Part shown: in pieces, positions 1 to 64,000 of the stretch | Layout: the number at the start of each line of letters is the position of its first letter | Position numbering within the stretch: position 1 is the stretch's first letter | Source of the DNA: Agriterribacter humi | GTDB lineage: Bacteria > Bacteroidota > Bacteroidia > Chitinophagales > Chitinophagaceae | Length of the DNA stretch: 64,000 bases | Direction of reading: 5' to 3' | Assembly (NCBI RefSeq): GCF_009192765.1 | Contig: NZ_VOHQ01000002.1 | Span: 372,001 to 436,000 of the forward strand | Position numbers and translations under genes: made by a program | Notes under the pieces: model-generated | Database searches by the model: none | What the model was told of the DNA's origin: nothing | Seen by the model: the letters and a program-made list of their open reading frames with translations, nothing else

Positions 1-2
1 GT

Positions 3-536
3 TGGTGGAAAAGTGAGGATGCTGTATTGCATGATATCAATACGGATGTAGCAACCAGTATGGCAATTGTATATGGGTTGCTGGATAAAAATGCAGGCAA
101 AAAGATGTTGCAACGATACTGGACCGCACTGGAAGCCACAGGATTTAAGCGCTTCGACCTGGGTGTTCCTTTAAATATAAAACCTGTTCCCAGGGAAGAC
201 ATGGAACACTATTCGGCGTTTCAGCAATTTTTAAATGGCGGCTGTACGGTATTTAATACTGCCGTGTTGATTGATGCATTGTATATGGTTGATATGCCCC
301 GCCGGGCTGATATGATTCTTGACAGTATGCTGCATCGGCAGCAATCGGGTGTATTTGCCAATGGCGGTGGATTTCAGAACGGCTTTGTTGATAAGATGGG
401 TTATGGCGCTGAAGTATTTGACTGGAGCGGTAACCCCGCGGGTTATGAAGGACATCTGATATATAACTGGAGTTTTCTTCATTCTGTATTGTACAGGGAG
501 CCTTCCTTCCGCAGGCTGAGAAACCTTTCCAGATAA
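3..536 (+). CDS. Glycosidase-like protein, C-terminal fragment (5' end outside window)
   Basis: The reading frame is open from the left edge, so this is the last ~178 residues of a longer protein. No start codon can be assigned: the first in-frame start-like codon, TTG at 27, is internal. The fragment is rich in aromatic residues and Gly, with segments such as HYSAFQQFLNGG, GGGFQNGF and YNWSFLHSVL. These resemble the barrel end of (alpha/alpha)6 six-hairpin glycosidases. The family cannot be fixed from the fragment. It lies 31 bp upstream of a secreted propeller enzyme and shares its strand, so it probably belongs to the same glycan-degradation operon. The glycosidase assignment rests on composition and context. 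Confidence 0.5.
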   Translation, partial: WWKSEDAVLHDINTDVATSMAIVYGLLDKNAGKKMLQRYWTALEATGFKRFDLGVPLNIKPVPREDMEHYSAFQQFLNGGCTVFNTAVLIDALYMVDMPRRADMILDSMLHRQQSGVFANGGGFQNGFVDKMGYGAEVFDWSGNPAGYEGHLIYNWSFLHSVLYREPSFRRLRNLSR

Positions 537-567
537 GCATAGCATATAACTTTAACGATTAAACGAT

Positions 568-1521
568 ATGAAGATTTTTCCGTTTGTACTTGCCTGCCTG
601 ATGTTGAATTTTTTGACCGCCGATGCACAACGGCAGGCAAAGCCGGAGTTGATCAAACTTCCTTTTGCTTTTCCGCAGCAGAACAGAACGCCCATGGAAA
701 ATACACCTATTTGGTTTGATTCCAGTTTGCTGCTGGTATCTAATTATAGGCCAGGTGGTGCTTTTGCAAAAGGAAAAAATGCTTATTTATATATTGAAGA
801 CATGCAGAGTGGCAATGAGGTGAGCAGGTTTGGCACCGGACATTCTTTTGTAAGTGCGTTTGTGGATGATGAGCAACTGAATGTATTTGCACTGGAGTTT
901 TCTGATTTTGGTAAAGTGATGAATTCAAAAGGAATCAACCGGTTTGTATCAGGCGACCTCAAAAACTGGAAGCAATCTTTAGCTATTTCGCCCGAAGGCA
1001 ATGAACATCTTTTTAATTCTTCTGTCTGTAAGGATGATAAAGGTTACCTGATGGCCTATGAGTCAGATAAACCGGTTCAATTCTGTTTTAAGTTTGCGAG
1101 ATCAACGGATTTAAACAACTGGAAAAAGTTAGACGGAATAGCCTATACGGGAGAGCACGCGGAATATTCAGCATGCCCGGTGATCCGCTATTTTGCGCCC
1201 TGGTATTATGTTATTTACCTGCATGCGCCACAGCCTGGCCATAAAGGATGGATTTCTTATATGTCGCGTTCAAAAGATCTGCTTAGCTGGGAGCTGAGTC
1301 CATTTAATCCTATTCTCGAAGCCAGTAAAGGTGAAGGGAAAAATAATTCGGATGTTGACTTATTGGAGCATGATGGTAAAACCTATATTTATTATGCTAC
1401 CGGCGACCAGGAAACATGGGGCACTGTGAGAGTGGCAATGTATAACGGCATCATGAAAAATTTCTTTGAAGCCCATTTTCCCAGCGGCGCTTCGTTTAAA
1501 AAAGTTTCAGCCAAAAAATAA
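568..1521 (+). CDS. Secreted five-bladed beta-propeller glycosidase-like protein (GH43/GH32 clan type)
   Basis: 317 residues with an N-terminal signal peptide (hydrophobic core about 5-17, probable cleavage after the Ala-Asp-Ala region near 21), so it acts in the periplasm or at the surface. The rest reads as a five-bladed propeller, with repeats of the kind 'S.DL.NWK' typical of GH43/GH32-like enzymes: DLKNWK, DLNNWKK and DLLSWE. The C-terminal signature N.SDV.L...GKT..Y...GDQ.T.G recurs in the N-terminal half of the protein at 6498, so the two are paralogous. The catalytic acids cannot be placed with certainty, so the substrate is open. An alpha-L-fucose or galactose side-chain role would fit the neighbours. 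The gene sits between two other glycosidase genes with gaps of 31 and 23 bp. Confidence 0.7.
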   Translation: MKIFPFVLACLMLNFLTADAQRQAKPELIKLPFAFPQQNRTPMENTPIWFDSSLLLVSNYRPGGAFAKGKNAYLYIEDMQSGNEVSRFGTGHSFVSAFVDDEQLNVFALEFSDFGKVMNSKGINRFVSGDLKNWKQSLAISPEGNEHLFNSSVCKDDKGYLMAYESDKPVQFCFKFARSTDLNNWKKLDGIAYTGEHAEYSACPVIRYFAPWYYVIYLHAPQPGHKGWISYMSRSKDLLSWELSPFNPILEASKGEGKNNSDVDLLEHDGKTYIYYATGDQETWGTVRVAMYNGIMKNFFEAHFPSGASFKKVSAKK

Positions 1522-1544
1522 TACCATTATTCAATATTTCCGGT

Positions 1545-4238
1545 ATGAAAACCTCCCGAAGAGATACATTGAAATTACTTGGAATGGCTATGGCCGCGCA
1601 TACTATACCGGAACCATTATTTTCGGCTGTTAATCATGTAAGCAATCAACTGCCCGCACGAGGCATCATCAGTTCCGCTTTTAACCCTGCTGATGCTACA
1701 TGGAATATTGCATGGCCGGGCAAGGTAGCTCAATACGATCTCGTATACCAGAGCCCGCCCATAGATCCTTTCCAGGGTATGCCTTTAGGTAATGGAGACA
1801 TAGGTGTGCTTATCTGGTGTGAAGAATCAAAAATGATTATTGCCGTAAACAAGTGCGATTTATGGGAGGATGCCCGTTTTGATAGATTTGGCAACTGGAG
1901 CAAGGAACAGGAAGACATCAGCACCACGTTAAGGCATGCCTGCAGGATGGTGATAGATTTTAAATTCCCGGTTTTCAGTACACTATATCTTTCCGGGTTT
2001 AAAGGACGACTGAATATTGCCGAAGCGGCTGTGTATATGGAAGCCGAAAGCCCGTTTGGAAAATTATCTTTTGAAGGATTTGTTGATTACGCATCCGGTA
2101 CTTTTTTCTATGAGCTGAAAACTGCATTTGCAGAAGATGCGCCTGTTGATATAGCGGTGGAACGTTTTGGTTCCAGAACCTATTCGCATTGGTATTCACA
2201 AATTAACGGGGATGCTGCTATCGGAACAGGGGGCACAGATGCACAGGCAGGTACAAATAATATCTCTGTCACACAACAGCTTAATGATACCGTATTTACG
2301 GTGGCAGCAAGTATCATACATCAAAATGATATTGATGTGCATTATGAAAGAGAACATACAAGAAGGGCATTGATCTCAGTACAAAAAAATAGAAATAAAG
2401 AAGTTCAGGGCGTATTGGTGGTTACATCTCCGCAACCAAACAACGCTATTGTCACAGCCGAAAATATTTTAACAGGATTAAACAGCGAAAGCTTTGCTTC
2501 GCATCGCCAAACCCATAACGCGGCATGGAAAGCAGCCTGGAGTAAATCATTTATGGATTACGGGGATGTTTACATTAACCAGCTCTGGCATCTCACTATT
2601 TATTACGCGATTGCATCACAGGGGGGTAAATATCCCGGAAGATTTACCAATGGCTTATGGGGCTGGAACCGGGATGTACAGAACTGGAATTTTTATTTTC
2701 ACTGGAACCAGCAGCAGTTGTATTGGCCGCTGAATGCGGCAGGCCACCACGAACTGGTGGCGCCTTATCTTGATTACAGGTTTAACGCACTTCCATATGC
2801 CAGGGAAGATGCGCAGCAGTTATTCCATACCAAAGGCGCATTTATAGCAGATGTAACAGAGCGCCGCGGATATAATTCTCTGAATGAATCCCACAATCAT
2901 ACGCCTGTTGCAGAGATTGCGCTCGATTTCTGGAGACAATACCTGTATACCTGTGACAAAAAATTTCTTATAGAAAAAGCCCTTCCCTTTATAACAGATG
3001 CTGCGCTTTTTTTTCAATCGCTTTTTGTAAAAGAGGCAGATGGATTGTATCATGCAAAAGAAGGCACCGGTTATGAAGGATGGATCAAACTCAAAGACGG
3101 ACTCACCGAAATCGTTTATGCCAGGGTATTATTTACTACCGCATTAAAGGCACAAAAAGAAGCAGGTGCGCAACTGGCTGAAGCAGAAATCTGGAGGAAT
3201 ATACTTGAAAACCTGGCGCCCTTGCCGGTTGTTCAATTGCAGAAAGAGGCAATACAGCAGCAGGGTGCGTCCTATAAGCTTGAGAGGGGCTATTTTAAAG
3301 GATGGGAAGTGGAAACGGACTGGATTGCTGCCGCAGGATGGGGCATTAAAGAACAAAAAATGCTTACCGTATACTCAGCATCAACCGAAGAAAAATATTT
3401 CGGGAATGTTTTGCTTGACGGCATCTTTCCTTCCGTTCCTTCCTCTCCGGTATTTCCCTCGGGGATGGTATCTGTTGCTTCTAAAAATCAACAGGAGCGT
3501 CTTTTTAACATCATGAAAGCTACCACGCTTTTATATGGTCCCGGCATTACCGGCTGGGATCCTGTGCCAATAGTAATGGCAAGATTGGGTTTGAAGGATG
3601 CCCTGAAAAAAGTGCTGGATCATTTCCCTGAACGATGGCAGATTTACAGCAATGGCTGGGCGCATTGGGGCCCGGAAGGAGAGATCAACAAAGATGCGGA
3701 ATGTTTTTTTCGTACAAACAAAGTACGCGATACCCGCTCACCGTCCGATAAGGAAAAATTTCCGCTGCCTATGTGGCCCTTCCGGCATATGTCAATGGAG
3801 TCCATGTCGGTTTTTACAACTGCCATGAACGAATCCCTATTACAGAGTGACGGGGATGCAATTATTATAGCGCCTGCTTTTCACGCCGAAAGAAACGGGC
3901 GGTTCACCTTACATGCCGCCGGTGGTTTTGAAGTATCATCGGAAATTGCTGCAGGAAAAGTACAATGGGTAGCTATTAAAAATCTGCACGGCAATCGCTG
4001 CAGGCTGCAACTGCCGTGGGTAGGTGCAGTTGCCTGGTCGGGGAATAAAAAAATAAAGCTGAGGGTAAAAGATGGCATCGCCGAAATATCATCACGTATT
4101 GCTGAAATAATAATGATTGTGCCTGCTGATATAAAAATACATCCCTGGAATATGGTGAGTGAACAGCCTGCCGTAAATAATGTGGTACGCTATCATAGTT
4201 CCGGCAAAGTTCAATTAGGTATTCCAAAACAATTCTGA
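1545..4238 (+). CDS. Tat-secreted GH95/DUF5703-like (alpha/alpha)6 glycosidase
   Basis: 897 residues. The N-terminus carries a twin-arginine motif (SRRDTLKLLG, about residues 4-13) and a hydrophobic stretch, so export is probably by the Tat pathway. The N-terminal beta-sandwich carries MPLGNGDIGVLIW, the 'PLGNG' signature seen at the start of GH95 and DUF5703 proteins. The central region (about 330-640) has the Trp/Asn-rich barrel pattern NGLWGWNRDVQNWNFYFHW, which in such enzymes contributes to the active-site pocket. A C-terminal beta domain follows. Known GH95 members remove alpha-1,2-L-fucose or L-galactose; this one is divergent, so the substrate is unproven. The downstream TIM-barrel gene starts only 6 bp after its stop, which supports one operon. 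Confidence 0.7.
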   Translation: MKTSRRDTLKLLGMAMAAHTIPEPLFSAVNHVSNQLPARGIISSAFNPADATWNIAWPGKVAQYDLVYQSPPIDPFQGMPLGNGDIGVLIWCEESKMIIAVNKCDLWEDARFDRFGNWSKEQEDISTTLRHACRMVIDFKFPVFSTLYLSGFKGRLNIAEAAVYMEAESPFGKLSFEGFVDYASGTFFYELKTAFAEDAPVDIAVERFGSRTYSHWYSQINGDAAIGTGGTDAQAGTNNISVTQQLNDTVFTVAASIIHQNDIDVHYEREHTRRALISVQKNRNKEVQGVLVVTSPQPNNAIVTAENILTGLNSESFASHRQTHNAAWKAAWSKSFMDYGDVYINQLWHLTIYYAIASQGGKYPGRFTNGLWGWNRDVQNWNFYFHWNQQQLYWPLNAAGHHELVAPYLDYRFNALPYAREDAQQLFHTKGAFIADVTERRGYNSLNESHNHTPVAEIALDFWRQYLYTCDKKFLIEKALPFITDAALFFQSLFVKEADGLYHAKEGTGYEGWIKLKDGLTEIVYARVLFTTALKAQKEAGAQLAEAEIWRNILENLAPLPVVQLQKEAIQQQGASYKLERGYFKGWEVETDWIAAAGWGIKEQKMLTVYSASTEEKYFGNVLLDGIFPSVPSSPVFPSGMVSVASKNQQERLFNIMKATTLLYGPGITGWDPVPIVMARLGLKDALKKVLDHFPERWQIYSNGWAHWGPEGEINKDAECFFRTNKVRDTRSPSDKEKFPLPMWPFRHMSMESMSVFTTAMNESLLQSDGDAIIIAPAFHAERNGRFTLHAAGGFEVSSEIAAGKVQWVAIKNLHGNRCRLQLPWVGAVAWSGNKKIKLRVKDGIAEISSRIAEIIMIVPADIKIHPWNMVSEQPAVNNVVRYHSSGKVQLGIPKQF

Positions 4239-4244
4239 TCTCCT

Positions 4245-6347
4245 ATGCGATTAATCAATCCAATATTATATAAATGCGCATACGCACTATTACTGACCTA
4301 TTGTATACTTCTGCAAGCCTCTACACAGTTACATGCGCAAAAAATATTTAAGGAACCTGAAAAAGCTTCTGTAAGTTTTCGTATCAGCCCGGCGCTATGG
4401 CTTTCTGAAAGCCGGTTTAATGAACTGCTTGATTTGTTTGACAGGTATAAAGATGTTACAGATGAACTCACGTTTTTTACTTCTGCCACACATCCGCCGC
4501 TTCCGCTGGATGTGTTTCGTGAGCGGATGACTGTACTCAAACGACGGATGCAGGCGGCGCGTAAAAGAGGGTATGCAGCCGGCGTGAATATACTCAGTAC
4601 GATAGGACATCACGAAGAAAACCTGGAAAATTCCCTGCAGGGTGCATATACCCATGTTACGGATGTTGAAGGGCGTATATCCAAAGGATCTTATTGTCCT
4701 AATGATACAAACTTTCAGCAATATATTAGTGAAGTATACCGGCTGATGGTGCGGGCAGAACCTGATTATATCTGGATAGATGATGACGTACGGTTAGCAG
4801 GGCATATGCCGGTTTCTCTTACCTGCTTCTGTAATAATTGTATGGATATTTTTGAAAAAGAAACCGGTAAAAAATATACAAGAACGGATCTCGCACTTTT
4901 ATCATCACAGGGACTTGTATTGCAGAAACTCAGTGTACGGCTTGCCTGGTTACAGCATAACCGTAATACCATCCATCGTCTTTTCAGTATGATTGAGAAG
5001 GAAGTACATCAGTTAAAACCTTCTATGCCACTGGGTTTCATGACGGGAGACCGGTTTTTTGAAGGGTATGATTTCGATGAATGGGCAGAAACACTTTCAG
5101 GAAATGGTCACGCGGAAGTTCGCTGGCGACCGGGTGGTGGTTACTATGTAGATAACAATACTGCAGAGCTGGCAGGAAAATCGCATGATATCGGAAGACA
5201 GGTATCTGTTCTTCCCAAAGACGTTGTTTCCATTCAATCTGAAATAGAGAACTTTCCCTACCAGCGGTTAAAAAAAGCCGCCAATATTGTAGCGCTGGAA
5301 GCTGCTTCGCATATTGCCGCGGGCTGCACGGGTGCGGCATTTAATGTATTGTCTTTTTATGATGAGCCGCTGGATGAATATGAGCCGCTGGTGGCTAAAC
5401 TGTATCAGTCCCGGGCTTTCTTTGACCGCATGGTTAAAAGTATGGGAAGAAAAGAATTATCCGGTGCATCTGTGTTGTGGGATAAAAACAGTTATGCTAC
5501 CGTAAATATTAACGAAGGTAAATGGCTGAGCGGCGGCAATCCTGTTATCAGACCTGAAGTATATGAAGCAGGTATGCCTGCCAGTTATAATTATAAAGAT
5601 GCTTCGGTAATTATGCTGGATAAAAACAGCGTGTACACATTATCGGATGTTGAAATAAAAAACCTATTGTCTAAAGGTGTGTATATGAGCGCTGAGGCTT
5701 TGCAACAGCTCAATGAAATGGGTTATGGAGCACTAACAGGTTTTAAAGTAGTTGATACCTCATCTGCAGACCGCATTGAACAATTTACCGGGCATACACT
5801 CAATGGTTTGTTTGCAGACCGGGAAAGAGATAACCGCCAATCCTTTTACAGGGAACCTGTATACAGTTTACAAAAAACAGATAATGCTACGGAGACATTG
5901 TCAAAGCTTATAGATTATTCCCGGCAGGACAAAGGAAATATAACCATGGGTGTATTTGAAAACAGGTTGGGCGGCCGTATCTGTGTAGCAGGTTATTATC
6001 CCTGGAGCTATATGGGCAACCTGTCAAAATCATCACAAATTAAAAATGTATTCCGTTGGCTCAGCAGGGAAACCTTGCCGGGTTATATTGCATCATTTCA
6101 TAAAATAAATCTTTGGATAAGAACGCCTGAAAATGATGGCCTTGCACTGGCTTTCAGCAACTCTTCGTTTGACCCTTACCGTGATATAGTATTGATGTTA
6201 AGAACCTCCTTTAAATCTATAAAAATAGTTAACATGAATTGTAAAGAAACGAAGATCAGTTCTTCAGGAGAAGACGGACCTTACCAGAAGTTTGTTATTC
6301 CCTTTACGGCTCCCTGGGAAATGCAACTGGTAATTGCAGCGCCATAA
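4245..6347 (+). CDS. Secreted TIM-barrel glycosidase-like protein of unassigned family
   Basis: 700 residues with a signal peptide (hydrophobic 11-25, cleavage near LHAQ at 32). The N-terminal ~330 residues look like a (beta/alpha)8 barrel. Strand ends include YIWIDDDVRL (175-184), whose acidic cluster is a plausible catalytic site, and a CxCxxC segment (C194, C196, C199) that may bind a metal or form disulfides. Later residues resemble the flavodoxin-like and beta domains found in beta-galactosidase-type or 'hypothetical glycosyl hydrolase' families. It shares its broad architecture with the protein at 11097. I cannot assign a numbered GH family. It is encoded 6 bp after the preceding glycosidase, and a 150-bp gap follows it. 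Confidence 0.55.
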   Translation: MRLINPILYKCAYALLLTYCILLQASTQLHAQKIFKEPEKASVSFRISPALWLSESRFNELLDLFDRYKDVTDELTFFTSATHPPLPLDVFRERMTVLKRRMQAARKRGYAAGVNILSTIGHHEENLENSLQGAYTHVTDVEGRISKGSYCPNDTNFQQYISEVYRLMVRAEPDYIWIDDDVRLAGHMPVSLTCFCNNCMDIFEKETGKKYTRTDLALLSSQGLVLQKLSVRLAWLQHNRNTIHRLFSMIEKEVHQLKPSMPLGFMTGDRFFEGYDFDEWAETLSGNGHAEVRWRPGGGYYVDNNTAELAGKSHDIGRQVSVLPKDVVSIQSEIENFPYQRLKKAANIVALEAASHIAAGCTGAAFNVLSFYDEPLDEYEPLVAKLYQSRAFFDRMVKSMGRKELSGASVLWDKNSYATVNINEGKWLSGGNPVIRPEVYEAGMPASYNYKDASVIMLDKNSVYTLSDVEIKNLLSKGVYMSAEALQQLNEMGYGALTGFKVVDTSSADRIEQFTGHTLNGLFADRERDNRQSFYREPVYSLQKTDNATETLSKLIDYSRQDKGNITMGVFENRLGGRICVAGYYPWSYMGNLSKSSQIKNVFRWLSRETLPGYIASFHKINLWIRTPENDGLALAFSNSSFDPYRDIVLMLRTSFKSIKIVNMNCKETKISSSGEDGPYQKFVIPFTAPWEMQLVIAAP

Positions 6348-6497
6348 GGGCCTTTCCGGGAGATAGACCAGGAATAGAATATAATGAGCGAAGATTAAAT
6401 CGAATAATCCAGCCAAAAAGACCGATATTCTATTTACGAACGCTTCATTAAAGTTGATATTTACTTTTTATTAATCAGACAGCATAATATTAGAAAA

Positions 6498-8852
6498 ATG
6501 ATAAACGGAATCTTTACAAAACGGGCTTCTCTGTTGGGTATTTTGTTGTGGAGTATAGGTTGTGTATCGGCTCAATCAACATGGACAAATCCCATCGTTA
6601 AACAAGGACGCCTGGGATCACCGCTTGTGGAATCATCACCCTTTGTGTTTAATAATAAATTGTATCTCCTGGAAAATAATCAAAAATTTTGGGACGTAAA
6701 GGGCGCCAAACCGGGCGATTTCTTTCATGAGGACGAGGTGCGGATCAAAGATATTGCTACCGGAAAGACTGTATCCGTTGCTTTAACAAATCATGGATTT
6801 GGGACCGTACTAACGCACAACGGCAGGGTATATATTTTTGCAGGTAGTTATGGCAAAGGAAAACCATGGCGCCAGATGACTGAAATTACGATGACAAGTT
6901 CCGCTGATCTAAAAAAATGGACAAAGCCTGTTACTGTATTTAAAGCCAATCCCAGGGAGTTCTTTTACAATACTGCCGTAACCCGGGGGAAAGATAAATT
7001 CATTTTATTGTACGAAACCAATGATCCCACCTGGAAGCCCTTTACATTCAGGTATCTTGAATCAGACGACCTGGTGAACTGGAAAGAAATTCCCGGTGCT
7101 GTTTATGGAAAAGATAAATATGTTGGCGGGCCTGCCTTATACTATGAAGGTGGATGGTATTATACCTTATATCTTGAAAATATTAAAATGGGTTACGAAA
7201 CCAGGATTACCCGGTCAAAGGACTTGGTGAATTGGGAAGACGCACCTGCCAGCCGGCCATTTATAACCTTCGATCCGTCTATTCGGAATATTCCATTGAT
7301 TGATCCGGGAATACCCGAAAGCAATGCCTCTGATGTTGAATTGTGTTATTACAATGGTAAAACCATATTATATTTTACAGGAAGTGATCAAACAACTGCA
7401 GGCGATTTGCAATGGGCTACCTACGATGGAACCCCCGCACAGTTATTTGAGTATTTTTTTGAGGATACGCAAAAGCAAACCTTTGTATCCCCCGATCATA
7501 AAGGCGACTGGGCGCCGGTTCTGATAGCACCTTCGGGTGGGGCGCAACATCAAAATGTTCAAAACGAAATAAAAACCAAACCGTCTCCGCAACAATTAAC
7601 GTATCAGCAGGAACAGCTCGGAGCCTTCATTCACTTTGGACCAGCTACCTATATCAAATCCGATATGCTTGCCGTTCCGGTGGCTGATTTATTTAATCCA
7701 TCTAAGCTGGATGCAGATCAATGGGTAAAAACAGCTCAATCTTTTGGCGCCAAACATATCGTTTTAACAGCCAAACATCATAATGGATATTGCTTATGGC
7801 CTACTGAAACAACCGGTTATTCCGTTAAGCAATCGCCATGGAAAAACGGAAAGGGGGATGTAGTAGGTGAATTTGTGAAGGCCTGCAGGAAATATGGCGT
7901 TCGAGTGGGGCTTTATGTATCCGGGGGCGATAAGCATTTTGGCTGCACCAGCACACCGGATCCGCAGGGAGAAAGAAAGTTAGTTGGTGACATCAATAGG
8001 TATTTTCCGGTGTTTCTGGAACAGTTGAGAGAGTTGCTGACCAACTATGGTGAAATTTCATATCTCTGGTTTGATGGCGCCTATGATCCTTTTGGCTGGG
8101 ATGTAATGGATCCTGAAACGATGAAACCATTGGGTACCGCATTTGGTGATGCCATCCACGCTATGGTAAAGCATTTACAACCCGGCGCTGTAATTATGGG
8201 TGGCACCCGGCCGGATATACGCTGGTCGGGAAGCGAGCAGGGATGGGCCGCATATCCATTATGGAATGTAGTAAAACCGGGAGAGGGATTTTCTCATTGG
8301 GTGGGCCCGCAGAATGCGGGATGGTTACCTGCAGAGGCCTGCCTTCATACGCGTGACACCTGGTTTTGGGTGCCGGATTCTGACAAAACATTACGAAATA
8401 TGGACTTTATGACTAAAACTTATTTTGAGTCCATCGGTCGTGGCGCTAACCTTCTTATTAATATGACGCCTGATACCAGCGGAATAATTCCACCGAATGA
8501 AGTAAAAAGCCTCTATGAATTTGGGAAAAAAATAAGCAGCATGTTCTCTCATCCCTTGGCACAATCAAATCAAAACCTGGAGGGAGATACCATTAATTTA
8601 CACATGTCTGAAAAAAACAGGGTAGGATTGATTGAAATAGAAGAAGACATCCACAACGGACAAAATATACAACAATATAAAACAGAAGCATATATTGCCG
8701 GTCAATGGAAAACGATAACTTCAGGACTAAGCATTGGAAGGAGGCGCCTGGAGGTTATTGAGCCCGTAGAAACGAATCAGGTGAGGCTGATAATAACAAA
8801 GCGCAGTGCGGAAAAGAAAATCAGGAAGTTTGCTGTATACGCAAAACGCTGA
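6498..8852 (+). CDS. Beta-propeller/GH29 fusion, putative secreted alpha-L-fucosidase
   Basis: 784 residues with a signal peptide (cleavage near VSAQ at 26). Residues ~27-345 form a GH43-type propeller homologous to the protein at 568. Residues ~365-680 form a GH29 barrel: FIHFG (377-381), the substrate-binding AKHHNGYCLW (H427, H428), the strand GVRVGLYVS, and YLWFDGAYD with candidate nucleophile D526. A C-terminal beta domain (~685-784) resembles that of the GH29 lipoprotein at 31840, including a shared SxGRR/K..E motif. GH29 enzymes are retaining exo-alpha-L-fucosidases. The acid/base residue cannot be assigned by eye. A 150-bp leader precedes the gene, so it may begin a new transcript that continues into the symporter at 8916. 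Confidence 0.85.
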   Translation: MINGIFTKRASLLGILLWSIGCVSAQSTWTNPIVKQGRLGSPLVESSPFVFNNKLYLLENNQKFWDVKGAKPGDFFHEDEVRIKDIATGKTVSVALTNHGFGTVLTHNGRVYIFAGSYGKGKPWRQMTEITMTSSADLKKWTKPVTVFKANPREFFYNTAVTRGKDKFILLYETNDPTWKPFTFRYLESDDLVNWKEIPGAVYGKDKYVGGPALYYEGGWYYTLYLENIKMGYETRITRSKDLVNWEDAPASRPFITFDPSIRNIPLIDPGIPESNASDVELCYYNGKTILYFTGSDQTTAGDLQWATYDGTPAQLFEYFFEDTQKQTFVSPDHKGDWAPVLIAPSGGAQHQNVQNEIKTKPSPQQLTYQQEQLGAFIHFGPATYIKSDMLAVPVADLFNPSKLDADQWVKTAQSFGAKHIVLTAKHHNGYCLWPTETTGYSVKQSPWKNGKGDVVGEFVKACRKYGVRVGLYVSGGDKHFGCTSTPDPQGERKLVGDINRYFPVFLEQLRELLTNYGEISYLWFDGAYDPFGWDVMDPETMKPLGTAFGDAIHAMVKHLQPGAVIMGGTRPDIRWSGSEQGWAAYPLWNVVKPGEGFSHWVGPQNAGWLPAEACLHTRDTWFWVPDSDKTLRNMDFMTKTYFESIGRGANLLINMTPDTSGIIPPNEVKSLYEFGKKISSMFSHPLAQSNQNLEGDTINLHMSEKNRVGLIEIEEDIHNGQNIQQYKTEAYIAGQWKTITSGLSIGRRRLEVIEPVETNQVRLIITKRSAEKKIRKFAVYAKR

Positions 8853-8915
8853 TGAAATATTTCCCCTAATTTAATTACGAGTTGTAACGTTTAACGAACA
8901 TTTGAATCTTGCCAG

Positions 8916-10568
8916 ATGATTAAAACCCCTGATCTGATCATTAGTATTTTGTATATACTCATTATTGTTTGCGTAGGCCTGTGGGCTGGTTTACAAAAAA
9001 GAAAGAAGAGCAGAAGCAGTGCCTCTGATGAGTATTTTCTGGCTGGAAAAACGTTAAGATGGCCGGTAATTGGATTGGCTTTATTTGCTACGAATATATC
9101 CTGTATTCACCTTGTGAGCCTTGCTCAATCAGGGTTTGATACGGGGCTGCTGAATGGCAACTTTGAATGGATGGCTGCATTTACCCTTATTTTACTGGCA
9201 TTGTTTTTTGTTCCTTTCTATATCAGGTCTAAAGTGCCCACCTTACCTGTTTTTTTGGAAAAAAGGTATAACACGGCCTGCCGCGACTGGCTTACTATTA
9301 TTTCAATTGTATCGGCGGTTATTATCCATATTGCCTTTTCATTGCTTGCAGGGGGAATTGTGTTAGAGACGCTTTTCGGAATTAATATGTACGTAAGTGT
9401 TACGGTAATCTCCGTATTGGTTGCTGTGTATACCATAATTGGAGGCTTAAGGGCTGTTGTAATAACAGAATCTATTCAAACCATAGTATTGGTTGCAGGG
9501 GCTATCGTTATTACCGCTGCGTCGTGGTTAAAACTGGGCGGCTGGACCTCATTGGTTCAGGTACTGGAAGAGCACCAGGCTATGGAAAAGATTTCAATGC
9601 TCAGACCTCATGGCGATAGCAGTCAGATGCCCTGGTATGCTGTTTTTCTTGGATATCCGGTATTGGGGATATGGTACTGGTGTGCTGATCAAACCATTGT
9701 TCAAAGGGTTTTGGGAGCTAAAGATGAGAACCACGCGCGGGTCGGCTCCCTCTTTTGCGGATTTATTAAAATACTACCTGTGTTTATTTTTGTGGTGCCG
9801 GGTTTAATGGCCTATGGATTGGCGCAAAAAGGTTTGATAGATCTTAGCTCCATCACCACAGTTACTGCGTCTGGTGAAGCGGTAGTTAACAGTAAAGGAA
9901 TATATACGCTCATGATCACCCAATTATTACCAACTGGTTTAATTGGAATAGTAGTGGCTGCATTGCTTTCCGGTTTAATGAGCCAGGTATCAGGAGCGCT
10001 GAACTCCATTTCAACACTTGTAAGTTATGACCTCGTTAAAAGGTTTAGACCTGGTGTAAAAGATAAGCAGTTGGTAAAGCTGGGGCGTATAGCAGTGGTG
10101 GTTGCTCTTATATTTTCTGTTGCATTGTTGCCTTTGCTGAATAGTTATGAGAGCTTGTTTAACGGGTTAAATGATATCATTGCACATATTGCACCTCCAA
10201 TTACCTGTGTTTTCTTATTGGGAATATTCTGGAAAAAGGCATCGGCCAAATCAGCTCAATATACTTTATGGATGGGCTCTTTGCTGGGTGTAGTTGTATT
10301 TACTATTAATAAGCTGCTTCCATTAAGCATCATAGGTCAGATACCATTTATGATGATGGCTTTTTACCTGTTTTGCGCATGCCTGGTAATGCAGGTACTG
10401 TTGTCGTTTGCTTATCCTGTGCAACATACGGAAGACAGTAAAACTTTATTCTGGCGGTCTCCATGGGAGCCCTTACAAAGCAAAGGATGGAAAGGATTGG
10501 GAAATTATAAATTGCTATCGGTATTATTGGTTGCCTGTGTGGTTGTGCTGTATATGTTTTTTGGATAG
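8916..10568 (+). CDS. SSS-family sodium:solute symporter
   Basis: 550 residues, almost entirely hydrophobic, with about 13-14 predicted membrane segments. The first spans residues ~6-25, followed by a basic loop (KRKKSRS). The motif DEYFLAGKTLRWP is the conserved N-terminal signature of SLC5/SSS transporters, and later segments such as YTIIGGLRAVV and WYWCADQTIVQRVLGAK are also characteristic. These proteins import sugars or organic acids with Na+ across the inner membrane. It lies between a fucosidase-type enzyme and a rhamnose-mutarotase homologue, so a 6-deoxyhexose or related sugar is the likely cargo (inference from context). Confidence 0.9.
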   Translation: MIKTPDLIISILYILIIVCVGLWAGLQKRKKSRSSASDEYFLAGKTLRWPVIGLALFATNISCIHLVSLAQSGFDTGLLNGNFEWMAAFTLILLALFFVPFYIRSKVPTLPVFLEKRYNTACRDWLTIISIVSAVIIHIAFSLLAGGIVLETLFGINMYVSVTVISVLVAVYTIIGGLRAVVITESIQTIVLVAGAIVITAASWLKLGGWTSLVQVLEEHQAMEKISMLRPHGDSSQMPWYAVFLGYPVLGIWYWCADQTIVQRVLGAKDENHARVGSLFCGFIKILPVFIFVVPGLMAYGLAQKGLIDLSSITTVTASGEAVVNSKGIYTLMITQLLPTGLIGIVVAALLSGLMSQVSGALNSISTLVSYDLVKRFRPGVKDKQLVKLGRIAVVVALIFSVALLPLLNSYESLFNGLNDIIAHIAPPITCVFLLGIFWKKASAKSAQYTLWMGSLLGVVVFTINKLLPLSIIGQIPFMMMAFYLFCACLVMQVLLSFAYPVQHTEDSKTLFWRSPWEPLQSKGWKGLGNYKLLSVLLVACVVVLYMFFG

Positions 10569-10611
10569 TAGCGGAATAACGGCGTTTTTTAAACCTTTAA
10601 AATGAATTCAA

Positions 10612-11067
10612 ATGCGATGCTATACATCTTGCATCCTGTTGTTTGCGGCGTTATCTTTTTACAGTTGCCGTGAAACGGGCCCTGCTGCAACAGATCGGGA
10701 CAAACAAACTGAAGCAACAAAAAAAGAACCGCTTCGGATAGGAATGGTTACTGGTCTTAAACCAGAGAAGATAGCTTATTATAAAGAACTCCATGCCAAT
10801 ACATGGGAGGGCGTACTAAAAAAGATTAAGGAATGTAATATCCGTAACTATTCAATCTATTTAAAAAAAATAGAGGATAAATACTATTTGTTCAGCTATT
10901 ATGAATACATAGGAGACAATTATGAACTGGACATGAAAAAAATTGCGTCAGATACTGTAACACAACGTTGGTGGAGAGAAACTGACCCCTGTCAGCAGCC
11001 ATTGCCGGATGCTGCTGCGGCAGGAGAAATATGGGCACCGATGGATGAAGTATTTCATGCACAATAA
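10612..11067 (+). CDS. Lipoprotein L-rhamnose mutarotase-family protein
   Basis: 151 residues. The N-terminus has a lipoprotein signal with a lipobox ending at C19 (SFYSC), followed by a polar linker to ~40. The remaining ~110 residues match the RhaM/DUF718 dimeric alpha/beta barrel. Recognisable parts are YYKELHANTW with the catalytic-type His (H61) and Tyr (Y57), NYSIYL, QRWW (W120, W121) and the C-terminal EVFH. RhaM interconverts alpha and beta anomers of L-rhamnose in the cytoplasm, but this copy is predicted to be membrane-anchored outside it. It may deliver the anomer preferred by the symporter encoded 43 bp upstream. The sugar may be fucose or rhamnose. Confidence 0.85.
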   Translation: MRCYTSCILLFAALSFYSCRETGPAATDRDKQTEATKKEPLRIGMVTGLKPEKIAYYKELHANTWEGVLKKIKECNIRNYSIYLKKIEDKYYLFSYYEYIGDNYELDMKKIASDTVTQRWWRETDPCQQPLPDAAAAGEIWAPMDEVFHAQ

Positions 11068-11096
11068 GGTTTAATCACACAATTGAACCATTCCAC

Positions 11097-13106
11097 ATGT
11101 TTAAAATAAAATTATTACTTTTTTGCTGCAGCTCAATTATTATTCCGTTTTCGTCAAATTCGCAACAGCGTCTTAAACGTGCGGAAAGTTTTCTGGGCTT
11201 TCATTTTGATTTTCATGCCACGGCTGCAGACAAATCTTTAGGTAGTCGCTTTGATACAGCATTATTGGCTGAGTTTCTGAAGCGTACCCGACCCGATTAT
11301 ATACAGATTGACAGCAAAGGGCATCCCGGTTATTCAAGCTATCCTACATCTGTTGGGTATTCTGCTAACAGTTTTGTAAAGGACCCGATGCGGATTTGGA
11401 GAGATGTTACCAATAAATTTAATGTGCCACTTTATGTTCACTATTCCGGTTTGTGGGACGATAAAGGCATTCATGAGAATCCTCATTGGGGAAGGCGTAA
11501 TGCAAAAGGAATAATTGATTCCACCAAGGCGGCCTATCTCGGTGGATATGCGGAAAAATTAATGATTCCGCAATTGAAGGAAATGATTGACACCTATAAT
11601 ATTGATGGGGCCTGGATAGATGGTGATTGCTGGTCAACCGCACCAGATTATTCTCCGGAAGTTGTAAAGGGTTTTCTTGATGAAACAGGACTTAAAAAAG
11701 TTCCTGCTGGTGCTGCAGACATTAATTATAAAAAGTGGATTGAGTACAATCGTGTCGTTTACCGCAGGTACTTAAAAAATTATGTTGACAAATTACATTC
11801 CTATAAACCAGACTTTCAAATAGCAAGCAATTGGGCCTATTCTTCCATGATGCCAGAAAAGGTAGACGTTAATGTAGACTTCCTTTCCGGCGATGTATCG
11901 GGACAAAATGGTTTGTATAGTGCTGCCTTCCAGGCAAGATGCCTGGCATTGCAGGGCAAACCCTGGGATTTGATGGCATGGGGTTTTGTACCGATTGATT
12001 TTATGGGTGGAATTCAAAGCCCTAAATCATTGGTTCAGTTAAAGCAGGAGGCCGCCGAAGTTATGGCGATGGGAGGCGGATTCCAGGTTTATTTCCAGCA
12101 AAACCGGGATGCTTCATTTAGAATGATTGATACAGATGCAATGGAAAAGTTGGCGGAATTCTGCAGGGAGCGGCAACCTTTTTGCCAGGGCAGTGAAGTT
12201 ATTCCACAAATTGCTATGTGGTATTCCGTGGAAGGCTGGAAAATGGAAAATCCTGGAGTATATGGCTGGACATCACATATGGAAGGCATCAGCAATTTGC
12301 TTCTGGATAACCAATTTCCCATTGAGATTTTGATGGATCATCACCTGGCAGAACGCATGGATCAATACCCTCTTATTATCATACCTGAATGGAGTCATTT
12401 TAATTTGGAGCTTAAAAGACAGTTGCTGGCATATGTTGCTGCAGGAGGTAATGTTCTGATCATTGGTTCAAAAGCTTCCAAGGCATTTGAAGAACAATTA
12501 AATGTTTCATTCATCGGGAAAGACAGTACACTTCAATTCAATATGGGTGGAAAAACTACAGGAGGGATCGCCGGAATTAAAACCAACTGGCAAAAAGTGC
12601 TGCCCCAAAACGGCGTGCAGGTAGAAGGGCTGGTGTACACGCAATGCGATTATCGTTATCCCACAAATTATCCGGTTGCAACGATCAATAATTTCGGAAA
12701 AGGAAAGATAGCAGCATTTTTCATGGATATGTCGGTTGCATATAATCAATACAGAAACCCGGTATTCAATAATCTTATCCGTAATGTAATTTCCGCTCTT
12801 ATTCCTGATCCACAGGTAAAAGTTACCGGTTCGGATAATGTTCACGTTGTGCTGGGTAAAAAAAACGGGAGAACCTACATTCATCTTATTAATTCATCCG
12901 GAGACCATTTTAATAAAAATGTAATGGCTTATAATGAATTGCTTTCCACCGGCAGCTTAAAAATAAGTTATAAAGCTGGCACAAAGCCGCTGTCAGTTAA
13001 GCTACAGCCCACCGGAGAGAAAATTAATTTCACCTATGCCGGTAATCGCATTGAATTTGTAGTTCCACCGGTAAGCGTACATTCCATTGTAGAAATAGCG
13101 CTATAA
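11097..13106 (+). CDS. Secreted TIM-barrel glycosidase-like protein with trimerisation-like domain
   Basis: 669 residues with a signal peptide (hydrophobic 5-18, cleavage near SNSQ at 23). Residues ~30-390 form a barrel related to GH29 and 'hypothetical glycosyl hydrolase 6'-type proteins. The segment GAWIDGDCW (172-180) places D175 in the 'W.DG' position used by the GH29 nucleophile. Residues ~400-560 resemble the beta-galactosidase trimerisation (glutamine-amidotransferase-like) domain, with YPLIIIPEWS and AAGGNVLIIGSK. A small beta domain ends the protein. A fucosidase or related activity is plausible but not shown. The gap of 12 bp to lutB places carbohydrate cleavage and lactate oxidation in one transcription unit. 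Confidence 0.6.
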   Translation: MFKIKLLLFCCSSIIIPFSSNSQQRLKRAESFLGFHFDFHATAADKSLGSRFDTALLAEFLKRTRPDYIQIDSKGHPGYSSYPTSVGYSANSFVKDPMRIWRDVTNKFNVPLYVHYSGLWDDKGIHENPHWGRRNAKGIIDSTKAAYLGGYAEKLMIPQLKEMIDTYNIDGAWIDGDCWSTAPDYSPEVVKGFLDETGLKKVPAGAADINYKKWIEYNRVVYRRYLKNYVDKLHSYKPDFQIASNWAYSSMMPEKVDVNVDFLSGDVSGQNGLYSAAFQARCLALQGKPWDLMAWGFVPIDFMGGIQSPKSLVQLKQEAAEVMAMGGGFQVYFQQNRDASFRMIDTDAMEKLAEFCRERQPFCQGSEVIPQIAMWYSVEGWKMENPGVYGWTSHMEGISNLLLDNQFPIEILMDHHLAERMDQYPLIIIPEWSHFNLELKRQLLAYVAAGGNVLIIGSKASKAFEEQLNVSFIGKDSTLQFNMGGKTTGGIAGIKTNWQKVLPQNGVQVEGLVYTQCDYRYPTNYPVATINNFGKGKIAAFFMDMSVAYNQYRNPVFNNLIRNVISALIPDPQVKVTGSDNVHVVLGKKNGRTYIHLINSSGDHFNKNVMAYNELLSTGSLKISYKAGTKPLSVKLQPTGEKINFTYAGNRIEFVVPPVSVHSIVEIAL

Positions 13107-13118
13107 ATATTGTTGAGT

Positions 13119-14495
13119 ATGCATGAACAGGAAAAACTTTTTCAGGAGGAAAGCAGGGTAAAAGCAACGGATCTGGAACACAGGCGGAAAATTAACTATA
13201 GCCTGATGCAATCGGATCTTGCTTTTCAGAAGGGAAAAAATGCATTCCCGGATCTTGAATCAGCGCGCAAAAGAGCCAAAAATATAAAATGGGAGACAAT
13301 TGAGCACTTAAATAAATACCTGCTGGAATTTGAAAAAAAATTTACAGAAAGGGGAGGCAAAGTAATATGGGCAGAAAACCCGCAGCAAGTGCTGGACGCG
13401 GTTTTGCAAATATGCAAACAGAAACAGGCTAAAAGTGTTGTCAAGAGTAAGTCCATGGTTACAGAAGAAATTCATTTGAATCCTTTTTTATCGCGGCATG
13501 GTATTGAAGTAGTGGAAACCGATCTTGGTGAGTATATACAGCAATTGTCCGGAGAGGCACCCTATCATATGGTAGCGCCTTCGATGCATAAAAGCAGGGA
13601 GGAAGTGGCCAGGTTATTTCATGATAAATTAAATGCACCACCCGGTTTGGCTCCTGAGGAGCTTACATTATTTACCAGGCAAATACTCCGGCAAAAGTAC
13701 GTGGATGCAGATATAGGAATTACCGGGGTAAATTTTTTACTGGCTGATATCGGCGCTGTGGCTGTAACAGAAAATGAAGGGAATGCAAGATTATGTACCA
13801 GTTTTCCTAAAACGCATATTGCCATTACCGGTATTGAAAAGATATTGCCATCTGTAAATGACCTTGCCTTGTTCTGGCCTTTATTGGCAACGCATGGTTC
13901 AGGACAGCAGGTAACCGTTTACAATACCATTTTTTCCGGTGCAAGGAAAGAAAATGAAACAGATGGTCCCGAAGATATGTATGTGATATTGCTGGATAAC
14001 GGAAGGACCAATATACTTGCCGATGTTACAGCAAGGGAAAGCCTGTTTTGTATCCGGTGCGGTGCTTGTTTAAATGTGTGCCCGGTATTCAAAAATATTG
14101 GTGGACATACGTATAATGCTACCTATGGCGGGCCCATTGGTTCGGTTATAACCCCTTATCTGAGTGGGCTGAAATCCTATAAACACCTCAGTTATGCTTC
14201 ATCGCTTTGCGGGGTTTGTACCCAGGTGTGCCCGGTTCATATTAACCTTCATGAGCTTTTGTTGTATAACCGCAATAAGTCGGTAAAAGCCCATTGCGGT
14301 TCCCGTAGTGAAAAAATAGGATGGTTGCTATGGAAGAAGGCCTGCCTGAACCGTGCAATGATGAACATGACAAATGGAAGGATTAAAAATTTTATGATTA
14401 AACTCCTTTTTCGGAAAAGCTGGGGTGATAACAGGAGCCTTCCGGACTTTGCCCCAAAAACTTTTAATGAGCTGTGGAAAGCAACCGGGCAATAA
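13119..14495 (+). CDS. lutB: LutB-like iron-sulfur L-lactate oxidation subunit
   Basis: About 459 residues when started at the ATG at 13119; in-frame TTG codons at 13110 and 13113 would add three residues but are less likely. It belongs to the LutB/YkgF family. The large N-terminal LUD domain contains GITGVNFLLADIGAVAVTEN. It is followed by two ferredoxin-type clusters, CIRCGACLNVCP and CGVCTQVCP, in which seven of the eight Cys lie in classical CxxCxxC spacing. With LutA (and normally LutC) it oxidises L-lactate to pyruvate in the cytoplasm. No lutC is present in the window. Its position after fucosidase-type genes suggests that it disposes of lactate arising from 6-deoxyhexose breakdown. 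Confidence 0.9.
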   Translation: MHEQEKLFQEESRVKATDLEHRRKINYSLMQSDLAFQKGKNAFPDLESARKRAKNIKWETIEHLNKYLLEFEKKFTERGGKVIWAENPQQVLDAVLQICKQKQAKSVVKSKSMVTEEIHLNPFLSRHGIEVVETDLGEYIQQLSGEAPYHMVAPSMHKSREEVARLFHDKLNAPPGLAPEELTLFTRQILRQKYVDADIGITGVNFLLADIGAVAVTENEGNARLCTSFPKTHIAITGIEKILPSVNDLALFWPLLATHGSGQQVTVYNTIFSGARKENETDGPEDMYVILLDNGRTNILADVTARESLFCIRCGACLNVCPVFKNIGGHTYNATYGGPIGSVITPYLSGLKSYKHLSYASSLCGVCTQVCPVHINLHELLLYNRNKSVKAHCGSRSEKIGWLLWKKACLNRAMMNMTNGRIKNFMIKLLFRKSWGDNRSLPDFAPKTFNELWKATGQ

Positions 14496-14559
14496 TTATT
14501 TCAAAAGTTACAGGGGATGATGATTTGTTTACATCCACCCTTTACTAATACTATTGTGT

Positions 14560-15276
14560 ATGCATGTTAATCTTTTTATTCCCTGCTTTGTAGATCAGTT
14601 GTATCCACAAACTGCTTTTAATATGATAAAAGTATTGAAAAAGGCAGGCTGTACGGTGCATTACAATACGGAACAAACCTGCTGCGGGCAACCTGCATAC
14701 AATGCCGGATACTGGGATGAATGCAGGAGCGTTGCAGAGAAATTTGTGCATGACTTTGAGGGAAATCAGTACATAGTCGCGCCAAGCGGATCCTGCATTG
14801 GATTTGTAAGAAATTATTATGGTAAGATACTCGAAAATGACGGGCATGAAAAAGAAATGCGTCATCAGCAATTGCCTGTATATGAATTCACGGAATTTTT
14901 GATTACTGTTTTGAATGTAGAAGATATTGGAGCTGCATTTAAAGCTTCGGCTGTATATCATGATGCCTGTGGCGCCCTGAGGGAGTGTGGCATAAAGGAG
15001 GCTCCAAGGAAACTGCTCCGCCATGTGAAAGGACTGCAATTGATTGAGGCGCCGGATTGTGAAGTGTGTTGTGGCTTTGGTGGCACTTTTGCGGTAAAGT
15101 TTGAACCCATCTCTATTGGAATGGGAGAACAAAAAGTATTAAACGCAATTGAAATGGGCGCTGAATATATTATTTCTACAGATTTATCCTGCCTCCTGCA
15201 TTTGGATGGGTACATCCGAAAACATAAACTGGCTTTGAAAACAATTCATATAGCGGATGTGTTGTCAGCCACTTAG
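14560..15276 (+). CDS. lutA: LutA-like CCG-domain L-lactate oxidation subunit
   Basis: 238 residues from the ATG at 14560; a TTG two codons earlier is also in frame. The protein has two CCG-type cysteine-rich domains: CCGQPAYNAGYW and SGSCIGFVR in the first half, HDACGALRECG and CCGFGGTFAVKF in the second, then STDLSCLLHLDG. This is the full LutA/YkgE pattern, probably binding a non-cubane [4Fe-4S] cluster as in heterodisulfide-reductase HdrB. It works with the LutB encoded 64 bp upstream. The order lutB-lutA differs from the usual lutA-lutB-lutC. It is the last gene of the + strand block, and no terminator is evident after it. Confidence 0.9.
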   Translation: MHVNLFIPCFVDQLYPQTAFNMIKVLKKAGCTVHYNTEQTCCGQPAYNAGYWDECRSVAEKFVHDFEGNQYIVAPSGSCIGFVRNYYGKILENDGHEKEMRHQQLPVYEFTEFLITVLNVEDIGAAFKASAVYHDACGALRECGIKEAPRKLLRHVKGLQLIEAPDCEVCCGFGGTFAVKFEPISIGMGEQKVLNAIEMGAEYIISTDLSCLLHLDGYIRKHKLALKTIHIADVLSAT

Positions 15277-16278
15277 GCATGACGAGCAGCGGAACTTTGT
15301 CCGGCTATATCACGAAAGCTGAACCCTGTTACTACACCCTGTTATTCCTATGAAGCTTGCCTAAAGGGCAGGCAGGGAGGAATCCGTCTTCGCTTTAATC
15401 ATTGCAGGTGCTTCGATCAGCATGATTGCGTGTTTCGTGCGGACACGAACCACGGCGAAAATCATCTGCCATTCGGCTTCTGTTGTTTCATGTAATAAGC
15501 GAAACCGTGGTCCTCACCAGGTTGAGCAATGGACGGAGGAAGCGTTCATCATTGGACATGATAAATACTTTGGCTCTCTCAAGTTTGTATTTTTTTGCGC
15601 ATTGAGAACCTATTATGAATTCACAAATCAGCTCAGGTTACGGCATGTGTCAATGCTAACATTTTTTGGACGCTGAGGTATCTGATATATAGATCGTGAT
15701 TTTTAAAATATTTATGAACGGAATGAAGGACAGGTTTCGTTTTTATCTTCTCTTCAAATTACGTATGCATAGCCCTGCAGGCCCATATTTCAGATCAGTT
15801 TGCTCCTCAGCATGTATTGTTTAGGAAAGCGCTTTTCCGACGGAAATCTTATATCGGGTTTACTGCCGGTCATACACGTACCTGAACAACACACTATAAT
15901 ATCCGTAGTATCGGGTATACTTTACCGGGATGTTATAAAAGCATAGAATTTGGATATATTATAGGGGGTTTTATCATCAGACGGATACTATTTTTACAAA
16001 ACATAAGGCATTCGTATTAATCAAATTTGCATAGACATGCTCCCCGTTTTAAATCCAATATCCTATGAAAAAACCAATGCAAAGGTAACTGCTTGAAGTA
16101 GCGCCGCAATAGTTTTGCTTACTTATATTTTGTGCTATCCGGTGCTACAAGGTGCTATGAGCAAAACTGCATTTCTGCGGCACTTTTGCTTTTTTGTCGG
16201 ACATTTTTAATACGGCTGCTTTTCCAATCGAAACTTGCTTGTATTCAATCAACATCGGATGCATCCACAGTAGGCATG
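15277..16278. other. Gene-poor intergenic region (about 1 kb)
   Basis: No convincing coding region was found on either strand. Short open frames, for example around 15422-15676, have no recognisable product and look accidental. The stretch may hold decayed coding sequence: base composition is mixed and the surroundings change from operon to scattered genes. The structured repeat at 16103-16181 lies within it. Nothing that could be called a transposase, integrase or RNA gene was recognised. Confidence 0.6.
16103..16181. repeat. Imperfect inverted repeat enclosing three GTGCTA direct repeats
   Basis: The arms are GCCGCA plus AGTTTTGCT (16103-16119) and AGCAAAACT plus TGCGGC (16160-16181), with a small asymmetric bulge. 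Between the arms the hexamer GTGCTA occurs three times at an exact 10-bp period (16132, 16142, 16152). One-turn spacing is typical of a protein-binding array, for example a regulator or recombinase site. No adjacent recombinase gene is visible. Confidence 0.55.
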
Positions 16279-16695
16279 TCAGAAACTTAAAGTGCCAAAA
16301 TTTAGCTGCCACGAAAGTCCGTATTTGTCAGCAAGCCAGGCAAATTTCTTACTAAATCCATAATCGCCAATAGGCATCATTGCTTTTCCCCCGTCTAATA
16401 GCTCCGAATAAAGGTTATTAATCTCATCTTCATTATCGCAATGCACATAGATGGAGACTGAGGGTGTAAAGGTAAAGTCGTGTCCCAGGCTATCAATTGC
16501 CATATATTCCTGTTTGTCAATTGTGAAAGTAGCGTGTTTCACAGCTCCTTCTTTACCACCTGGTTCTCCTTCTTTGAAATAGTCAATCTTTTTTATTTCC
16601 GAGTTAGGAAAAAGTGAGGTGTAAAATTGTATTGCTTCTTCCGCTTTACCGAAGTTGTCTCCCACAAACATTAGAAAAGTAGTCGTCTTTTGCAT
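16279..16695 (-). CDS. VOC-superfamily (PhnB-like) protein
   Basis: 138 residues, the usual length for a PhnB/'3-demethylubiquinone-9 methyltransferase-like' VOC protein. It begins TTFLMFVGDNFGKAEEAIQFYTSLF and ends in KYGLSWQLNF, both characteristic of this clade. Two beta-alpha-beta-beta-beta modules are expected, forming a small cytoplasmic dimer. Function in this clade is mostly unknown; metal-dependent isomerase, dioxygenase or resistance roles occur in the superfamily. It is isolated between two gene-poor stretches and shows no link to glycan genes. A second member of the clade is at 40595, also on the minus strand. Confidence 0.85.
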   Translation of the reverse strand: MQKTTTFLMFVGDNFGKAEEAIQFYTSLFPNSEIKKIDYFKEGEPGGKEGAVKHATFTIDKQEYMAIDSLGHDFTFTPSVSIYVHCDNEDEINNLYSELLDGGKAMMPIGDYGFSKKFAWLADKYGLSWQLNFGTLSF

Positions 16696-17388
16696 ATGAT
16701 GCTTTATTTGTGTTGTTTTTGTATCGTCTTTTTATAATACCGCTACCGCATAAACTTCAATGCCTGCTGCATCTGCGGCTTGTCCCAAAAGTATAACAGG
16801 TAGCTTCAGAAACGAAGCGGAGTAAAAATCATTATCCTCAGATAGTCCCCTTTACGATGGTGTACCACCGTTTTCTTTGCAATATTACCGTATTCAAAGC
16901 AAAATATATATGCTTTCTGATCGCCCTGGTTTATCCGGTTATGGGTATGATAACGAAATACAAAACCGTTGTCCGGTAAGGCTTGTTCTTTCACACTTTT
17001 CACTTCTTTTCCTTCCAGTAACGCTTCCACCGTACAGCGATTGTTCTTTAAAATCGTAATGATCTTGCCGGTTTGTCCCGTCTCTTTCTTTCGCCTGGCA
17101 TTGTGATAAGATTCTTATGGCCAGGCGAACCGCATCGCTTGTTCTCATTTCCGCTGATTGGGATGCCACACCACAGGCACTTTATCTTTTTTAATCAAAT
17201 TTCGATGACATCGCCGAATGCTTAGATTAGCGGATAGTCTCCTAATTCATTGGTCAAAAATTAAGGATATTCTGAACAAACCATAATGCCTTACAACAAT
17301 TATTTTTAGTATTTATTCTTATTGCCGGGATCAGTATACAGTCATAAATTTGGTTAGTTATAATCGAGGTTTTGGTCACAACTCACGG

Positions 17389-17412
17389 GCTCCATTTTTA
17401 TGGAGCTTTTTT
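17389..17412 (+). terminator. Rho-independent terminator, + strand
   Basis: A perfect 7-bp stem GCTCCAT/ATGGAGC with a TTTT loop is followed by TTTTTT. The T-tract lies on the + strand side, yet no + strand gene ends nearby: the closest is lutA, 2.1 kb upstream. It may end an unannotated small transcript, or protect the region. Confidence 0.75.
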
Positions 17413-17595
17413 GTTGAGCAAAGAAGCAATCAATTGAATGGTTCTTGGCATTATAAACGCATTTAATTGCTGCCTCATTTGCTAACTCCACATAGATAAA
17501 AAATAACGAACCGAATATGGTAAAGAGGCTAAATGCTGGAATCTTATCTTAAAAAATAATTGAATCCAGCAAATGAAATTGCATTTGCTAAGAAA

Positions 17596-17616
17596 GGCTG
17601 CCCTTTTAAGACAGCC
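17596..17616 (-). terminator. Terminator downstream of the exported 151-residue protein gene
   Basis: A 7-bp stem (GGCTGTC/GGCAGCC read on the minus strand, one G-T pair) with a 7-nt loop is followed on the minus strand by TTTCTT. It lies 30 bp after the stop of the minus-strand gene at 17646-18101. The + strand side also has a T-rich tail, so it may act in both directions. Confidence 0.6.
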
Positions 17617-17645
17617 CTATTTTCATTTCCAGATTTACAGAATCA

Positions 17646-18101
17646 TCATTTAACACGAAGAAATGCAAGCGTCTCACCTTTGGGAAGCTCCCGTGCGGTA
17701 TATTGAAGACTGAGCTCATGATCAGCGTTATTCTTTTCCAATTGCAGCAGCTCTTTTACCGGGATTACCATACTTAAATCGGAGCCGCTGGCATTGGTAA
17801 ACGCCCATTTCTTCAATGTATTTCCCTTTTCATCTTTTAATACAATGGTCCTGCCGGTACCGGCACCCTCTAAAGTGCAATGTTTGTAATTGATGCGCAG
17901 TTGATCGTTGTCATTTGCCTTGCCCAGTTGCAGTATTCTTAAACTCAAAGGCTGGTTCACCGACTGCTTCAGGATGAGCTTGTTGTTGAGATATATCTCG
18001 TAACTGTCTAATCCAAGCTTTGTTGTGAAACTGAATACAGTGAAGGATAGTGTAATCAGCGCGAACATCTTGATTATCGCTTCTTTGATTATAGGTTTCA
18101 T
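17646..18101 (-). CDS. Small exported protein of unknown function
   Basis: 151 residues. A hydrophobic N-terminal segment (about 11-26, MFALITLSFTVFSFT) looks like a signal peptide or anchor. The remainder is a compact polar domain predicted to be mainly beta, with LDSYEIYLNNKLILKQ and a C-terminal LAFLRVK. No family was recognised. It is followed by its own terminator and sits 152 bp downstream of the AraC regulator gene on the same strand. It is probably a periplasmic beta-sandwich protein. There is no evidence tying it to glycan use beyond proximity to a susC locus. Confidence 0.65.
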   Translation of the reverse strand: MKPIIKEAIIKMFALITLSFTVFSFTTKLGLDSYEIYLNNKLILKQSVNQPLSLRILQLGKANDNDQLRINYKHCTLEGAGTGRTIVLKDEKGNTLKKWAFTNASGSDLSMVIPVKELLQLEKNNADHELSLQYTARELPKGETLAFLRVK

Positions 18102-18253
18102 AATATAAATTTTTAAATGAAAAATACCTGACTAATCTCTGGTAGCAATATTAAGAGAATAGGAAATGAAGCAGAAAAATAGTAGACCAGCACACAAAAT
18201 AATAGACGAATGTCCGGAATGAGTGGCAGCATTAAAAAAAAATTATCAATATT

Positions 18254-19120
18254 TTATTTCATATTTTGCCGGAAGGCTTTGGGCGTTTGCCCGGTGATCT
18301 GCTTAAAAAAGGAGAAAAAATTTACGGGATTATTATAACCACACTCGTAACAAATATCTTTTATAGAATAATTTTCATTCTGCAATAATTTCCGGGCATG
18401 GCCGATTCTTATTTCATTTAAAAAGCGGGTAAACGTTTTTTGTGTTTTTTGTTTAAAATACCGGCAAAAAGCATTGGGAGTCATATTGCATATACGGGCA
18501 ACTTCCTCCAGCATGATATCCCTGCTGAAATTCCTGAGCAAAAACTGGTAAACATCATTAAATCGTTCCATATCGTTTTCATTTGTTGAACTCTTGTAGC
18601 CAATGCTGGCTAATGCAATAGATTCTTTTGATTTGGATAACATATCAATGATCTGAAGAAACGTGCCCAGTTGAACCAACCCGCCGCATTGTGCTACTTC
18701 TTTTACCTTTTCAATTATTTTCAGCCTTGTTTGTCCATGAAATCTTAAACCTCTTTCTGCCCTGTGCATTAAATCATTGTATAAACTGACACTTGCTGTA
18801 TCATCGGTAACCCTGTTTATAAATTCAAGTGGAAAATAAAGCCCGATTGCTTTTGTATACATTTTTTTTTTCTTTTTATAATATACCGGGTCGCATTGCC
18901 ATATGTGTGGCAGTTCCGGGCTGGCAAGGATCAGTTCTCCTTCTGCAAAGTTCCCTACAAAATCGCCGATGATCAGTTTGCCATGCCCGTTTTCAATCCA
19001 GGTAAGCTCACATAATTTATGAAAATGAAAGGGGTGATCGAAATGAGGTTTATAAATTTTTTTCACCCAAATTTTTTTCTCACCAATAATAGGAGCATCT
19101 ACAATGAGTTCAGGCTTCAT
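18254..19120 (-). CDS. AraC-family transcriptional regulator with N-terminal cupin
   Basis: 288 residues. The N-terminal half is a cupin-like sensor domain (HPFHFHKLCELTWIENGHGK, about 29-50). The C-terminal ~100 residues contain the paired helix-turn-helix of AraC proteins, with MLEEVARICNMTPNAFCRYFKQKT and the signature CYECGYNNPVNFFSFFKQITG..P..FR. It is encoded divergently from susC at 19380, with about 260 bp between the starts, so it probably controls that locus in response to a released sugar. An inverted repeat within that interval (19323-19377) is a candidate site. The inducer is not known. Confidence 0.9.
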   Translation of the reverse strand: MKPELIVDAPIIGEKKIWVKKIYKPHFDHPFHFHKLCELTWIENGHGKLIIGDFVGNFAEGELILASPELPHIWQCDPVYYKKKKKMYTKAIGLYFPLEFINRVTDDTASVSLYNDLMHRAERGLRFHGQTRLKIIEKVKEVAQCGGLVQLGTFLQIIDMLSKSKESIALASIGYKSSTNENDMERFNDVYQFLLRNFSRDIMLEEVARICNMTPNAFCRYFKQKTQKTFTRFLNEIRIGHARKLLQNENYSIKDICYECGYNNPVNFFSFFKQITGQTPKAFRQNMK

Positions 19121-19322
19121 AACAATCGTTGATGTTAAGTTATTGAATCTTATTTGTAAATAACGGCTATGTGGGTTTTATAAGAATAGCCTGCTTTTAA
19201 AGGGATACGAATGGGATGATTACATAAAGCAATATAAATATCCTTTTGATGGTTAATTTTAAAGGTATGGTAAAATACTTTACTAACTCAATAAGAATCG
19301 CAACTAAAAAAGAAGGTTTTAT

Positions 19323-19377
19323 AGTTAGGTTTGATTGGTCATTTATAATTTCCGATTTTAAATCAAACAATCTAACT
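19323..19377. repeat. Inverted repeat in the susC leader
   Basis: The arms are AGTTAGGTTTGATT (19323-19336) and AATCAAACAATCTAACT (19361-19377); they pair over AGTTAG and TTTGATT with a small bulge. The right arm ends 2 bp before the first possible susC ATG at 19380. It could be an operator for the divergent AraC protein, or an mRNA hairpin affecting initiation. Confidence 0.5.
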
Positions 19378-19379
19378 GT

Positions 19380-22300
19380 ATGCTTGTAACCAGAACTACA
19401 TGTACACATGGACATGCCATGCATTCCATCTTCACAAGAGCGGGTATGTATTCAGGAGCGCTCTTTTTAATACTTCTTTTTAATAGTTCCGTGCAGGGAA
19501 CTGTTTTTCGCGGTGAAATGGCTCCGGAAGGAATCAGGCAAAGCAAAATCAGCGGTACAGTAAAGGACCAGGACGGGGTGCCTCTTGCAGGAGCCACTGT
19601 AAAGATTAAAGGTAAACCTGGCGGGGTGCAAACCGATCTTTCAGGCAAATTTGCTATTGAGGCGGGAGCCAATGATGTACTTGTAATCAGCGCGATAGGG
19701 TATGCGGAAAAAGAAATAACAGTAGGTGCCGGGCTGAATTACAATGTATCCCTGGATAAGGAATATTCGGAGCTGGACCAGGTGGTAGTAGTGGGCTATG
19801 GTACGCAGAAAAAAGTTAATTTAACAGGCGCCATCTCTACGGTAGGATCCGTGGAACTCAATAAACGGCCAGTATCGAACGTCTCGAACCTGTTACAGGG
19901 AAAAGTTGCCGGACTTCAGGTTTCCCAGGCCGAAGGAAAGCCGGGAATGGAGAATAACACTTTAAGAATTCGTGGTACCGGCACATTTAGTAGTGCTGGA
20001 AGCAGTCCGTTGGTGTTAATTGATGGAATTACGGGAGACATTAATAATTTAGATCCCAATGATGTAGAATCCGTTTCAGTATTGAAAGATGCAGCCTCCA
20101 GCTCCATTTATGGCGCCCGTGCAGCAAACGGCGTAATCCTGATTACCACAAAGAAAGGGAAGTCAGGACTCATTTCCGTTGAATATAGTGGTAATGTTCA
20201 GGCTCAAAAGGCGACCCGGTTGCCCAAATTATTGTCTAATTCTGCTGATTACATGATGTATTGGAATGAAGGCAGGATCAGGGCTGGATTCCTTCCCTAT
20301 TTTACTGAGGCGGAAATTGAAGCATACAGGAGCCATCCAAATGATCCGGTTCATTACCCGAATTATAACTGGATTGACGAAAGTTTCCGCACTGCAACTG
20401 TTCAAAATCATTATTTAAGTGTTAGAGGAGGAAATGAAAAGACAACGTTTAATCTGTCTCTTGGATATTTGGATCAGGGTGGGATTATCAGCATCTATGA
20501 TTATCAAAAATATAATTTACTCGTGTCGGTTGAAACCAAAGTGAAAGACTGGCTCACTTTGGGCGGTCAAATTCAGTTTGTGAAAAAGAACATAAGGACT
20601 TCCACCTGGGATAACACAGTAGGCTATTCAATTCTTGATATTTATGGATCTGCGCCAAACTATACCCCTACTATGACACTACCCGACGGCACAACCGGGT
20701 ATGTGGCAAGATATAGTTCAGCTATAGGAGAATGGACAGTTAGAAATCCAGAGGCACAAGACGTAAGCGGAAGCTTTAAACAAAACCACTACAATGTTGT
20801 TCCGCAAATTTATACAAATATAAAACTGGCTAAGAATTTAACATGGTATACTAAAGGGGCAATTGCTTTTGATGATGACTTTAGTAAAAACCATGAAATT
20901 GCAGTAAATAACTACTATTTCAACGATGGTAGTTTTGCCCATAACAATTCTCCACAGCGGCTTGGGGTACAAGACAGCTACTACCAAAACATGTTGGCAA
21001 CCTATTATTCAACATTAAATTATCATAATGTTTTTAGTGATATTCATAATGTGAATGTATTGGTAGGCTACAATCAGGAATACAATTTCTACAGGCAATT
21101 GGGAGGAACTAAAGTTACTTTTCCCACTGATGGTCTGGAAGAACTTAACGCAGGCTCATCCTTGGGACAAACTACTTCGGGCACAGCCAATGAGTGGGGT
21201 ATTCAATCTTTTTTCGGTCGGGTTACCTATGATTTCAAAAGTAAGTATCTGTTTGAAGCAAATGCCAGGTACGATGGAACATCCAGGATTGCCTCTGCAA
21301 ACCGATGGGGATTCTTCCCCTCTTTATCTGCCGGTTGGAGAGTTTCAGAGGAGTCATTTATGAAAAATGTCAGTTGGATTCAAAACCTAAAACTTAGAGG
21401 TTCATGGGGACAATTAGGTAATCAGAATGTGGGAAATTACCCGTATCAGGCAGTTTTAAATACAACCTCCTATCCATTTTCCAGTGCTTACCCGGGAGTA
21501 ATTAATAGCCGAATGGTGGATCCATCCTTGAAATGGGAGACAACTACTATGACCGATTTTGGTATAGACCTCAGCGTAAAGGGAGGATTGTTTACTGCCA
21601 CATTCGACTGGTTTAACAAAGTTACCGATGACATACTTTACCAGGTGCCTGTACCTGCCAGCATAGGATTATCTCCTCCAACAGTTAATTATGGCAAAAT
21701 GAAAAATACAGGGTATGAGATTGAAGTGGGACATGGCAAACAAATAGGCGACTTTGGATATAATGTCTCTTTGAATTTTTCTTCGGTTAAGAATGAGGTA
21801 CTTAGAATTTTAGCTCCCTCTTACGGGAATACTACAATTCAGGAGGGATTGCCCTTTAATTCTTTATATATGATTGAATGGATTGGAATATTTCAGAATC
21901 AGGATGAAATTGACAAATCACCAAAGCAACAATTTAATCCCAAACCGGGTGACTTGAAATACAAAGATCAGAATGGTGATAATATTATTGACTCCAAAGA
22001 TCGTGTTGTTATTCCTGGTGCTTATCCTAAATTCATTTATGGAGGCAGCATCAACCTCACCTGGAAAAACTTCGATTTAAGCGCATTCTTTCAGGGTGTT
22101 CAGGGGCAAAAGATTTCTGCCCAGGGATTAACATGGGGGGCAGTGCCATTTATACAGGGTAGTCCTCCAACAACTGATTTTATTGAGAATATGTGGACAG
22201 GGGAAGGTTCAACCAATAAGAATCCGGCCATGTATATTTCCGGATATGGGCCGGTAACAGGTACTACCAACACTTATTGGTTGTACGATGCATCCTATCT

Positions 22301-22511
22301 GCGGTTAAAAAATCTATCCATTGGATATGATATTCCAAAAAGATATACTCAAAAAATCGGATTACAGGATCTCCGTGTTTATGTATCTGGTGACAACCTT
22401 TTAACTTTCACGAAGTATCCGGGAGCTGATCCCGAAAAGGCCAATAATGGTTGGTTTACCTCTTATCCGCAAATAACGATTTACACTTTTGGAATTAAGG
22501 TTAAACTTTAA
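19380..22511 (+). CDS. SusC-family TonB-dependent outer-membrane transporter
   Basis: Up to 1043 residues. A start at the in-frame ATG at 19419 (MHSIFTRAGMYSG) would give a more usual signal peptide and would avoid the hairpin just before 19380, so the start is uncertain. Domains in order: signal peptide ending near SVQG; a carboxypeptidase-regulatory-like beta-sandwich (SGTVKDQDGVPLAGATVKIKG); the plug with the conserved VVVVGYGTQKKVNLTGAIS and VLKDAASSSIYGARAANGVILITTKKG; then a 22-strand barrel ending in a C-terminal aromatic-rich strand. It imports oligosaccharides across the outer membrane with its SusD partner 18 bp downstream, energised by TonB. Confidence 0.95.
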   Translation: MLVTRTTCTHGHAMHSIFTRAGMYSGALFLILLFNSSVQGTVFRGEMAPEGIRQSKISGTVKDQDGVPLAGATVKIKGKPGGVQTDLSGKFAIEAGANDVLVISAIGYAEKEITVGAGLNYNVSLDKEYSELDQVVVVGYGTQKKVNLTGAISTVGSVELNKRPVSNVSNLLQGKVAGLQVSQAEGKPGMENNTLRIRGTGTFSSAGSSPLVLIDGITGDINNLDPNDVESVSVLKDAASSSIYGARAANGVILITTKKGKSGLISVEYSGNVQAQKATRLPKLLSNSADYMMYWNEGRIRAGFLPYFTEAEIEAYRSHPNDPVHYPNYNWIDESFRTATVQNHYLSVRGGNEKTTFNLSLGYLDQGGIISIYDYQKYNLLVSVETKVKDWLTLGGQIQFVKKNIRTSTWDNTVGYSILDIYGSAPNYTPTMTLPDGTTGYVARYSSAIGEWTVRNPEAQDVSGSFKQNHYNVVPQIYTNIKLAKNLTWYTKGAIAFDDDFSKNHEIAVNNYYFNDGSFAHNNSPQRLGVQDSYYQNMLATYYSTLNYHNVFSDIHNVNVLVGYNQEYNFYRQLGGTKVTFPTDGLEELNAGSSLGQTTSGTANEWGIQSFFGRVTYDFKSKYLFEANARYDGTSRIASANRWGFFPSLSAGWRVSEESFMKNVSWIQNLKLRGSWGQLGNQNVGNYPYQAVLNTTSYPFSSAYPGVINSRMVDPSLKWETTTMTDFGIDLSVKGGLFTATFDWFNKVTDDILYQVPVPASIGLSPPTVNYGKMKNTGYEIEVGHGKQIGDFGYNVSLNFSSVKNEVLRILAPSYGNTTIQEGLPFNSLYMIEWIGIFQNQDEIDKSPKQQFNPKPGDLKYKDQNGDNIIDSKDRVVIPGAYPKFIYGGSINLTWKNFDLSAFFQGVQGQKISAQGLTWGAVPFIQGSPPTTDFIENMWTGEGSTNKNPAMYISGYGPVTGTTNTYWLYDASYLRLKNLSIGYDIPKRYTQKIGLQDLRVYVSGDNLLTFTKYPGADPEKANNGWFTSYPQITIYTFGIKVKL

Positions 22512-22529
22512 ATAATAAACTATAACTCC

Positions 22530-24059
22530 ATGAATAGGTATATAAAAAATATTATAATTAACAGTTCCATCATTGGAATTCTGATATTGTGTTTTGGGTC
22601 GTGTAAAAAATTCCTGGATAAGAATCCCCTTGACCAGATTTCCAGCCCTACCTTTTGGAAGACACAGAACGATGCTGATCTGGCTTTAGCCGGATGCTAT
22701 TCCCGCCTTAATGTTTCAAGTTTTATATTTGAAGGCAAGATAGCATTAGACATTTTAGCCGGAGATGCAAATGAAGGAAGCCAAAGTTTAGGTACCAGTT
22801 CCACAGGCGTACTTGCGCAGGGAACAATAGAATCAACTTCAGGCGGCTTGGTAAACAATATTTATAATCAGTCATATCAGGGTATTGCTTCATGTAATCT
22901 TTTCCTCGCAAATATTGACAATGTTCCTATAACTGATGCGATTAAGGCACAATACAAAGGGGAGGTTCTTTTTTTAAGGGCATTATTCTATTTTGAGCTT
23001 TCAGATTTTTATGGTGGAGTGCCACTTTATACCAATCCTGTTACTACAGAGGAAGCAAAAGTTAAGCAAAGTACAAAGGCAGAGGTTGTTGCGCAGGTAC
23101 TCTCTGATTTGGATGGCGCCATTGCAAATCTGCCTAATACTGAATATAGCAGTAAAGGGCATGCCGTAAAAGGCTCCGCGTTAGCGCTTAAATCCAGAGT
23201 GTTGCTATACCAGGGGGATTGGGCCGGAGCGGCAGATGCCGCTAATCAGGTTATAGCTGATGGTAAGTTCAGTCTCTATAACGACTTCCAGAACTTGTTT
23301 CTGGCAGCAGGTCAAACAAACAATCCGGAAATCATGTTCTCGGTCAAGTTTCTAAATCCTGATAATTATTCTCAGCAGGATATTAGGTTAGAGTGGCATG
23401 GAATCCTAAATCCGCGTCAGGAATTAGTAGATGCATTTGAGTGTACAGACGGTTTGCCAATTACTACATCACCTTTATATCACCCTGATAATTTCAAATT
23501 GAATCGTGACCCCAGAATGTTATTAACAGTGAAATTGTTTTCCGATCCTGCAGTTCAGGCTTCCGGTAAAGTTGTACCATATGCTTATAATGGTGCTTCA
23601 TCAACTGGTTATGAACCTTCTAAGCTATGTAATGTTGAAGCACTGCCAGTTGATTATTCAACCAAAAGCGAACAGGATTGGGTCTTATTAAGATATGCTG
23701 AAGTTTTATTGAATTATGCTGAAGCTAAAAATGAATTGAGTGGTCCTGATGCCTCTGTATATGATGCTATAAATGCTGTTCGCGCAAGACCAGGTATTGA
23801 CATGCCGCCTATCCCTTCAGGATTAACTAAGGAACAAATGAGAACGCGCATTTGGAATGAGAGAAGAGTTGAATTTGGATTGGAAGGATTAAGATACGGA
23901 GATATCAAACGGTGGAAATTAGCTGAAACCTATATTCCTTCCCTGGTTGATCCGGGGGGTGTTCATCGTGCATTCAATCCTGCTAAACATTATGTGTTTC
24001 CCTTCCCACAAAGTGAAATAGATGTTAATGAAAACCTGGAGCAGAATCCCAATTATTAA
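22530..24059 (+). CDS. SusD-family glycan-binding lipoprotein
   Basis: 509 residues. The lipoprotein signal has its lipobox ending at C25 (CFGSC), followed by KKFLDKNPLDQISSPTFWKTQNDADLAL, the standard SusD N-terminus. TPR-like helices follow (RALFYFELSDFYGGVPLY), and near the C-terminus come RYAEVLLNYAEAKNEL and NERRVEFGLEGLRYGDIKRW, typical RagB/SusD elements. It forms the lid over the SusC barrel and binds the incoming glycan at the cell surface. The gene is translationally close to susC. A strong hairpin follows its stop, so downstream genes may be expressed at a lower level. Confidence 0.95.
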   Translation: MNRYIKNIIINSSIIGILILCFGSCKKFLDKNPLDQISSPTFWKTQNDADLALAGCYSRLNVSSFIFEGKIALDILAGDANEGSQSLGTSSTGVLAQGTIESTSGGLVNNIYNQSYQGIASCNLFLANIDNVPITDAIKAQYKGEVLFLRALFYFELSDFYGGVPLYTNPVTTEEAKVKQSTKAEVVAQVLSDLDGAIANLPNTEYSSKGHAVKGSALALKSRVLLYQGDWAGAADAANQVIADGKFSLYNDFQNLFLAAGQTNNPEIMFSVKFLNPDNYSQQDIRLEWHGILNPRQELVDAFECTDGLPITTSPLYHPDNFKLNRDPRMLLTVKLFSDPAVQASGKVVPYAYNGASSTGYEPSKLCNVEALPVDYSTKSEQDWVLLRYAEVLLNYAEAKNELSGPDASVYDAINAVRARPGIDMPPIPSGLTKEQMRTRIWNERRVEFGLEGLRYGDIKRWKLAETYIPSLVDPGGVHRAFNPAKHYVFPFPQSEIDVNENLEQNPNY

Positions 24060-24109
24060 GTTTTAAAATTCAATGTTATTATATTGATCGTGTGATTTAT
24101 TTGATGTGG

Positions 24110-24163
24110 CAGTGGTTTTTACTATCTAATAAAAATATTAGTGACCAATAGTAAAAGCCACTG
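24110..24163. terminator. Long hairpin after susD, possible attenuating terminator or processing site
   Basis: Two 16-nt arms, CAGTGGTTTTTACTAT (24110-24125) and ATAGTAAAAGCCACTG (24148-24163), pair throughout with a single G-T mismatch. The loop can itself form CTAAT/ATTAG. Only a weak T-run follows (ACACTTTT), so it may reduce read-through or stabilise the 3' end of the susCD message rather than stop transcription fully. Confidence 0.6.
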
Positions 24164-24203
24164 TACACTTTTCCTCAATGCCTCCTGTACCTAAATAATG
24201 ATA

Positions 24204-26687
24204 ATGAAAAAGCCTTTTTTACTTTTACCTGTACTGTGTTTTTTAGGATTTTTCTGCAACAATGACAAACCGCCAATCAACGACCTTTCTTCATTTAACC
24301 TTGCAAAAAAACATACGCTGCATTATGACAAGCCCGCAGTTGATTTTTTTGAGGGTGCTTTACTGGGCAACGGGGGAATGGGTGTGGTTGTAACTACAAG
24401 GCCTGATGGGGTTATGCTTTATTTTGGACATAATAATGTTTGGGATATACGCATTGCCGAAAAAAACAAAAAAGAGATAGGCACTTTTGATTATGTATTC
24501 GGCAAAGTGAGCAAAATATCCGACACCTTAAAAGTGCTTACAGACGACCCCTGGTATAAAAAGTACAGCGCCATGGCCCAGGAAAACTACCGGCAACCCT
24601 ATCCACGACCTTTTCCCTGTGGTTCTGTATTGCTGGGATTTGACAGAAGAGACGCAGAATTGTTAGGTCATTCCCTCAATATTTCAAATGGTCTGTGCGA
24701 AGTATACTTGCTGGATGCCGACAAAAAGAAAATAAAGCTACAGTTGTTCACCGATATGCAGGAAGATAAATTGTGGATGCAACTGGTGGATGATGAAGGG
24801 AAAAAGGTTCCCAATATTTTTAAACGAATGAAGGTAATGCCGGACCCTTCCACCCCTTCGGAGTTTCCGAAATATGCCAGTGATGAATCGCTGAATGATG
24901 GTACGCTTTCCTTCAGGCAGGTGTTGCCCTATCAGGAACCGGACGTATACGATGTTCAAAAAGGGCATCCGAAAGATAAGGCATTCCGGCTAACGGCAAC
25001 GAGTAATCTCCCTTTAACAAAAACAAGCAGGATAAACTGGGATGGTAATAATGAAGAAATGCAGAACCTGGAGGCCGCCCTGGAAGAAGGAAATGAGTTT
25101 ATGGCAAGCGTATCTTTAACAGAAGGATTAAATACTGAGGTACCCGTTGAACTGCATTCGCAAAAACCGGATGCGGCATCATACAGTAAATCCAGGATAG
25201 CAGCCGATGAATCATGGAAAACGTACTGGGCAAAGTCTGGTGTAAGTTTGAGTGATGATTTCCTCGAAGAAATATGGTACCGGAATCTATATTTTTTTAA
25301 CTGTGCGGCAAAAGATGGTGTAACAACGCCCGGGCTGTTTGCCAACTGGAGCTACAATAAAATTGGTACTGCATGGCATGGTGATTATCACATGAACTAC
25401 AATACACAGCAGCCATTCTGGATGACTTTTTCAAGCAATCATCTCGAAAAAAATATTCCCTATGTAAATCTCATCGAATCATTAATGGATGTAAGCCGGA
25501 TATGGGCCCGGGACTATTACAAACTTCCCGGCGCCTATTTCCCGCATTCTGCCTACCCGGTAGATATGACAATGAATCCCTATCCTGTTCCGCATTGGGG
25601 CTGGGAGATTTGTGAAACACCCTGGTCGGTTCAGGGACTCTGGTGGCATTATCTGTATTCTGCCGACACTGTTTTTTTAAAGACAAGAGCCTATACACCT
25701 ATAAAAGAAGCGGTTGAATTTTTAGTAGCATATATGAAAAGACCTGAGGCACGGTGCGGCGCCCGCTGGAAGGACAACAAGTACCATATCTTTCCTACCA
25801 TACCACCAGAATTATATGCCTTGCGGCCCGGCTTCAAATACAATTACGATTGTACAGTAGATTTAACCCTGACAAAATTTGTATTCAAAGCTTTTGAAGA
25901 AATGGTAGCTGTGCTTAAAACAGAAGCTACAGACCAGGCAATTTTAAATGATGTAAAAGATATACTCGCTAACTTCCCGGATTATCCTACCGCCATTTCA
26001 AAAAAATATGGTGAAGTGCTGGTATCTGTTCCCGAAGAGCACGACCAGGTTGTATACAATGTTCCATCGCCGCTGATGACGGTATTTCCCGGAGAGGATC
26101 ACGGCCTGCATTCAGACGACACTACCAAGCAATTATTGAAAAATACATTTTATAATCAGCAAAATGAAGGGGGAAACGATTTGGTATTTATCAATTTGCA
26201 GGCTGCCCGTATTGGCTTGCTGGATGTAGAAAGGTTTAAAAGACAGGTAAAGTATTCTTTATTGCCCAATGGCACGGCAACAGATAAAGTAATGCAGGTA
26301 CATGGCCGATATAAAGACCATACAAAATATGATTATATGGGGGCTATGGGAATATGGTTCGAAAACTTTGCGTTACCTGTAGTAATTAATGAATGTCTGA
26401 TGCAGAGTTATAATGGAACGATCAGGCTTTTCCCAAACTGGGATAAAGCAAAAGACGCACAGTTCCAAAACTTACGCGCAGTAGGTGCTTTTCTCGTAAG
26501 CGCAACACTTAAAGGAGGAGAAATAAGACAGGTAAGCATTCACAGTGAAAAAGGCGGCACATTAAAGATCGTATCTCCATGGGGTAAAAAAGGAACGCTT
26601 AGCAATGAGGATGGCAGTAAGAAAATTGAGTCAGAAATAATTGAGATCAAAACATCACCGGGAGAAAACATTATACTGGAACCGTGA
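24204..26687 (+). CDS. GH95-like (alpha/alpha)6 glycosidase lipoprotein
   Basis: 827 residues from the ATG at 24204 (an ATG at 24198 is equally in frame). The lipobox is LGFFC, giving a membrane-anchored enzyme. The N-terminal beta-domain contains ALLGNGGMGVVV, the GH95-type 'LGNG' signature. The barrel region includes GTAWHGDYHMNYNTQQPFW, a close match to the GH95 'GGDYHLNIN.Q' segment whose Asp/Asn residues line the active site. The C-terminus is a beta-sandwich. GH95 enzymes are inverting alpha-L-fucosidases or galactosidases. It follows susCD, as the first hydrolase of the locus. The exact sugar is not determinable. Confidence 0.75.
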   Translation: MKKPFLLLPVLCFLGFFCNNDKPPINDLSSFNLAKKHTLHYDKPAVDFFEGALLGNGGMGVVVTTRPDGVMLYFGHNNVWDIRIAEKNKKEIGTFDYVFGKVSKISDTLKVLTDDPWYKKYSAMAQENYRQPYPRPFPCGSVLLGFDRRDAELLGHSLNISNGLCEVYLLDADKKKIKLQLFTDMQEDKLWMQLVDDEGKKVPNIFKRMKVMPDPSTPSEFPKYASDESLNDGTLSFRQVLPYQEPDVYDVQKGHPKDKAFRLTATSNLPLTKTSRINWDGNNEEMQNLEAALEEGNEFMASVSLTEGLNTEVPVELHSQKPDAASYSKSRIAADESWKTYWAKSGVSLSDDFLEEIWYRNLYFFNCAAKDGVTTPGLFANWSYNKIGTAWHGDYHMNYNTQQPFWMTFSSNHLEKNIPYVNLIESLMDVSRIWARDYYKLPGAYFPHSAYPVDMTMNPYPVPHWGWEICETPWSVQGLWWHYLYSADTVFLKTRAYTPIKEAVEFLVAYMKRPEARCGARWKDNKYHIFPTIPPELYALRPGFKYNYDCTVDLTLTKFVFKAFEEMVAVLKTEATDQAILNDVKDILANFPDYPTAISKKYGEVLVSVPEEHDQVVYNVPSPLMTVFPGEDHGLHSDDTTKQLLKNTFYNQQNEGGNDLVFINLQAARIGLLDVERFKRQVKYSLLPNGTATDKVMQVHGRYKDHTKYDYMGAMGIWFENFALPVVINECLMQSYNGTIRLFPNWDKAKDAQFQNLRAVGAFLVSATLKGGEIRQVSIHSEKGGTLKIVSPWGKKGTLSNEDGSKKIESEIIEIKTSPGENIILEP

Positions 26688-26738
26688 GAACGTTTCGCTC
26701 TGCGATGATTGATACGTATAATCTATTAAAACACAATT

Positions 26739-27884
26739 ATGCATTTACCGTTAAAGGGCATTGTTGTATTGGAATTCAGTCAATATTTATCCGGACCCTG
26801 CGCAGGACTTCGCCTGGCGGACCTTGGAGCGCATGTAATTAAAATTGAACGTCCGCAAAAGGGAGAAGCTGGTAGAAAACTGGCGATCAAAAATTTATGG
26901 GCCGATGAAAGTTCACTGTTGTTTCATACCATTAACCGCAATAAAGAAAGTTTTACAGCCGATCTCGGTGATCCGCAGGATATGCAATGGATAAAACGGC
27001 TGATCGGCCAGGCAGATGTGATCACGCATAATTTCAGGCCCGGCGTTATGGAAAAAAAAGGATTGCATTACGAATCGGTAAAGGAAATAAATCCGGGTAT
27101 TGTTTACACAGAAATTTCCGGTTATGGAAACCACGGCCCATGGAAAAATAAACCAGGGCAGGATCTGCTCATTCAATCATTGTCCGGCCTTACGCATTCC
27201 ACCGGAAATTATCATGATAACCCGCTTCCATTCGGACTGGGGATTGGTGATTATTTGTGCGGTAACCAGGCCGTTCAGTTTATACTAGGTGCGCTCATTC
27301 GCAAAAAGAAAACAGGACAGGGGGCGTTGCTGCAGTTGAGCCTCATGGAAACGTTGATTGATTTTCAGTTTGAATTTTTTACTACCTATTTTCAGAGTAA
27401 GCGTCAGCACAAACGTTCTGCCATCAGTAATGGTCATTCATTGCTGAGTGCGCCTTATGGTATTTATAAAACACAGGACGGCTACATTGCAATAGCCATG
27501 ATGCCGCTTCAAAAACTAAATGCCGCAATTGATTGTGAAGCATTGACTCAGTTTGAAGAAGAGGACACCTTTAAGAAAAGAGATGAGATAAAAGCCGTCA
27601 TCAGCACTCATCTGCTTACAGGTACAACAACATCCTGGCTAAAAAAAACGCAACCGCTTGACTTGTGGGTGATGCCCGTTTTAAACTGGCAGGAATTAAA
27701 AGAAAAGCAGGGATATAAGATATTGGAGATGGAACAGCAGATACATTTAGACGATATAGAAATCACAACTACCCGCTGTCCCGTTCGTATAAATGGCCAG
27801 ATATTTCTTTCTGGTAAACCGGCGCCGCAGGTTGGACAGCATACAGAACACATCAAAGCCGCATTGTCGTTAAAATATGAGTAA
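26739..27884 (+). CDS. Class III (CaiB/BaiF) CoA-transferase, subunit or isozyme 1
   Basis: 381 residues, at the usual family length. Recognisable elements are LEFSQYLSGPCAGLRLADLGAHVIKIE at the N-terminus, NFRPGVMEK..L.YE, and GIGDYLCG, which places the catalytic Asp at D171. These enzymes form interlocked dimers in the cytoplasm and move CoA between carboxylic acids through aspartyl-CoA thioester intermediates. The stop overlaps the start of the next gene by 8 bp (ATGAGTAA), so translation is coupled to a same-length paralogue. CoA-transferases are unusual in polysaccharide utilisation loci. The acid substrate is unknown; an activated sugar acid, lactate or a glycan acyl substituent are possibilities. 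Confidence 0.9.
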   Translation: MHLPLKGIVVLEFSQYLSGPCAGLRLADLGAHVIKIERPQKGEAGRKLAIKNLWADESSLLFHTINRNKESFTADLGDPQDMQWIKRLIGQADVITHNFRPGVMEKKGLHYESVKEINPGIVYTEISGYGNHGPWKNKPGQDLLIQSLSGLTHSTGNYHDNPLPFGLGIGDYLCGNQAVQFILGALIRKKKTGQGALLQLSLMETLIDFQFEFFTTYFQSKRQHKRSAISNGHSLLSAPYGIYKTQDGYIAIAMMPLQKLNAAIDCEALTQFEEEDTFKKRDEIKAVISTHLLTGTTTSWLKKTQPLDLWVMPVLNWQELKEKQGYKILEMEQQIHLDDIEITTTRCPVRINGQIFLSGKPAPQVGQHTEHIKAALSLKYE

Positions 27885-29022
27885 ACTCTTAGAAGATATA
27901 CTGGTATTGGATTTCAGCCAATTTTTATCCGGACCTTATGCAAGCTTACGCCTCTCCGATATGGGAGCGAGGGTAATTAAAATAGAACGACCTGTTATTG
28001 GAGATATCTGCCGCACCTTATATGTGTCGGATGTAAAGATAGATGGAGCTGAGTCTACGATATTTCATGCTATCAATCGCAATAAAGAAAGCTTTGTCGC
28101 GGATATCAAAGATGAAGATGAATTGGAAAAAATAAAGAAATTGATTAAGAAAGCAGATATTCTTATTCACAATTTTCGTCCCGGTGTTATGCAAAGAGTG
28201 GGATTGGGATACGAAGCAGTTAAGGAAATAAACCCGACCCTTATCTATGCAGAGATCAGCGGATATGGCGAAAAAGGAGAATGGAAAGGATTCCCCGGGC
28301 AGGATCTTTTATTGCAGTCGGTTTCGGGCATTGCCTATTTAAGCGGTAACGAGGCCGACCAGCCCACACCTATGGGCGTGGCTGCCGGCGATATACTGGC
28401 AGGCACACACCTGGTTCAGGGCATCCTTGCCGCGTTGTTTAGCCGCTTTAATTCAGGGGAAGGATCATTGGTGCAGGTAAGCATGCTGGAAAGTTTATTG
28501 GATTTTCAGTTTGAAGTGCTGACCTGCTTCCTGAATGATGGTTATGCATTGCCCGAACGCAGCGCCGTTAATAACGGTCACGCATACATTGCAGCACCCT
28601 ATGGAATATATCAAACAGCAGATGGATATATTGCATTGGCAATGGGTTCTATTACTTTGTTGGGCCAGCTTTTGCAATGTGATTTGCTATACAAATACAA
28701 TGAGCCCACTGAATGGTTTGATAAAAGAGATGAAATAAAATTGATATTGAAAGAGCATTTGCTTACAAAGAAAACAAAAGAATGGTTGCATATTCTTGAG
28801 CCTGCAGATATATGGTGTTCGGATGTTTTTGATTATGATACGTTATTAAAAAGCGATGGCTACAACGTGCTGGATATGGAACAAATGGTGTATTCAGGAA
28901 ACAAAAATATAAAAACTACGAGGTGCCCTGTTCGTGTGGATGGAGAAGCTTTAAAATCGGACAAGGGAGCGCCTGCACTGGGACAGGATACATTGATGAT
29001 CGGGAAAGAATTTGGTTTATGA
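27877..29022 (+). CDS. Class III (CaiB/BaiF) CoA-transferase, subunit or isozyme 2
   Basis: 381 residues, the same length as the upstream paralogue and clearly similar along its whole length (LDFSQFLSGPYASLRLSDMGARVIKIE, NFRPGVMQRVGLGYE, TTRCPVRVDGE near the end). The catalytic Asp is retained at D172 (AAGDILAG). The 8-bp overlap with the preceding gene suggests a heteromeric enzyme, a known arrangement for two-subunit class III transferases such as benzylsuccinate CoA-transferase. Two separate enzymes with different acids are also possible. Two MaoC-type genes follow in the same operon, so the CoA ester is probably hydrated or dehydrated next (inference). Confidence 0.9.
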   Translation: MSKLLEDILVLDFSQFLSGPYASLRLSDMGARVIKIERPVIGDICRTLYVSDVKIDGAESTIFHAINRNKESFVADIKDEDELEKIKKLIKKADILIHNFRPGVMQRVGLGYEAVKEINPTLIYAEISGYGEKGEWKGFPGQDLLLQSVSGIAYLSGNEADQPTPMGVAAGDILAGTHLVQGILAALFSRFNSGEGSLVQVSMLESLLDFQFEVLTCFLNDGYALPERSAVNNGHAYIAAPYGIYQTADGYIALAMGSITLLGQLLQCDLLYKYNEPTEWFDKRDEIKLILKEHLLTKKTKEWLHILEPADIWCSDVFDYDTLLKSDGYNVLDMEQMVYSGNKNIKTTRCPVRVDGEALKSDKGAPALGQDTLMIGKEFGL

Positions 29023-29070
29023 AAAGATAGCCTGGCTTAAATAAAAAAATAATTCATTTATAAATTGGGA

Positions 29071-31305
29071 ATGATGATAAGAAATATATGTTTAGTAGTT
29101 TTTTTAATGCATAGCGCATTTTGCGTTTCAGCACAACAGGTAAACGATTTTAATCTCCGGTTTTCTGAACGGGGAGAAGATTCCTGGAGCTCCATGCCCC
29201 TGGGAAATGGTGAAATATCTTCACAGGTATGGACTGATAAAGAAGGGAAGATACAGTTTTACCTGGGTACCACAGATAGCAGGGATGCAATGGATAACCT
29301 GATAAAGGTTGGAAAATTAACCATTCAGTTCGAGCCTGATATTATAGTAAACGGAAAGAACTACGCTGAAGAGTTGCTATTGAATGAAGGTGTTTTCCGT
29401 ATTAAAAACAGTTTGGCCGACATACAGTTCCGTGTGGATGCCAACCGCCCGGAAATAGTAGTTTCAGGTTCATCAGCAGTTCCTGTTAAGATAAAAGTGA
29501 CGAACAATATATGGCGCACCGAAACACGCGACTGGAATAAAGATGAATACCTGGCCGAATACGGCGACAATGAAATGCCCTTCAAACCTTTTATGGAAGC
29601 AGACGATGCCTTAAAAAGTTCCGGCGGGGGTATTATCTGGTTTCACAGAAATAAAAATGAAGTATTCTGGAACGAATTAATGAAAGCGAATGGTCTTTTA
29701 GATGAAGGAATAGTCAATCCGTTAAAAAACAGGACTTTTGGCGCACTTGTGAAAGGAGCTGGATTACAAGCTTTAAACGATACTGTTTTATATACTGCAA
29801 AACCACTGAAAAAATTTATTATCAAAACAACTGTACTGGTACAACAAACAGACACCAGGGAAGCATATATTAATACGCTTCAAAATCTTGCTGCAGACCT
29901 TGACAAGACCGGAGAGACTGTTGCGCTGGCTGCTCATAAAAAATGGTGGTCCGGTTTCTGGAACAGGAGTTATATTTATTTTAATGCGGCAGATAAAAAG
30001 CTGAACGACACACTTTTCCTTTTAAACAGGGGATATGTATTGCAGCGTTATGTAAATGCTATAGGAGGAAGAGGCAGCCTGCCCATAAAGTTCAATGGAT
30101 CTACATTGGTGCTGGATACCTATAACCAGGCGATTGGCAGGGTATCGGGGAAGTCTGCGGACGCGAGATTATGGGGCGGCGCTTTCTGGTGGCAGAATAC
30201 AAGGTTAATGTATTATCCTATGCTGGCCTCCGGCGACTTTGACCAGATACAACCGTTCATTAATTTTTATTTGAACCTGTTGCCGGTCGCTAAAAAAATG
30301 ACTAAAAAATTCCATAAAAATGATGGCGCCCGTTTTTTGGAAACTACACATTTCTGGGGAGCATGGAGAGGCGGCGATATAGGATGGGACAGGACGAATT
30401 TGCAGCCGGGAATTTCAACCAATCCGTATATAAAAGACCTGATCATAACAGGACTTGAAATGTCGAACTATTTATTAGATTATTACAGGTACACAGGAGA
30501 TGAGAAAATGCTGCATGCGCAAACGATTCCTTTTATCAAAGAAGTATTATTGTTCTATGATCAGCATTATCATCGCGATGCATCTGGAAAACTCTTAATT
30601 ACTCCGGCGCAATCGCTCGAAACGTATATCAATGCTGTAAATCCTACACCGGATATTGCGGGACTTATTGTTGTAACCGCAAGAGTGATGGAACTTACAA
30701 AAGATGAGTCAACACTGTCATTATGCGGCAAGTTGCAAAAAGAACTTCCTGCCATACCAACCGCTGTGAAGGATGGTAAGAAAATCATCTTACCTGTACA
30801 ATCCTATAAAAACAAAATAAATGTTGAGTACCCTGAACTGTATCCGGTATTTCCATTCCGGATATATGGCGCCGGGAAAAAAGATACAGAAGTTGCCATC
30901 AATACCTTCAAAGAAAAACAAAGAGCTTATTCAGGGTGGCAGCAAACGGCTATCCAGGCTGCCATGCTTGGCTTAACAGATAGCGCCGCTAAAATTATGA
31001 AGATTAACGGACTGGCCTACGACAAGCGGTTTCGTTTTCCTGGATTCTGGGGACCCAATTATGATTATACGCCGGATCAATGCCATGCAGGAAATTATAT
31101 GAACACCATACAAACTATGCTGGTACAAGCTGAGAGCAACGATATATACCTGGTTCCTGCCTGGCCTGCGGAATGGAATGTTAAATTCAAACTTCATGTA
31201 CCGGGTGATAAGCAGGTGGAAGGAGAGTGGAAGAACGGGAAAATGGTAAGTGTAAAAAAACACCCCGAATCAAGTAACACGAATATAATTATTGGTTTTC
31301 GTTAA
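29071..31305 (+). CDS. Secreted DUF5703-like (alpha/alpha)6 glycosidase
   Basis: 745 residues from the ATG at 29071; an upstream in-frame TTG at 29065 is less likely. The signal peptide ends near VSAQQ. The N-terminal beta-sandwich holds SWSSMPLGNGEISSQVWTD and KLTIQFEP, matching the DUF5703 pattern seen in Bacteroidota glycan loci. The central barrel contains GGAFWWQNTRLMYYPML and ETTHFWGAWRGGDIGWDR. The C-terminal beta-domain ends with a typical MGWYDWDWEW-free strand set. Related to the proteins at 1545 and 24204 but a distinct subgroup. It is probably an exo-acting periplasmic glycosidase for a deoxyhexose or galactose residue. The substrate is unproven. Confidence 0.7.
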   Translation: MMIRNICLVVFLMHSAFCVSAQQVNDFNLRFSERGEDSWSSMPLGNGEISSQVWTDKEGKIQFYLGTTDSRDAMDNLIKVGKLTIQFEPDIIVNGKNYAEELLLNEGVFRIKNSLADIQFRVDANRPEIVVSGSSAVPVKIKVTNNIWRTETRDWNKDEYLAEYGDNEMPFKPFMEADDALKSSGGGIIWFHRNKNEVFWNELMKANGLLDEGIVNPLKNRTFGALVKGAGLQALNDTVLYTAKPLKKFIIKTTVLVQQTDTREAYINTLQNLAADLDKTGETVALAAHKKWWSGFWNRSYIYFNAADKKLNDTLFLLNRGYVLQRYVNAIGGRGSLPIKFNGSTLVLDTYNQAIGRVSGKSADARLWGGAFWWQNTRLMYYPMLASGDFDQIQPFINFYLNLLPVAKKMTKKFHKNDGARFLETTHFWGAWRGGDIGWDRTNLQPGISTNPYIKDLIITGLEMSNYLLDYYRYTGDEKMLHAQTIPFIKEVLLFYDQHYHRDASGKLLITPAQSLETYINAVNPTPDIAGLIVVTARVMELTKDESTLSLCGKLQKELPAIPTAVKDGKKIILPVQSYKNKINVEYPELYPVFPFRIYGAGKKDTEVAINTFKEKQRAYSGWQQTAIQAAMLGLTDSAAKIMKINGLAYDKRFRFPGFWGPNYDYTPDQCHAGNYMNTIQTMLVQAESNDIYLVPAWPAEWNVKFKLHVPGDKQVEGEWKNGKMVSVKKHPESSNTNIIIGFR

Positions 31306-31323
31306 TGAAATATTACTGTTTGT

Positions 31324-31830
31324 ATGAACCCGAATAAAGATGCGTCTAAACACAAAGACATCCCGGTATGGAACGCGGAAAACTGGTTTTACGAAGATAT
31401 AGTTGCCGGAAAAAGTATTCGTTCTATTCGGAGAACCATAAGCGAAGGGGAAAGCATGCAGTTTAATGCTTTGATGCTTGACATGCATCCTTATGTGGCA
31501 GATGAAATTTTTGCTAAGGAAGAGGGTATATTTGGCCGGCGGCTGGTGGCAGGTGCATTTGTATTTAGTGCCGGGCTGGGTTTGGTGGCTACCAATTGTG
31601 TAAATGCATTTAGTTATGGGTACGATAAGCTAAGGTTTATAAAACCTGTATTTATAGGCGATACGATCTATACCATCAAAACCGATCTGGATAAGCAGCC
31701 GAAATATAAAGATATGGGGTTGTACAGGGCCTGCTATGAAATATTTAAAAACGAAGGTGAGTTAGTATTGTATTGCGAGCATTTGCAAACGGTAAAATAT
31801 CGTAACCCGGAAGCCTTCTCCGAAAAATAG
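31324..31830 (+). CDS. MaoC-like hot-dog protein lacking the catalytic histidine
   Basis: 168 residues with a single hot-dog fold. It aligns over most of its length with the MaoC protein at 33635 (shared [18 protein letters not shown] versus [18 protein letters not shown]). In the hydratase motif the Asp is kept (D53 in [11 protein letters not shown]), but the catalytic His position is Val58, and the later 'AHG' segment is AAG-like (VAGAF, A76). Catalysis by the usual Asp/His pair is therefore unlikely. By analogy with heteromeric MaoC enzymes it may be the non-catalytic partner of the second protein. The gap to the following GH29 gene is 9 bp, so it is in the operon. Confidence 0.8.
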
Positions 31831-31839
31831 AACAACGGT

Positions 31840-33525
31840 ATGCACATTATTTATTTTTTTGTTCTTTTCATGGTATTGCAGGGATTATCGTGTGTTTCGC
31901 CCGGGGAGAAGGCTCAATTGGCCAAGCCTTCATCACAGCAATACAGTTGGCACGAGCAGGAACGGATTATGTTTATTCATTTTGGTATGGCTACCTGGCA
32001 GGGCAGGGAGTATGATAATTTTAGCACTGATCTTAAAAAAGTGAATCCTTCAAAAATAAATACGGATGAATGGTGCAGGATCGCGCAATCGTGGGGGGCC
32101 AAGCAAATTGTTTTTGTGGCCAAACATGTGGGTGGCTTTTGCTGGTGGCCAACAGCAACCACGGATTATAATGTAAAAAATATAGCATGGAAAGGTGGCA
32201 ACGGCGACCTTGTAGCTGAAATAGCCGCATCCTGCAAAAAATTTGGATTAAATCTTGGGTTATACCTGTATCCCGGCGATGATAAATGGGGCGCGGGGTT
32301 AGGAAGCGGCGGACGTACGAAAGACACAACAAAGCAGGAGGCTTACAATAAAATTTACCGGCAGCAACTAACGGAACTGCTTACCCGCTATGGTGAAATT
32401 AAAGAGGTATGGTTTGACGGCACCTGTGTTATAGATGTGGAAGATATCCTGGCCGAAAATGCCAGGGAAGCAGTTATTTTTCAAAGCCCCCAGGCAACCA
32501 TTCGCTGGGTGGGTAACGAAGCTGGCTTTGCTCCCTATCCCGCATGGAATTCCTTATACAGTACAGATTTGAAATCCGGAGTGGCAACGGCGGTACAGGG
32601 TACACCTGATGGAGATGCCTGGGCGCCGTTAGAATGCGATGTGCCGCTATACAATCATAACTGGTTCTGGTCGAAGGCAAATGAAAATAAGCGTCGCAAT
32701 GTAGATGACCTGATGGAGATATATTATAAGTCTGCCGGAAGAGGCGCATTGCTACTGTTAAATGCAACGCCAGATACAGCCGGAGTGATACCGGAGGGAG
32801 ATGTAAAACAATACGCGGCCTTCGGCAAAGAAATAGCGCGCAGGTTTGGGCAGCCCTTAAAAATGGTGAGCGACAAACAAGGAAAGGAAGTAACGATAGG
32901 CTTTGACGAGCCTACGGTAATCAATCATGTGGTCATCATGGAAGATTACAGGGAAGGCGAACGTATAAGGGCTTATGATGTGGAAGGATATGCCGGGGAT
33001 GAATGGAAAAGGCTATCCTCGGGATCATCTGTTGGAAGAAAAAAGATAGATTATTTTGAGGACATAGCTGTTACGAAAGTGAGGCTTACTATTACGCAGT
33101 CTGTAGCAGAACCCTTGATCCGTTCTTTCTCTTTGTATAAAATTGATAATACGCCTGAGTTGAAGTATAAAGAGGAAGCTGTTTCAAAAGACTGGCAATA
33201 TCTTAATTCATGGATGCCGGAAATGTTTAGCAATGGAAAAGCAAGCATTAACCTCAATCTTACCTCATATATTCCCGTACCCGGACAATACGAGGTTTTA
33301 TTTAAGGAAACAGGAGGGAAGAGAGTGACTGTGATAGATAAAGCTGAGCTATTTTACGATGGAGAAAAAACGCTCCCCGAATTTATAACCATAAAAGACA
33401 ATAACATTTTTATTAACCGGACAGCTCAGGTTACCAACGAAACAAGCATTTTGCTGAAAGTAACATTCAGCGCAACAGGTGAAAATGATAGTAAAGGAAG
33501 TATAAGTTTCAGGGCTGTCCACTAA
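31840..33525 (+). CDS. GH29 alpha-L-fucosidase-like lipoprotein
   Basis: 561 residues. The lipoprotein signal has its lipobox ending at C18 (QGLSC). The GH29 barrel spans ~35-335: FIHFGMATW (45-53), AKHVGGFCWW (94-103), GLNLGLYLYPGDD, and VWFDGTC with the likely nucleophile D193. The second His of the common AKHHxGF motif is Val97 here, as in some distant GH29 members, so substrate preference may differ. Two beta domains follow: ~335-440, similar to the C-terminus of the fusion at 6498, and ~445-561. It should release alpha-linked L-fucose or a related sugar in the periplasm. The gene lies between the two MaoC genes. Confidence 0.85.
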   Translation: MHIIYFFVLFMVLQGLSCVSPGEKAQLAKPSSQQYSWHEQERIMFIHFGMATWQGREYDNFSTDLKKVNPSKINTDEWCRIAQSWGAKQIVFVAKHVGGFCWWPTATTDYNVKNIAWKGGNGDLVAEIAASCKKFGLNLGLYLYPGDDKWGAGLGSGGRTKDTTKQEAYNKIYRQQLTELLTRYGEIKEVWFDGTCVIDVEDILAENAREAVIFQSPQATIRWVGNEAGFAPYPAWNSLYSTDLKSGVATAVQGTPDGDAWAPLECDVPLYNHNWFWSKANENKRRNVDDLMEIYYKSAGRGALLLLNATPDTAGVIPEGDVKQYAAFGKEIARRFGQPLKMVSDKQGKEVTIGFDEPTVINHVVIMEDYREGERIRAYDVEGYAGDEWKRLSSGSSVGRKKIDYFEDIAVTKVRLTITQSVAEPLIRSFSLYKIDNTPELKYKEEAVSKDWQYLNSWMPEMFSNGKASINLNLTSYIPVPGQYEVLFKETGGKRVTVIDKAELFYDGEKTLPEFITIKDNNIFINRTAQVTNETSILLKVTFSATGENDSKGSISFRAVH

Positions 33526-33634
33526 CATCATTTTACGGAGCATGGATGCTGTGCCCTGGAACCTGGTATATAAGGAGTCCGTTTTGGCAATACGAGGTAT
33601 TTTGCTTCAAACCATATAAACATAATTGAAGGGC

Positions 33635-34072
33635 ATGTTCACCAAAATATATTTTGAAGACTATACAGAAGAAATGGTACGAGAAACCATCGGCCGTACC
33701 ATTACGGAAACGGATATTGTATTACACGCCGGGCAAACCGGCGACTTTTTTCCTCACCACATGGATGCGGAGTGGTGCAAAACACAGCCATTCAAACAAC
33801 GTATAGCCCATGGTACGCTCATATTCAGTATAGCGGTTGGAATGACGGCTTCGCAAATCAATGAAGTGGCGTTTACCTACGGGTACGAAAGACTCCGGTT
33901 TATAAAGCCTGTGCATATTGGCGATACCATAAAAGTAAAAGTTACTGTGAAAGGGAAAAAAGAATATAAAAATCCCGCTCAGGGTTTAATTACGGAACTG
34001 GTGGAAGTATATAATCAGCGCAATGAAATGGTAATGGTTTGCGAACATATATTGCTCGCTCAAAAAAAATAA
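33635..34072 (+). CDS. MaoC-family enoyl-CoA hydratase/dehydratase
   Basis: 145 residues from the ATG at 33635; an in-frame TTG at 33626 would add three. It is a hot-dog domain with the hydratase-2-type motif [13 protein letters not shown], giving the catalytic pair D37 and H42, and the following RIAHGTL (H59). It should add or remove water across a CoA-activated double bond in the cytoplasm. The preceding MaoC-like protein (31324) lacks the His, so the two may assemble as a heteromer. The 109-bp leader is the longest gap in this part of the operon. The solute-binding homologue starts 3 bp after its stop. Confidence 0.9.
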
Positions 34073-34075
34073 CTG

Positions 34076-35254
34076 ATGCCTGAAAAGATTGAACTAAAAG
34101 GAATAACATGGGGGCATAGCAGGGGATATACGCCATTGGTTGCCGCCTCGCAGAGGTTTAATGAGCTTTATCCGGAAATTGATATTACCTGGAAAAAACG
34201 AACGCTCCAGGAGTTCGCCGATTTCCCTATAGAAAAACTGGTAGAATCGTATGATCTGCTGATCATAGATCATCCCTGGGTTGGATGTGCTGCTGCAACA
34301 CAATGTGTGCTTCCGTTAGACCAATACCTATCCGGAACTTATTTACAGGATCAATTGAAATATTCAACAGGCTATTCGCATCAAAGTTATCAGTACGGAG
34401 GACATCAGTGGGCTTTGGCCATTGATGCTGCAACACCTGTTGCCAGTTACAGGAAAGATTTGTTGTTACGGCACGGCACACCAGTGCCTGATACCTGGGA
34501 GGAAGTAATTGCAATGGCAGATATGGGAAGGGTAGCGGTGCCGGCTATTCCTATTGATCTGCTGATGAATTTTTATATGTTATGCATTGCTTTTGGGCAT
34601 GAACCTTTTTTAAATGAAGAAGAAGTAACAGATAAGCAAACAGGGCTAAAAGTATTGGATGCCATGCGATCACTATGGAGCCGGGTAAACCCCGAAATGT
34701 TTGATTGTAATCCTATAGCGGTGGCGGAACGGATGTCTTCAACGGATGATTACTGGTATTGTCCTTTTGCGTATGGGTATTCCAATTATTCAAGAAAAGG
34801 GTATGCAAAATATCTCCTTCATTATACAGATATCGTTAGATTTGAAACTGCAGGTAGTCGTTTACGTAGTACTTTGGGGGGGACGGGTTTGTCTGTGTCG
34901 GCATTTTGTAAGCATAAAGCCCAGGCATTGCAGTTTGCAGAATGGATCGTATCGGAAAATATTCAGACAACATTATATGTGGAACACGGCGGGCAGCCGG
35001 GATACGGTAAAGCTTGGGAAGATGAAAATGTAAACCGTAATACCAATAATTATTTTATGGAAACTTTACCCGCATTGGAACGGGCTTATGTAAGACCCCG
35101 GTATAACGGTTATTTGCACTTTCAGGACAATGCAGGTATCCCTCTGTGGGATTATCTGAAACATGGCGGAAACGCCGGACAGGTGCTGGATAAAATAAAC
35201 CGCATGTACAGGCAAGCAAAGCCCGTAACTCCACAGGAGCAGGCAGGGGGTTGA
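34076..35254 (+). CDS. Family 1 solute-binding-protein homologue without export signal
   Basis: 392 residues with the fold of ABC-type sugar-binding proteins: LVAASQRFNELYPEIDITW near the N-terminus, YDLLIIDHPW, PVPDTWEEVIAMAD, and a C-terminal helical lobe (HKAQALQFAEWIVSENIQTT). There is no signal peptide or lipobox, and an in-frame TAA lies two codons before the ATG, so no longer start is possible. The protein is therefore predicted to be cytoplasmic. No ABC permease or ATPase is encoded in the window. It begins 3 bp after a MaoC gene, so translation is probably coupled. It could be a sugar or CoA-metabolite sensor or carrier. Its role is unknown. Confidence 0.75.
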   Translation: MPEKIELKGITWGHSRGYTPLVAASQRFNELYPEIDITWKKRTLQEFADFPIEKLVESYDLLIIDHPWVGCAAATQCVLPLDQYLSGTYLQDQLKYSTGYSHQSYQYGGHQWALAIDAATPVASYRKDLLLRHGTPVPDTWEEVIAMADMGRVAVPAIPIDLLMNFYMLCIAFGHEPFLNEEEVTDKQTGLKVLDAMRSLWSRVNPEMFDCNPIAVAERMSSTDDYWYCPFAYGYSNYSRKGYAKYLLHYTDIVRFETAGSRLRSTLGGTGLSVSAFCKHKAQALQFAEWIVSENIQTTLYVEHGGQPGYGKAWEDENVNRNTNNYFMETLPALERAYVRPRYNGYLHFQDNAGIPLWDYLKHGGNAGQVLDKINRMYRQAKPVTPQEQAGG

Positions 35255-35320
35255 GTGCTTTATGGTAATTATAAATGATGCGGTAAACTGCTCACGGGCT
35301 AAACAGTAAATACATAAACA

Positions 35321-36166
35321 ATGATTATTGACACGCATATCCATATCTGGGATCTGAAAAGAGCAGCATACGATTGGTTGAAAGAGGATACCAGTATATT
35401 AAACCGCACTTATCAACTGGAGGAACTACTGCCTTCTTTTTCGCCCGCGAAGGTTACGCAGGGCGTGTTGGTGCAGGCAGCTAATAATATGGAGGATACC
35501 GGATTTATGCTGGAAACGGCGCGAAACCATGATCAGGTTGCAGGCGTGGTGGGCTGGCTGCCTTTGATGGATCCTGTTAAAACATTCGGTATACTGAATG
35601 AAAAGCTTTTGAAAGAAAAACATTTTAAAGGGGTAAGGCATTTAATTCATAATGAGCCGGATCCTGCATGGTTGTTGCAGCCTGAAGTGCTGGAAAGCCT
35701 GCAGATACTGGCAATACATAATATACCTTATGATGTGGTAGGCATAAACGATGATCATCTCCAAACCGCTATAAAGGTTTCAGAGAAAATACCTGATCTT
35801 AAAATCGTGCTTGATCATTTGAATCAACCACCCATTGCGGAAAAGAAAAGATTTGGAAGATGGGGGGATTTGATGAAGGCTATTGCTGGTAACAGTAACG
35901 TATATGCTAAGATTTCCGGACTGGGGACTGCATCCGGGAACCTTACTGGCTGGACAGCGGATGATGTTAGGCCATATATGGCATATACGCTGGAACTATT
36001 TGGCGCTAAGCGTTGTTTTTGCGGAGGCGACTGGCCGGTTAGCCTGCTTGCGGGCTCATATGAAAATCACTGGACGATTTACCGGAACATCCTGTCGGGC
36101 CTTTTACAGGAAGCTGATGCAGACCTGGTTTTACATAAAAACGCAAAACAGTTTTATAATCTCTGA
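35321..36166 (+). CDS. COG3618 amidohydrolase, putative L-fucono/L-rhamnono-lactonase
   Basis: 281 residues, a metal-dependent (beta/alpha)8 barrel of the amidohydrolase-2 type. Metal and catalytic motifs are DTHIHIWD (H6, H8), VRHLIHNE, VLDHLNQPP with a His near 170, and the C-terminal CGGDWPV with the catalytic Asp. Members of this group hydrolyse L-fucono-1,5-lactone, L-rhamnono-1,4-lactone or related lactones (LigI/COG3618). It precedes a RhaT-type permease, which supports a role in the non-phosphorylating breakdown of 6-deoxyhexoses in the cytoplasm. The exact lactone cannot be read from the sequence. Confidence 0.85.
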   Translation: MIIDTHIHIWDLKRAAYDWLKEDTSILNRTYQLEELLPSFSPAKVTQGVLVQAANNMEDTGFMLETARNHDQVAGVVGWLPLMDPVKTFGILNEKLLKEKHFKGVRHLIHNEPDPAWLLQPEVLESLQILAIHNIPYDVVGINDDHLQTAIKVSEKIPDLKIVLDHLNQPPIAEKKRFGRWGDLMKAIAGNSNVYAKISGLGTASGNLTGWTADDVRPYMAYTLELFGAKRCFCGGDWPVSLLAGSYENHWTIYRNILSGLLQEADADLVLHKNAKQFYNL

Positions 36167-36214
36167 TCATCGCGATACACGCATACTTCATCATAATCCA
36201 ATTCCCGTAATTAC

Positions 36215-37267
36215 ATGAATTTACTTTTTGGCATTCTTTTGCATGGCATAGGCGCTTTTTCCGCATCGGTTTGTTATACACCGCAAAAAAAAACCGTATC
36301 GTGGTCCTGGCAAACCTACTGGCTGATGCAGGCTGCGGTTTGCTGGCTGCTGTTACCCGTTATAGTGGCATGGATCACTATTCCTCATTTGGTTCAGGTA
36401 TTAGCAGAAGCTCCCGGTAATGCGATGTGGAGGTCATTTATATTAGGAGCGCTGTATGGTATCGGAGGAACTGCTTTTGGCCTGGCTATCCGCTACGTTG
36501 GATTTTCGCTTACCTATGCTATCTCCGTTGGTATTTCCTGTGTGCTCGGAACATTACTGCCACCCCTTTACCGTGGAGAATTGGGCGCTATATTAAGTGA
36601 CACAGGTGGCGGATGGATATTGAGTGGTATTACTATAGGTGCAGCGGGCATTGCATTATGCGGATTGGCAGGACATTCAAAAGAAAAAGATATTGCAAAG
36701 CGCAGCAATTCCCAAACTGTTTTTTCTTTATCAATAGGGTTACCGCTTTGCATTTTGGCCGGCGTGCTTTCAGCAGTATACGGATTTTCTTTAGACCAGG
36801 GACAGCCCATTGCTGATGTGGCAGCCCAATACGGGGCAGGCCATTTCCAGGGAAATGTAATTTATATATTTTCCAATACCGGAGCTTTTCTCAGTACCAT
36901 GATATATTGTCTTTACCTTCATCTGAAACAAAAAACATTCAAAGAATACATTTCACTGCCTCCTGGTCCAAAAACAGGAAAAAGAGTATTATCCTTAAAC
37001 TACATCTTAGCTGTTATAACAGGTGTATTATGGTATACGCAATTTTTCTTTTACGGGTTAGGGCATATGCGCATGGGCGCCTATAAATTTACGAGTTGGG
37101 CCATCCACATGATCATGCTTGTATTGATAAGCGCCTTAATTGGAATATTGCTAAAGGAATGGATGAACAGCAGTAAATCAACGCGGTTTTATTTGATTGC
37201 TGCGATTTTCACACTTATCGTGTCTGTATTGATTTTAACGTACGGAAATTATCTTGGACAATCTTAA
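36215..37267 (+). CDS. rhaT: RhaT-type L-rhamnose/proton symporter
   Basis: 350 residues with ten predicted membrane helices, the topology of the RhaT family (drug/metabolite transporter superfamily). Segments like LLHGIGAFSASVCYTPQKK, WSWQTYWLMQAAVCWLLLPV and FILGALYGIGGTAFGLAIRYVGFSLTYAI match E. coli RhaT regions closely in character. It should bring L-rhamnose, or a close relative, into the cytoplasm with H+. It follows the lactonase gene by 48 bp and precedes a Gfo/Idh/MocA dehydrogenase by 15 bp. Together they form import, oxidation and lactone-opening steps. The symbol rests on family membership. Confidence 0.85.
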   Translation: MNLLFGILLHGIGAFSASVCYTPQKKTVSWSWQTYWLMQAAVCWLLLPVIVAWITIPHLVQVLAEAPGNAMWRSFILGALYGIGGTAFGLAIRYVGFSLTYAISVGISCVLGTLLPPLYRGELGAILSDTGGGWILSGITIGAAGIALCGLAGHSKEKDIAKRSNSQTVFSLSIGLPLCILAGVLSAVYGFSLDQGQPIADVAAQYGAGHFQGNVIYIFSNTGAFLSTMIYCLYLHLKQKTFKEYISLPPGPKTGKRVLSLNYILAVITGVLWYTQFFFYGLGHMRMGAYKFTSWAIHMIMLVLISALIGILLKEWMNSSKSTRFYLIAAIFTLIVSVLILTYGNYLGQS

Positions 37268-37282
37268 ATCATCATCACTGCG

Positions 37283-38341
37283 ATGAATACATTCAGCGAT
37301 ATAGCCTATCATATTCCCGAACTTCCGGTAACATCGCCCATCGTTATCATCGGGGCTGGTGGTATTGTGCGAACGGCACATCTTCCTGCGTACCGGCTGG
37401 CAAAATTTGCAGTGGCTGGCATTTTTGATCCTGATCATGAAAAAGCAGTACAAGTTGCACATGACTTTCAAATACCGGTGGTTTACAACAGCATGGATGA
37501 GCTTGTTTCAAAAAAAGGAACCGGAGTTATATATGATGTGGCAGTGCCGGGTAGTGCCATGATTAGTGTACTCGGGCAATTGCCGGACAATGCTTTTGTA
37601 TTATTGCAGAAGCCGATGGGAGAGAACGAACAGCAGGCTCAGCGCATACTTGAGCTATGTGCGCAAAAGAAAATAATGGCAGGTGTAAATTTCCAACTCC
37701 GGTATGCACCCTATATAATTATGGCTAAAAAGATGATCGCCGGGGGATGGCTTGGTGATATTTGTGATGTGGAAGTTTACGTAAATGTGTATACGCCATG
37801 GCAATTGTGGGATTTTCTTTTTGACGCCCCGAGGGTCGAAATTTTATACCACAGCATTCACTACATTGATCTCGTCAGGAACCTTCTTGGTAATCCTTCG
37901 GGCGTATATGCCAAAACAACAGGGCATCCCAAAATGAATGCATTGCATTCTGTTCGTTCCAATATCATCATGGATTATGGGGATATGATAAGGACGAATA
38001 TTCTAACCAATCATACACACGGGTTTGGATTACAAAAACAGGACGCCTATATTAAAATTGAGGGAACAAAGGGGGCGATTAAAATAAAGCTGGGTTTACT
38101 GATGAATTATCCTGAAGGCGTTCCGGATCAGTTTGAATATGTTTTATCAGACGAAAGCCATTTTCCTCAATGGGAGGCTTTGCCTGTCAATGGCTCGTGG
38201 TTCCCCCATGCGTTTATAGGTTCCATGGCGGAGATCATGAAAGCAAAAGCGGATCACACCTATACGCCCGACAATTCAGTAGAAGATTGTATATTCACCA
38301 TGCGTTGTGTGGAAGCGGCGTATACTTCTGGCAAGCTCTGA
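37283..38341 (+). CDS. Cytoplasmic Gfo/Idh/MocA-family oxidoreductase
   Basis: 352 residues without a signal. The N-terminal Rossmann fold begins at IVIIGAGGIVRTAHLPAY (about 20-37), and the dinucleotide-binding IFDPDHEKA follows. The usual EKP is QKP here (LLQKPMG), retaining the Lys. The C-terminal half is the alpha/beta substrate domain ending in FTMRCVEAAYTSG. It likely oxidises a sugar or sugar derivative with NAD(P)+, for example an L-fucose or L-rhamnose dehydrogenase feeding the lactonase at 35321. A degraded copy of its last ~65 codons is at 42067-42270. The substrate is inferred from operon context. Confidence 0.85.
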   Translation: MNTFSDIAYHIPELPVTSPIVIIGAGGIVRTAHLPAYRLAKFAVAGIFDPDHEKAVQVAHDFQIPVVYNSMDELVSKKGTGVIYDVAVPGSAMISVLGQLPDNAFVLLQKPMGENEQQAQRILELCAQKKIMAGVNFQLRYAPYIIMAKKMIAGGWLGDICDVEVYVNVYTPWQLWDFLFDAPRVEILYHSIHYIDLVRNLLGNPSGVYAKTTGHPKMNALHSVRSNIIMDYGDMIRTNILTNHTHGFGLQKQDAYIKIEGTKGAIKIKLGLLMNYPEGVPDQFEYVLSDESHFPQWEALPVNGSWFPHAFIGSMAEIMKAKADHTYTPDNSVEDCIFTMRCVEAAYTSGKL

Positions 38342-38411
38342 AAAAAAAGAAGCTGTACCTTTTAAGCAGTGCAATAGCATTTGATATTTCAATTTTAAAC
38401 CTGATTTTTTT

Positions 38412-40583
38412 ATGAATGCGCTCAAAAACAGCCTGCTGTTTTATACAATAATTTTAGTTTTTTTTTCAGCTTGCCATCAACCTAAAAAAAAATACACCGA
38501 CTGGCACGTATACGGCGGCAGCAATGCCAATATCAAATACTCAGATCTGGATCAAATAGATACAACAAATGTATCTAAGCTGGAAACAGCATGGGTTTAT
38601 CATTCAGAACACAACGATAAAACCATGTTTGGCCCAATGGAGTCCAATGCCATTATTATTGAGCATACTTTATATGCTGTATCCCCCAAAATGAAATTGT
38701 TTGCGGTAGATGCGGCGACAGGGAAAGAAAAATGGGTATTTAATCCTGCCGATTCTGTTGATAGCAAAACATGGCGCAGGCACAGTGTAAATATGAATCG
38801 TGGTGTAAGTTATTGGGAGGAGGGAGATGATAAACGCATTATTTATACCGTGGGTCCCATTGTTTTTGAAGTAAATGCTGTTACCGGTAAACTCGTTCCT
38901 TCGTTCGGGAAAGATGGAGGTATTGATTTGAGTATTGGTTTGGGCAGAGATGAAAAAACGGTTTCAGTTTCCCCTACTTCGCCTGTAGCGGTATATAAAA
39001 ACCTGTTTATTGTAAGCGGGTTGGTTGGCGATGAAACGCCGGGACATATCCGTGCATTTGATGTAAAAACCGGTGAGCAAAAATGGATATTTCATACTAT
39101 ACCATGGCCGGGAGAGCCTGGATATGAAACATGGGAAGATACTACCGCTTATAAGCATATGGGTTCAACCAACAGTTGGTCTGGGTTTAGTATTGATGAA
39201 GAAAGAGGTATTGTGTTTGCCGGTACCGGCAATCCGACCCACGATTTTTATGGTGGGAACAGGTTAGGTGATGGATTGTATGCGAACTGCATTCTGGCCA
39301 TAAACGCGCTTACCGGCAAATTGATATGGCATTTTCAAACTGTAAAACACGATGTGTGGGATATGGATATATCAAGCCCTCCCGTATGTGTAACGGTAGA
39401 GCGTGAGGGTAAAAAAATTGATGCGGTAGCGCAAACCACTAAAACAGGTTTTGTATTTTTGTTTGAAAGAGAAACCGGCAAACCGCTGTTTCCTATAGAG
39501 CATAAGCCCGTACTAACGAACACGCCTATCCGGGGAGAGAAGCTCTCCCCAACTCAACCGTTTCCGGTAATCCCGGAACCATTCGCAAGGCAGAAACTTA
39601 CAGTTAATGATCTGAATACGATGGTAAGTGATTCTGCTGAAATCAGGGAACGCTTTTTACTGTACCGGTCAGAAGGCATATTTACACCTCCAACTAAAGA
39701 CGGAACTATTATTTTACCTGGGTATGACGGCGGCGGCGAGTGGGGAGGCCCGGCGGTTGATCCCAACACCAATATTCTTTATGTAAACGCTAATGAAATG
39801 GCGTGGATACTTAACCTGGCAGAATTAAAACCAGAAAGCCTGCCATTTAATACCAACCTGGAGGCGGGAAAAAGTTTATATAGTATTCATTGTATGGGAT
39901 GCCACGGGCCTGAGCGTTTAGGTTCGGGTGATTATCCATCTATAGTGGGCGTTGAAAAAAAATATACATTGGCAAAGTTTAATGAATTATTGTCTACCGG
40001 AAGGAGAATGATGCCTGGCTTTAATAATTTAACAAGGGATGAAAAAAATGCCATCGCTTCGTTTATTCTTGATCTGGATACAGAACAATCCAAAAAGTAT
40101 ACAGGAAGAATTACTGAGTTCCCTGGTAATGCAAAACCCGGTTATGGGTTTAAAGGATATGTTAAGTTTCTTTCTAAAGACGGGTATCCTGCCATCAGCC
40201 CACCCTGGGGAACCTTAAATGCTATTGATCTTAATACCGGTGAATATGTTTGGAAAATCCCTTTGGGGGAATATGAGGAATTGAAACAAAAAGGTATTCC
40301 TGCTACAGGACGTGAAAATTATGGCGGACCTGTAGTAACAGCCGGAGGTTTGTTATTCATTGCTGCTACTGCTGATGGAAAATTCAGGGCAATTAACAAA
40401 AAAAATGGAAAAATTTTATTCGAAACAGAACTACCTGCATCCGGAGTGGCTACTCCTTCAGTATATATGGTAAATGGCAAACAGTATGTAGTGATTGCAT
40501 GCGGAGGCTCTAAATGGGGCGGCCCGCACAGCGATGCATATGTAGCTTTTGCTCTTCCTGATAAAGAATCAAAAACAAATTAA
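38412..40583 (+). CDS. PQQ-type quinoprotein dehydrogenase with inserted cytochrome c domain
   Basis: 723 residues. A lipoprotein signal has its lipobox at C21 (FFSAC). An eight-bladed propeller of the alcohol/glucose-dehydrogenase type occupies ~28-470 and ~580-720, with DWHVYGGSNANIKYS, DAATGKEKW, WSGFSIDEERGIVFAGTGNP and AINKKNGKILFETELPA. Between the blades a cytochrome c domain (~478-565) carries CMGCH (C494, C497, H498) and a likely Met ligand (M534). The enzyme should oxidise a sugar or alcohol in the periplasm and pass electrons through its own haem. PQQ biosynthesis genes are not in the window. The gene ends 11 bp from a convergent VOC gene. Confidence 0.88.
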   Translation: MNALKNSLLFYTIILVFFSACHQPKKKYTDWHVYGGSNANIKYSDLDQIDTTNVSKLETAWVYHSEHNDKTMFGPMESNAIIIEHTLYAVSPKMKLFAVDAATGKEKWVFNPADSVDSKTWRRHSVNMNRGVSYWEEGDDKRIIYTVGPIVFEVNAVTGKLVPSFGKDGGIDLSIGLGRDEKTVSVSPTSPVAVYKNLFIVSGLVGDETPGHIRAFDVKTGEQKWIFHTIPWPGEPGYETWEDTTAYKHMGSTNSWSGFSIDEERGIVFAGTGNPTHDFYGGNRLGDGLYANCILAINALTGKLIWHFQTVKHDVWDMDISSPPVCVTVEREGKKIDAVAQTTKTGFVFLFERETGKPLFPIEHKPVLTNTPIRGEKLSPTQPFPVIPEPFARQKLTVNDLNTMVSDSAEIRERFLLYRSEGIFTPPTKDGTIILPGYDGGGEWGGPAVDPNTNILYVNANEMAWILNLAELKPESLPFNTNLEAGKSLYSIHCMGCHGPERLGSGDYPSIVGVEKKYTLAKFNELLSTGRRMMPGFNNLTRDEKNAIASFILDLDTEQSKKYTGRITEFPGNAKPGYGFKGYVKFLSKDGYPAISPPWGTLNAIDLNTGEYVWKIPLGEYEELKQKGIPATGRENYGGPVVTAGGLLFIAATADGKFRAINKKNGKILFETELPASGVATPSVYMVNGKQYVVIACGGSKWGGPHSDAYVAFALPDKESKTN

Positions 40584-40594
40584 TCAATATCTTT

Positions 40595-41026
40595 TTATGA
40601 AGCGTATATTTTTTTCAGAGTTTCAATATCAAATTTTGACATTTTCATAAATGCGTCAATTACTCCCGGCGCTTTAACAGGGTCAGCCATTAATTCATGC
40701 AAAATGGATGGTACAATTTGCCAGGACACCCCAAACTTGTCATCGAGCCATCCGCATTGGTCATATCTTCCGCCCTTTCCCAATTCTTCCCAATAATAAT
40801 CAATGTCATTTTGTGTATCACATTCAATTACAAATGAGGTGGCAGGCGAAAACTTGTATTTCGGTCCGCCATTTAGCGCCATAAATTTGTTGCCCTTTAA
40901 TTCAAATTGAACAACGATTGGGTTTTCAGAAAGGATTTTTGATTCTTTAAAAATGGAACAATAATACGATGCTGCCGCTTTAGCCTGTCCATCGAACCAT
41001 AAGCAGGGATAGATTTGTTTTGTCAT
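40595..41026 (-). CDS. VOC-superfamily (PhnB-like) protein
   Basis: 143 residues, full family length. It begins YPCLWFDGQAKAAASYYCSIF and contains KFMALNGGPKYKFSPATSFVIEC and the repeat-end CGWLDDKFGVSWQIVP, typical of PhnB-like VOC proteins. It is a small cytoplasmic protein whose reaction is unknown. An AraC-type gene lies 76 bp upstream on the same strand, and the two often travel together in Bacteroidota (recalled association). It is convergent with the PQQ dehydrogenase gene and seems unconnected with the deoxysugar system. It resembles the protein at 16279 in family but not closely in sequence. Confidence 0.88.
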   Translation of the reverse strand: MTKQIYPCLWFDGQAKAAASYYCSIFKESKILSENPIVVQFELKGNKFMALNGGPKYKFSPATSFVIECDTQNDIDYYWEELGKGGRYDQCGWLDDKFGVSWQIVPSILHELMADPVKAPGVIDAFMKMSKFDIETLKKIYAS

Positions 41027-41102
41027 TTTGTTTTAATTTAATGATCACACAAAATTAGTTTTGTCCAGTTATTAAAATAGAACAATTCCGACAATCTTTG
41101 GC

Positions 41103-41870
41103 CTATGAGCCGTAATTGATAAATTCTTTGGGTGTAATATTTGTAAACTCTTTAAAGGTTCTGATATAATGACTTTGGTCGGCATATCCATTTTGGAAAG
41201 CTAAGTCTGATAATTTATAGTAATCCCCTTTGAGTAATTGCTGAAATGCGGAATTGAACTGACAGATTCGTCTGTATTGATTGGGAGCTACTCCAATTTT
41301 CGTTTCAAAATTTCGTTGAAAGGTTCTTTCAGACATGCCCAAATCTTTTTGTACTGAAAGTAGAATCTCTTTGGAGGGATTGGCTGCGATTTTAGTTGTA
41401 GCGTACTTTATTATTGTGGAATCCAATTTTGCATTTGTGATTAAGCGTAAAATAAAATTGTCCAATAAATCAATCATCTCCTGAATAGACCCCGAATGGA
41501 GTAATTGTTCCTGGAGTTCTATCGTTTTAGCTGATGACACCAGGTTTAAATCAATAGGGTTATCGGTTAGCTCTTGTGCCTTTACAGCGAAAAGTGGTAA
41601 TAGTGAAAAAGGCTTTAAAAAATATGCAATGAGGGTAAAGTTTTCAGTTAAGGTTAAAGTTTCAGGAACAACCGTCTGCCCGAAAAGTGTAAGATAATTT
41701 GCGCCTTTGCCATTTATTTTCCCTTTTTGAGAAATAAATAGCAGGGTTGGAACGCCATTAGCATATAGCGGCAAATTGAAATCAGTAATAATCCGGTTGT
41801 GTTCAATAACCAATATACGCTCTGCGTAATCAGCAATTTTGGCACTTGGGATAAGATTCCTGACCTTCAT
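41103..41870 (-). CDS. AraC-family transcriptional regulator
   Basis: 255 residues. The N-terminal ~150 residues form a beta-rich sensor region of the kind seen next to VOC genes (starting LIPSAKIADYAERILVIEHN). The C-terminal region has the AraC double helix-turn-helix: SVQKDLGMSERTFQRNFETKIGVAPNQYRRI and the second helix pair ending LAFQNGYADQSHYIRTFKEFTNITPKEF. It lies upstream of the VOC gene on the same strand and probably regulates it. No operator is visible. The adjacent upstream region holds a pseudogene fragment and a possible repeat, signs of local rearrangement. Confidence 0.88.
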   Translation of the reverse strand: MKVRNLIPSAKIADYAERILVIEHNRIITDFNLPLYANGVPTLLFISQKGKINGKGANYLTLFGQTVVPETLTLTENFTLIAYFLKPFSLLPLFAVKAQELTDNPIDLNLVSSAKTIELQEQLLHSGSIQEMIDLLDNFILRLITNAKLDSTIIKYATTKIAANPSKEILLSVQKDLGMSERTFQRNFETKIGVAPNQYRRICQFNSAFQQLLKGDYYKLSDLAFQNGYADQSHYIRTFKEFTNITPKEFINYGS

Positions 41871-42066
41871 TTCTAATCAGATGATGTTGAGGCGTCAATG
41901 ACAGTTAACGTTTGGCATTGGCTTTTGTGGCGGAATTTAAAAAACGTCGGCAGGCAGCCAATGCCTGTTTAAAAGTACAAATGTTCATTGTTATAGCTAA
42001 ACTAAATATCTAACGTCTCTCATGGTTACCCGCACAGCTTTTTACGAAGACCCCGGCGCGACTGAA
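41871..42066. repeat. Probable dispersed intergenic repeat of Bacteroidota type
   Basis: The stretch has the pattern AACGTTTGG...CTTTTGTGGCGG (about 41909-41934), then AAAGTACAAATGTTCATTG near 41973-41992, then a further AACGTC at ~42012. From memory this resembles abundant intergenic repeats in Bacteroidota genomes, which carry AACGTT-type ends and an AAAGTAC core. No open frame crosses it. Only one copy lies in the window, so the repeat status is unproven. Confidence 0.35.
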
Positions 42067-42270
42067 GTTTGAATATGTTTTATCCGATGATAGCCTCTCT
42101 CCGAATGGGAAACCTTGCCTGTCAATGGCTCACGGTTCCCTCATACGTTTATAAATTCTATGGCGGTGATCATGAAAGAAAAAACGGATCACAGCTATAC
42201 GCCCGACAATTCGCCAGAGGATTGCATATATACACCATGCGTTGTGTGGAAGCGGCGTATTTCAGCGGAA
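42067..42270 (+). pseudogene. Frameshifted remnant of the 3' end of a Gfo/Idh/MocA gene
   Basis: The sequence aligns with 38131-38340, the 3' end of the intact gene at 37283, at roughly 80% identity by eye. Stretches such as TTGCCTGTCAATGGCTC, TATACGCCCGACAATTC and CACCATGCGTTGTGTGG are identical. Relative to the intact copy one base is missing near 42095 and two are gained near 42230, so the frame is broken twice. No start or 5' portion is present. It is a relic of a duplicated or paralogous oxidoreductase gene, separated from the intact copy by the PQQ dehydrogenase, VOC and AraC genes. Confidence 0.85.
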
Positions 42271-42344
42271 ATTATGCATTTATACAAGGTATAATAATTA
42301 TATCCCGGGGAAAACCTTTAATTGTTCTAAAATTCGCTGAATCG

Positions 42345-43682
42345 TTATGGAGTTTTATAAAGCGTTGCCCTTTTCAATAATGAATTTTTGTCGGTTTTGC
42401 TACTGATCATTTTACCTATCTTATGTCCTTTCATGGCAAAAAACAGAATAAATGCATAGCATGGTATCATCACCCAGTAGGCTTGCTGCGGATCTATTTT
42501 ATCACTAATATAGCCATATAACAATGGTGTAACCGCTCCCCCAATTATACCCATTATCATTAGTGCTGACCCCTTCTCCGTGAATTTTCCCAGTCCGTTA
42601 ATTGACAATGGCCATATTGAGGGCCAAAGTAATGCATTGGATAAACCCAACAAACAAATTAACCACACAGATGCTTTGCCAGAAATCAGAATAGCCAGCA
42701 AACAAAATAGAAAGCCGGTAATCGCAGACCATTGCAGCACACGTTTTTGTTCGATGAATTTAGGTATAGCTACTATACCAATTAAATAGCTGATGACCAT
42801 GATCAATAAGGTATAAGAAGCAAAGAATTTTGCTTCCCTGAAACTAAACCCCATATATTGGCCATAATTTATGATGGAATCAACAACAAGCACTTCCACA
42901 CTTGTTGAACAAAAGATAGTGATAGCCCCCAGTACCAGGTACGGGAACTGGAAAACAGTTGTTTTATTATTGTTAAACTTGTTACCGGAAAACTCATCCT
43001 CATCCGGCTTAACATCAGGCAGGCGGGTCATTCTTATCATTAATCCCAGGCCAACCAGCACCAATGCTATAATAATGTAGGGCACGATCAACCGGGAAGA
43101 CAATTCATTGAGTATAACGGTTTGTTCCTGCAGCGACAGACCGGGTAGCTGCATTTGTAACTGGTCAATTTCATCCGGGTTTTTTGTAAGGCTGTGGATC
43201 AGTACAAGGGGGGCAATAGCACCGGCAATTTTGTTACAGATACCCATGATACTGATTCGCTTAGCCGCGCTTTCAATAGGCCCCATAATCGTAATGTAGG
43301 GATTAGATGCCGTTTGTAAAATGGTTAGTCCTGTGGCTTGTACAAACAAGCCCAAAAGGAACAACTCGTAAGTACGGGTTATCGCTGCCGGAATAAATAG
43401 CAATGCTCCCGCAGCAATTATCATTAAGCCGAGCACCATCCCGTTTTTGAAACCCGTTTTCTTAAGAAAGAAAGATGCAGGGATAGCCATGATGAAATAG
43501 GAAATATAAAAGGCAAAAGCCACCAGCATAGCCTGCTTTGTATTCAGATCGCAGGCCAGTTTAAAATAGGGGATCAGAACAGAATTGATCCAGGTTACAA
43601 AGCCGAAAATGAAAAATAAAATGCCGATGATAAAGATGGCCTTGTTCCGGGTTTTAACCGGAATTATTGTTTCTGTTTTCAT
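42345..43682 (-). CDS. fucP: FucP-type MFS L-fucose/hexose permease
   Basis: 445 residues with 12 predicted membrane helices. The N-terminus IGILFFIFGFVTWINSVLIPYFK is a hallmark of the FucP/GluP branch of the major facilitator superfamily. Other conserved elements are YFIMAIPASFFLKKTGFKNGM and LQTASNPYITIMGP. It imports L-fucose or another hexose with H+. It is the last gene of the minus-strand susCD operon, 57 bp after the Tat-secreted oxidoreductase. With RhaT and the SSS symporter it is the third sugar importer in the window. Exact specificity cannot be read off. Confidence 0.88.
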   Translation of the reverse strand: MKTETIIPVKTRNKAIFIIGILFFIFGFVTWINSVLIPYFKLACDLNTKQAMLVAFAFYISYFIMAIPASFFLKKTGFKNGMVLGLMIIAAGALLFIPAAITRTYELFLLGLFVQATGLTILQTASNPYITIMGPIESAAKRISIMGICNKIAGAIAPLVLIHSLTKNPDEIDQLQMQLPGLSLQEQTVILNELSSRLIVPYIIIALVLVGLGLMIRMTRLPDVKPDEDEFSGNKFNNNKTTVFQFPYLVLGAITIFCSTSVEVLVVDSIINYGQYMGFSFREAKFFASYTLLIMVISYLIGIVAIPKFIEQKRVLQWSAITGFLFCLLAILISGKASVWLICLLGLSNALLWPSIWPLSINGLGKFTEKGSALMIMGIIGGAVTPLLYGYISDKIDPQQAYWVMIPCYAFILFFAMKGHKIGKMISSKTDKNSLLKRATLYKTP

Positions 43683-43739
43683 GATACCAGGATTAATACA
43701 ACTGCCGCTTATACAATTGCTACTATTTTATTATTGAAG

Positions 43740-44768
43740 TTATCTTTTACTTTTTGCTTTTTGTACAACTGAAGCAATGTCCACCGAAATACCTCCTTTT
43801 AACTTACTTTCCTCTGCTGCCTGCATGAAAGCAAATATCTCCAGTGTTTCTTCTATGCTAACAGGAACAATACCCGTGCTGAAAAATGTTGTAATTTTTT
43901 CGAGAAGCGGTATGTATCCCTGGTATTTGTCGAGAACCGTTATTCCCTTTTCTCCAAAAACAGTTGCGCCATAATTTCCCTGTCCTTCCCTTATGCCGCG
44001 AAAACTGCCAATTCTTTCGTTCTCCCAGAGGCCTACAACCATATCCGTACCTTTTGTAAAAGTTCTTTTTACGCTTTTACAACCCGTACCCATGATCGTA
44101 AAAAGAATTTCTACACCGTGCACGCCATACCAAAATAAATCCGGATGATGTGGCTCAAGATGGGCCGGACTATAAGCTTCCGCTCCCGTAACTTTCCCGA
44201 TTTTCCCCTCCGCAATTTCCTTTGCTCCGTCAATATACCTTAAGGAAGATGCTGAAAACATGGGTGTATTATAACGCCGTGCCGCCTCTGCTATGGCGTA
44301 AGCATCCGATAATGAACCTGCGAAAGGCTTGTCAATAAACAGCCTTTTACCGGCTTTCAGTACCGGCAATGCCTGTTCAAGATGTTTGTTTCCATCTATG
44401 CAGGTTAGAATAACTACATCAACCTTTTTTAATAGCTGTTCAATAGAACCTACAATCTCAACCCCATGACTTTTTACTTCTTTGGTGAATTCAGGAATTC
44501 TATTTTTCCACTCTTCAATCTTATCTGTACCATTCGGATATGCGGCCACTACTTTAAACCCTCCAAACTTATTACCAGCCAATGGGTCATTAAGCGCTTG
44601 CGTAAATGCAAGGCAATGCCCTGTATCTAATCCGATCATTCCTATTTTTTTACCATTATCACCTGCCTCCGTTCTGTAAAGGCCGGAAGTGGTATTTATA
44701 AAACCTAAGCCCAGACCAGCTATTGCTGTTGTTTTAATAAAGCTTCTTCGATCTGTATTACGCATCAT
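43740..44768 (-). CDS. Tat-secreted Gfo/Idh/MocA-family oxidoreductase
   Basis: 342 residues. A twin-arginine signal (TDRRSFIKTT, about 5-14) precedes a hydrophobic region, so it is exported folded, presumably with bound NAD(P). The Rossmann region begins KIGMIGLDTGHCLAF, departing from the GxGxxG pattern, and the conserved Lys is in FIDKPFAG. The C-terminal substrate domain follows. Secreted members include GH109-like glycosidases and enzymes that oxidise glycoside C3 to allow cleavage. The unusual nucleotide loop leaves the redox role open. It follows a second, larger Tat-secreted member by 32 bp in the same operon. Confidence 0.82.
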   Translation of the reverse strand: MMRNTDRRSFIKTTAIAGLGLGFINTTSGLYRTEAGDNGKKIGMIGLDTGHCLAFTQALNDPLAGNKFGGFKVVAAYPNGTDKIEEWKNRIPEFTKEVKSHGVEIVGSIEQLLKKVDVVILTCIDGNKHLEQALPVLKAGKRLFIDKPFAGSLSDAYAIAEAARRYNTPMFSASSLRYIDGAKEIAEGKIGKVTGAEAYSPAHLEPHHPDLFWYGVHGVEILFTIMGTGCKSVKRTFTKGTDMVVGLWENERIGSFRGIREGQGNYGATVFGEKGITVLDKYQGYIPLLEKITTFFSTGIVPVSIEETLEIFAFMQAAEESKLKGGISVDIASVVQKAKSKR

Positions 44769-44800
44769 TATTAAAATTTATTGATCACACGTTTGCTCGA

Positions 44801-46153
44801 TTATAAATATTTTGCAGGGAATTTCCATGGTGCGCGGTATTCGGGTATAGCCAGCCGGGCTGCTTCCGCGTCACCCACTATTTTTTCTGTTGCAGGGTCA
44901 AACTTTATTGATCTGCCGAGTTTCATGGATAATACACTTAACGCAATAGGAACATCAACTTTTATATGGTATTCAGGGTTACAGGAAGGCTGTTTCCGTG
45001 TTTTAATGCAGTCCAGCCATTCCAGTTCGTGTCCCGGCGACGAAGCAATAGATGGTGCAGGTGCTTGCATCCCTTTCATCCTGTCGCCTTCAGGCAGTAC
45101 CTGGTGGGTATCGTAGTCGGTAAACAAGGTTCCTTTTGAGCCGTGAAAATATATACCCAGCCGCCGCCTGCTTTCCTGTCCCCGTAAAAAATCAAAACCG
45201 TAACTGTTGCTCGATGATTGCATCCAGGTCATGTTAAGATTCGGATAACGCCAGATCACTTCATGATTATCATATGCGTCTCCGTCATCCTTAATAATGA
45301 ATCTTCCACCTGATGCGCTGATCTCCGTTGGATAATCCAGCTTAAGCGCCCATATTGGCAGGTCGGTGATGTGAGGGGCCATACCTGGCGTCCATCCACC
45401 GCTGTAATCCATCCAGGAACAATGATAAAACGCATCTTTTACCAAATTCGGATTAAAAGGCTTCATTGCTGCAGGACCCACCCACATATCCCAGTCCATT
45501 CCCTTAGGTATGTTCTTTGTATTGTTTCCCAGTCCAATACCGTTTGGCGCTTCATTCATTACAAAAAATGTACGAACAGTGCCTATATCTCCGAGGTTTC
45601 CGGATCGTACCAGCTCAACCATGCGGCGGTAATGATCACTGGAATGAATCTGTGTTCCTACCTGGCAGATGGTTTTGTGTTTTCTTATGGCATTGCGAAC
45701 GGCCAAACTTTCACCCAGGTGCATTGTCATTGGCTTCTGCAGATATATAGCCAATCCTGCTTCTGCGGCTTCAATGGCCTGAATGGCATGCCAATGCGCT
45801 GGCGTGGCAATAATAACGGCATCCAGCCCCTTATGACGGAGCAGTGCTCTGTAATCAGTATATCCTGTGCATGTTTTTTTAAACCTTTCCACTACAGGAT
45901 CTAATCTTTCATTCCACACATCGCAGGCCGCGGTAACCACTACATCAGGATGCGCCACACATGCGTTAAGATTTGCTTTACCCAATCCGCCACATCCAAT
46001 GATTCCAAGATTTATTTTATCACTGGGCGCGGATACGCCTTTTGCTCTGAGCCCGGAGAAATTCATTGTGAGTGGCGCTGCAATTGCCGCAACAGACAAG
46101 CTTTTCACAAATTGCCGGCGTGTAAACGGAGATTTTTTTTTATTGCTTTTCAT
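44801..46153 (-). CDS. Tat-secreted Gfo/Idh/MocA-family oxidoreductase (long form)
   Basis: 450 residues, the longer secreted subgroup. The twin-arginine motif is FTRRQFVKSL (10-19), with cleavage probably near LRAKG. The Rossmann fold begins NLGIIGCGGLGKANL with an intact GxGxxG. LQKPMTMHLGE carries the conserved Lys-Pro, and the substrate domain includes PAHWHAIQAIEAAEAG. It probably acts in the periplasm on a sugar or glycoside with tightly bound NAD. With its smaller neighbour and the DUF6807 lipoprotein it forms a conserved-looking trio downstream of susCD. 3-keto-sugar chemistry is a possible role (inference), though no DUF1080 hydrolase is present here. Confidence 0.85.
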   Translation of the reverse strand: MKSNKKKSPFTRRQFVKSLSVAAIAAPLTMNFSGLRAKGVSAPSDKINLGIIGCGGLGKANLNACVAHPDVVVTAACDVWNERLDPVVERFKKTCTGYTDYRALLRHKGLDAVIIATPAHWHAIQAIEAAEAGLAIYLQKPMTMHLGESLAVRNAIRKHKTICQVGTQIHSSDHYRRMVELVRSGNLGDIGTVRTFFVMNEAPNGIGLGNNTKNIPKGMDWDMWVGPAAMKPFNPNLVKDAFYHCSWMDYSGGWTPGMAPHITDLPIWALKLDYPTEISASGGRFIIKDDGDAYDNHEVIWRYPNLNMTWMQSSSNSYGFDFLRGQESRRRLGIYFHGSKGTLFTDYDTHQVLPEGDRMKGMQAPAPSIASSPGHELEWLDCIKTRKQPSCNPEYHIKVDVPIALSVLSMKLGRSIKFDPATEKIVGDAEAARLAIPEYRAPWKFPAKYL

Positions 46154-46223
46154 AACAAATCAATAGTTTATTAAATAATTATATCAGGATAGAACAATGA
46201 TAACGGATATTCTTTCAGGTTTC

Positions 46224-47549
46224 CTATTTCGTTGTGCTGTTGAACAGATAAAGGGGTGTTAATGTATTATTATACGCATCCCAGATCATTTTCGAAAAGC
46301 TTTCAGCAGGCTTCCCCCCGGCGTGTACAATAAGCCTGTAATGCAACACCAGCGGTTTACCCCTGAGCAAGGGGAACCTGGTACCCCGGGTTGGAAATGT
46401 GGGCTGCACCCACGCTAAATTTGGATATTCAACCCAGGCTCCAGGATATTCCGGATTTTCATTGTGCTGCACTACCATTAAGCCGGAAGGTGACTGGTTG
46501 CCTTCAAATGTTCCGTTAAAATCGGACCATGCGCGTAAAGGCGCGGTGCCGGGCTGGTCGGTGAAATAAGATATCAACTGATTTTGCGGGGTCATCATCC
46601 GTAAATTTAGCCCGCCATAACTATTCGTATCGCGGGTGGCAATAGTGATGCTATCAGCCAAAGCATTCAATTTAATTGACAGGTCAATAATGCGGATACC
46701 TGACTTTGCAGGGTATACCCGGATAACCACATCTTCCCGTACAATGGAATCCCGGTCTTCCCACAGCCATAGATTTTCCGCGGCAACTTGTGCAAAAACA
46801 GTCCCGCTTGTTAATTCAATTTTACCGGTAGGCCGGGCAAAAATTTTCTGAAGGGCGTATATATCACCTTTTCGCGATGTTCCGATTTCCACCTCCGGCC
46901 AGGCCCAAAAGATTCCGCGATGATGTGGGTGTCCTCCATTGGGCCAATCCCGGGTTAGCATTTCACCTTCCAGTCCGTACAACGGGTGTATATAATTGCT
47001 CCGCGGAACGGCATATATGCTGGCTGTTTGAAAAGTGTCCTTTCCCGTTCTGGTATGAACTTCTACGGGTTCACTGGGGAGACGGATAACATCTTTATCA
47101 TAAATGGTCTGGTAATTATATTGTAATACTTTTTTGCCGTCTTCTTCAAACAGCATCTGTCCGGTGTTTGGGTCCCGGCTTACCTTCATTATTGTTTTAA
47201 AGGGAACTTCGCTTTCCATCAGTACATATTTCTGATGATCCGATGAATCGCCCGGCGCCATTACCACAATTTTTGTATTAGTTCCCGCTTCGGTCTTTTC
47301 CAACTGAACGGGAATCAGGTTATTGTTTTCATTATGGACCGAAGGGTCCAAAAGCCCCAAACGACCCTGCTCTGCGGCAACTAAAAGATCATTACCCAAA
47401 GTCGTTTCAATGGACATAGGAGATCCTGTTTGAATGAACGCTTTCATATCCTGCTCCACGGTCAGTTCCTTTTTATTATCAGAACATGATACTATTGCCG
47501 ACAGGAATAAACAAACGGTAATGCCTGGTATTAAAAATGTTCTTTTCAT
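46224..47549 (-). CDS. DUF6807 (PmoA-like) lipoprotein
   Basis: 441 residues with a lipoprotein signal (lipobox AIVSC at ~22). The central and C-terminal parts match the DUF6807/PmoA group. HPHHRGIFWAWPEVEIG is its most conserved segment, with a His cluster that could bind metal, and SYGGLNLRMM and PNLAWVQPTFPTRG follow. The biochemical role of the group is unsettled; it occurs with secreted Gfo/Idh/MocA proteins in glycan loci, as here. The N-terminal ~100 residues are a less conserved beta domain. The gene lies between susD and the Gfo/Idh genes on the minus strand and is probably co-transcribed with them. Confidence 0.78.
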   Translation of the reverse strand: MKRTFLIPGITVCLFLSAIVSCSDNKKELTVEQDMKAFIQTGSPMSIETTLGNDLLVAAEQGRLGLLDPSVHNENNNLIPVQLEKTEAGTNTKIVVMAPGDSSDHQKYVLMESEVPFKTIMKVSRDPNTGQMLFEEDGKKVLQYNYQTIYDKDVIRLPSEPVEVHTRTGKDTFQTASIYAVPRSNYIHPLYGLEGEMLTRDWPNGGHPHHRGIFWAWPEVEIGTSRKGDIYALQKIFARPTGKIELTSGTVFAQVAAENLWLWEDRDSIVREDVVIRVYPAKSGIRIIDLSIKLNALADSITIATRDTNSYGGLNLRMMTPQNQLISYFTDQPGTAPLRAWSDFNGTFEGNQSPSGLMVVQHNENPEYPGAWVEYPNLAWVQPTFPTRGTRFPLLRGKPLVLHYRLIVHAGGKPAESFSKMIWDAYNNTLTPLYLFNSTTK

Positions 47550-47613
47550 CTTATCTTTTTTAGACCGGAATCAAATTCCCAAATGAGTTTGTGTTTTTAT
47601 TTTTTATTCCACC

Positions 47614-49362
47614 TTATTCCCAGCCCGGATTCTGGTTCAGGCCTGAATTTAGAGTTAATTCCTGTATTGAAATGGCATTAAGATAATCTCTGCCTATCTT
47701 AAATCCATAGCCATTAGGCATCCGGCTTTTCAACGGATCAAAATAGCCATTCGTTAAACTAAAGTCTCCGGCAGACAGATCGGGGTAATCAAGCGAATTA
47801 AATTTAGCGCCCAAAGGCCTTTTGCCTGCTATGAGTTCATCGGCAGCGGCCCACCTTGCTAAGTCATTCCATCTGAAACCTTCGCCGATGAATTCGATGC
47901 GTCTTTCCCGCCTTATCTCATTTATAACAGGCGATAAATCCGGGAACTGCCAGTTAGGATCTGTTTTTATATTAGCAATAACAAGGTTGGGCATACCAAT
48001 ACGATCCCTAAGCAATTTTATGGAAATATCAATGTCGGATTGTGTTAGCGTGCCTAACTCAGCCTTTGCTTCGGCATAGTTCAATAGAACTTCCGCAAAC
48101 CTGAATAAAATCCATCCGGTAAAGCCATCAGCATGCGTATCCAGGCTTTTATGATGAACGGGGTCAAAGTTTAAAGTTTTATTGATCTGGTACCCTGTAG
48201 GATTGACGGTGTGTGCCGGCTGGTCTACAGATGGCCTCACGAAATAAGTGGTGTCGCCGCCAATAACCTGGAGTGGGAACCCTGGTGTAAAAATGGTTTG
48301 CTTTATTCTCAGGTCCCTGTTTTTGGTGGTGCTGATTAAGTCGCCATCACCCTGGTATAGCGCGTTAAAAGAACCATCACTGTTATAGATCGGATTACCA
48401 TCGCTGCAGAGATAAGATTCAACAAATGATTTGGTTAAACCCATACCACCCGACTTACCTGTGGCAATCTGAAACTGGCGGGCATGACCAACGCCCAGGT
48501 TTAAATCATATTTTTTCCAGAAAAGCACTTCCGGGTTGTTGGCATATTCGGTTTGACCGAAGAAAAAGTAATCCCATTGAGGGTTCCCGGTTGTATAGAT
48601 GCTGTATGAGCCGGATTGCATTACTGCTTCAGAAGCCTGAACTGCCATTTGAAGGTATTTTTGGGGATCTGCATTGGCAGCTTTGAATACATCACCGGCA
48701 TGATATTTTTCCCAGGTACCTTCATAAAGGCAAACCCTGGATTTATACAACTGGGCAATCTCCATATTTAATCTGGTTCCACCTTCCTGTTTACCGGCCG
48801 GCAGGTACTCAATCGCTTTATCAAGATCAGCAATGATGGAATCAACTACCTGGTTACGCGGCGTACGTCCGTTAAATAATTCTTCTGAATCCGTATGTAA
48901 GGGTATGGAAACATAAGGAACATCGCCATAAGCCTTTACAAGTTCGAAGTAAAAGTGGGCCCGGAAAAATAAGGCTTCTCCCACATATCTTTTATATTCC
49001 TCGAAATCGCTTTGACATTTTTGATAATTGGCCATAAAATAATTAACTCCCCTGATCGGCACATAGTTCCAGCCACCGGTTGCAGGAACGACCCTTGAGC
49101 CCTGAAGTCTTGGCATTTCCTGAACATGCACCATATCATCACTTTCCAGGTCGGCGGCAAAAATTCCTTCATACCGGTCTGATCCGCTAACGTTGAAAGC
49201 TGTTGGATAGAACTGGTTAACAAATAGCTTCAGATCATTGGTTGTTTTCCAGTAAACTTCTGAAGAAATTTCATCTAACGGCAATTTCTCCAGGTTCTTT
49301 TCACATGCGGTAAATACAAGGAAGAAAATCGCGATACAATATTTCAGATTATATTTTCTCAT
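47614..49362 (-). CDS. SusD-family glycan-binding lipoprotein
   Basis: 582 residues. The lipobox is VFTAC (C20), followed by EKNLEKLPLDEISSEVYWKTTNDL, the usual SusD start. The helical TPR core includes EALFFRAHFYFELVKAYGDVPY, and the C-terminal RFAEVLLNYAEAKAELG and RRERRIEFIGEGFRWNDLARW are family signatures. It is larger than the first SusD (509), which suggests a different ligand. It binds glycan at the cell surface with the SusC encoded 12 bp upstream in transcription order. DUF6807 and oxidoreductase genes follow. Confidence 0.95.
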   Translation of the reverse strand: MRKYNLKYCIAIFFLVFTACEKNLEKLPLDEISSEVYWKTTNDLKLFVNQFYPTAFNVSGSDRYEGIFAADLESDDMVHVQEMPRLQGSRVVPATGGWNYVPIRGVNYFMANYQKCQSDFEEYKRYVGEALFFRAHFYFELVKAYGDVPYVSIPLHTDSEELFNGRTPRNQVVDSIIADLDKAIEYLPAGKQEGGTRLNMEIAQLYKSRVCLYEGTWEKYHAGDVFKAANADPQKYLQMAVQASEAVMQSGSYSIYTTGNPQWDYFFFGQTEYANNPEVLFWKKYDLNLGVGHARQFQIATGKSGGMGLTKSFVESYLCSDGNPIYNSDGSFNALYQGDGDLISTTKNRDLRIKQTIFTPGFPLQVIGGDTTYFVRPSVDQPAHTVNPTGYQINKTLNFDPVHHKSLDTHADGFTGWILFRFAEVLLNYAEAKAELGTLTQSDIDISIKLLRDRIGMPNLVIANIKTDPNWQFPDLSPVINEIRRERRIEFIGEGFRWNDLARWAAADELIAGKRPLGAKFNSLDYPDLSAGDFSLTNGYFDPLKSRMPNGYGFKIGRDYLNAISIQELTLNSGLNQNPGWE

Positions 49363-49374
49363 AGTGTAAATGAT

Positions 49375-52300
49375 TTAAAAGGTTACATTTATTCCTACTG
49401 CATATACTTTACGCAAAGGATGAATTTTTCCCACTCCCCAACCGGCGTTAGTAAGTGCTTCGGGGTCAATCAGGGAACTCAAAGAAGTAAGCGTTAGCAG
49501 ATTTTCACCTGAAATAAATATCCTGGCTCTGCTAACCGCGATCTTTTCTGAAATTGTTTCGGGAATTGTATACCCAATACTTACATTTTTCAGCCTTACA
49601 TAGGCAGCGCTTTGCATGTACCTTGTTTGTATTTGCTTATTCTTATAGTCTTGCTGGGATAAATAAGGCTTTGGATAGTAGGCGCCTGTATTAGCTCCGA
49701 GGAAATTACTTTCGTTAGCAGGCCGCCAATAGTCTTCGGTTTGTTTCCATACGTTCATGCCCCACCACTGGTGGCCATTGAACCCAAAGAAAGTCATGTC
49801 GGTTTCTCCGTTGAAGGCGTAATCTCTTTTTAAAACACCTTGCCAGAACATATTAAAATCAAGCCCTTTCCAATTTAATCCGGCAGACAGTCCAACCATG
49901 TAATGGGGGTTGTTATTACCTATTACGGTATAGTCGCCGGAGTTATCAGCCGTCCACGATCCCCTGGTAATCTTATTGTCGCCATCCATATCCCGGTATT
50001 GAATATCGCCTGCTCCCCAGGTGGGCCAAAAAAGACTTTGGTCAGGGCCATGCGTTGCTTCTTCGTCAGACTGGTATATGCCTGCTGTTTTTAATCCCCA
50101 TATTTCTCCCAGCTCTGCACCCTCATACCATGTGCTTAGTGTTTTTGTAGGATTGTTGTATTCGGTTACAATGGATGTATTATCAGCCAGGCTTGCGCGT
50201 ACATTATAAGATATGTTATTTCCGATGCGGTCATTCCAACTCACCGCAAATTCAAAACCACGTGTTTTAAGTGTCGCATTGTTGGTTTGTGGTACACCGG
50301 TTCCCAGCGTAAGCGGCAATGCTTCCGCCGGTCCAAACATTTTTGATGTAGTTCTTTTGTAAACATCAAAAGACGCGGTTAGCCTGTTGCTCAGGAAAGC
50401 TGCATCTATTCCTGCATTTACGGTTGTAGAGGTTTCCCATGTTAAATTAGCGCTTACCAGTCCCGGTGTGGTAGTGTAGTTAGGTCGTTCATTACCTGTG
50501 ATCCAGGCCGAATTTGTTCCAATACCAATAGTAGACAGGTATAGGTAATTAGGCACATTCTGGTTACCAAGAGATCCCCAGGATCCCCTGATCTTCAGGT
50601 TGTTTACATATGGCTTTACCGCACTCCAAAAAGCCTCTTTAGAAATGTTGTAGCCGGCAGATAAAGATGGGAAAAACCCCCAGCGTGAACTCTTTTCAAA
50701 TTTGGATGATCCATCATAGCGGGCATTTAATTCAAGCAAGTATTTTTCTTTATAATTATAATTAAACCTGCCAAAGAATCCCTGCGTTGCCCAATGCGAT
50801 TTAACATCGTCGAGATAAAATGTGCCTGTAGCCGTGGAAATGGAAGGAACGCTTGACGTTAAAATATTATTCTTCTGACCCCAAAGGCTATTGTATTCAT
50901 TGAGCTCATTTTCATATCCGCCCATGAGATAGAAGTAATGACCTTTGATTGTTTTATTATAGGATGAAACAATATTAAATAATGAATATACTTCGTTGTC
51001 GAAAGTTGTTGCATAGGAGCTTATAGGGTATGCGTGTACGTATTGATCTCCATTTGGGAAAGTGCCATACATCGTCTCTTTGTTATTATTGATCCTGGTT
51101 GCGCTGTTTTTGTAATTATATTGAAATTTAGTAACCCAATTTTTCACTGGCTCAATAGTAGTGGCTAATGACAATATATAATTGGAACCATAGTGATTTT
51201 CTTTCCCACCCTGTAGCATAGGAATATTCGAGATGTCTGAAAATTCACCATTAGGGAGGTACATCGGACGGAATACGTTGGTTCTGTAAAAATTATGATA
51301 CATCGTCCCCCTGTCAAACCCCTCTGTGGTATTGAAATACTGGGTATTATCTTTAATATATTTGGTATTGAGATTAAAGGTTAACCAATCTGTAGCTTTT
51401 GACACAATGTTAGCGGTGACATTATATCTTTTATAATACTGGTCAGCATAATTGAGTTCTCCGGGTTGATCCCAGTAGCCCGCTGAAACAAAAAATGAAT
51501 TCTTTTTACCTCCTCCGCTTATATTCACATCATGCTTTTGCCGCATAACCTTATCTTTATAATATATATACATCCAATCGTTATTTCCGTTGCCCGCTAT
51601 GCTCCAGATGCCATTTCCAATCCAGTCGCTGCCATCAGGCATCAGCCATGTTTCTTCTTTAATTTCACCTGCCATGTACTGCTTGATGCGTTCATAGTTT
51701 TCGGGTGTAAAGTTGGGCGATAGCCCCGCGTTTATACTTGCCTGGTCGTAGGCTGTAACATAGGTTAACGCATCTGATATATGCGGAAGTCCCATAGGAC
51801 TGGAAAAGGAAATATTATTTGAATACTCTACTTTAATCCTGTCATTCATTTTTCCACTCTTGGTCGTTATTAATATCACGCCATATGCGGCACGGGCCCC
51901 ATAAATTGCAGAAGTTGCCGCGTCTTTCAGAATAGTAATGGATTCAATATCGCTTGTATTGATTGCGTTCATATCCATCTGAATGCCATCCACCAGAACA
52001 TAAGGAGAATAATCGCCTGTTAATGAGCCAATGCCACGGATATTCAGGTTCATCTTTCCGCCGGGTTCCGAGGAAAAAGCGCCGGTTGCGATATTCAGGT
52101 TGGGAGAAACGCCCTGCAGTGCTTCCGTAACGCTTACGACAGGCCGCCCTTTAATTTGTTCTTCTGAAATTACATCAACAGCTCCTGTAAGATTAACTTT
52201 CTTCTGAACGCCATAGCCAACAACTACAATATCTTCCAGCGATGTGGATACAATCTCCAGTACTACTTCCAGCCGCTGTGCATTGGTTAGTTTAAGGGTT

Positions 52301-52572
52301 TTTGTGGCAAACCCTGTAAATGAGAACACCAGTGTATTGGATGAACCATTCAGGGTAATAGAGAACGAACCCTTTGCATCGGAAGCGGCAACATTTCCGG
52401 TGCCTTCTTCTGTAATGGTAACGCCGTGCAGGGGCTCTGCCAATTCATTGCTTATAGTACCGGAAATAACTACCCCCGGTCCCGGGCCTCCCTGCGCAAG
52501 GAGTTGATTGGTTATTAACGCATTCATTAATATGAATGCGAACAGGTAACGCACGTTCAAAACTTTTTTCAT
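49375..52572 (-). CDS. SusC-family TonB-dependent outer-membrane transporter
   Basis: 1065 residues. The signal peptide (hydrophobic ~9-21) ends near LLAQG. A carboxypeptidase-regulatory-like domain follows (ISGTISNELAEPLHGVTI, ~35-115), then the plug with IVVVGYGVQKKVNLTGAVD and ILKDAATSAIYGARAAYGVILITTKSG, then a large barrel ending VYAVGINVTF. With its SusD partner it imports a glycan distinct from that of the first pair. A 278-bp interval separates it from the divergent AraC gene at 52851 and contains one copy of the shared 37-bp element (52771-52807), the probable regulatory region. Confidence 0.95.
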   Translation of the reverse strand: MKKVLNVRYLFAFILMNALITNQLLAQGGPGPGVVISGTISNELAEPLHGVTITEEGTGNVAASDAKGSFSITLNGSSNTLVFSFTGFATKTLKLTNAQRLEVVLEIVSTSLEDIVVVGYGVQKKVNLTGAVDVISEEQIKGRPVVSVTEALQGVSPNLNIATGAFSSEPGGKMNLNIRGIGSLTGDYSPYVLVDGIQMDMNAINTSDIESITILKDAATSAIYGARAAYGVILITTKSGKMNDRIKVEYSNNISFSSPMGLPHISDALTYVTAYDQASINAGLSPNFTPENYERIKQYMAGEIKEETWLMPDGSDWIGNGIWSIAGNGNNDWMYIYYKDKVMRQKHDVNISGGGKKNSFFVSAGYWDQPGELNYADQYYKRYNVTANIVSKATDWLTFNLNTKYIKDNTQYFNTTEGFDRGTMYHNFYRTNVFRPMYLPNGEFSDISNIPMLQGGKENHYGSNYILSLATTIEPVKNWVTKFQYNYKNSATRINNNKETMYGTFPNGDQYVHAYPISSYATTFDNEVYSLFNIVSSYNKTIKGHYFYLMGGYENELNEYNSLWGQKNNILTSSVPSISTATGTFYLDDVKSHWATQGFFGRFNYNYKEKYLLELNARYDGSSKFEKSSRWGFFPSLSAGYNISKEAFWSAVKPYVNNLKIRGSWGSLGNQNVPNYLYLSTIGIGTNSAWITGNERPNYTTTPGLVSANLTWETSTTVNAGIDAAFLSNRLTASFDVYKRTTSKMFGPAEALPLTLGTGVPQTNNATLKTRGFEFAVSWNDRIGNNISYNVRASLADNTSIVTEYNNPTKTLSTWYEGAELGEIWGLKTAGIYQSDEEATHGPDQSLFWPTWGAGDIQYRDMDGDNKITRGSWTADNSGDYTVIGNNNPHYMVGLSAGLNWKGLDFNMFWQGVLKRDYAFNGETDMTFFGFNGHQWWGMNVWKQTEDYWRPANESNFLGANTGAYYPKPYLSQQDYKNKQIQTRYMQSAAYVRLKNVSIGYTIPETISEKIAVSRARIFISGENLLTLTSLSSLIDPEALTNAGWGVGKIHPLRKVYAVGINVTF

Positions 52573-52770
52573 ACAGCAATTTTTAATTAAACAATTAGAC
52601 TGGTATTAATAAGTTACCGGTTTATTAATGGGAAAGAATCACCTGTCCGGATGCAGGGTATATCCTTTAAGGTATTTGTGCTGCAACGGCGTGGTGATTA
52701 ACGGGTCTCCCAACAACAATTTGAATGTAAAAATCTTAACATGATAAATTTCGTACCTTTCGAATAAAAT

Positions 52771-52807
52771 GATTCATACAATCATAGCATAGTACTTTTT
52801 TATAAGT
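52771..52807. promoter_or_regulatory. Shared 37-bp element, copy A (susC/araC interval)
   Basis: A 37-bp sequence ending CATAGTACTTTTTTATAAGT matches the copy at 58265-58301 with only two mismatches. It lies in the interval between the divergent susC (start 52572) and araC (start 52851), 44 bp before the araC start and 199 bp upstream of susC. Weaker similarity continues on the susC side. It is a candidate operator of the AraC protein encoded next to it. Confidence 0.65.
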
Positions 52808-52850
52808 TTTTAAAAAGCATAGTTTTAAAACCAGATATTTTACTGTCATT

Positions 52851-53738
52851 ATGGAGCTTGATGTAAACTGTACGAAAACAAGGAAGATCATTGATTTCAG
52901 AAAAAACGGGTATGATGATCTGATCGTCCTTGGAAAGTATAACTATAACAGAACAGAGGGTAATCTTGCTGATCATGTGCACCATAACATGATTGAAATA
53001 TGTTATTATGATAAGGGGAGCCAGTGGTTTTGTGTGAATGATAAAAGATATCTGGTGAAAGGAGGGGATGTGTTCATTCATTTCCCGGGAGAGCTGCATG
53101 GTTCCGGGGGATACCCCGAAGAAAAGGGGCTGTTATACTGGCTAATCATTTGCCTTCCTCCCGCGCTTTCTTTTTCAGATGGAAATGATGCGGGAGATCT
53201 GGCTTATTTGTGTCATAACCTTATACGCAAAAATAAGCGTCATTTTAAAGGGGAAACAAAATTAAAGCAGGTACTGGAAGATGTTTTTAATTGCTATCAT
53301 GATAATAAGGAAGAAAGGATAAGGCGTATAAGGGTAAACCTGCTTATTCAAAATTTTTTGCTGTTGCTGCTCGACTGTATAGATAAAGAAGATAAGAACG
53401 GAAGCGATACGGACCAGGCAAGGATAAGTGAAACACTTGAATTTATAAATGATAATATTTACAGCAACATTTCAATCGCTTTGCTTGCCAAACAAACATT
53501 CCTTTCTGAATCCAGGTTTAAGAATCTTTTTAAAGAACTAACAGGATTTACCCCCGCGGATTATATACAACGAAAACGCATTGAAAAGGCTAAAGCGTTA
53601 ATGCTGGAAAAACCATCCATGCCTTTATCACAGATCGCGTTTGAGCTTAACTTTTCCTCTCCCCAGCATTTTAGTTCCGTTATGAAAAAATATACCGGTT
53701 CTGCCCCCAGCCTATTTAAGGCGGAAAAGCACAGATGA
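52851..53738 (+). CDS. AraC-family transcriptional regulator with N-terminal cupin
   Basis: 295 residues. The N-terminal cupin-like sensor contains LADHVHHNMIEICYYDKGSQWF and VFIHFPGELHG (about 40-85). The C-terminal AraC DNA-binding domain includes SIALLAKQTFLSESRFKNLFKELTGFTPADYIQRKRIEKA and the second unit QIAFELNFSSPQHFSSVMKKYTG. It is divergent from the second susC, so it probably controls that operon. The 37-bp element upstream of it recurs upstream of the RraA operon at 58118, which suggests a regulon of at least two transcripts. The inducer is unknown; a 6-deoxyhexose or aldonate is plausible. Confidence 0.92.
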   Translation: MELDVNCTKTRKIIDFRKNGYDDLIVLGKYNYNRTEGNLADHVHHNMIEICYYDKGSQWFCVNDKRYLVKGGDVFIHFPGELHGSGGYPEEKGLLYWLIICLPPALSFSDGNDAGDLAYLCHNLIRKNKRHFKGETKLKQVLEDVFNCYHDNKEERIRRIRVNLLIQNFLLLLLDCIDKEDKNGSDTDQARISETLEFINDNIYSNISIALLAKQTFLSESRFKNLFKELTGFTPADYIQRKRIEKAKALMLEKPSMPLSQIAFELNFSSPQHFSSVMKKYTGSAPSLFKAEKHR

Positions 53739-53790
53739 GATAACCGTATCATTCAGGAGAAATAGGAGTAATGGTCCGCAGGACGGGTAT

Positions 53791-54555
53791 TCATTTTTTA
53801 CCCGCTGCCAGGAGATCAGTAACCACATCTTTCAGCGACGTTACCACAGATTCAGTAATGCGTTTTCCTTTTTCCGCGGATGCTTTTGTGGGATCGCCAA
53901 AAATGCCGTTTGAAGTAGCAGCTTTCATTGTTCTGTAACAGGTAGCATGCGAACCATGCAACATATCGCCTTCGGCCCATTTAAATGTGGGTTCATTGGC
54001 GCCTTTTTTGATTTGGGTTTTATCAACGAGATGATTTGCCGCAAATTCAATAACTGAGGTTTCCAGTTCGCAGGCATGCCCGGTACCGCCGGGCCCTGTT
54101 TCTGAGATATGCATCAACGCTTCCCTGACCAATACCCACCAGGTTACAGACACAAAGTGCGCATGGCGGTACTTATAGCCCAACTGCTCAAGTATTACCT
54201 GTGCGATGCCCTGGTTGCCGCCATGACTGTTGAACAATATTATTTTATAAAAGCCATGACGTAAAACCGACTCAATGATCTCTTTTGCTACCAATGAAAA
54301 TGTGTCGTGGCTTAACGTTAAGGTTCCCGCAAAATCCATGTGATGGTCGGAGCAGCCTATACCTACAGAGGGAAGTATAAGCATATTGGGGTTGATGAGG
54401 TTATTAAGTGTATACAAAAAATGCTCACCTATGATCCTGTCTGTTGCCAGTGGCAAATGAGCGCCATGTTGTTCCGTTGCTGATACAGGTAATAACACCG
54501 GGATATCTTTATCAAGCTCCGCTATCTGATTTGAAGTAAGCTGGTCCCATATCAT
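53791..54555 (-). CDS. Creatininase-family metal-dependent amidohydrolase
   Basis: 254 residues. Motifs of the creatininase superfamily are all present: PVSATEQHGAHLPLATD (E28, H30, D39), CSDHHMDFAGTLTL, LFNSHGGNQ (H111) and GTGHACELETS (E163), which together form the binuclear metal site. The family hydrolyses amide or related C-N and C-C bonds in ring or chain substrates; the reaction of this member is unknown. It is last in a five-gene minus-strand operon of an aldolase, an SDR, a dehydratase and a SnoaL-RidA fusion. It may therefore act on a late intermediate of that pathway. Confidence 0.88.
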   Translation of the reverse strand: MIWDQLTSNQIAELDKDIPVLLPVSATEQHGAHLPLATDRIIGEHFLYTLNNLINPNMLILPSVGIGCSDHHMDFAGTLTLSHDTFSLVAKEIIESVLRHGFYKIILFNSHGGNQGIAQVILEQLGYKYRHAHFVSVTWWVLVREALMHISETGPGGTGHACELETSVIEFAANHLVDKTQIKKGANEPTFKWAEGDMLHGSHATCYRTMKAATSNGIFGDPTKASAEKGKRITESVVTSLKDVVTDLLAAGKK

Positions 54556-54575
54556 AATAAATGCAATTTATACAT

Positions 54576-55457
54576 CTAATTTTTTATAGCCCACAATTCT
54601 ATTTCCACCAGCAAGCCGGGTAACAGTCCTGTTTGAACAGCAGTCCTGACCGGCAGGGGTGGTAAAAAGTATTTCCGGTATATCTGGTTAAACCGCTCCC
54701 ATTGAGCAAGGTCTTTCATATATACATTCACTTTAAAAACATCCTGCAATGTGCATCCGGCGCTTTCCAGCGCCTTGCTGCAATTCTGCAATGTGAATAT
54801 TGTTTGTGCTTCAATGCTGTCACCCTTAATATTTCCATCAATGTCTATAGCGGCCTGGCCGGAAATAACCACCAGCTTTTTTCCTTCCACAATTAATACA
54901 GGGGAATAAGGCCCGGCCGTTTTATGTTGGCCCGCATGAGTGGGTACGTGCATCGTTATTTTACCCGGATGCGCTGCCGGCATAGCATCATAAGGAAGAT
55001 AGCCTGTAAAACCGGCGATTTTCCACTGTCCGTTTTTTTTGCGGCAATAAAATAAACTTTGCCAGTTCAGTGTTGTTTTTTGACCATCTGATTTTGCAAT
55101 GTCCCCGGAAAACTTTTTTCTTACCAATGCAGTATTGCCACTTAAACCTATATCACTGATGGTTGTTACGCGCCATAAGCAGGCTTCAGCATCTTCGGCC
55201 CATTCAGTTGCTTTAAAATATCTTGCCTGTTTCAACCACGCGGTCCTGTACAATTCCACATCAGGAAATTTAAATTCCCATTCGTCAGGGTTGTTGGAGA
55301 AACATGCATCTACGCCGGTAAATCCGTCTGTTATAAAATCATTGGCGATCATTGACCAGTCCTCCTGAAGGAAAGCATCTATATCTCTTTTCATCAGCAT
55401 TTCCCAAATATGCCGCCGGTCTTTGTCTGTTTCAGGAAATGGATTTTGTATTATCAT
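54576..55457 (-). CDS. SnoaL-like/RidA fusion protein
   Basis: 293 residues. The N-terminal ~155 residues resemble an NTF2/SnoaL-like cone fold (DIDAFLQEDWSMIANDFI, LFYCRKKNGQWKIAGFTGYLP). Residues ~175-293 are a RidA/YjgF domain: GPYSPVLIV, VVISGQAAID, AQTIFTLQNCSKALESAGC, VFKVNVYM, and PPLPVRTAV with the catalytic-type Arg R271 and Glu E285. RidA proteins hydrolyse reactive imines and enamines; SnoaL domains bind small polyketide- or sugar-like ligands. The first codon overlaps the stop of the enolase-family gene by 4 bp (ATGA), so the two are translationally coupled. The combined role is unknown. Confidence 0.82.
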   Translation of the reverse strand: MIIQNPFPETDKDRRHIWEMLMKRDIDAFLQEDWSMIANDFITDGFTGVDACFSNNPDEWEFKFPDVELYRTAWLKQARYFKATEWAEDAEACLWRVTTISDIGLSGNTALVRKKFSGDIAKSDGQKTTLNWQSLFYCRKKNGQWKIAGFTGYLPYDAMPAAHPGKITMHVPTHAGQHKTAGPYSPVLIVEGKKLVVISGQAAIDIDGNIKGDSIEAQTIFTLQNCSKALESAGCTLQDVFKVNVYMKDLAQWERFNQIYRKYFLPPLPVRTAVQTGLLPGLLVEIELWAIKN

Positions 55458-56587
55458 AAATGATATTCTTTTTTATCGGTTTGATAATGTGCTATGGCAT
55501 CCGGGTCGGGTTCAACGCCTAATCCGGTTCCCTGTGGCAGATAAACATAAGGGGGTTCAAACAAGAGGGGCTTTTTAAGTAAATCATGCGCTCTTATTGA
55601 CCGTCCAAAGATGTCGCTGGGCCAGGTGCAGGAAGCCGCGGCTGATGCGCAATGCACATACATGGATTCAAGTATGCCAAGGTCTATCTCCGAACCATGC
55701 CAGCAAGGTAACCCGGCAGCGGAAGCGATATGGTCAAGCCGCTGAAAATCGGCCAGTCCGCCGTTAAAGTTAAATCCATCTACTGCTTCAAGCTGAATCG
55801 CCTGTATGGCATCCTTTATACGTTGCCCATCCAGTAAATAAGGTAAAGAAACATGCAGCACAACAGGGATAGAACTATAAGCTCTCAATGAAGCATACTC
55901 CGTTAACTTCCAGCGGGGAACCGGGTCCTCCAGGCACAATACATTACCAATATTTTTTAACCCGTCAATTCTTTTACGGGCTTCAAAAGCATATTGCCAT
56001 CTTTCATTGGGATCCAGTATTACCTGCATGGAAGGAACCGATGCTGCAATCGTTTCGCACCAGCCCTGTACATCATCCTGTAAATCGCACTTGAATTTAA
56101 TACAGTCATATCCCAAAGCGTGGTAGTTTTTTACCAGGTCGTCCACCTCCTCAATGATTCTGTGGCTTGACCATGCGCTTACCTTCACTTTTTGTTTACA
56201 TGGCCCTCCCAGCAAATCCACCACCCGCATGTTATGCAGTTTTGCATAGGCATCCCATACAGCACATTCAAATCCATCATATTCCCTGCAAAAGGTAAAA
56301 GGAAGTTTTTGCAGACTCAGGCTTTCTATGTCCACGCCCAAAAGGGTATGGATGATAGCGTCTACAGTGGCCCAGTTATGATTACGGTAGAGCTCTCCCC
56401 ACCCGATAATCCCGCATTCCAGTTCCATCTTAATGAGCAGCTTTGGAAGTTTATCAAACTGCAAACTCCAGCCTCCCATGGCTCCCACGGGCAATTTGTG
56501 AAGGGGTTTGCTAACCTGCTTGCTGTCAATGGCGCCTTTAAGGGCGGGGACAACTACCTCGTAGCATGTAATTCTCGAAATCTTCAC
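55454..56587 (-). CDS. Enolase-superfamily dehydratase (sugar-acid dehydratase-like)
   Basis: 377 residues with the N-terminal capping domain and the C-terminal modified barrel of the mandelate racemase/muconate-lactonizing group. The catalytic Lys motif is KFK (K164, K166). Metal ligands D192 (ILDPNERW) and E220 (CLEDPVP) are clear. The third ligand position is unusual: the expected Asp/Glu is H245 (VVLHVSLPY), and H297 and E300 occur in WHGSEID. Relatives dehydrate L-fuconate, L-rhamnonate or other acid sugars to 2-keto-3-deoxy acids. That would fit the lactonase at 35321 and the aldolase at 57438. The altered metal site makes the exact reaction uncertain. Confidence 0.8.
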   Translation of the reverse strand: MKISRITCYEVVVPALKGAIDSKQVSKPLHKLPVGAMGGWSLQFDKLPKLLIKMELECGIIGWGELYRNHNWATVDAIIHTLLGVDIESLSLQKLPFTFCREYDGFECAVWDAYAKLHNMRVVDLLGGPCKQKVKVSAWSSHRIIEEVDDLVKNYHALGYDCIKFKCDLQDDVQGWCETIAASVPSMQVILDPNERWQYAFEARKRIDGLKNIGNVLCLEDPVPRWKLTEYASLRAYSSIPVVLHVSLPYLLDGQRIKDAIQAIQLEAVDGFNFNGGLADFQRLDHIASAAGLPCWHGSEIDLGILESMYVHCASAAASCTWPSDIFGRSIRAHDLLKKPLLFEPPYVYLPQGTGLGVEPDPDAIAHYQTDKKEYHL

Positions 56588-56645
56588 TTTGCAAAAGCTT
56601 TATGATTTTTAATTTTATTCCTTTTATAGCAGATGGTTACGCATG

Positions 56646-57419
56646 CTAAACGCCGGATAGTCTAATCGTGTCACCGTTATCAACACAGATGGTTTGCCCG
56701 GTAATGGATTTACCCAGGTCTGAAAGCAGGAATACAACAGTATAGCCGCAATCTTCCGGCTGTATCGCACGGGGTATCGCCTGCCCTTTTTGAATGTAAT
56801 CCTGCACCCATCGTTCAGCATCGCTGGTCCAGGTTCTGATCAAATCATAATTTTGTTCGGCATGAACATAACCAGGCGCTATCGCGTTTACCCGTATGTC
56901 GTATTTTCCCAACTCTACGGCCATACCCCGAGTTAATCCCTCTACTGCCGATTTAGCGCTACCGTAAACGGCATATCTTGACATGGTAGAATGGGCGTGA
57001 ACCGATGAAATATTTACGATATTACCTTCCGACTGATGCTTTAAAAGCTGTTTCACAAAAAACTTTGACATCATCCAAACGCCTTTTATATCTACCTGGT
57101 ACAAATCGTCAAATTCCGTCTCGCTCGCTTCATGTGCAAATTGACTTAATCCTACACCGGCATTATTCACAAGCCCATGAATAATACCTACCTCTTTTTC
57201 CAAACGATGGAACATGGCTTCCACCTCTGTATACTTGCTCACATCGGCGATCACCGGTATGGCATCAGGATAGATTTTTAAGACCGCTTCAATTCTTTCC
57301 TCGCATATTTCGTTTATAATAAGCCGCGCGCCATATTCATGCAGCGCTTTACAAATTCCACCCCCTACGCCAAAGCCACCCCCTCCTGATATTATAATGT
57401 TTTTTCCGGTTAGATTCAT
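56646..57419 (-). CDS. Short-chain dehydrogenase/reductase
   Basis: 257 residues, classical SDR length. The cofactor loop is GGGGFGVGGGI (12-22), a variant of TGxxxGIG. Then come NNAG (85-88) and the catalytic residues S138/S139, Y152 and K156 (YGSAK). The C-terminal segment GQTICVDNGD is typical of sugar-acid or polyol dehydrogenases. It probably oxidises a hydroxyl of a 2-keto-3-deoxy-6-deoxyaldonate with NAD+, as L-KDF/L-KDR dehydrogenases do. It sits between aldolase and dehydratase genes with gaps of 18 and 58 bp. The substrate assignment is inference. Confidence 0.88.
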   Translation of the reverse strand: MNLTGKNIIISGGGGFGVGGGICKALHEYGARLIINEICEERIEAVLKIYPDAIPVIADVSKYTEVEAMFHRLEKEVGIIHGLVNNAGVGLSQFAHEASETEFDDLYQVDIKGVWMMSKFFVKQLLKHQSEGNIVNISSVHAHSTMSRYAVYGSAKSAVEGLTRGMAVELGKYDIRVNAIAPGYVHAEQNYDLIRTWTSDAERWVQDYIQKGQAIPRAIQPEDCGYTVVFLLSDLGKSITGQTICVDNGDTIRLSGV

Positions 57420-57437
57420 TGTATAATGATTATAAGA

Positions 57438-58118
57438 TTACATTACCCCGTAAGCAGAGAAAGCTGCGCAGGCGCTCATTCCTTCTTTAATTTTTAGTTT
57501 AACTATATTTTCTTTCAGCGATTTCTCAATGGCTTTGGTAATGATTTCTTCTTCCCTGTCCTGTGGTATTATGCATACGCCATCCACATCACCGAAAATA
57601 ATATCACCGGGTTTAACCGTCACTTCCCCGAGCTTGATCTCTGTTCTGAAATCTATTACTTTGCCTCTGGGGCCCTGATCCTGGGAATACCCGCCATAAG
57701 AAAATGTGGGGAAATTCAAATGTATACCACCTTTCGTATCTCTTGAATAACCATTCACTACGGCGCCGGTACATCCTAGTTTTTCTGCACGGGTGCTCAT
57801 GAGCTCACCCCATAATGCATAAGTGGGCGAAGCGCCTGTACAGATGTAAACCTCGTTCTGCTTCAAATCATCCAAAGCTTCCAGCATCAGCCCGAAAGGT
57901 TTTTCCAGGAGTTGCGTGCTCATATTGTCATCAATATCTGCTTCCAATACCGTCATTGCTCTTCCCACTACTATCATTGTATGATGCAATGGCCGGATCT
58001 GTGGAGGCAAAAACTGATTTACCAGGCCAGCCTGATCCATTACATCACCAACAACTGCCGGAAATAGCTCCTGTTTCATGGTAGCGAATAACGCGTCATC
58101 ATTAATCCATTTTTTCAT
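57438..58118 (-). CDS. RraA-like class II aldolase
   Basis: 226 residues. The RraA/HMG-CHA aldolase fold is indicated by AVVGDVMDQAG near the N-terminus, ALWGELMSTRA (G104, E105), the conserved Arg-Asp pair in VNGYSRDTKG (R126, D127), and GDIIFGDVDGVCIIP. Enzymatic members are metal-dependent aldolases or decarboxylases acting on pyruvate-containing acids; others bind RNase E. Here it starts an operon with a dehydratase and SDR, so it most likely cleaves a 2-keto-3-deoxy acid to pyruvate and a C3 product. A copy of the shared 37-bp element lies 147 bp upstream. Confidence 0.85.
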   Translation of the reverse strand: MKKWINDDALFATMKQELFPAVVGDVMDQAGLVNQFLPPQIRPLHHTMIVVGRAMTVLEADIDDNMSTQLLEKPFGLMLEALDDLKQNEVYICTGASPTYALWGELMSTRAEKLGCTGAVVNGYSRDTKGGIHLNFPTFSYGGYSQDQGPRGKVIDFRTEIKLGEVTVKPGDIIFGDVDGVCIIPQDREEEIITKAIEKSLKENIVKLKIKEGMSACAAFSAYGVM

Positions 58119-58264
58119 AAATATTTTTTTAATAGTAATGGCATATTAACCTGTCCTATCTCCTATTACCTTTTCACCATTCGTACGCAGTCATCCTATA
58201 CTCACAAATGAAAGCGCTTTTCTCTGCATATTATTTGGCTAATATCTCATCTTTAGCATAAAGG

Positions 58265-58301
58265 GATTCATACAATTATATCATAGTACTTTTTTATAAG
58301 T
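58265..58301. promoter_or_regulatory. Shared 37-bp element, copy B (upstream of RraA operon)
   Basis: It differs from copy A (52771-52807) at 2 of 37 positions, and the 3' half CATAGTACTTTTTTATAAGT is identical. It lies 147 bp upstream of the RraA-like gene on the opposite strand orientation to transcription, the same relative orientation as copy A has to susC. Weaker similarity (about 17 of 28 positions) continues toward both operons. Confidence 0.65.
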
Positions 58302-58619
58302 AGAAGCATATAAAAGGGGATGAGTTAAATGGATTTTACATTTGCTTTTCGGATAACAGTCGGCTATTAAAAGTGCAGCAAATAATTTCGGAATTACCAG
58401 CTATGTTAAAACCAGGCTGGCAGGAAGGGAAACTAAAAGCACATCGAACCGCTAATGAACCGGTAAATATGTTCAGCCGAAGCGTTTCAGTAAATCTGCA
58501 TAATCTTCTCTTCCGGTAATACAATTCCAATTATTAATAACTCAGGGTTAATGCTTATTGTTTCAACAGAACAATTAAGGTAAATTGCTTGCTTTCAGGG
58601 TTAAGGGTTTACAATACAG

Positions 58620-58642
58620 GCCCCATTTCTATGGGGCTTTTT
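58620..58642 (+). terminator. Rho-independent terminator, + strand
   Basis: Stem GCCCCAT/ATGGGGC with a TTCT loop and then TTTTT. It resembles the terminator at 17389-17412 in size and loop. No + strand gene ends here, and the T-tract is wrong for the minus-strand gene that stops at 58684. Confidence 0.75.
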
Positions 58643-58683
58643 ATAAGTGCTGTATCATTTTGGGGCTGCGCAGTTAACGGGCA

Positions 58684-61389
58684 TTAATTTTCTATGTTCA
58701 GGTATTGGTATAACACGCCAAACCTTCCGGTTAAATCTGTTCCCTGCAGGACAATCAAATAGCTGCTTTTACTTTCCGATGTGTAAAAAGAAACTTCGGC
58801 TTCTCCTTTTTTATCCGTGATGATATCGGGGTTCCAATAGATCGTTGAGCGCAGATCAGGAAAAACATTTTCCTGGCCGGGCGAAGTATATTTGGGACTG
58901 TAAAATTGTTTTGCAATAACCGGCACAAGTGGTTTATATAAATAAATACCCGGTGTTTTTTTCATAAATGGTCCCTCGCCGGTTTTAGTGGTTATTTCAA
59001 TAAAAACAGGGGGATCCATGAAGTTGATTTTCATAGGTTCATAAAACTTAGACTGGTACGCTAAATTGTATTTTACACTTTTCATTACCTCTATTGCTTT
59101 CACATCCTCTGCAGAATAATACCGTAAAACATCAATAGGATCCATCTCGAACCAACCCAAATGCGTTCCGTCAATTACTATTTCTACCTTGCTTTTACCA
59201 ATGGCGAACGGCGCGCCGCGAACCACGGGGAATCCCGGTATTTGCCTGCTTAAAACATGAAGCAGATCTTCTTTAGGCGTTGCCTCTAAAATTTTTTCGG
59301 TAATTACCTGGTCAGCACCTCCGTCTTCATTGAGATTTTTTGAACCCTGTATTTTGCGTTTTGCACTTATCACTACCTCTTCAAGAAAATTACCATCTCT
59401 TTTCATTTGTTGCCATAGCAACTGCTGGTTTGATATGTATTTTCTTGATGCCGTATCGAACAACAGGTTATCCTGCCAGTACCTGGATATTTCGTTGGTG
59501 TAAAGCGGGTAGGTTTTGAGATTGACTGCTATTCCTACATTGAAAGCCTTACTTCTTTTGTTCAGCGCCCTTAGCAGCATTCCTGCACTGTCTTTTAGAA
59601 AGTAGGGAAATTTTTTAAATGCAAAAACGCCGGCAGTATTGGTTATGGTATCCATAAAAAAAGAGCCCTCGCTACCTACCTTACCAAACAAGGATACATT
59701 TACATGAGCGAGCGGCTTATTGAAAGCATTGGTAACTTTTCCGGTAATGCTAAATTCCTGTTCCTTCTCAAAGGCGGGCTGTGGCACCTTCCAGTTGTAA
59801 TTTACCCAGCCTTGTGTCAGCATCAATGCATCTGTGGCTTCGCTGTATGGATTTTTGATGTAAAACCAGGGATATTCTATGTCTCCCTTCAAATCAGCGC
59901 TCAGCAGCATATAACTGAGAATATTTTCACAGTCGGCAGTAAATTTTACCTGGGCTGTATCAATTACAGCCAGGGAGAAGCTGCCTGTAACGGGCGCTGC
60001 ATTGGTGTTCTGTGATTTTATTTTTAATGAAACGCTGTCTTTTTGCCGGTATAGGGTTTTGTGAGGTTCTGCATATAGCCTGATTGTTTCATCGTGCCAT
60101 ACAAAGGTGATGCGTTCGTTTAGAGGGTTCATGTTGCTGTTGTACAAAGTAAACTTTATAATTCCCTGGGGAAACATGGCTTTCGCCAGCTTTACTTCGG
60201 CTTCTTTTTTTGTGAGATTAATTTTTGCGCCGGCATAAGTAATGCCTCTTGAACGGCCTGCCAAATAATAAACAGCAGGCGCCCGGCTTTGCGCGGCAAT
60301 GATTTTAATAGTAATACTATCAGCGTCTTCTTTATTGATAACCTGGAGAACTATGCCTGATGCTTTTACCCCGGGCAGATCATACACCACCCCGTTGCTA
60401 AGTTCTGCGACATATGTTTCCCCGGTTTGGGGTGTAAAGCGCACTATTCCCATTCCTTTATGAACAGACGCGAATTGTGCTACTGTATTGCGTTTGCTGT
60501 CTTTAATAACCCCGCTCACATCCACACCTTTTCCGAAAATGCTGATAGCTTTAAAGCCGGTATTTTGCTTTATGCCCGCTACCAGGCTGCCTCCTTCCGG
60601 CATAAACTGGAGATCAATTTGCGGGGTGCCTGAATTTCTAACGGGAATGTTTAGCTGCAAATTATTTTTTGATGCAATTTCCAGGACAATATTCCTGTCT
60701 GTGCTGATGGCTTTAAGCGTTGTATCAATATAAATGTTACCGTCAGCATCTGTAGCGGTTCTAAGCTTTAAATAATTTCTAAGGCCCGAACGAAGTCTCA
60801 CCGTCACATTTGTATACGCAAGCGGCTCTGCGTTCCCGCCTTTTAATACGGTATATAAAACAAACTGATTGTTGCTGAAATCAATTTTCCTGATATCCGC
60901 TTTCCATTGCTCTGAGCGGGCATCAATTACTTTAAAACGGCTTTCAAAAAACAGGGTGTCACCAAAGTTGCGCATCCAGTTGGTATAGGCCCTTAAAATG
61001 TAAGCGCCTTGTTTAAAATCATCCTGTGGCAAAGCAATACAACTGCTGAACAATCCAAAGAATACCGGTGCGCTGGTTCTTTTGAGCACTGCACTTTCTT
61101 CGTTAAGAATCTCAATGTAAGCAATACCGGTACTGTCGGAAGGCTTGTGTTCGGCTGCATCCAATGCATATCCTTTCAGCCAAATGCTGTCGTTGGGTTT
61201 ATAATAAGGCTTGTCGTAATGAATAAATATTTTTTCGCGGGGAAATTTATCAGCCATGGTATCGGATGCAGACAATTTGCTGACAAATTCAGCATGTTGG
61301 GCATGGGCCGCACTTGAAATGACGAACAAAGCGATAAAAACCAGGAATGCTTCTATACCGGCCTGAATAGCCCTTTTCACTTCCTTCAT
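58684..61389 (-). CDS. Secreted macroglobulin-like protein with TonB-plug-like domain
   Basis: 901 residues from the ATG at 61389; an ATG at 61437 would add 16 residues before the signal peptide and is less likely. The signal peptide ends at SAAHAQ. The N-terminal part has an MG2-type macroglobulin fold, recognised by EKIFIHYDKPYYKPNDSIWLKGYAL. A carboxypeptidase-regulatory-like segment follows (ITGKVTNAFNKPLAHVNVSLFG, ~565). Near 690-790 is a TonB-plug-like domain (ADQVITEKILE, VEIVIDG..LGWFEMDP). No outer-membrane barrel follows, so it is not a transporter by itself. The family is common in Bacteroidota but its role is unclear; it may help envelope assembly or protein quality. It seems independent of the glycan loci. 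Confidence 0.75.
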   Translation of the reverse strand: MKEVKRAIQAGIEAFLVFIALFVISSAAHAQHAEFVSKLSASDTMADKFPREKIFIHYDKPYYKPNDSIWLKGYALDAAEHKPSDSTGIAYIEILNEESAVLKRTSAPVFFGLFSSCIALPQDDFKQGAYILRAYTNWMRNFGDTLFFESRFKVIDARSEQWKADIRKIDFSNNQFVLYTVLKGGNAEPLAYTNVTVRLRSGLRNYLKLRTATDADGNIYIDTTLKAISTDRNIVLEIASKNNLQLNIPVRNSGTPQIDLQFMPEGGSLVAGIKQNTGFKAISIFGKGVDVSGVIKDSKRNTVAQFASVHKGMGIVRFTPQTGETYVAELSNGVVYDLPGVKASGIVLQVINKEDADSITIKIIAAQSRAPAVYYLAGRSRGITYAGAKINLTKKEAEVKLAKAMFPQGIIKFTLYNSNMNPLNERITFVWHDETIRLYAEPHKTLYRQKDSVSLKIKSQNTNAAPVTGSFSLAVIDTAQVKFTADCENILSYMLLSADLKGDIEYPWFYIKNPYSEATDALMLTQGWVNYNWKVPQPAFEKEQEFSITGKVTNAFNKPLAHVNVSLFGKVGSEGSFFMDTITNTAGVFAFKKFPYFLKDSAGMLLRALNKRSKAFNVGIAVNLKTYPLYTNEISRYWQDNLLFDTASRKYISNQQLLWQQMKRDGNFLEEVVISAKRKIQGSKNLNEDGGADQVITEKILEATPKEDLLHVLSRQIPGFPVVRGAPFAIGKSKVEIVIDGTHLGWFEMDPIDVLRYYSAEDVKAIEVMKSVKYNLAYQSKFYEPMKINFMDPPVFIEITTKTGEGPFMKKTPGIYLYKPLVPVIAKQFYSPKYTSPGQENVFPDLRSTIYWNPDIITDKKGEAEVSFYTSESKSSYLIVLQGTDLTGRFGVLYQYLNIEN

Positions 61390-61452
61390 GCCAGAAAGAT
61401 ATAAAAGAATACCAGAAGCAAACAAGCGAATGATCATCGTCTCCTGTCTTTC

Positions 61453-64000
61453 TTACCCTTTCTGTTGCGAGAGGTAGGTGATGAGCGAGGCAAATTCCTC
61501 ATACGATAAAGCATTGGCCAAACCAGGAGGCATTATTGATGTTTCCTGCTCTTTGCGTTCCTTAATGTCTTTGGTATTGATGGTATGCGCTGTTCCGGTA
61601 ATGTCCCGCAAAACAATTTTGTCTGCCGATTCCCCGGTAACAAAACCCATCATGCTTTTACCATCTTTTGTAGTAACAAGCACCGTTGCAAAGCCCTGGG
61701 AAATGGAGGCATTGGGTTTGAGAATAGACTCGGCAATTTGCTTACGGGTCATAATAGAACCTATCTGACCCATAAAAGGCCCCTTCATGGTTTCACCTTT
61801 GTTAATACTATGACAGGCAATACATCCCTGCTGAATAAAGAGCGTTTTCCCGGTAGCAGGATTGCCTTTAATTTTATCCATAGCAAGCATAATATCTTCT
61901 ATGGATGATTTTCCAATCTGACCTTTCCTGTTCCTGATTTTATTTAAATCAATTTTGGTTTCATGCTCCGGTTCCATTTCTTCTTCGCCACCAAACTGGC
62001 TGATCCCCATCCGGAGTTTGCCATTGAGACCTGCGAAAAATTCTTTTCCGGCAGCATCCTGCTTATTCCATTCTGTTGTAAGCAGCGATTTAATTTTATC
62101 TGAAGATGCCCACGTAATGGGCTTGTAGTAGGGTCCGTGTGTATCAGGCCGGGTACTCCACCACCAGGAACCATCATAAGGAGCTTCAGTTTTATAGAGC
62201 CGGGCCAATGTGGCAAGAATTTTACTTTTCATCTCTTTGTCCCCGGTTTTGCCGTAAGCAGCGATCAGCCCGTCCACAGCCCGCGGATCATGCATATAAC
62301 GCAACGCCCAAAGTGCCAGCTCAGCATTTTTAGAGTCAATGGCGGCTATGCAGGCTTCCACGGCATTCAACTCTACCAGCGCCTTTACAGCAAGATGAGC
62401 GGGAATGATGTCTGTGTTGGGCGTAGCATGAGGTCCTTCCTCACCTTTGGGTGGAGATACAAATGAGCCAGGAACGGGTATTTGCAGCAATGCCTCCGCA
62501 GCTTCTATTCGCCCCAGGCGTCCCAGCCCGATAATGGATGCTATTTGAACACGTGGTGAAGCATCTTTTAACCCGCTGATAAAAGGTTCAGTGGGCACTT
62601 CTTTTAAAAATGGTTTCCTGTCGGCAAGTGCACGTAATGCAAATTCCTTCACGGCTTCTTCGGAACTGAGCTGAACCAGGTTTTTAATGCCATCTTGGCC
62701 TGCTGCCTGCGCGTAGGTATAAATTGCGGCCACACGTGCATACAACGGTAAGCTATTATCGGTTGCCAGTTCCCATGCTGCTTTGGTAGATTCTTCTCTT
62801 TTCCTTGAAATCAGTTCCTGCTGTGCATTCAACCGTGCCACGGCACTGGCAGATTTTAATAAGGATTGCAGTTCCGGTACAGAAGCGGCTTTAAGATCGG
62901 GAAAAGGTTTGTATTCCCAGTTCTCAGGTATAGCACGAACAACAAATCCTTTACCGGAATCTCCCGAATAACCGGCGCCATCCCAGGCCGACAGGTAGAG
63001 CCTTCCGGAAGCATCAATATCTAAGTCGGTAACCTGTGGTAATTTAATGAAATCTTCCTGTTCCTGTGTGTAGCTTCCACCGGATGGAGTTACCCTGTGA
63101 ATATATACCTGGTTTCTTCCCCAATCCGCCATCATGGGTACGTTGTTGTATTTATCCGGCCAGGTGCCATCATTCATAAAAAGAGAACCTGTACCGGAGC
63201 CGCCGCCCAGGTCTACCATGGCGGGAATGATTTCTTCCGTGAAATGTTTAAATAATACCGGGTACCCATACTCGCCCGATTGCAATTGATGACTGAAGCG
63301 AATGTTCCAGCCGCCTCCGTCATTCGTATTATCACGGGTGAAAATATTCATGTAAGGGTCTATGGCTACATCATAGATATTGCGTGTGCCGTGTGAGTAG
63401 ATCTCCATCTCCGTACCGTCAGGACGTACCCTTACTATTCCTCCACCCAGCATAGTTAATTTTTTTCCATCGCGGTCTATGGCATCATGAAAACCAAAAT
63501 CGCCTGTGGCAATATATATCCAGCCATCTATGCCCATCCGGATTCCATTGGTTGCATGGTCGGTGCCGCGGCTTTTAAGAAATGTTGGATTGCTTATATG
63601 TTCGATAAGTGGTTTAGAAGGTCCGTCGGCTACCCCATCATTGTTCTTATCTTCAAAAACCACAAGATCCATACCCGTTGCGAGGCTATCTTTTGAAAAC
63701 ATGGTGTGAAGAACAAAAAGCTTGTCGCCAAGCGATATAATTCCACGGGGGTTGTCTACTGCGGCATACTCCGTATGACTGTCCATTATCCCGTCATTAT
63801 TACAATCCACCAACCTCATGATCATTCCTTTGCCGGGGTCTTTACCCAGTGAGCCAATCATATCCACCCCAACATATACTTCGCCTGTGGCTGCTACTGC
63901 AAGGCAGGCAGGACTGGGCGTAAGGTCAGGGCCTGCAAAGCCGGTTATCTGAAGTTCATTTGGCCAATTGAGGCTTGTGCGCAGCGAATCAATAGATGCT
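61453..64000 (-). CDS. Propeller-HEAT-cytochrome c protein, 5' end outside window
   Basis: The frame is open to the right edge, so at least 849 residues are present and the start is missing. The N-terminal part reads as a glucose/sorbosone-dehydrogenase-like propeller (RGTDHATNGIRMGIDGWIYIATGD, DGTWPDKYNN), as in the 'membrane-bound dehydrogenase' proteins of Planctomycetes and Verrucomicrobia and some Bacteroidota. Next come HEAT-like repeats (SPRVQIASIIGLGRLGR, EAVKEFALRALADRKPF). The C-terminal ~140 residues form a c-type haem domain with the CIACH motif and MKGPFMGQIG. It is probably a periplasmic or outer-membrane redox enzyme oxidising a sugar or alcohol. The substrate is unknown. Confidence 0.82.
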   Translation of the reverse strand, partial: ASIDSLRTSLNWPNELQITGFAGPDLTPSPACLAVAATGEVYVGVDMIGSLGKDPGKGMIMRLVDCNNDGIMDSHTEYAAVDNPRGIISLGDKLFVLHTMFSKDSLATGMDLVVFEDKNNDGVADGPSKPLIEHISNPTFLKSRGTDHATNGIRMGIDGWIYIATGDFGFHDAIDRDGKKLTMLGGGIVRVRPDGTEMEIYSHGTRNIYDVAIDPYMNIFTRDNTNDGGGWNIRFSHQLQSGEYGYPVLFKHFTEEIIPAMVDLGGGSGTGSLFMNDGTWPDKYNNVPMMADWGRNQVYIHRVTPSGGSYTQEQEDFIKLPQVTDLDIDASGRLYLSAWDGAGYSGDSGKGFVVRAIPENWEYKPFPDLKAASVPELQSLLKSASAVARLNAQQELISRKREESTKAAWELATDNSLPLYARVAAIYTYAQAAGQDGIKNLVQLSSEEAVKEFALRALADRKPFLKEVPTEPFISGLKDASPRVQIASIIGLGRLGRIEAAEALLQIPVPGSFVSPPKGEEGPHATPNTDIIPAHLAVKALVELNAVEACIAAIDSKNAELALWALRYMHDPRAVDGLIAAYGKTGDKEMKSKILATLARLYKTEAPYDGSWWWSTRPDTHGPYYKPITWASSDKIKSLLTTEWNKQDAAGKEFFAGLNGKLRMGISQFGGEEEMEPEHETKIDLNKIRNRKGQIGKSSIEDIMLAMDKIKGNPATGKTLFIQQGCIACHSINKGETMKGPFMGQIGSIMTRKQIAESILKPNASISQGFATVLVTTKDGKSMMGFVTGESADKIVLRDITGTAHTINTKDIKERKEQETSIMPPGLANALSYEEFASLITYLSQQKG

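Follow-up and report, generated by a model that had tools for sequence, protein, structure and literature searches.

A conserved gene cassette tied to sugar metabolism was recognised in a 64,000-nucleotide stretch of the Agriterribacter humi genome (the window). Its core consists of two class III CoA-transferase genes (CoAT1 and CoAT2), the canonical MaoC gene (MaoC2, at 33626), a homologue of solute-binding proteins (SBP) that is apparently cytoplasmic, a fuconolactonase-like lactonase and a Gfo/Idh dehydrogenase, usually with a RhaT symporter, and it spans positions 26739-38341 (Table 1). We tentatively propose that it serves the oxidative catabolism of a 6-deoxy-L-hexose, with CoA-transferase and hydratase acting as a CoA-recycling sugar-acid dehydratase, a reading that we regard as a real possibility short of a probability.

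The first-pass annotation had listed seven genes on one strand, from CoAT1 to SBP; all seven were found on the forward strand at the positions in Table 1, and profile scores upheld the family calls. CoAT1 and CoAT2 overlap by 8 bp and, hence, the spacing of 3-109 bp that it gave was not valid at every join. Beyond SBP the same-strand run continued up to 38341 with the lactonase, RhaT and Gfo/Idh genes, omitted from that annotation, and these were far commoner beside the core than GH29 or DUF5703.

Table 1. Features of the cassette and of its surroundings in the window
Feature	Position	Strand	Profile evidence
CoAT1, class III CoA-transferase, 381 aa	26739..27884	+	PF02515, 298 bits
CoAT2, class III CoA-transferase, 381 aa	27877..29022	+	PF02515, 308 bits
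DUF5703 protein, optional cargo	29065..31305	+	PF18961 (DUF5703_N), 183 bits
MaoC1, MaoC family, optional in Bacteroidota loci	31324..31830	+	PF01575, 50 bits
GH29-like protein, optional cargo	31840..33525	+	PF01120 (Alpha_L_fucos), 104 bits
MaoC2, hydratase-type MaoC	33626..34072 (ATG start possible at 33635)	+	PF01575, 93 bits
SBP homologue, 392 aa, without signal peptide	34076..35254	+	PF01547 (SBP_bac_1), 40 bits
Amidohydrolase-family sugar lactonase, fuconolactonase-like	35321..36166	+	PF04909, 121 bits
RhaT-type sugar/proton symporter	36215..37267	+	PF06379, 178 bits
Gfo/Idh/MocA dehydrogenase, presumed sugar 1-dehydrogenase	37283..38341	+	PF01408, 48 bits
RhaM-family sugar mutarotase, neighbouring operon	10612..11067	+	PF05336, 97 bits
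LutB-like L-lactate oxidation subunit	13110..14495	+	LUD domain, 140 bits, and Fe-S domains
LutA-like protein, likely L-lactate oxidation subunit	14554..15276	+	CCG domain, 107 bits

Conservation of the cassette and its neighbours

Presence was counted in 43 loci of Bacteroidota that had long flanks, 16 loci labelled Chloroflexota and 147 genomes of the family (25 with SBP and 122 without). SBP, MaoC2 and Gfo/Idh were present in all 43 long-flank loci, CoAT1 and the lactonase in 42 each and RhaT in 38. When sampling started from SBP, a CoA-transferase gene lay on the same strand at a distance of at most 100 bp at 22 of 25 places. Closely similar sets recurred in Chloroflexota (CoAT1 in 0/16 loci) and Alphaproteobacteria, including rhizobial megaplasmids, where the set lay inside L-fucose-type operons; partial sets were found in Acidobacteriota and a variant with a crotonase in Streptomyces (Actinomycetota). 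This recurrence in several phyla indicated that the grouping is more than chance. Either a MaoC or a crotonase could occupy the hydratase position in sets that kept CoAT and SBP, an indication that water is added or removed at the level of an acyl-CoA. No description of the cassette was found in open-licence papers. Sinorhizobium, Niastella and Chitinophaga are cultured carriers.

The glycosidases behaved differently. The first-pass annotation had described a PUL-specific route in which a glycan-borne acid is activated with CoA and GH29 and DUF5703 are members of the module. The gene order of the window and the DUF5703 gene lying between CoAT2 and a MaoC in near relatives (L003, L005, L007 and L010) agree with that view; however, DUF5703 was detected in only 9 of the 43 long-flank loci (at any position in the retrieved stretch) and GH29 in only four, and the similar sets of Chloroflexota and Alphaproteobacteria, the rhizobial cassettes among them, carry an ABC transporter instead. 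We therefore consider it scarcely credible as a whole, although it was supported in grouping the CoA-transferases, a MaoC and SBP into a conserved unit linked to sugar metabolism. As to genes moving independently, which had been named as an outcome that would speak against a module, the core stayed together but the glycosidases mostly did not. Family scores were also low for the GH29-like (104 bits) and GH95-like (106 bits) proteins, compared with 572 for the GH95 protein of a relative, and the nearby glycosidases look like interchangeable passengers. An alpha-galacturonidase relative (family named from one representative) was present in 30 of the 43 loci.

The reported lack of a CitE-like lyase, thiolase or acyl-CoA dehydrogenase was supported: none of them was seen to recur with the module when 21 of its 25 recurring neighbour clusters were examined. 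No recognised acyl-CoA enzyme occurred in these 21 clusters, three of which matched no family, and no CitE-like lyase was detected among window genes 24198-38341. At single loci, a thiolase and an AMP-binding protein were found nearby on the opposite strand in Labrenzia, and a beta-keto-acid cleavage protein in Jannaschia.

Protein families of the CoA step

The two CoA-transferases, 48.5% identical to each other, scored 298 and 308 bits with the Pfam model CoA_transf_3 (cut-off 23.3) and were the only genes of this family found in the 5.69-Mb genome. All 61 aligned sequences, that of the window among them, kept Asp171 of CoAT1, and all 82 kept Asp172 of CoAT2; this residue aligned with an Asp of 9br6 and occupies what we take to be the position of the catalytic Asp169 in formyl-CoA transferase. 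No characterised equivalog (oxalate, mesaconate, glutarate, carnitine) fitted these proteins, the best score being 199 bits against a cut-off of 750.

In MaoC2, whose best solved relative was 4ffu (195 bits), Asp40 and His45 were found in 59/59 aligned sequences; this dyad is presumably the catalytic motif of MaoC R-specific hydratases. MaoC1 lacked it, since Asp53 and Val58 were found in 17/17 sequences and, in the alignment to 4ffu and 1q6w, Val replaced the expected catalytic His. MaoC1 was present in 8 of the 43 long-flank Bacteroidota loci versus 15 of the 16 labelled Chloroflexota, and close relatives (E up to 1e-50) occurred in 2 of the 147 family genomes versus 25 for SBP, so that a need for both MaoC genes was not upheld.

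The predicted model of SBP (pLDDT 94.5) had the sugar-binding proteins 6dtq, 7ofy and 1eu8 as its nearest folds (Foldseek with 6dtq: E 4e-22, TM 0.82), and all of the 50 fold matches listed were binding proteins bar one toxin fragment. To look for a secretion signal, hydropathy was taken over 12-residue stretches in the first 70 residues of untrimmed ORFs and the peak was recorded. None of the 71 SBP sequences contained a stretch reaching 2.0 (median 0.85, highest 1.54), versus 2.2-3.3 in ten transporter SBPs of the same loci, and the homologue is presumably cytoplasmic, judging from these sequences. The polar residues His14, Asp65, His66, Asp117 and Arg340 were invariant in 71/71.

A putative deoxy-sugar route and its alternatives

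Compared with the oxidative 6-deoxyhexose pathway, the cassette contained both a putative dehydrogenase and a putative lactonase, assigned by family only. The lactonase (NF052480, 153 bits) and RhaT (NF010024, 315 bits) scored under the model cut-offs of 400 and 468, respectively. RhaM was found in 15 of the 16 loci labelled Chloroflexota and in 4 of the 43 long-flank Bacteroidota loci, and also with rhizobial cassettes. Profile searches detected no enolase-type aldonate dehydratase among window genes 24198-38341, and such a gene was present in only 1/43 long-flank loci; hence, the aldonate would be made there without the usual next enzyme. Enolase-type genes occurred in 4/16 loci labelled Chloroflexota, and in the rhizobial operons the cassette had in its vicinity an L-fuconate dehydratase as well as another enzyme of the enolase type, so dehydration by the cassette looks redundant in those loci.

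Candidates for later steps were encoded elsewhere in the genome: contig C34 carried a candidate FAH, L-fucose dehydrogenase, FucP, lactonase and RhaM, and contig C5 a FucD-like gene and an SDR. The FAH-type candidate scored 386 bits with NF053535 (cut-off 500) and was 58% identical to the rhizobial FAH. Among family genomes, FAH was present in 23/25 with SBP versus 61/122 without (Fisher p 9e-5, with genome size as a confounder). In another locus (L133), SDR, FAH and RhaM genes lay directly upstream of the module. The genome also has a separate L-fucose operon, which makes the sugar handled by the cassette uncertain. No rhamnose isomerase (RhaA) was found in it, which says little because RhaA is missing from 146 of the 147 family genomes. 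L-Rhamnonate-dehydratase-like genes, all under the model cut-off, occurred in six family genomes, and as five of these (including that of the window) carry SBP, such genes do not exclude the cassette.

In the route that we infer, RhaT would import the sugar, perhaps L-rhamnose as first choice, with L-fucose, L-galactose or a methylated relative also possible. A RhaM-type mutarotase would equilibrate it, and oxidation at C1 by Gfo/Idh would give a lactone, which the amidohydrolase would open to the aldonate. Since Gfo/Idh, lactonase and mutarotase are present, an acid made inside the cell from free sugar is more likely than one carried on a glycan. The CoAT1/CoAT2 pair would load CoA on the aldonate, and MaoC2 would remove the 3-hydroxyl as water; a CoA-transferase would then pass the CoA carried by the resulting 2-keto-3-deoxy acid on to another aldonate. 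If CoA is recycled in this way and not consumed, the absence of a thiolase, a lyase and an acyl-CoA dehydrogenase would be accounted for. The end of the route, left open previously, may thus lie with enzymes encoded on C34 and C5, where SDR and FAH would finish the dehydrated acid to pyruvate and L-lactate; the Lut-like genes for L-lactate oxidation in the window were counted in favour. SBP might be a sugar-binding protein recruited to assist in the CoA step, perhaps holding the sugar acid. One SBP relative (L142), however, was found without a CoA-transferase and with a rhamnonate-dehydratase-like gene, so SBP may have no part in that step. The 2-keto-acyl-CoA intermediate of this route is unusual.

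The same genes might instead invert a stereocentre of the sugar acid, the CoA-transferase pair and MaoC carrying out a CoA-dependent epimerisation before an ordinary dehydratase (FucD) acts. Racemases are known among the homologues of class III CoA-transferases, stereoisomers of carnitine are acted on by CaiB/CaiD, and the FucD and second enolase-type enzyme kept near rhizobial cassettes would be accounted for. This is rather unlikely, given the single enolase-type gene in 43 Bacteroidota loci, the location of the FucD-like gene on another contig and, on chemical reasoning, the tendency of a 2-hydroxy enoyl intermediate toward the ketone. Consumption of CoA, with the activated acid cleaved to small acyl-CoA esters and SBP as the missing cleaving enzyme, would draw on its many invariant polar residues, its apparent cytoplasmic location and its gene adjoining a CoA-transferase gene, and enzymes with an SBP fold exist (MqnA, cyclohexadienyl dehydratase). 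Nevertheless, thiolase, lyase and CoA-ligase were absent from the recurring neighbours examined, the fold matches listed were almost entirely binding proteins, and the SBP relative in L142 stands without a CoA-transferase; we judge such cleavage improbable.

A substituted sugar such as 2-O-methyl-L-fucose was also considered, the thioester letting the MaoC enzymes eliminate water and also hydrolyse the enol ether, which would persist after the action of an ordinary dehydratase. PaaZ (oxepin-CoA hydrolase part) was the best NCBIfam model for MaoC1 and MaoC2 (58 and 92 bits, far under the cut-off of 563), and the alpha-galacturonidase relative noted above presumably acts on RG-II, which we take to contain methylated sugars. 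Given that the 21 recurring neighbour clusters examined (out of 25) contained no gene for the handling of methyl groups or methanol, and that MaoC1 is missing from most Bacteroidota loci, this reading seems very improbable.

Significance and relation to known systems

To our knowledge, descriptions of sugar-acid breakdown generally do not involve CoA esters. The CoA-recycling dehydratase might belong to a general route, present in at least five phyla, in which sugar acids are processed as CoA thioesters. An SBP relocated to the cytoplasm would be partner or catalyst for class III CoA-transferase, MaoC and crotonase would be interchangeable, and the whole would offer another option beside the enolase- or IlvD-type dehydratases of known non-phosphorylative sugar pathways; this wider claim is doubtful. 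Through its CoA chemistry and internalised binding protein, such a conserved cassette would bring a further type of step into carbohydrate metabolism. It would also explain "extracellular solute-binding protein" annotations on genes without a secretion signal, and give soil Bacteroidota a deoxy-sugar route, the sugars perhaps coming from pectin.

The fold of SBP is shared with the sugar-binding proteins of ABC transporters (MalE3, TMBP and SmoF; TM about 0.82), in which conserved positions align with two Asp and one Arg of the cassette protein. Unlike these, the cassette SBP has no signal peptide, its cluster in the window has no permease, and the Gly-Gly-Trp motif is Gly-Gly-Thr in 69 of 71 sequences. 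The itaconate/mesaconate-type pathway has a CoA-transferase and a MaoC hydratase in common with the cassette, but its CitE-like lyase is lacking from the cluster, and scores were far under the cut-offs (RipB/Ich 55 of 340; mesaconate CoA-transferase 178 of 700). Carnitine (CaiB/CaiD) and phenyllactate (FldABC) provide precedents for CoA recycling by a class III CoA-transferase and a dehydrating enzyme. By analogy, the cassette resembles these in having a class III CoA-transferase beside a hydratase without CoA ligase or thiolase, and differs in being set among sugar-acid genes and in having a pair of CoA-transferases, either MaoC or crotonase, and SBP.

The mutarotase, dehydrogenase and lactonase follow the same logic as the oxidative L-fucose/L-rhamnose pathway (dehydrogenase, lactonase, enolase-type dehydratase, SDR and FAH hydrolase), whose operon contains the cassette in rhizobia and adjoins it in L133, and candidates for the remaining enzymes are held by the window genome. 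The cassette departs from that pathway in having Gfo/Idh in place of the SDR-type fucose dehydrogenase and, where the enolase-type dehydratase is usually missing from the cluster, CoA-transferases, MaoC and SBP.

Composition and boundaries of the cassette

The genes listed by the first-pass annotation, namely two class III CoA-transferases (CoAT1 and CoAT2), two MaoC proteins, a solute-binding-protein homologue (SBP), a GH29 and a DUF5703 gene, were confirmed in the window. The window lies on contig C12 of a genome of 5.69 Mb, and the nearest matches in a scan with CoAT2 were mostly titled Chitinophagaceae. CoAT1 and CoAT2 were 48.5% identical and were the only two CoA-transferases found in this genome.

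Gene run of the window containing the CoA-transferase cassette
Feature	Position	Strand	Remark
susC- and susD-type genes		+	first in run, before the GH95-like gene; presumed from the earlier reader's call and the appearance of the translated products
GH95-like gene		+	between the susC/susD-type genes and CoAT1
CoAT1	26739-27884	+	
CoAT2	27877-29022	+	
DUF5703	29065-31305	+	
MaoC1	31324-31830	+	
GH29-like	31840-33525	+	
MaoC2	33626-34072	+	
SBP	34076-35254	+	
Lactonase	35321-36166	+	
RhaT	36215-37267	+	
Gfo/Idh	37283-38341	+	
PQQ-type dehydrogenase with cytochrome c domain	38412-40583	+	next in the run after Gfo/Idh

A scan of bacterial and archaeal genomes with CoAT2 yielded at least 521 relatives. 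At the 80 best-scoring loci, neighbours were counted by tblastn anywhere within stretches of up to 21 kb. Of these loci, 62 were treated as Bacteroidota, although the title of one reads just "uncultured bacterium"; 16 had titles naming Chloroflexi, Chloroflexota or Anaerolineae, and two were Acidobacteriota. Among the 43 Bacteroidota loci with long flanks (at least 19 kb), SBP, MaoC2 and Gfo/Idh were present in all 43, the lactonase and CoAT1 in 42 and RhaT in 38, followed by alpha-galacturonidase (30), DUF5703 (9), MaoC1 (8), the GH95-like gene (6), GH29 (4) and RhaM (4). The first-pass annotation had proposed a PUL-bound module, with GH29 and DUF5703 as members, acting on a sugar-derived or glycan-borne acid. 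On these counts the boundary taking in GH29 and DUF5703 was rejected; that genes with CoA chemistry form a module was upheld, so this interpretation is supported in part. The finding is a cassette for sugar oxidation that is conserved and includes CoA chemistry, and the PUL enzymes around it look interchangeable. No description of it was found among the open-licence papers searched, and passages of PMC11378808 and PMC9007349 did not mention it.

The lactonase and Gfo/Idh were found in all 16 Chloroflexota loci, MaoC1 and RhaM in 15, MaoC2 in 14 and SBP in 10; CoAT1 and RhaT were detected by tblastn in none of these stretches of up to 21 kb. Both Acidobacteriota loci contained SBP and a second SBP, with lactonase and Gfo/Idh absent by tblastn. 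In three loci (L063:11143-12366, L070:11149-12384 and L072:11176-12411), CoAT2 was directly followed by a second SBP homologue that shares 16-17% identity with the SBP of the window; an SBP of its own may thus go with each CoA-transferase.

Since these loci had been selected through CoAT2, a sampling starting from SBP was added. SBP was present in 25 of the 147 genomes of the family, at 26 places. At the 25 places outside the window, a same-strand CoA-transferase match lay within 100 bp in 22 and within 2 kb in one; it was absent from the stretches L142 and L143, the latter on a contig of only 4.9 kb. The two samples overlap (eleven contigs are apparently common), so their counts are not additive. 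The pairwise distances of the cassette proteins correlated across loci, with Spearman coefficients of 0.45-0.83 uncorrected for species relatedness. The distribution of the cassette is patchy: SBP was lacking from both of the further genomes in the family sample that belong to the genus of the window.

Two further observations concern the neighbourhood. Genes of an alpha-D-galacturonidase family (one representative scanned, NF049878, 1458 bits, cut-off 1300) neighboured the cassette at 37 loci, many of them Chitinophagaceae and L014:7766-10486 among them, and relatives occurred at 15 of the 25 SBP-first places. A gene related to the PQQ-type dehydrogenase occurred in one of those 25 stretches (L136).

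Occurrence in plasmid records

The search with SBP by tblastn gave matches in 235 plasmid records; of 45 rows sampled across these matches, 17 had weak identity of about 23% and probably represent ordinary binding proteins. Seventeen stretches from 16 plasmid records were examined, 16 fetched around an SBP match and one (L086) around a MaoC1 match. Pararhizobium and Labrenzia carried, almost in one piece, MaoC1, CoA-transferase, SBP, lactonase, IclR, a sugar ABC transporter, an enolase-family enzyme, RhaM, Gfo/Idh, MaoC2, SDR, FAH and L-fuconate dehydratase. The same set was present in Nitratireductor, without MaoC1 within the stretch, and in full in S. medicae, but dispersed over about 28 kb. 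Shinella contained CoA-transferase, SBP, IclR, transporter, enolase-family enzyme, RhaM, Gfo/Idh, MaoC2 and SDR, the stretch having neither lactonase nor MaoC1. The order SBP-CoAT1-CoAT2-SBP2-Gfo/Idh-MaoC2-RhaT was observed in Rufibacter (Bacteroidota), and a similar set in Persicobacter.

Sinorhizobium M103 and S. meliloti BL225C had a second cassette type, which combines CoA-transferase and SBP with crotonase, aldose epimerase and SDR. Streptomyces had much of this set, and Azospirillum had CoA-transferase, SBP and crotonase. RB-TnSeq fitness data are on record for S. meliloti. A same-strand CoA-transferase match lay within 100 bp of SBP in 15 of the 16 SBP-bearing plasmid stretches, the sixteenth being that of Jannaschia, with its CoA-transferase on the opposite strand.

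Features of the cassette proteins

The catalytic Asp was kept in all aligned CoAT1 (61/61) and CoAT2 (82/82) sequences, as were the Asp and His of MaoC2 (59/59), and MaoC1 had Val in place of His in 17/17. Compared with the rhizobial counterparts, identity was 63% for MaoC2, 56% for CoAT2, 42% for Gfo/Idh and 39% for SBP; MaoC1, at 74%, was the highest of those compared, yet lacks the catalytic His.

The predicted structure of SBP (pLDDT 94.5) had disaccharide- and sulfoquinovose-binding proteins as its nearest solved folds. Asp65, Asp117 and Arg340, invariant in 71/71 sequences, aligned with conserved residues of solved sugar-binding proteins that presumably contact the sugar there. Many database records label SBP as extracellular. 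None of the 71 SBP sequences (untrimmed ORFs) had a strongly hydrophobic N-terminal stretch, whereas all ten transporter SBPs of the same loci had one, and therefore SBP is most likely cytoplasmic.

Candidate sugar and proposed chemistry

The window genome has a separate L-fucose operon on another contig (C34), with FucP (338 bits, cut-off 280), L-fucose dehydrogenase (405, cut-off 300), a lactonase (253, below the cut-off of 400), a RhaM relative and a relative of 2,4-didehydro-3-deoxy-L-rhamnonate hydrolase (386, below the cut-off of 500). A FucD-like gene (40% identity) lies with an SDR-like gene on contig C5. The cassette therefore probably serves another sugar. L-rhamnose would fit, given RhaT, RhaM, the lack of RhaA and, in relatives, pectin-type enzymes in the neighbourhood of the cassette. 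No clear hint as to the sugar came from solved relatives of the rhizobial transporter SBP. A plain rhamnose isomerase pathway was rejected: RhaA was not found in the window genome, but it was missing in 146 of the 147 family genomes, which leaves no contrast. Fucose and rhamnose catabolism converge once their 2-keto-3-deoxy acids are oxidised at C4, so SDR and FAH could serve both routes. FAH was present in 23/25 family genomes with SBP versus 61/122 without it (p 9e-5, with genome size an uncontrolled confounder).

An upstream operon (568-15276) contains GH43-like, GH95/GH65-like, GH29-like, SSF symporter, RhaM and LutB/LutA-like genes; it possibly belongs to the same sugar supply line, and the LutB/LutA-like genes would fit L-lactate as product. 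A second sugar-acid-like cluster, with creatininase-family, RidA-domain, enolase-superfamily, SDR and RraA-like aldolase genes, lies at 53791-58118 on the minus strand.

An aldonate-making cluster that usually lacks an enolase-type dehydratase (present in just one of the 43 long-flank Bacteroidota loci), yet has CoA-transferase and hydratase, suggests a CoA-cycled dehydration: the aldonate would be loaded with CoA by a class III CoA-transferase and dehydrated by the hydratase, and the CoA recycled. Such a cycle would do without a ligase, a thiolase and a lyase. No enzyme of these kinds recurred among the 21 of 25 repeat neighbour clusters inspected, where no recognised acyl-CoA enzyme appeared and three clusters matched no family. 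That tally showed 25 of 127 families from 93 representatives, covered neighbours of 170-750 aa within 6 kb, and could hide acyl-CoA genes of single loci. Nearby genes of this sort did occur at single loci: in Labrenzia a thiolase and an AMP-binding protein, both encoded on the opposite strand, and in Jannaschia a beta-keto-acid cleavage protein. An itaconate-type pathway was discarded, with no lyase and low model scores.

Against CoA-cycled dehydration stand the enolase-type dehydratases of the rhizobial operons and of 4/16 Chloroflexota loci. Mutual exclusion between the cassette and L-rhamnonate dehydratase was not found, five of the six genomes with a rhamnonate-dehydratase-like gene also having SBP, which likewise counts against it. 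In L142, SBP occurs together with an L-rhamnonate-dehydratase-like gene (314 bits, below the cut-off of 393) and without CoA-transferase; this fits a swap of dehydratases, but it also indicates that SBP may act at another step. In L144, one same-strand run joins CoA-transferase, crotonase and SBP with KDG-kinase-like, KDPG-aldolase-like and UxuA-like genes, a gene content that places the three with 2-keto-3-deoxy acid metabolism, although the UxuA-like gene may itself encode a dehydratase. An M24-peptidase-family protein is encoded between the CoA-transferase and the crotonase of this run (L144:6669-7847).

The substrate, the CoA transfer, the dehydration and the role of SBP are inferences. 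CoA-cycled dehydration of the kind suggested here for an aldonate is known for carnitine and phenyllactate.
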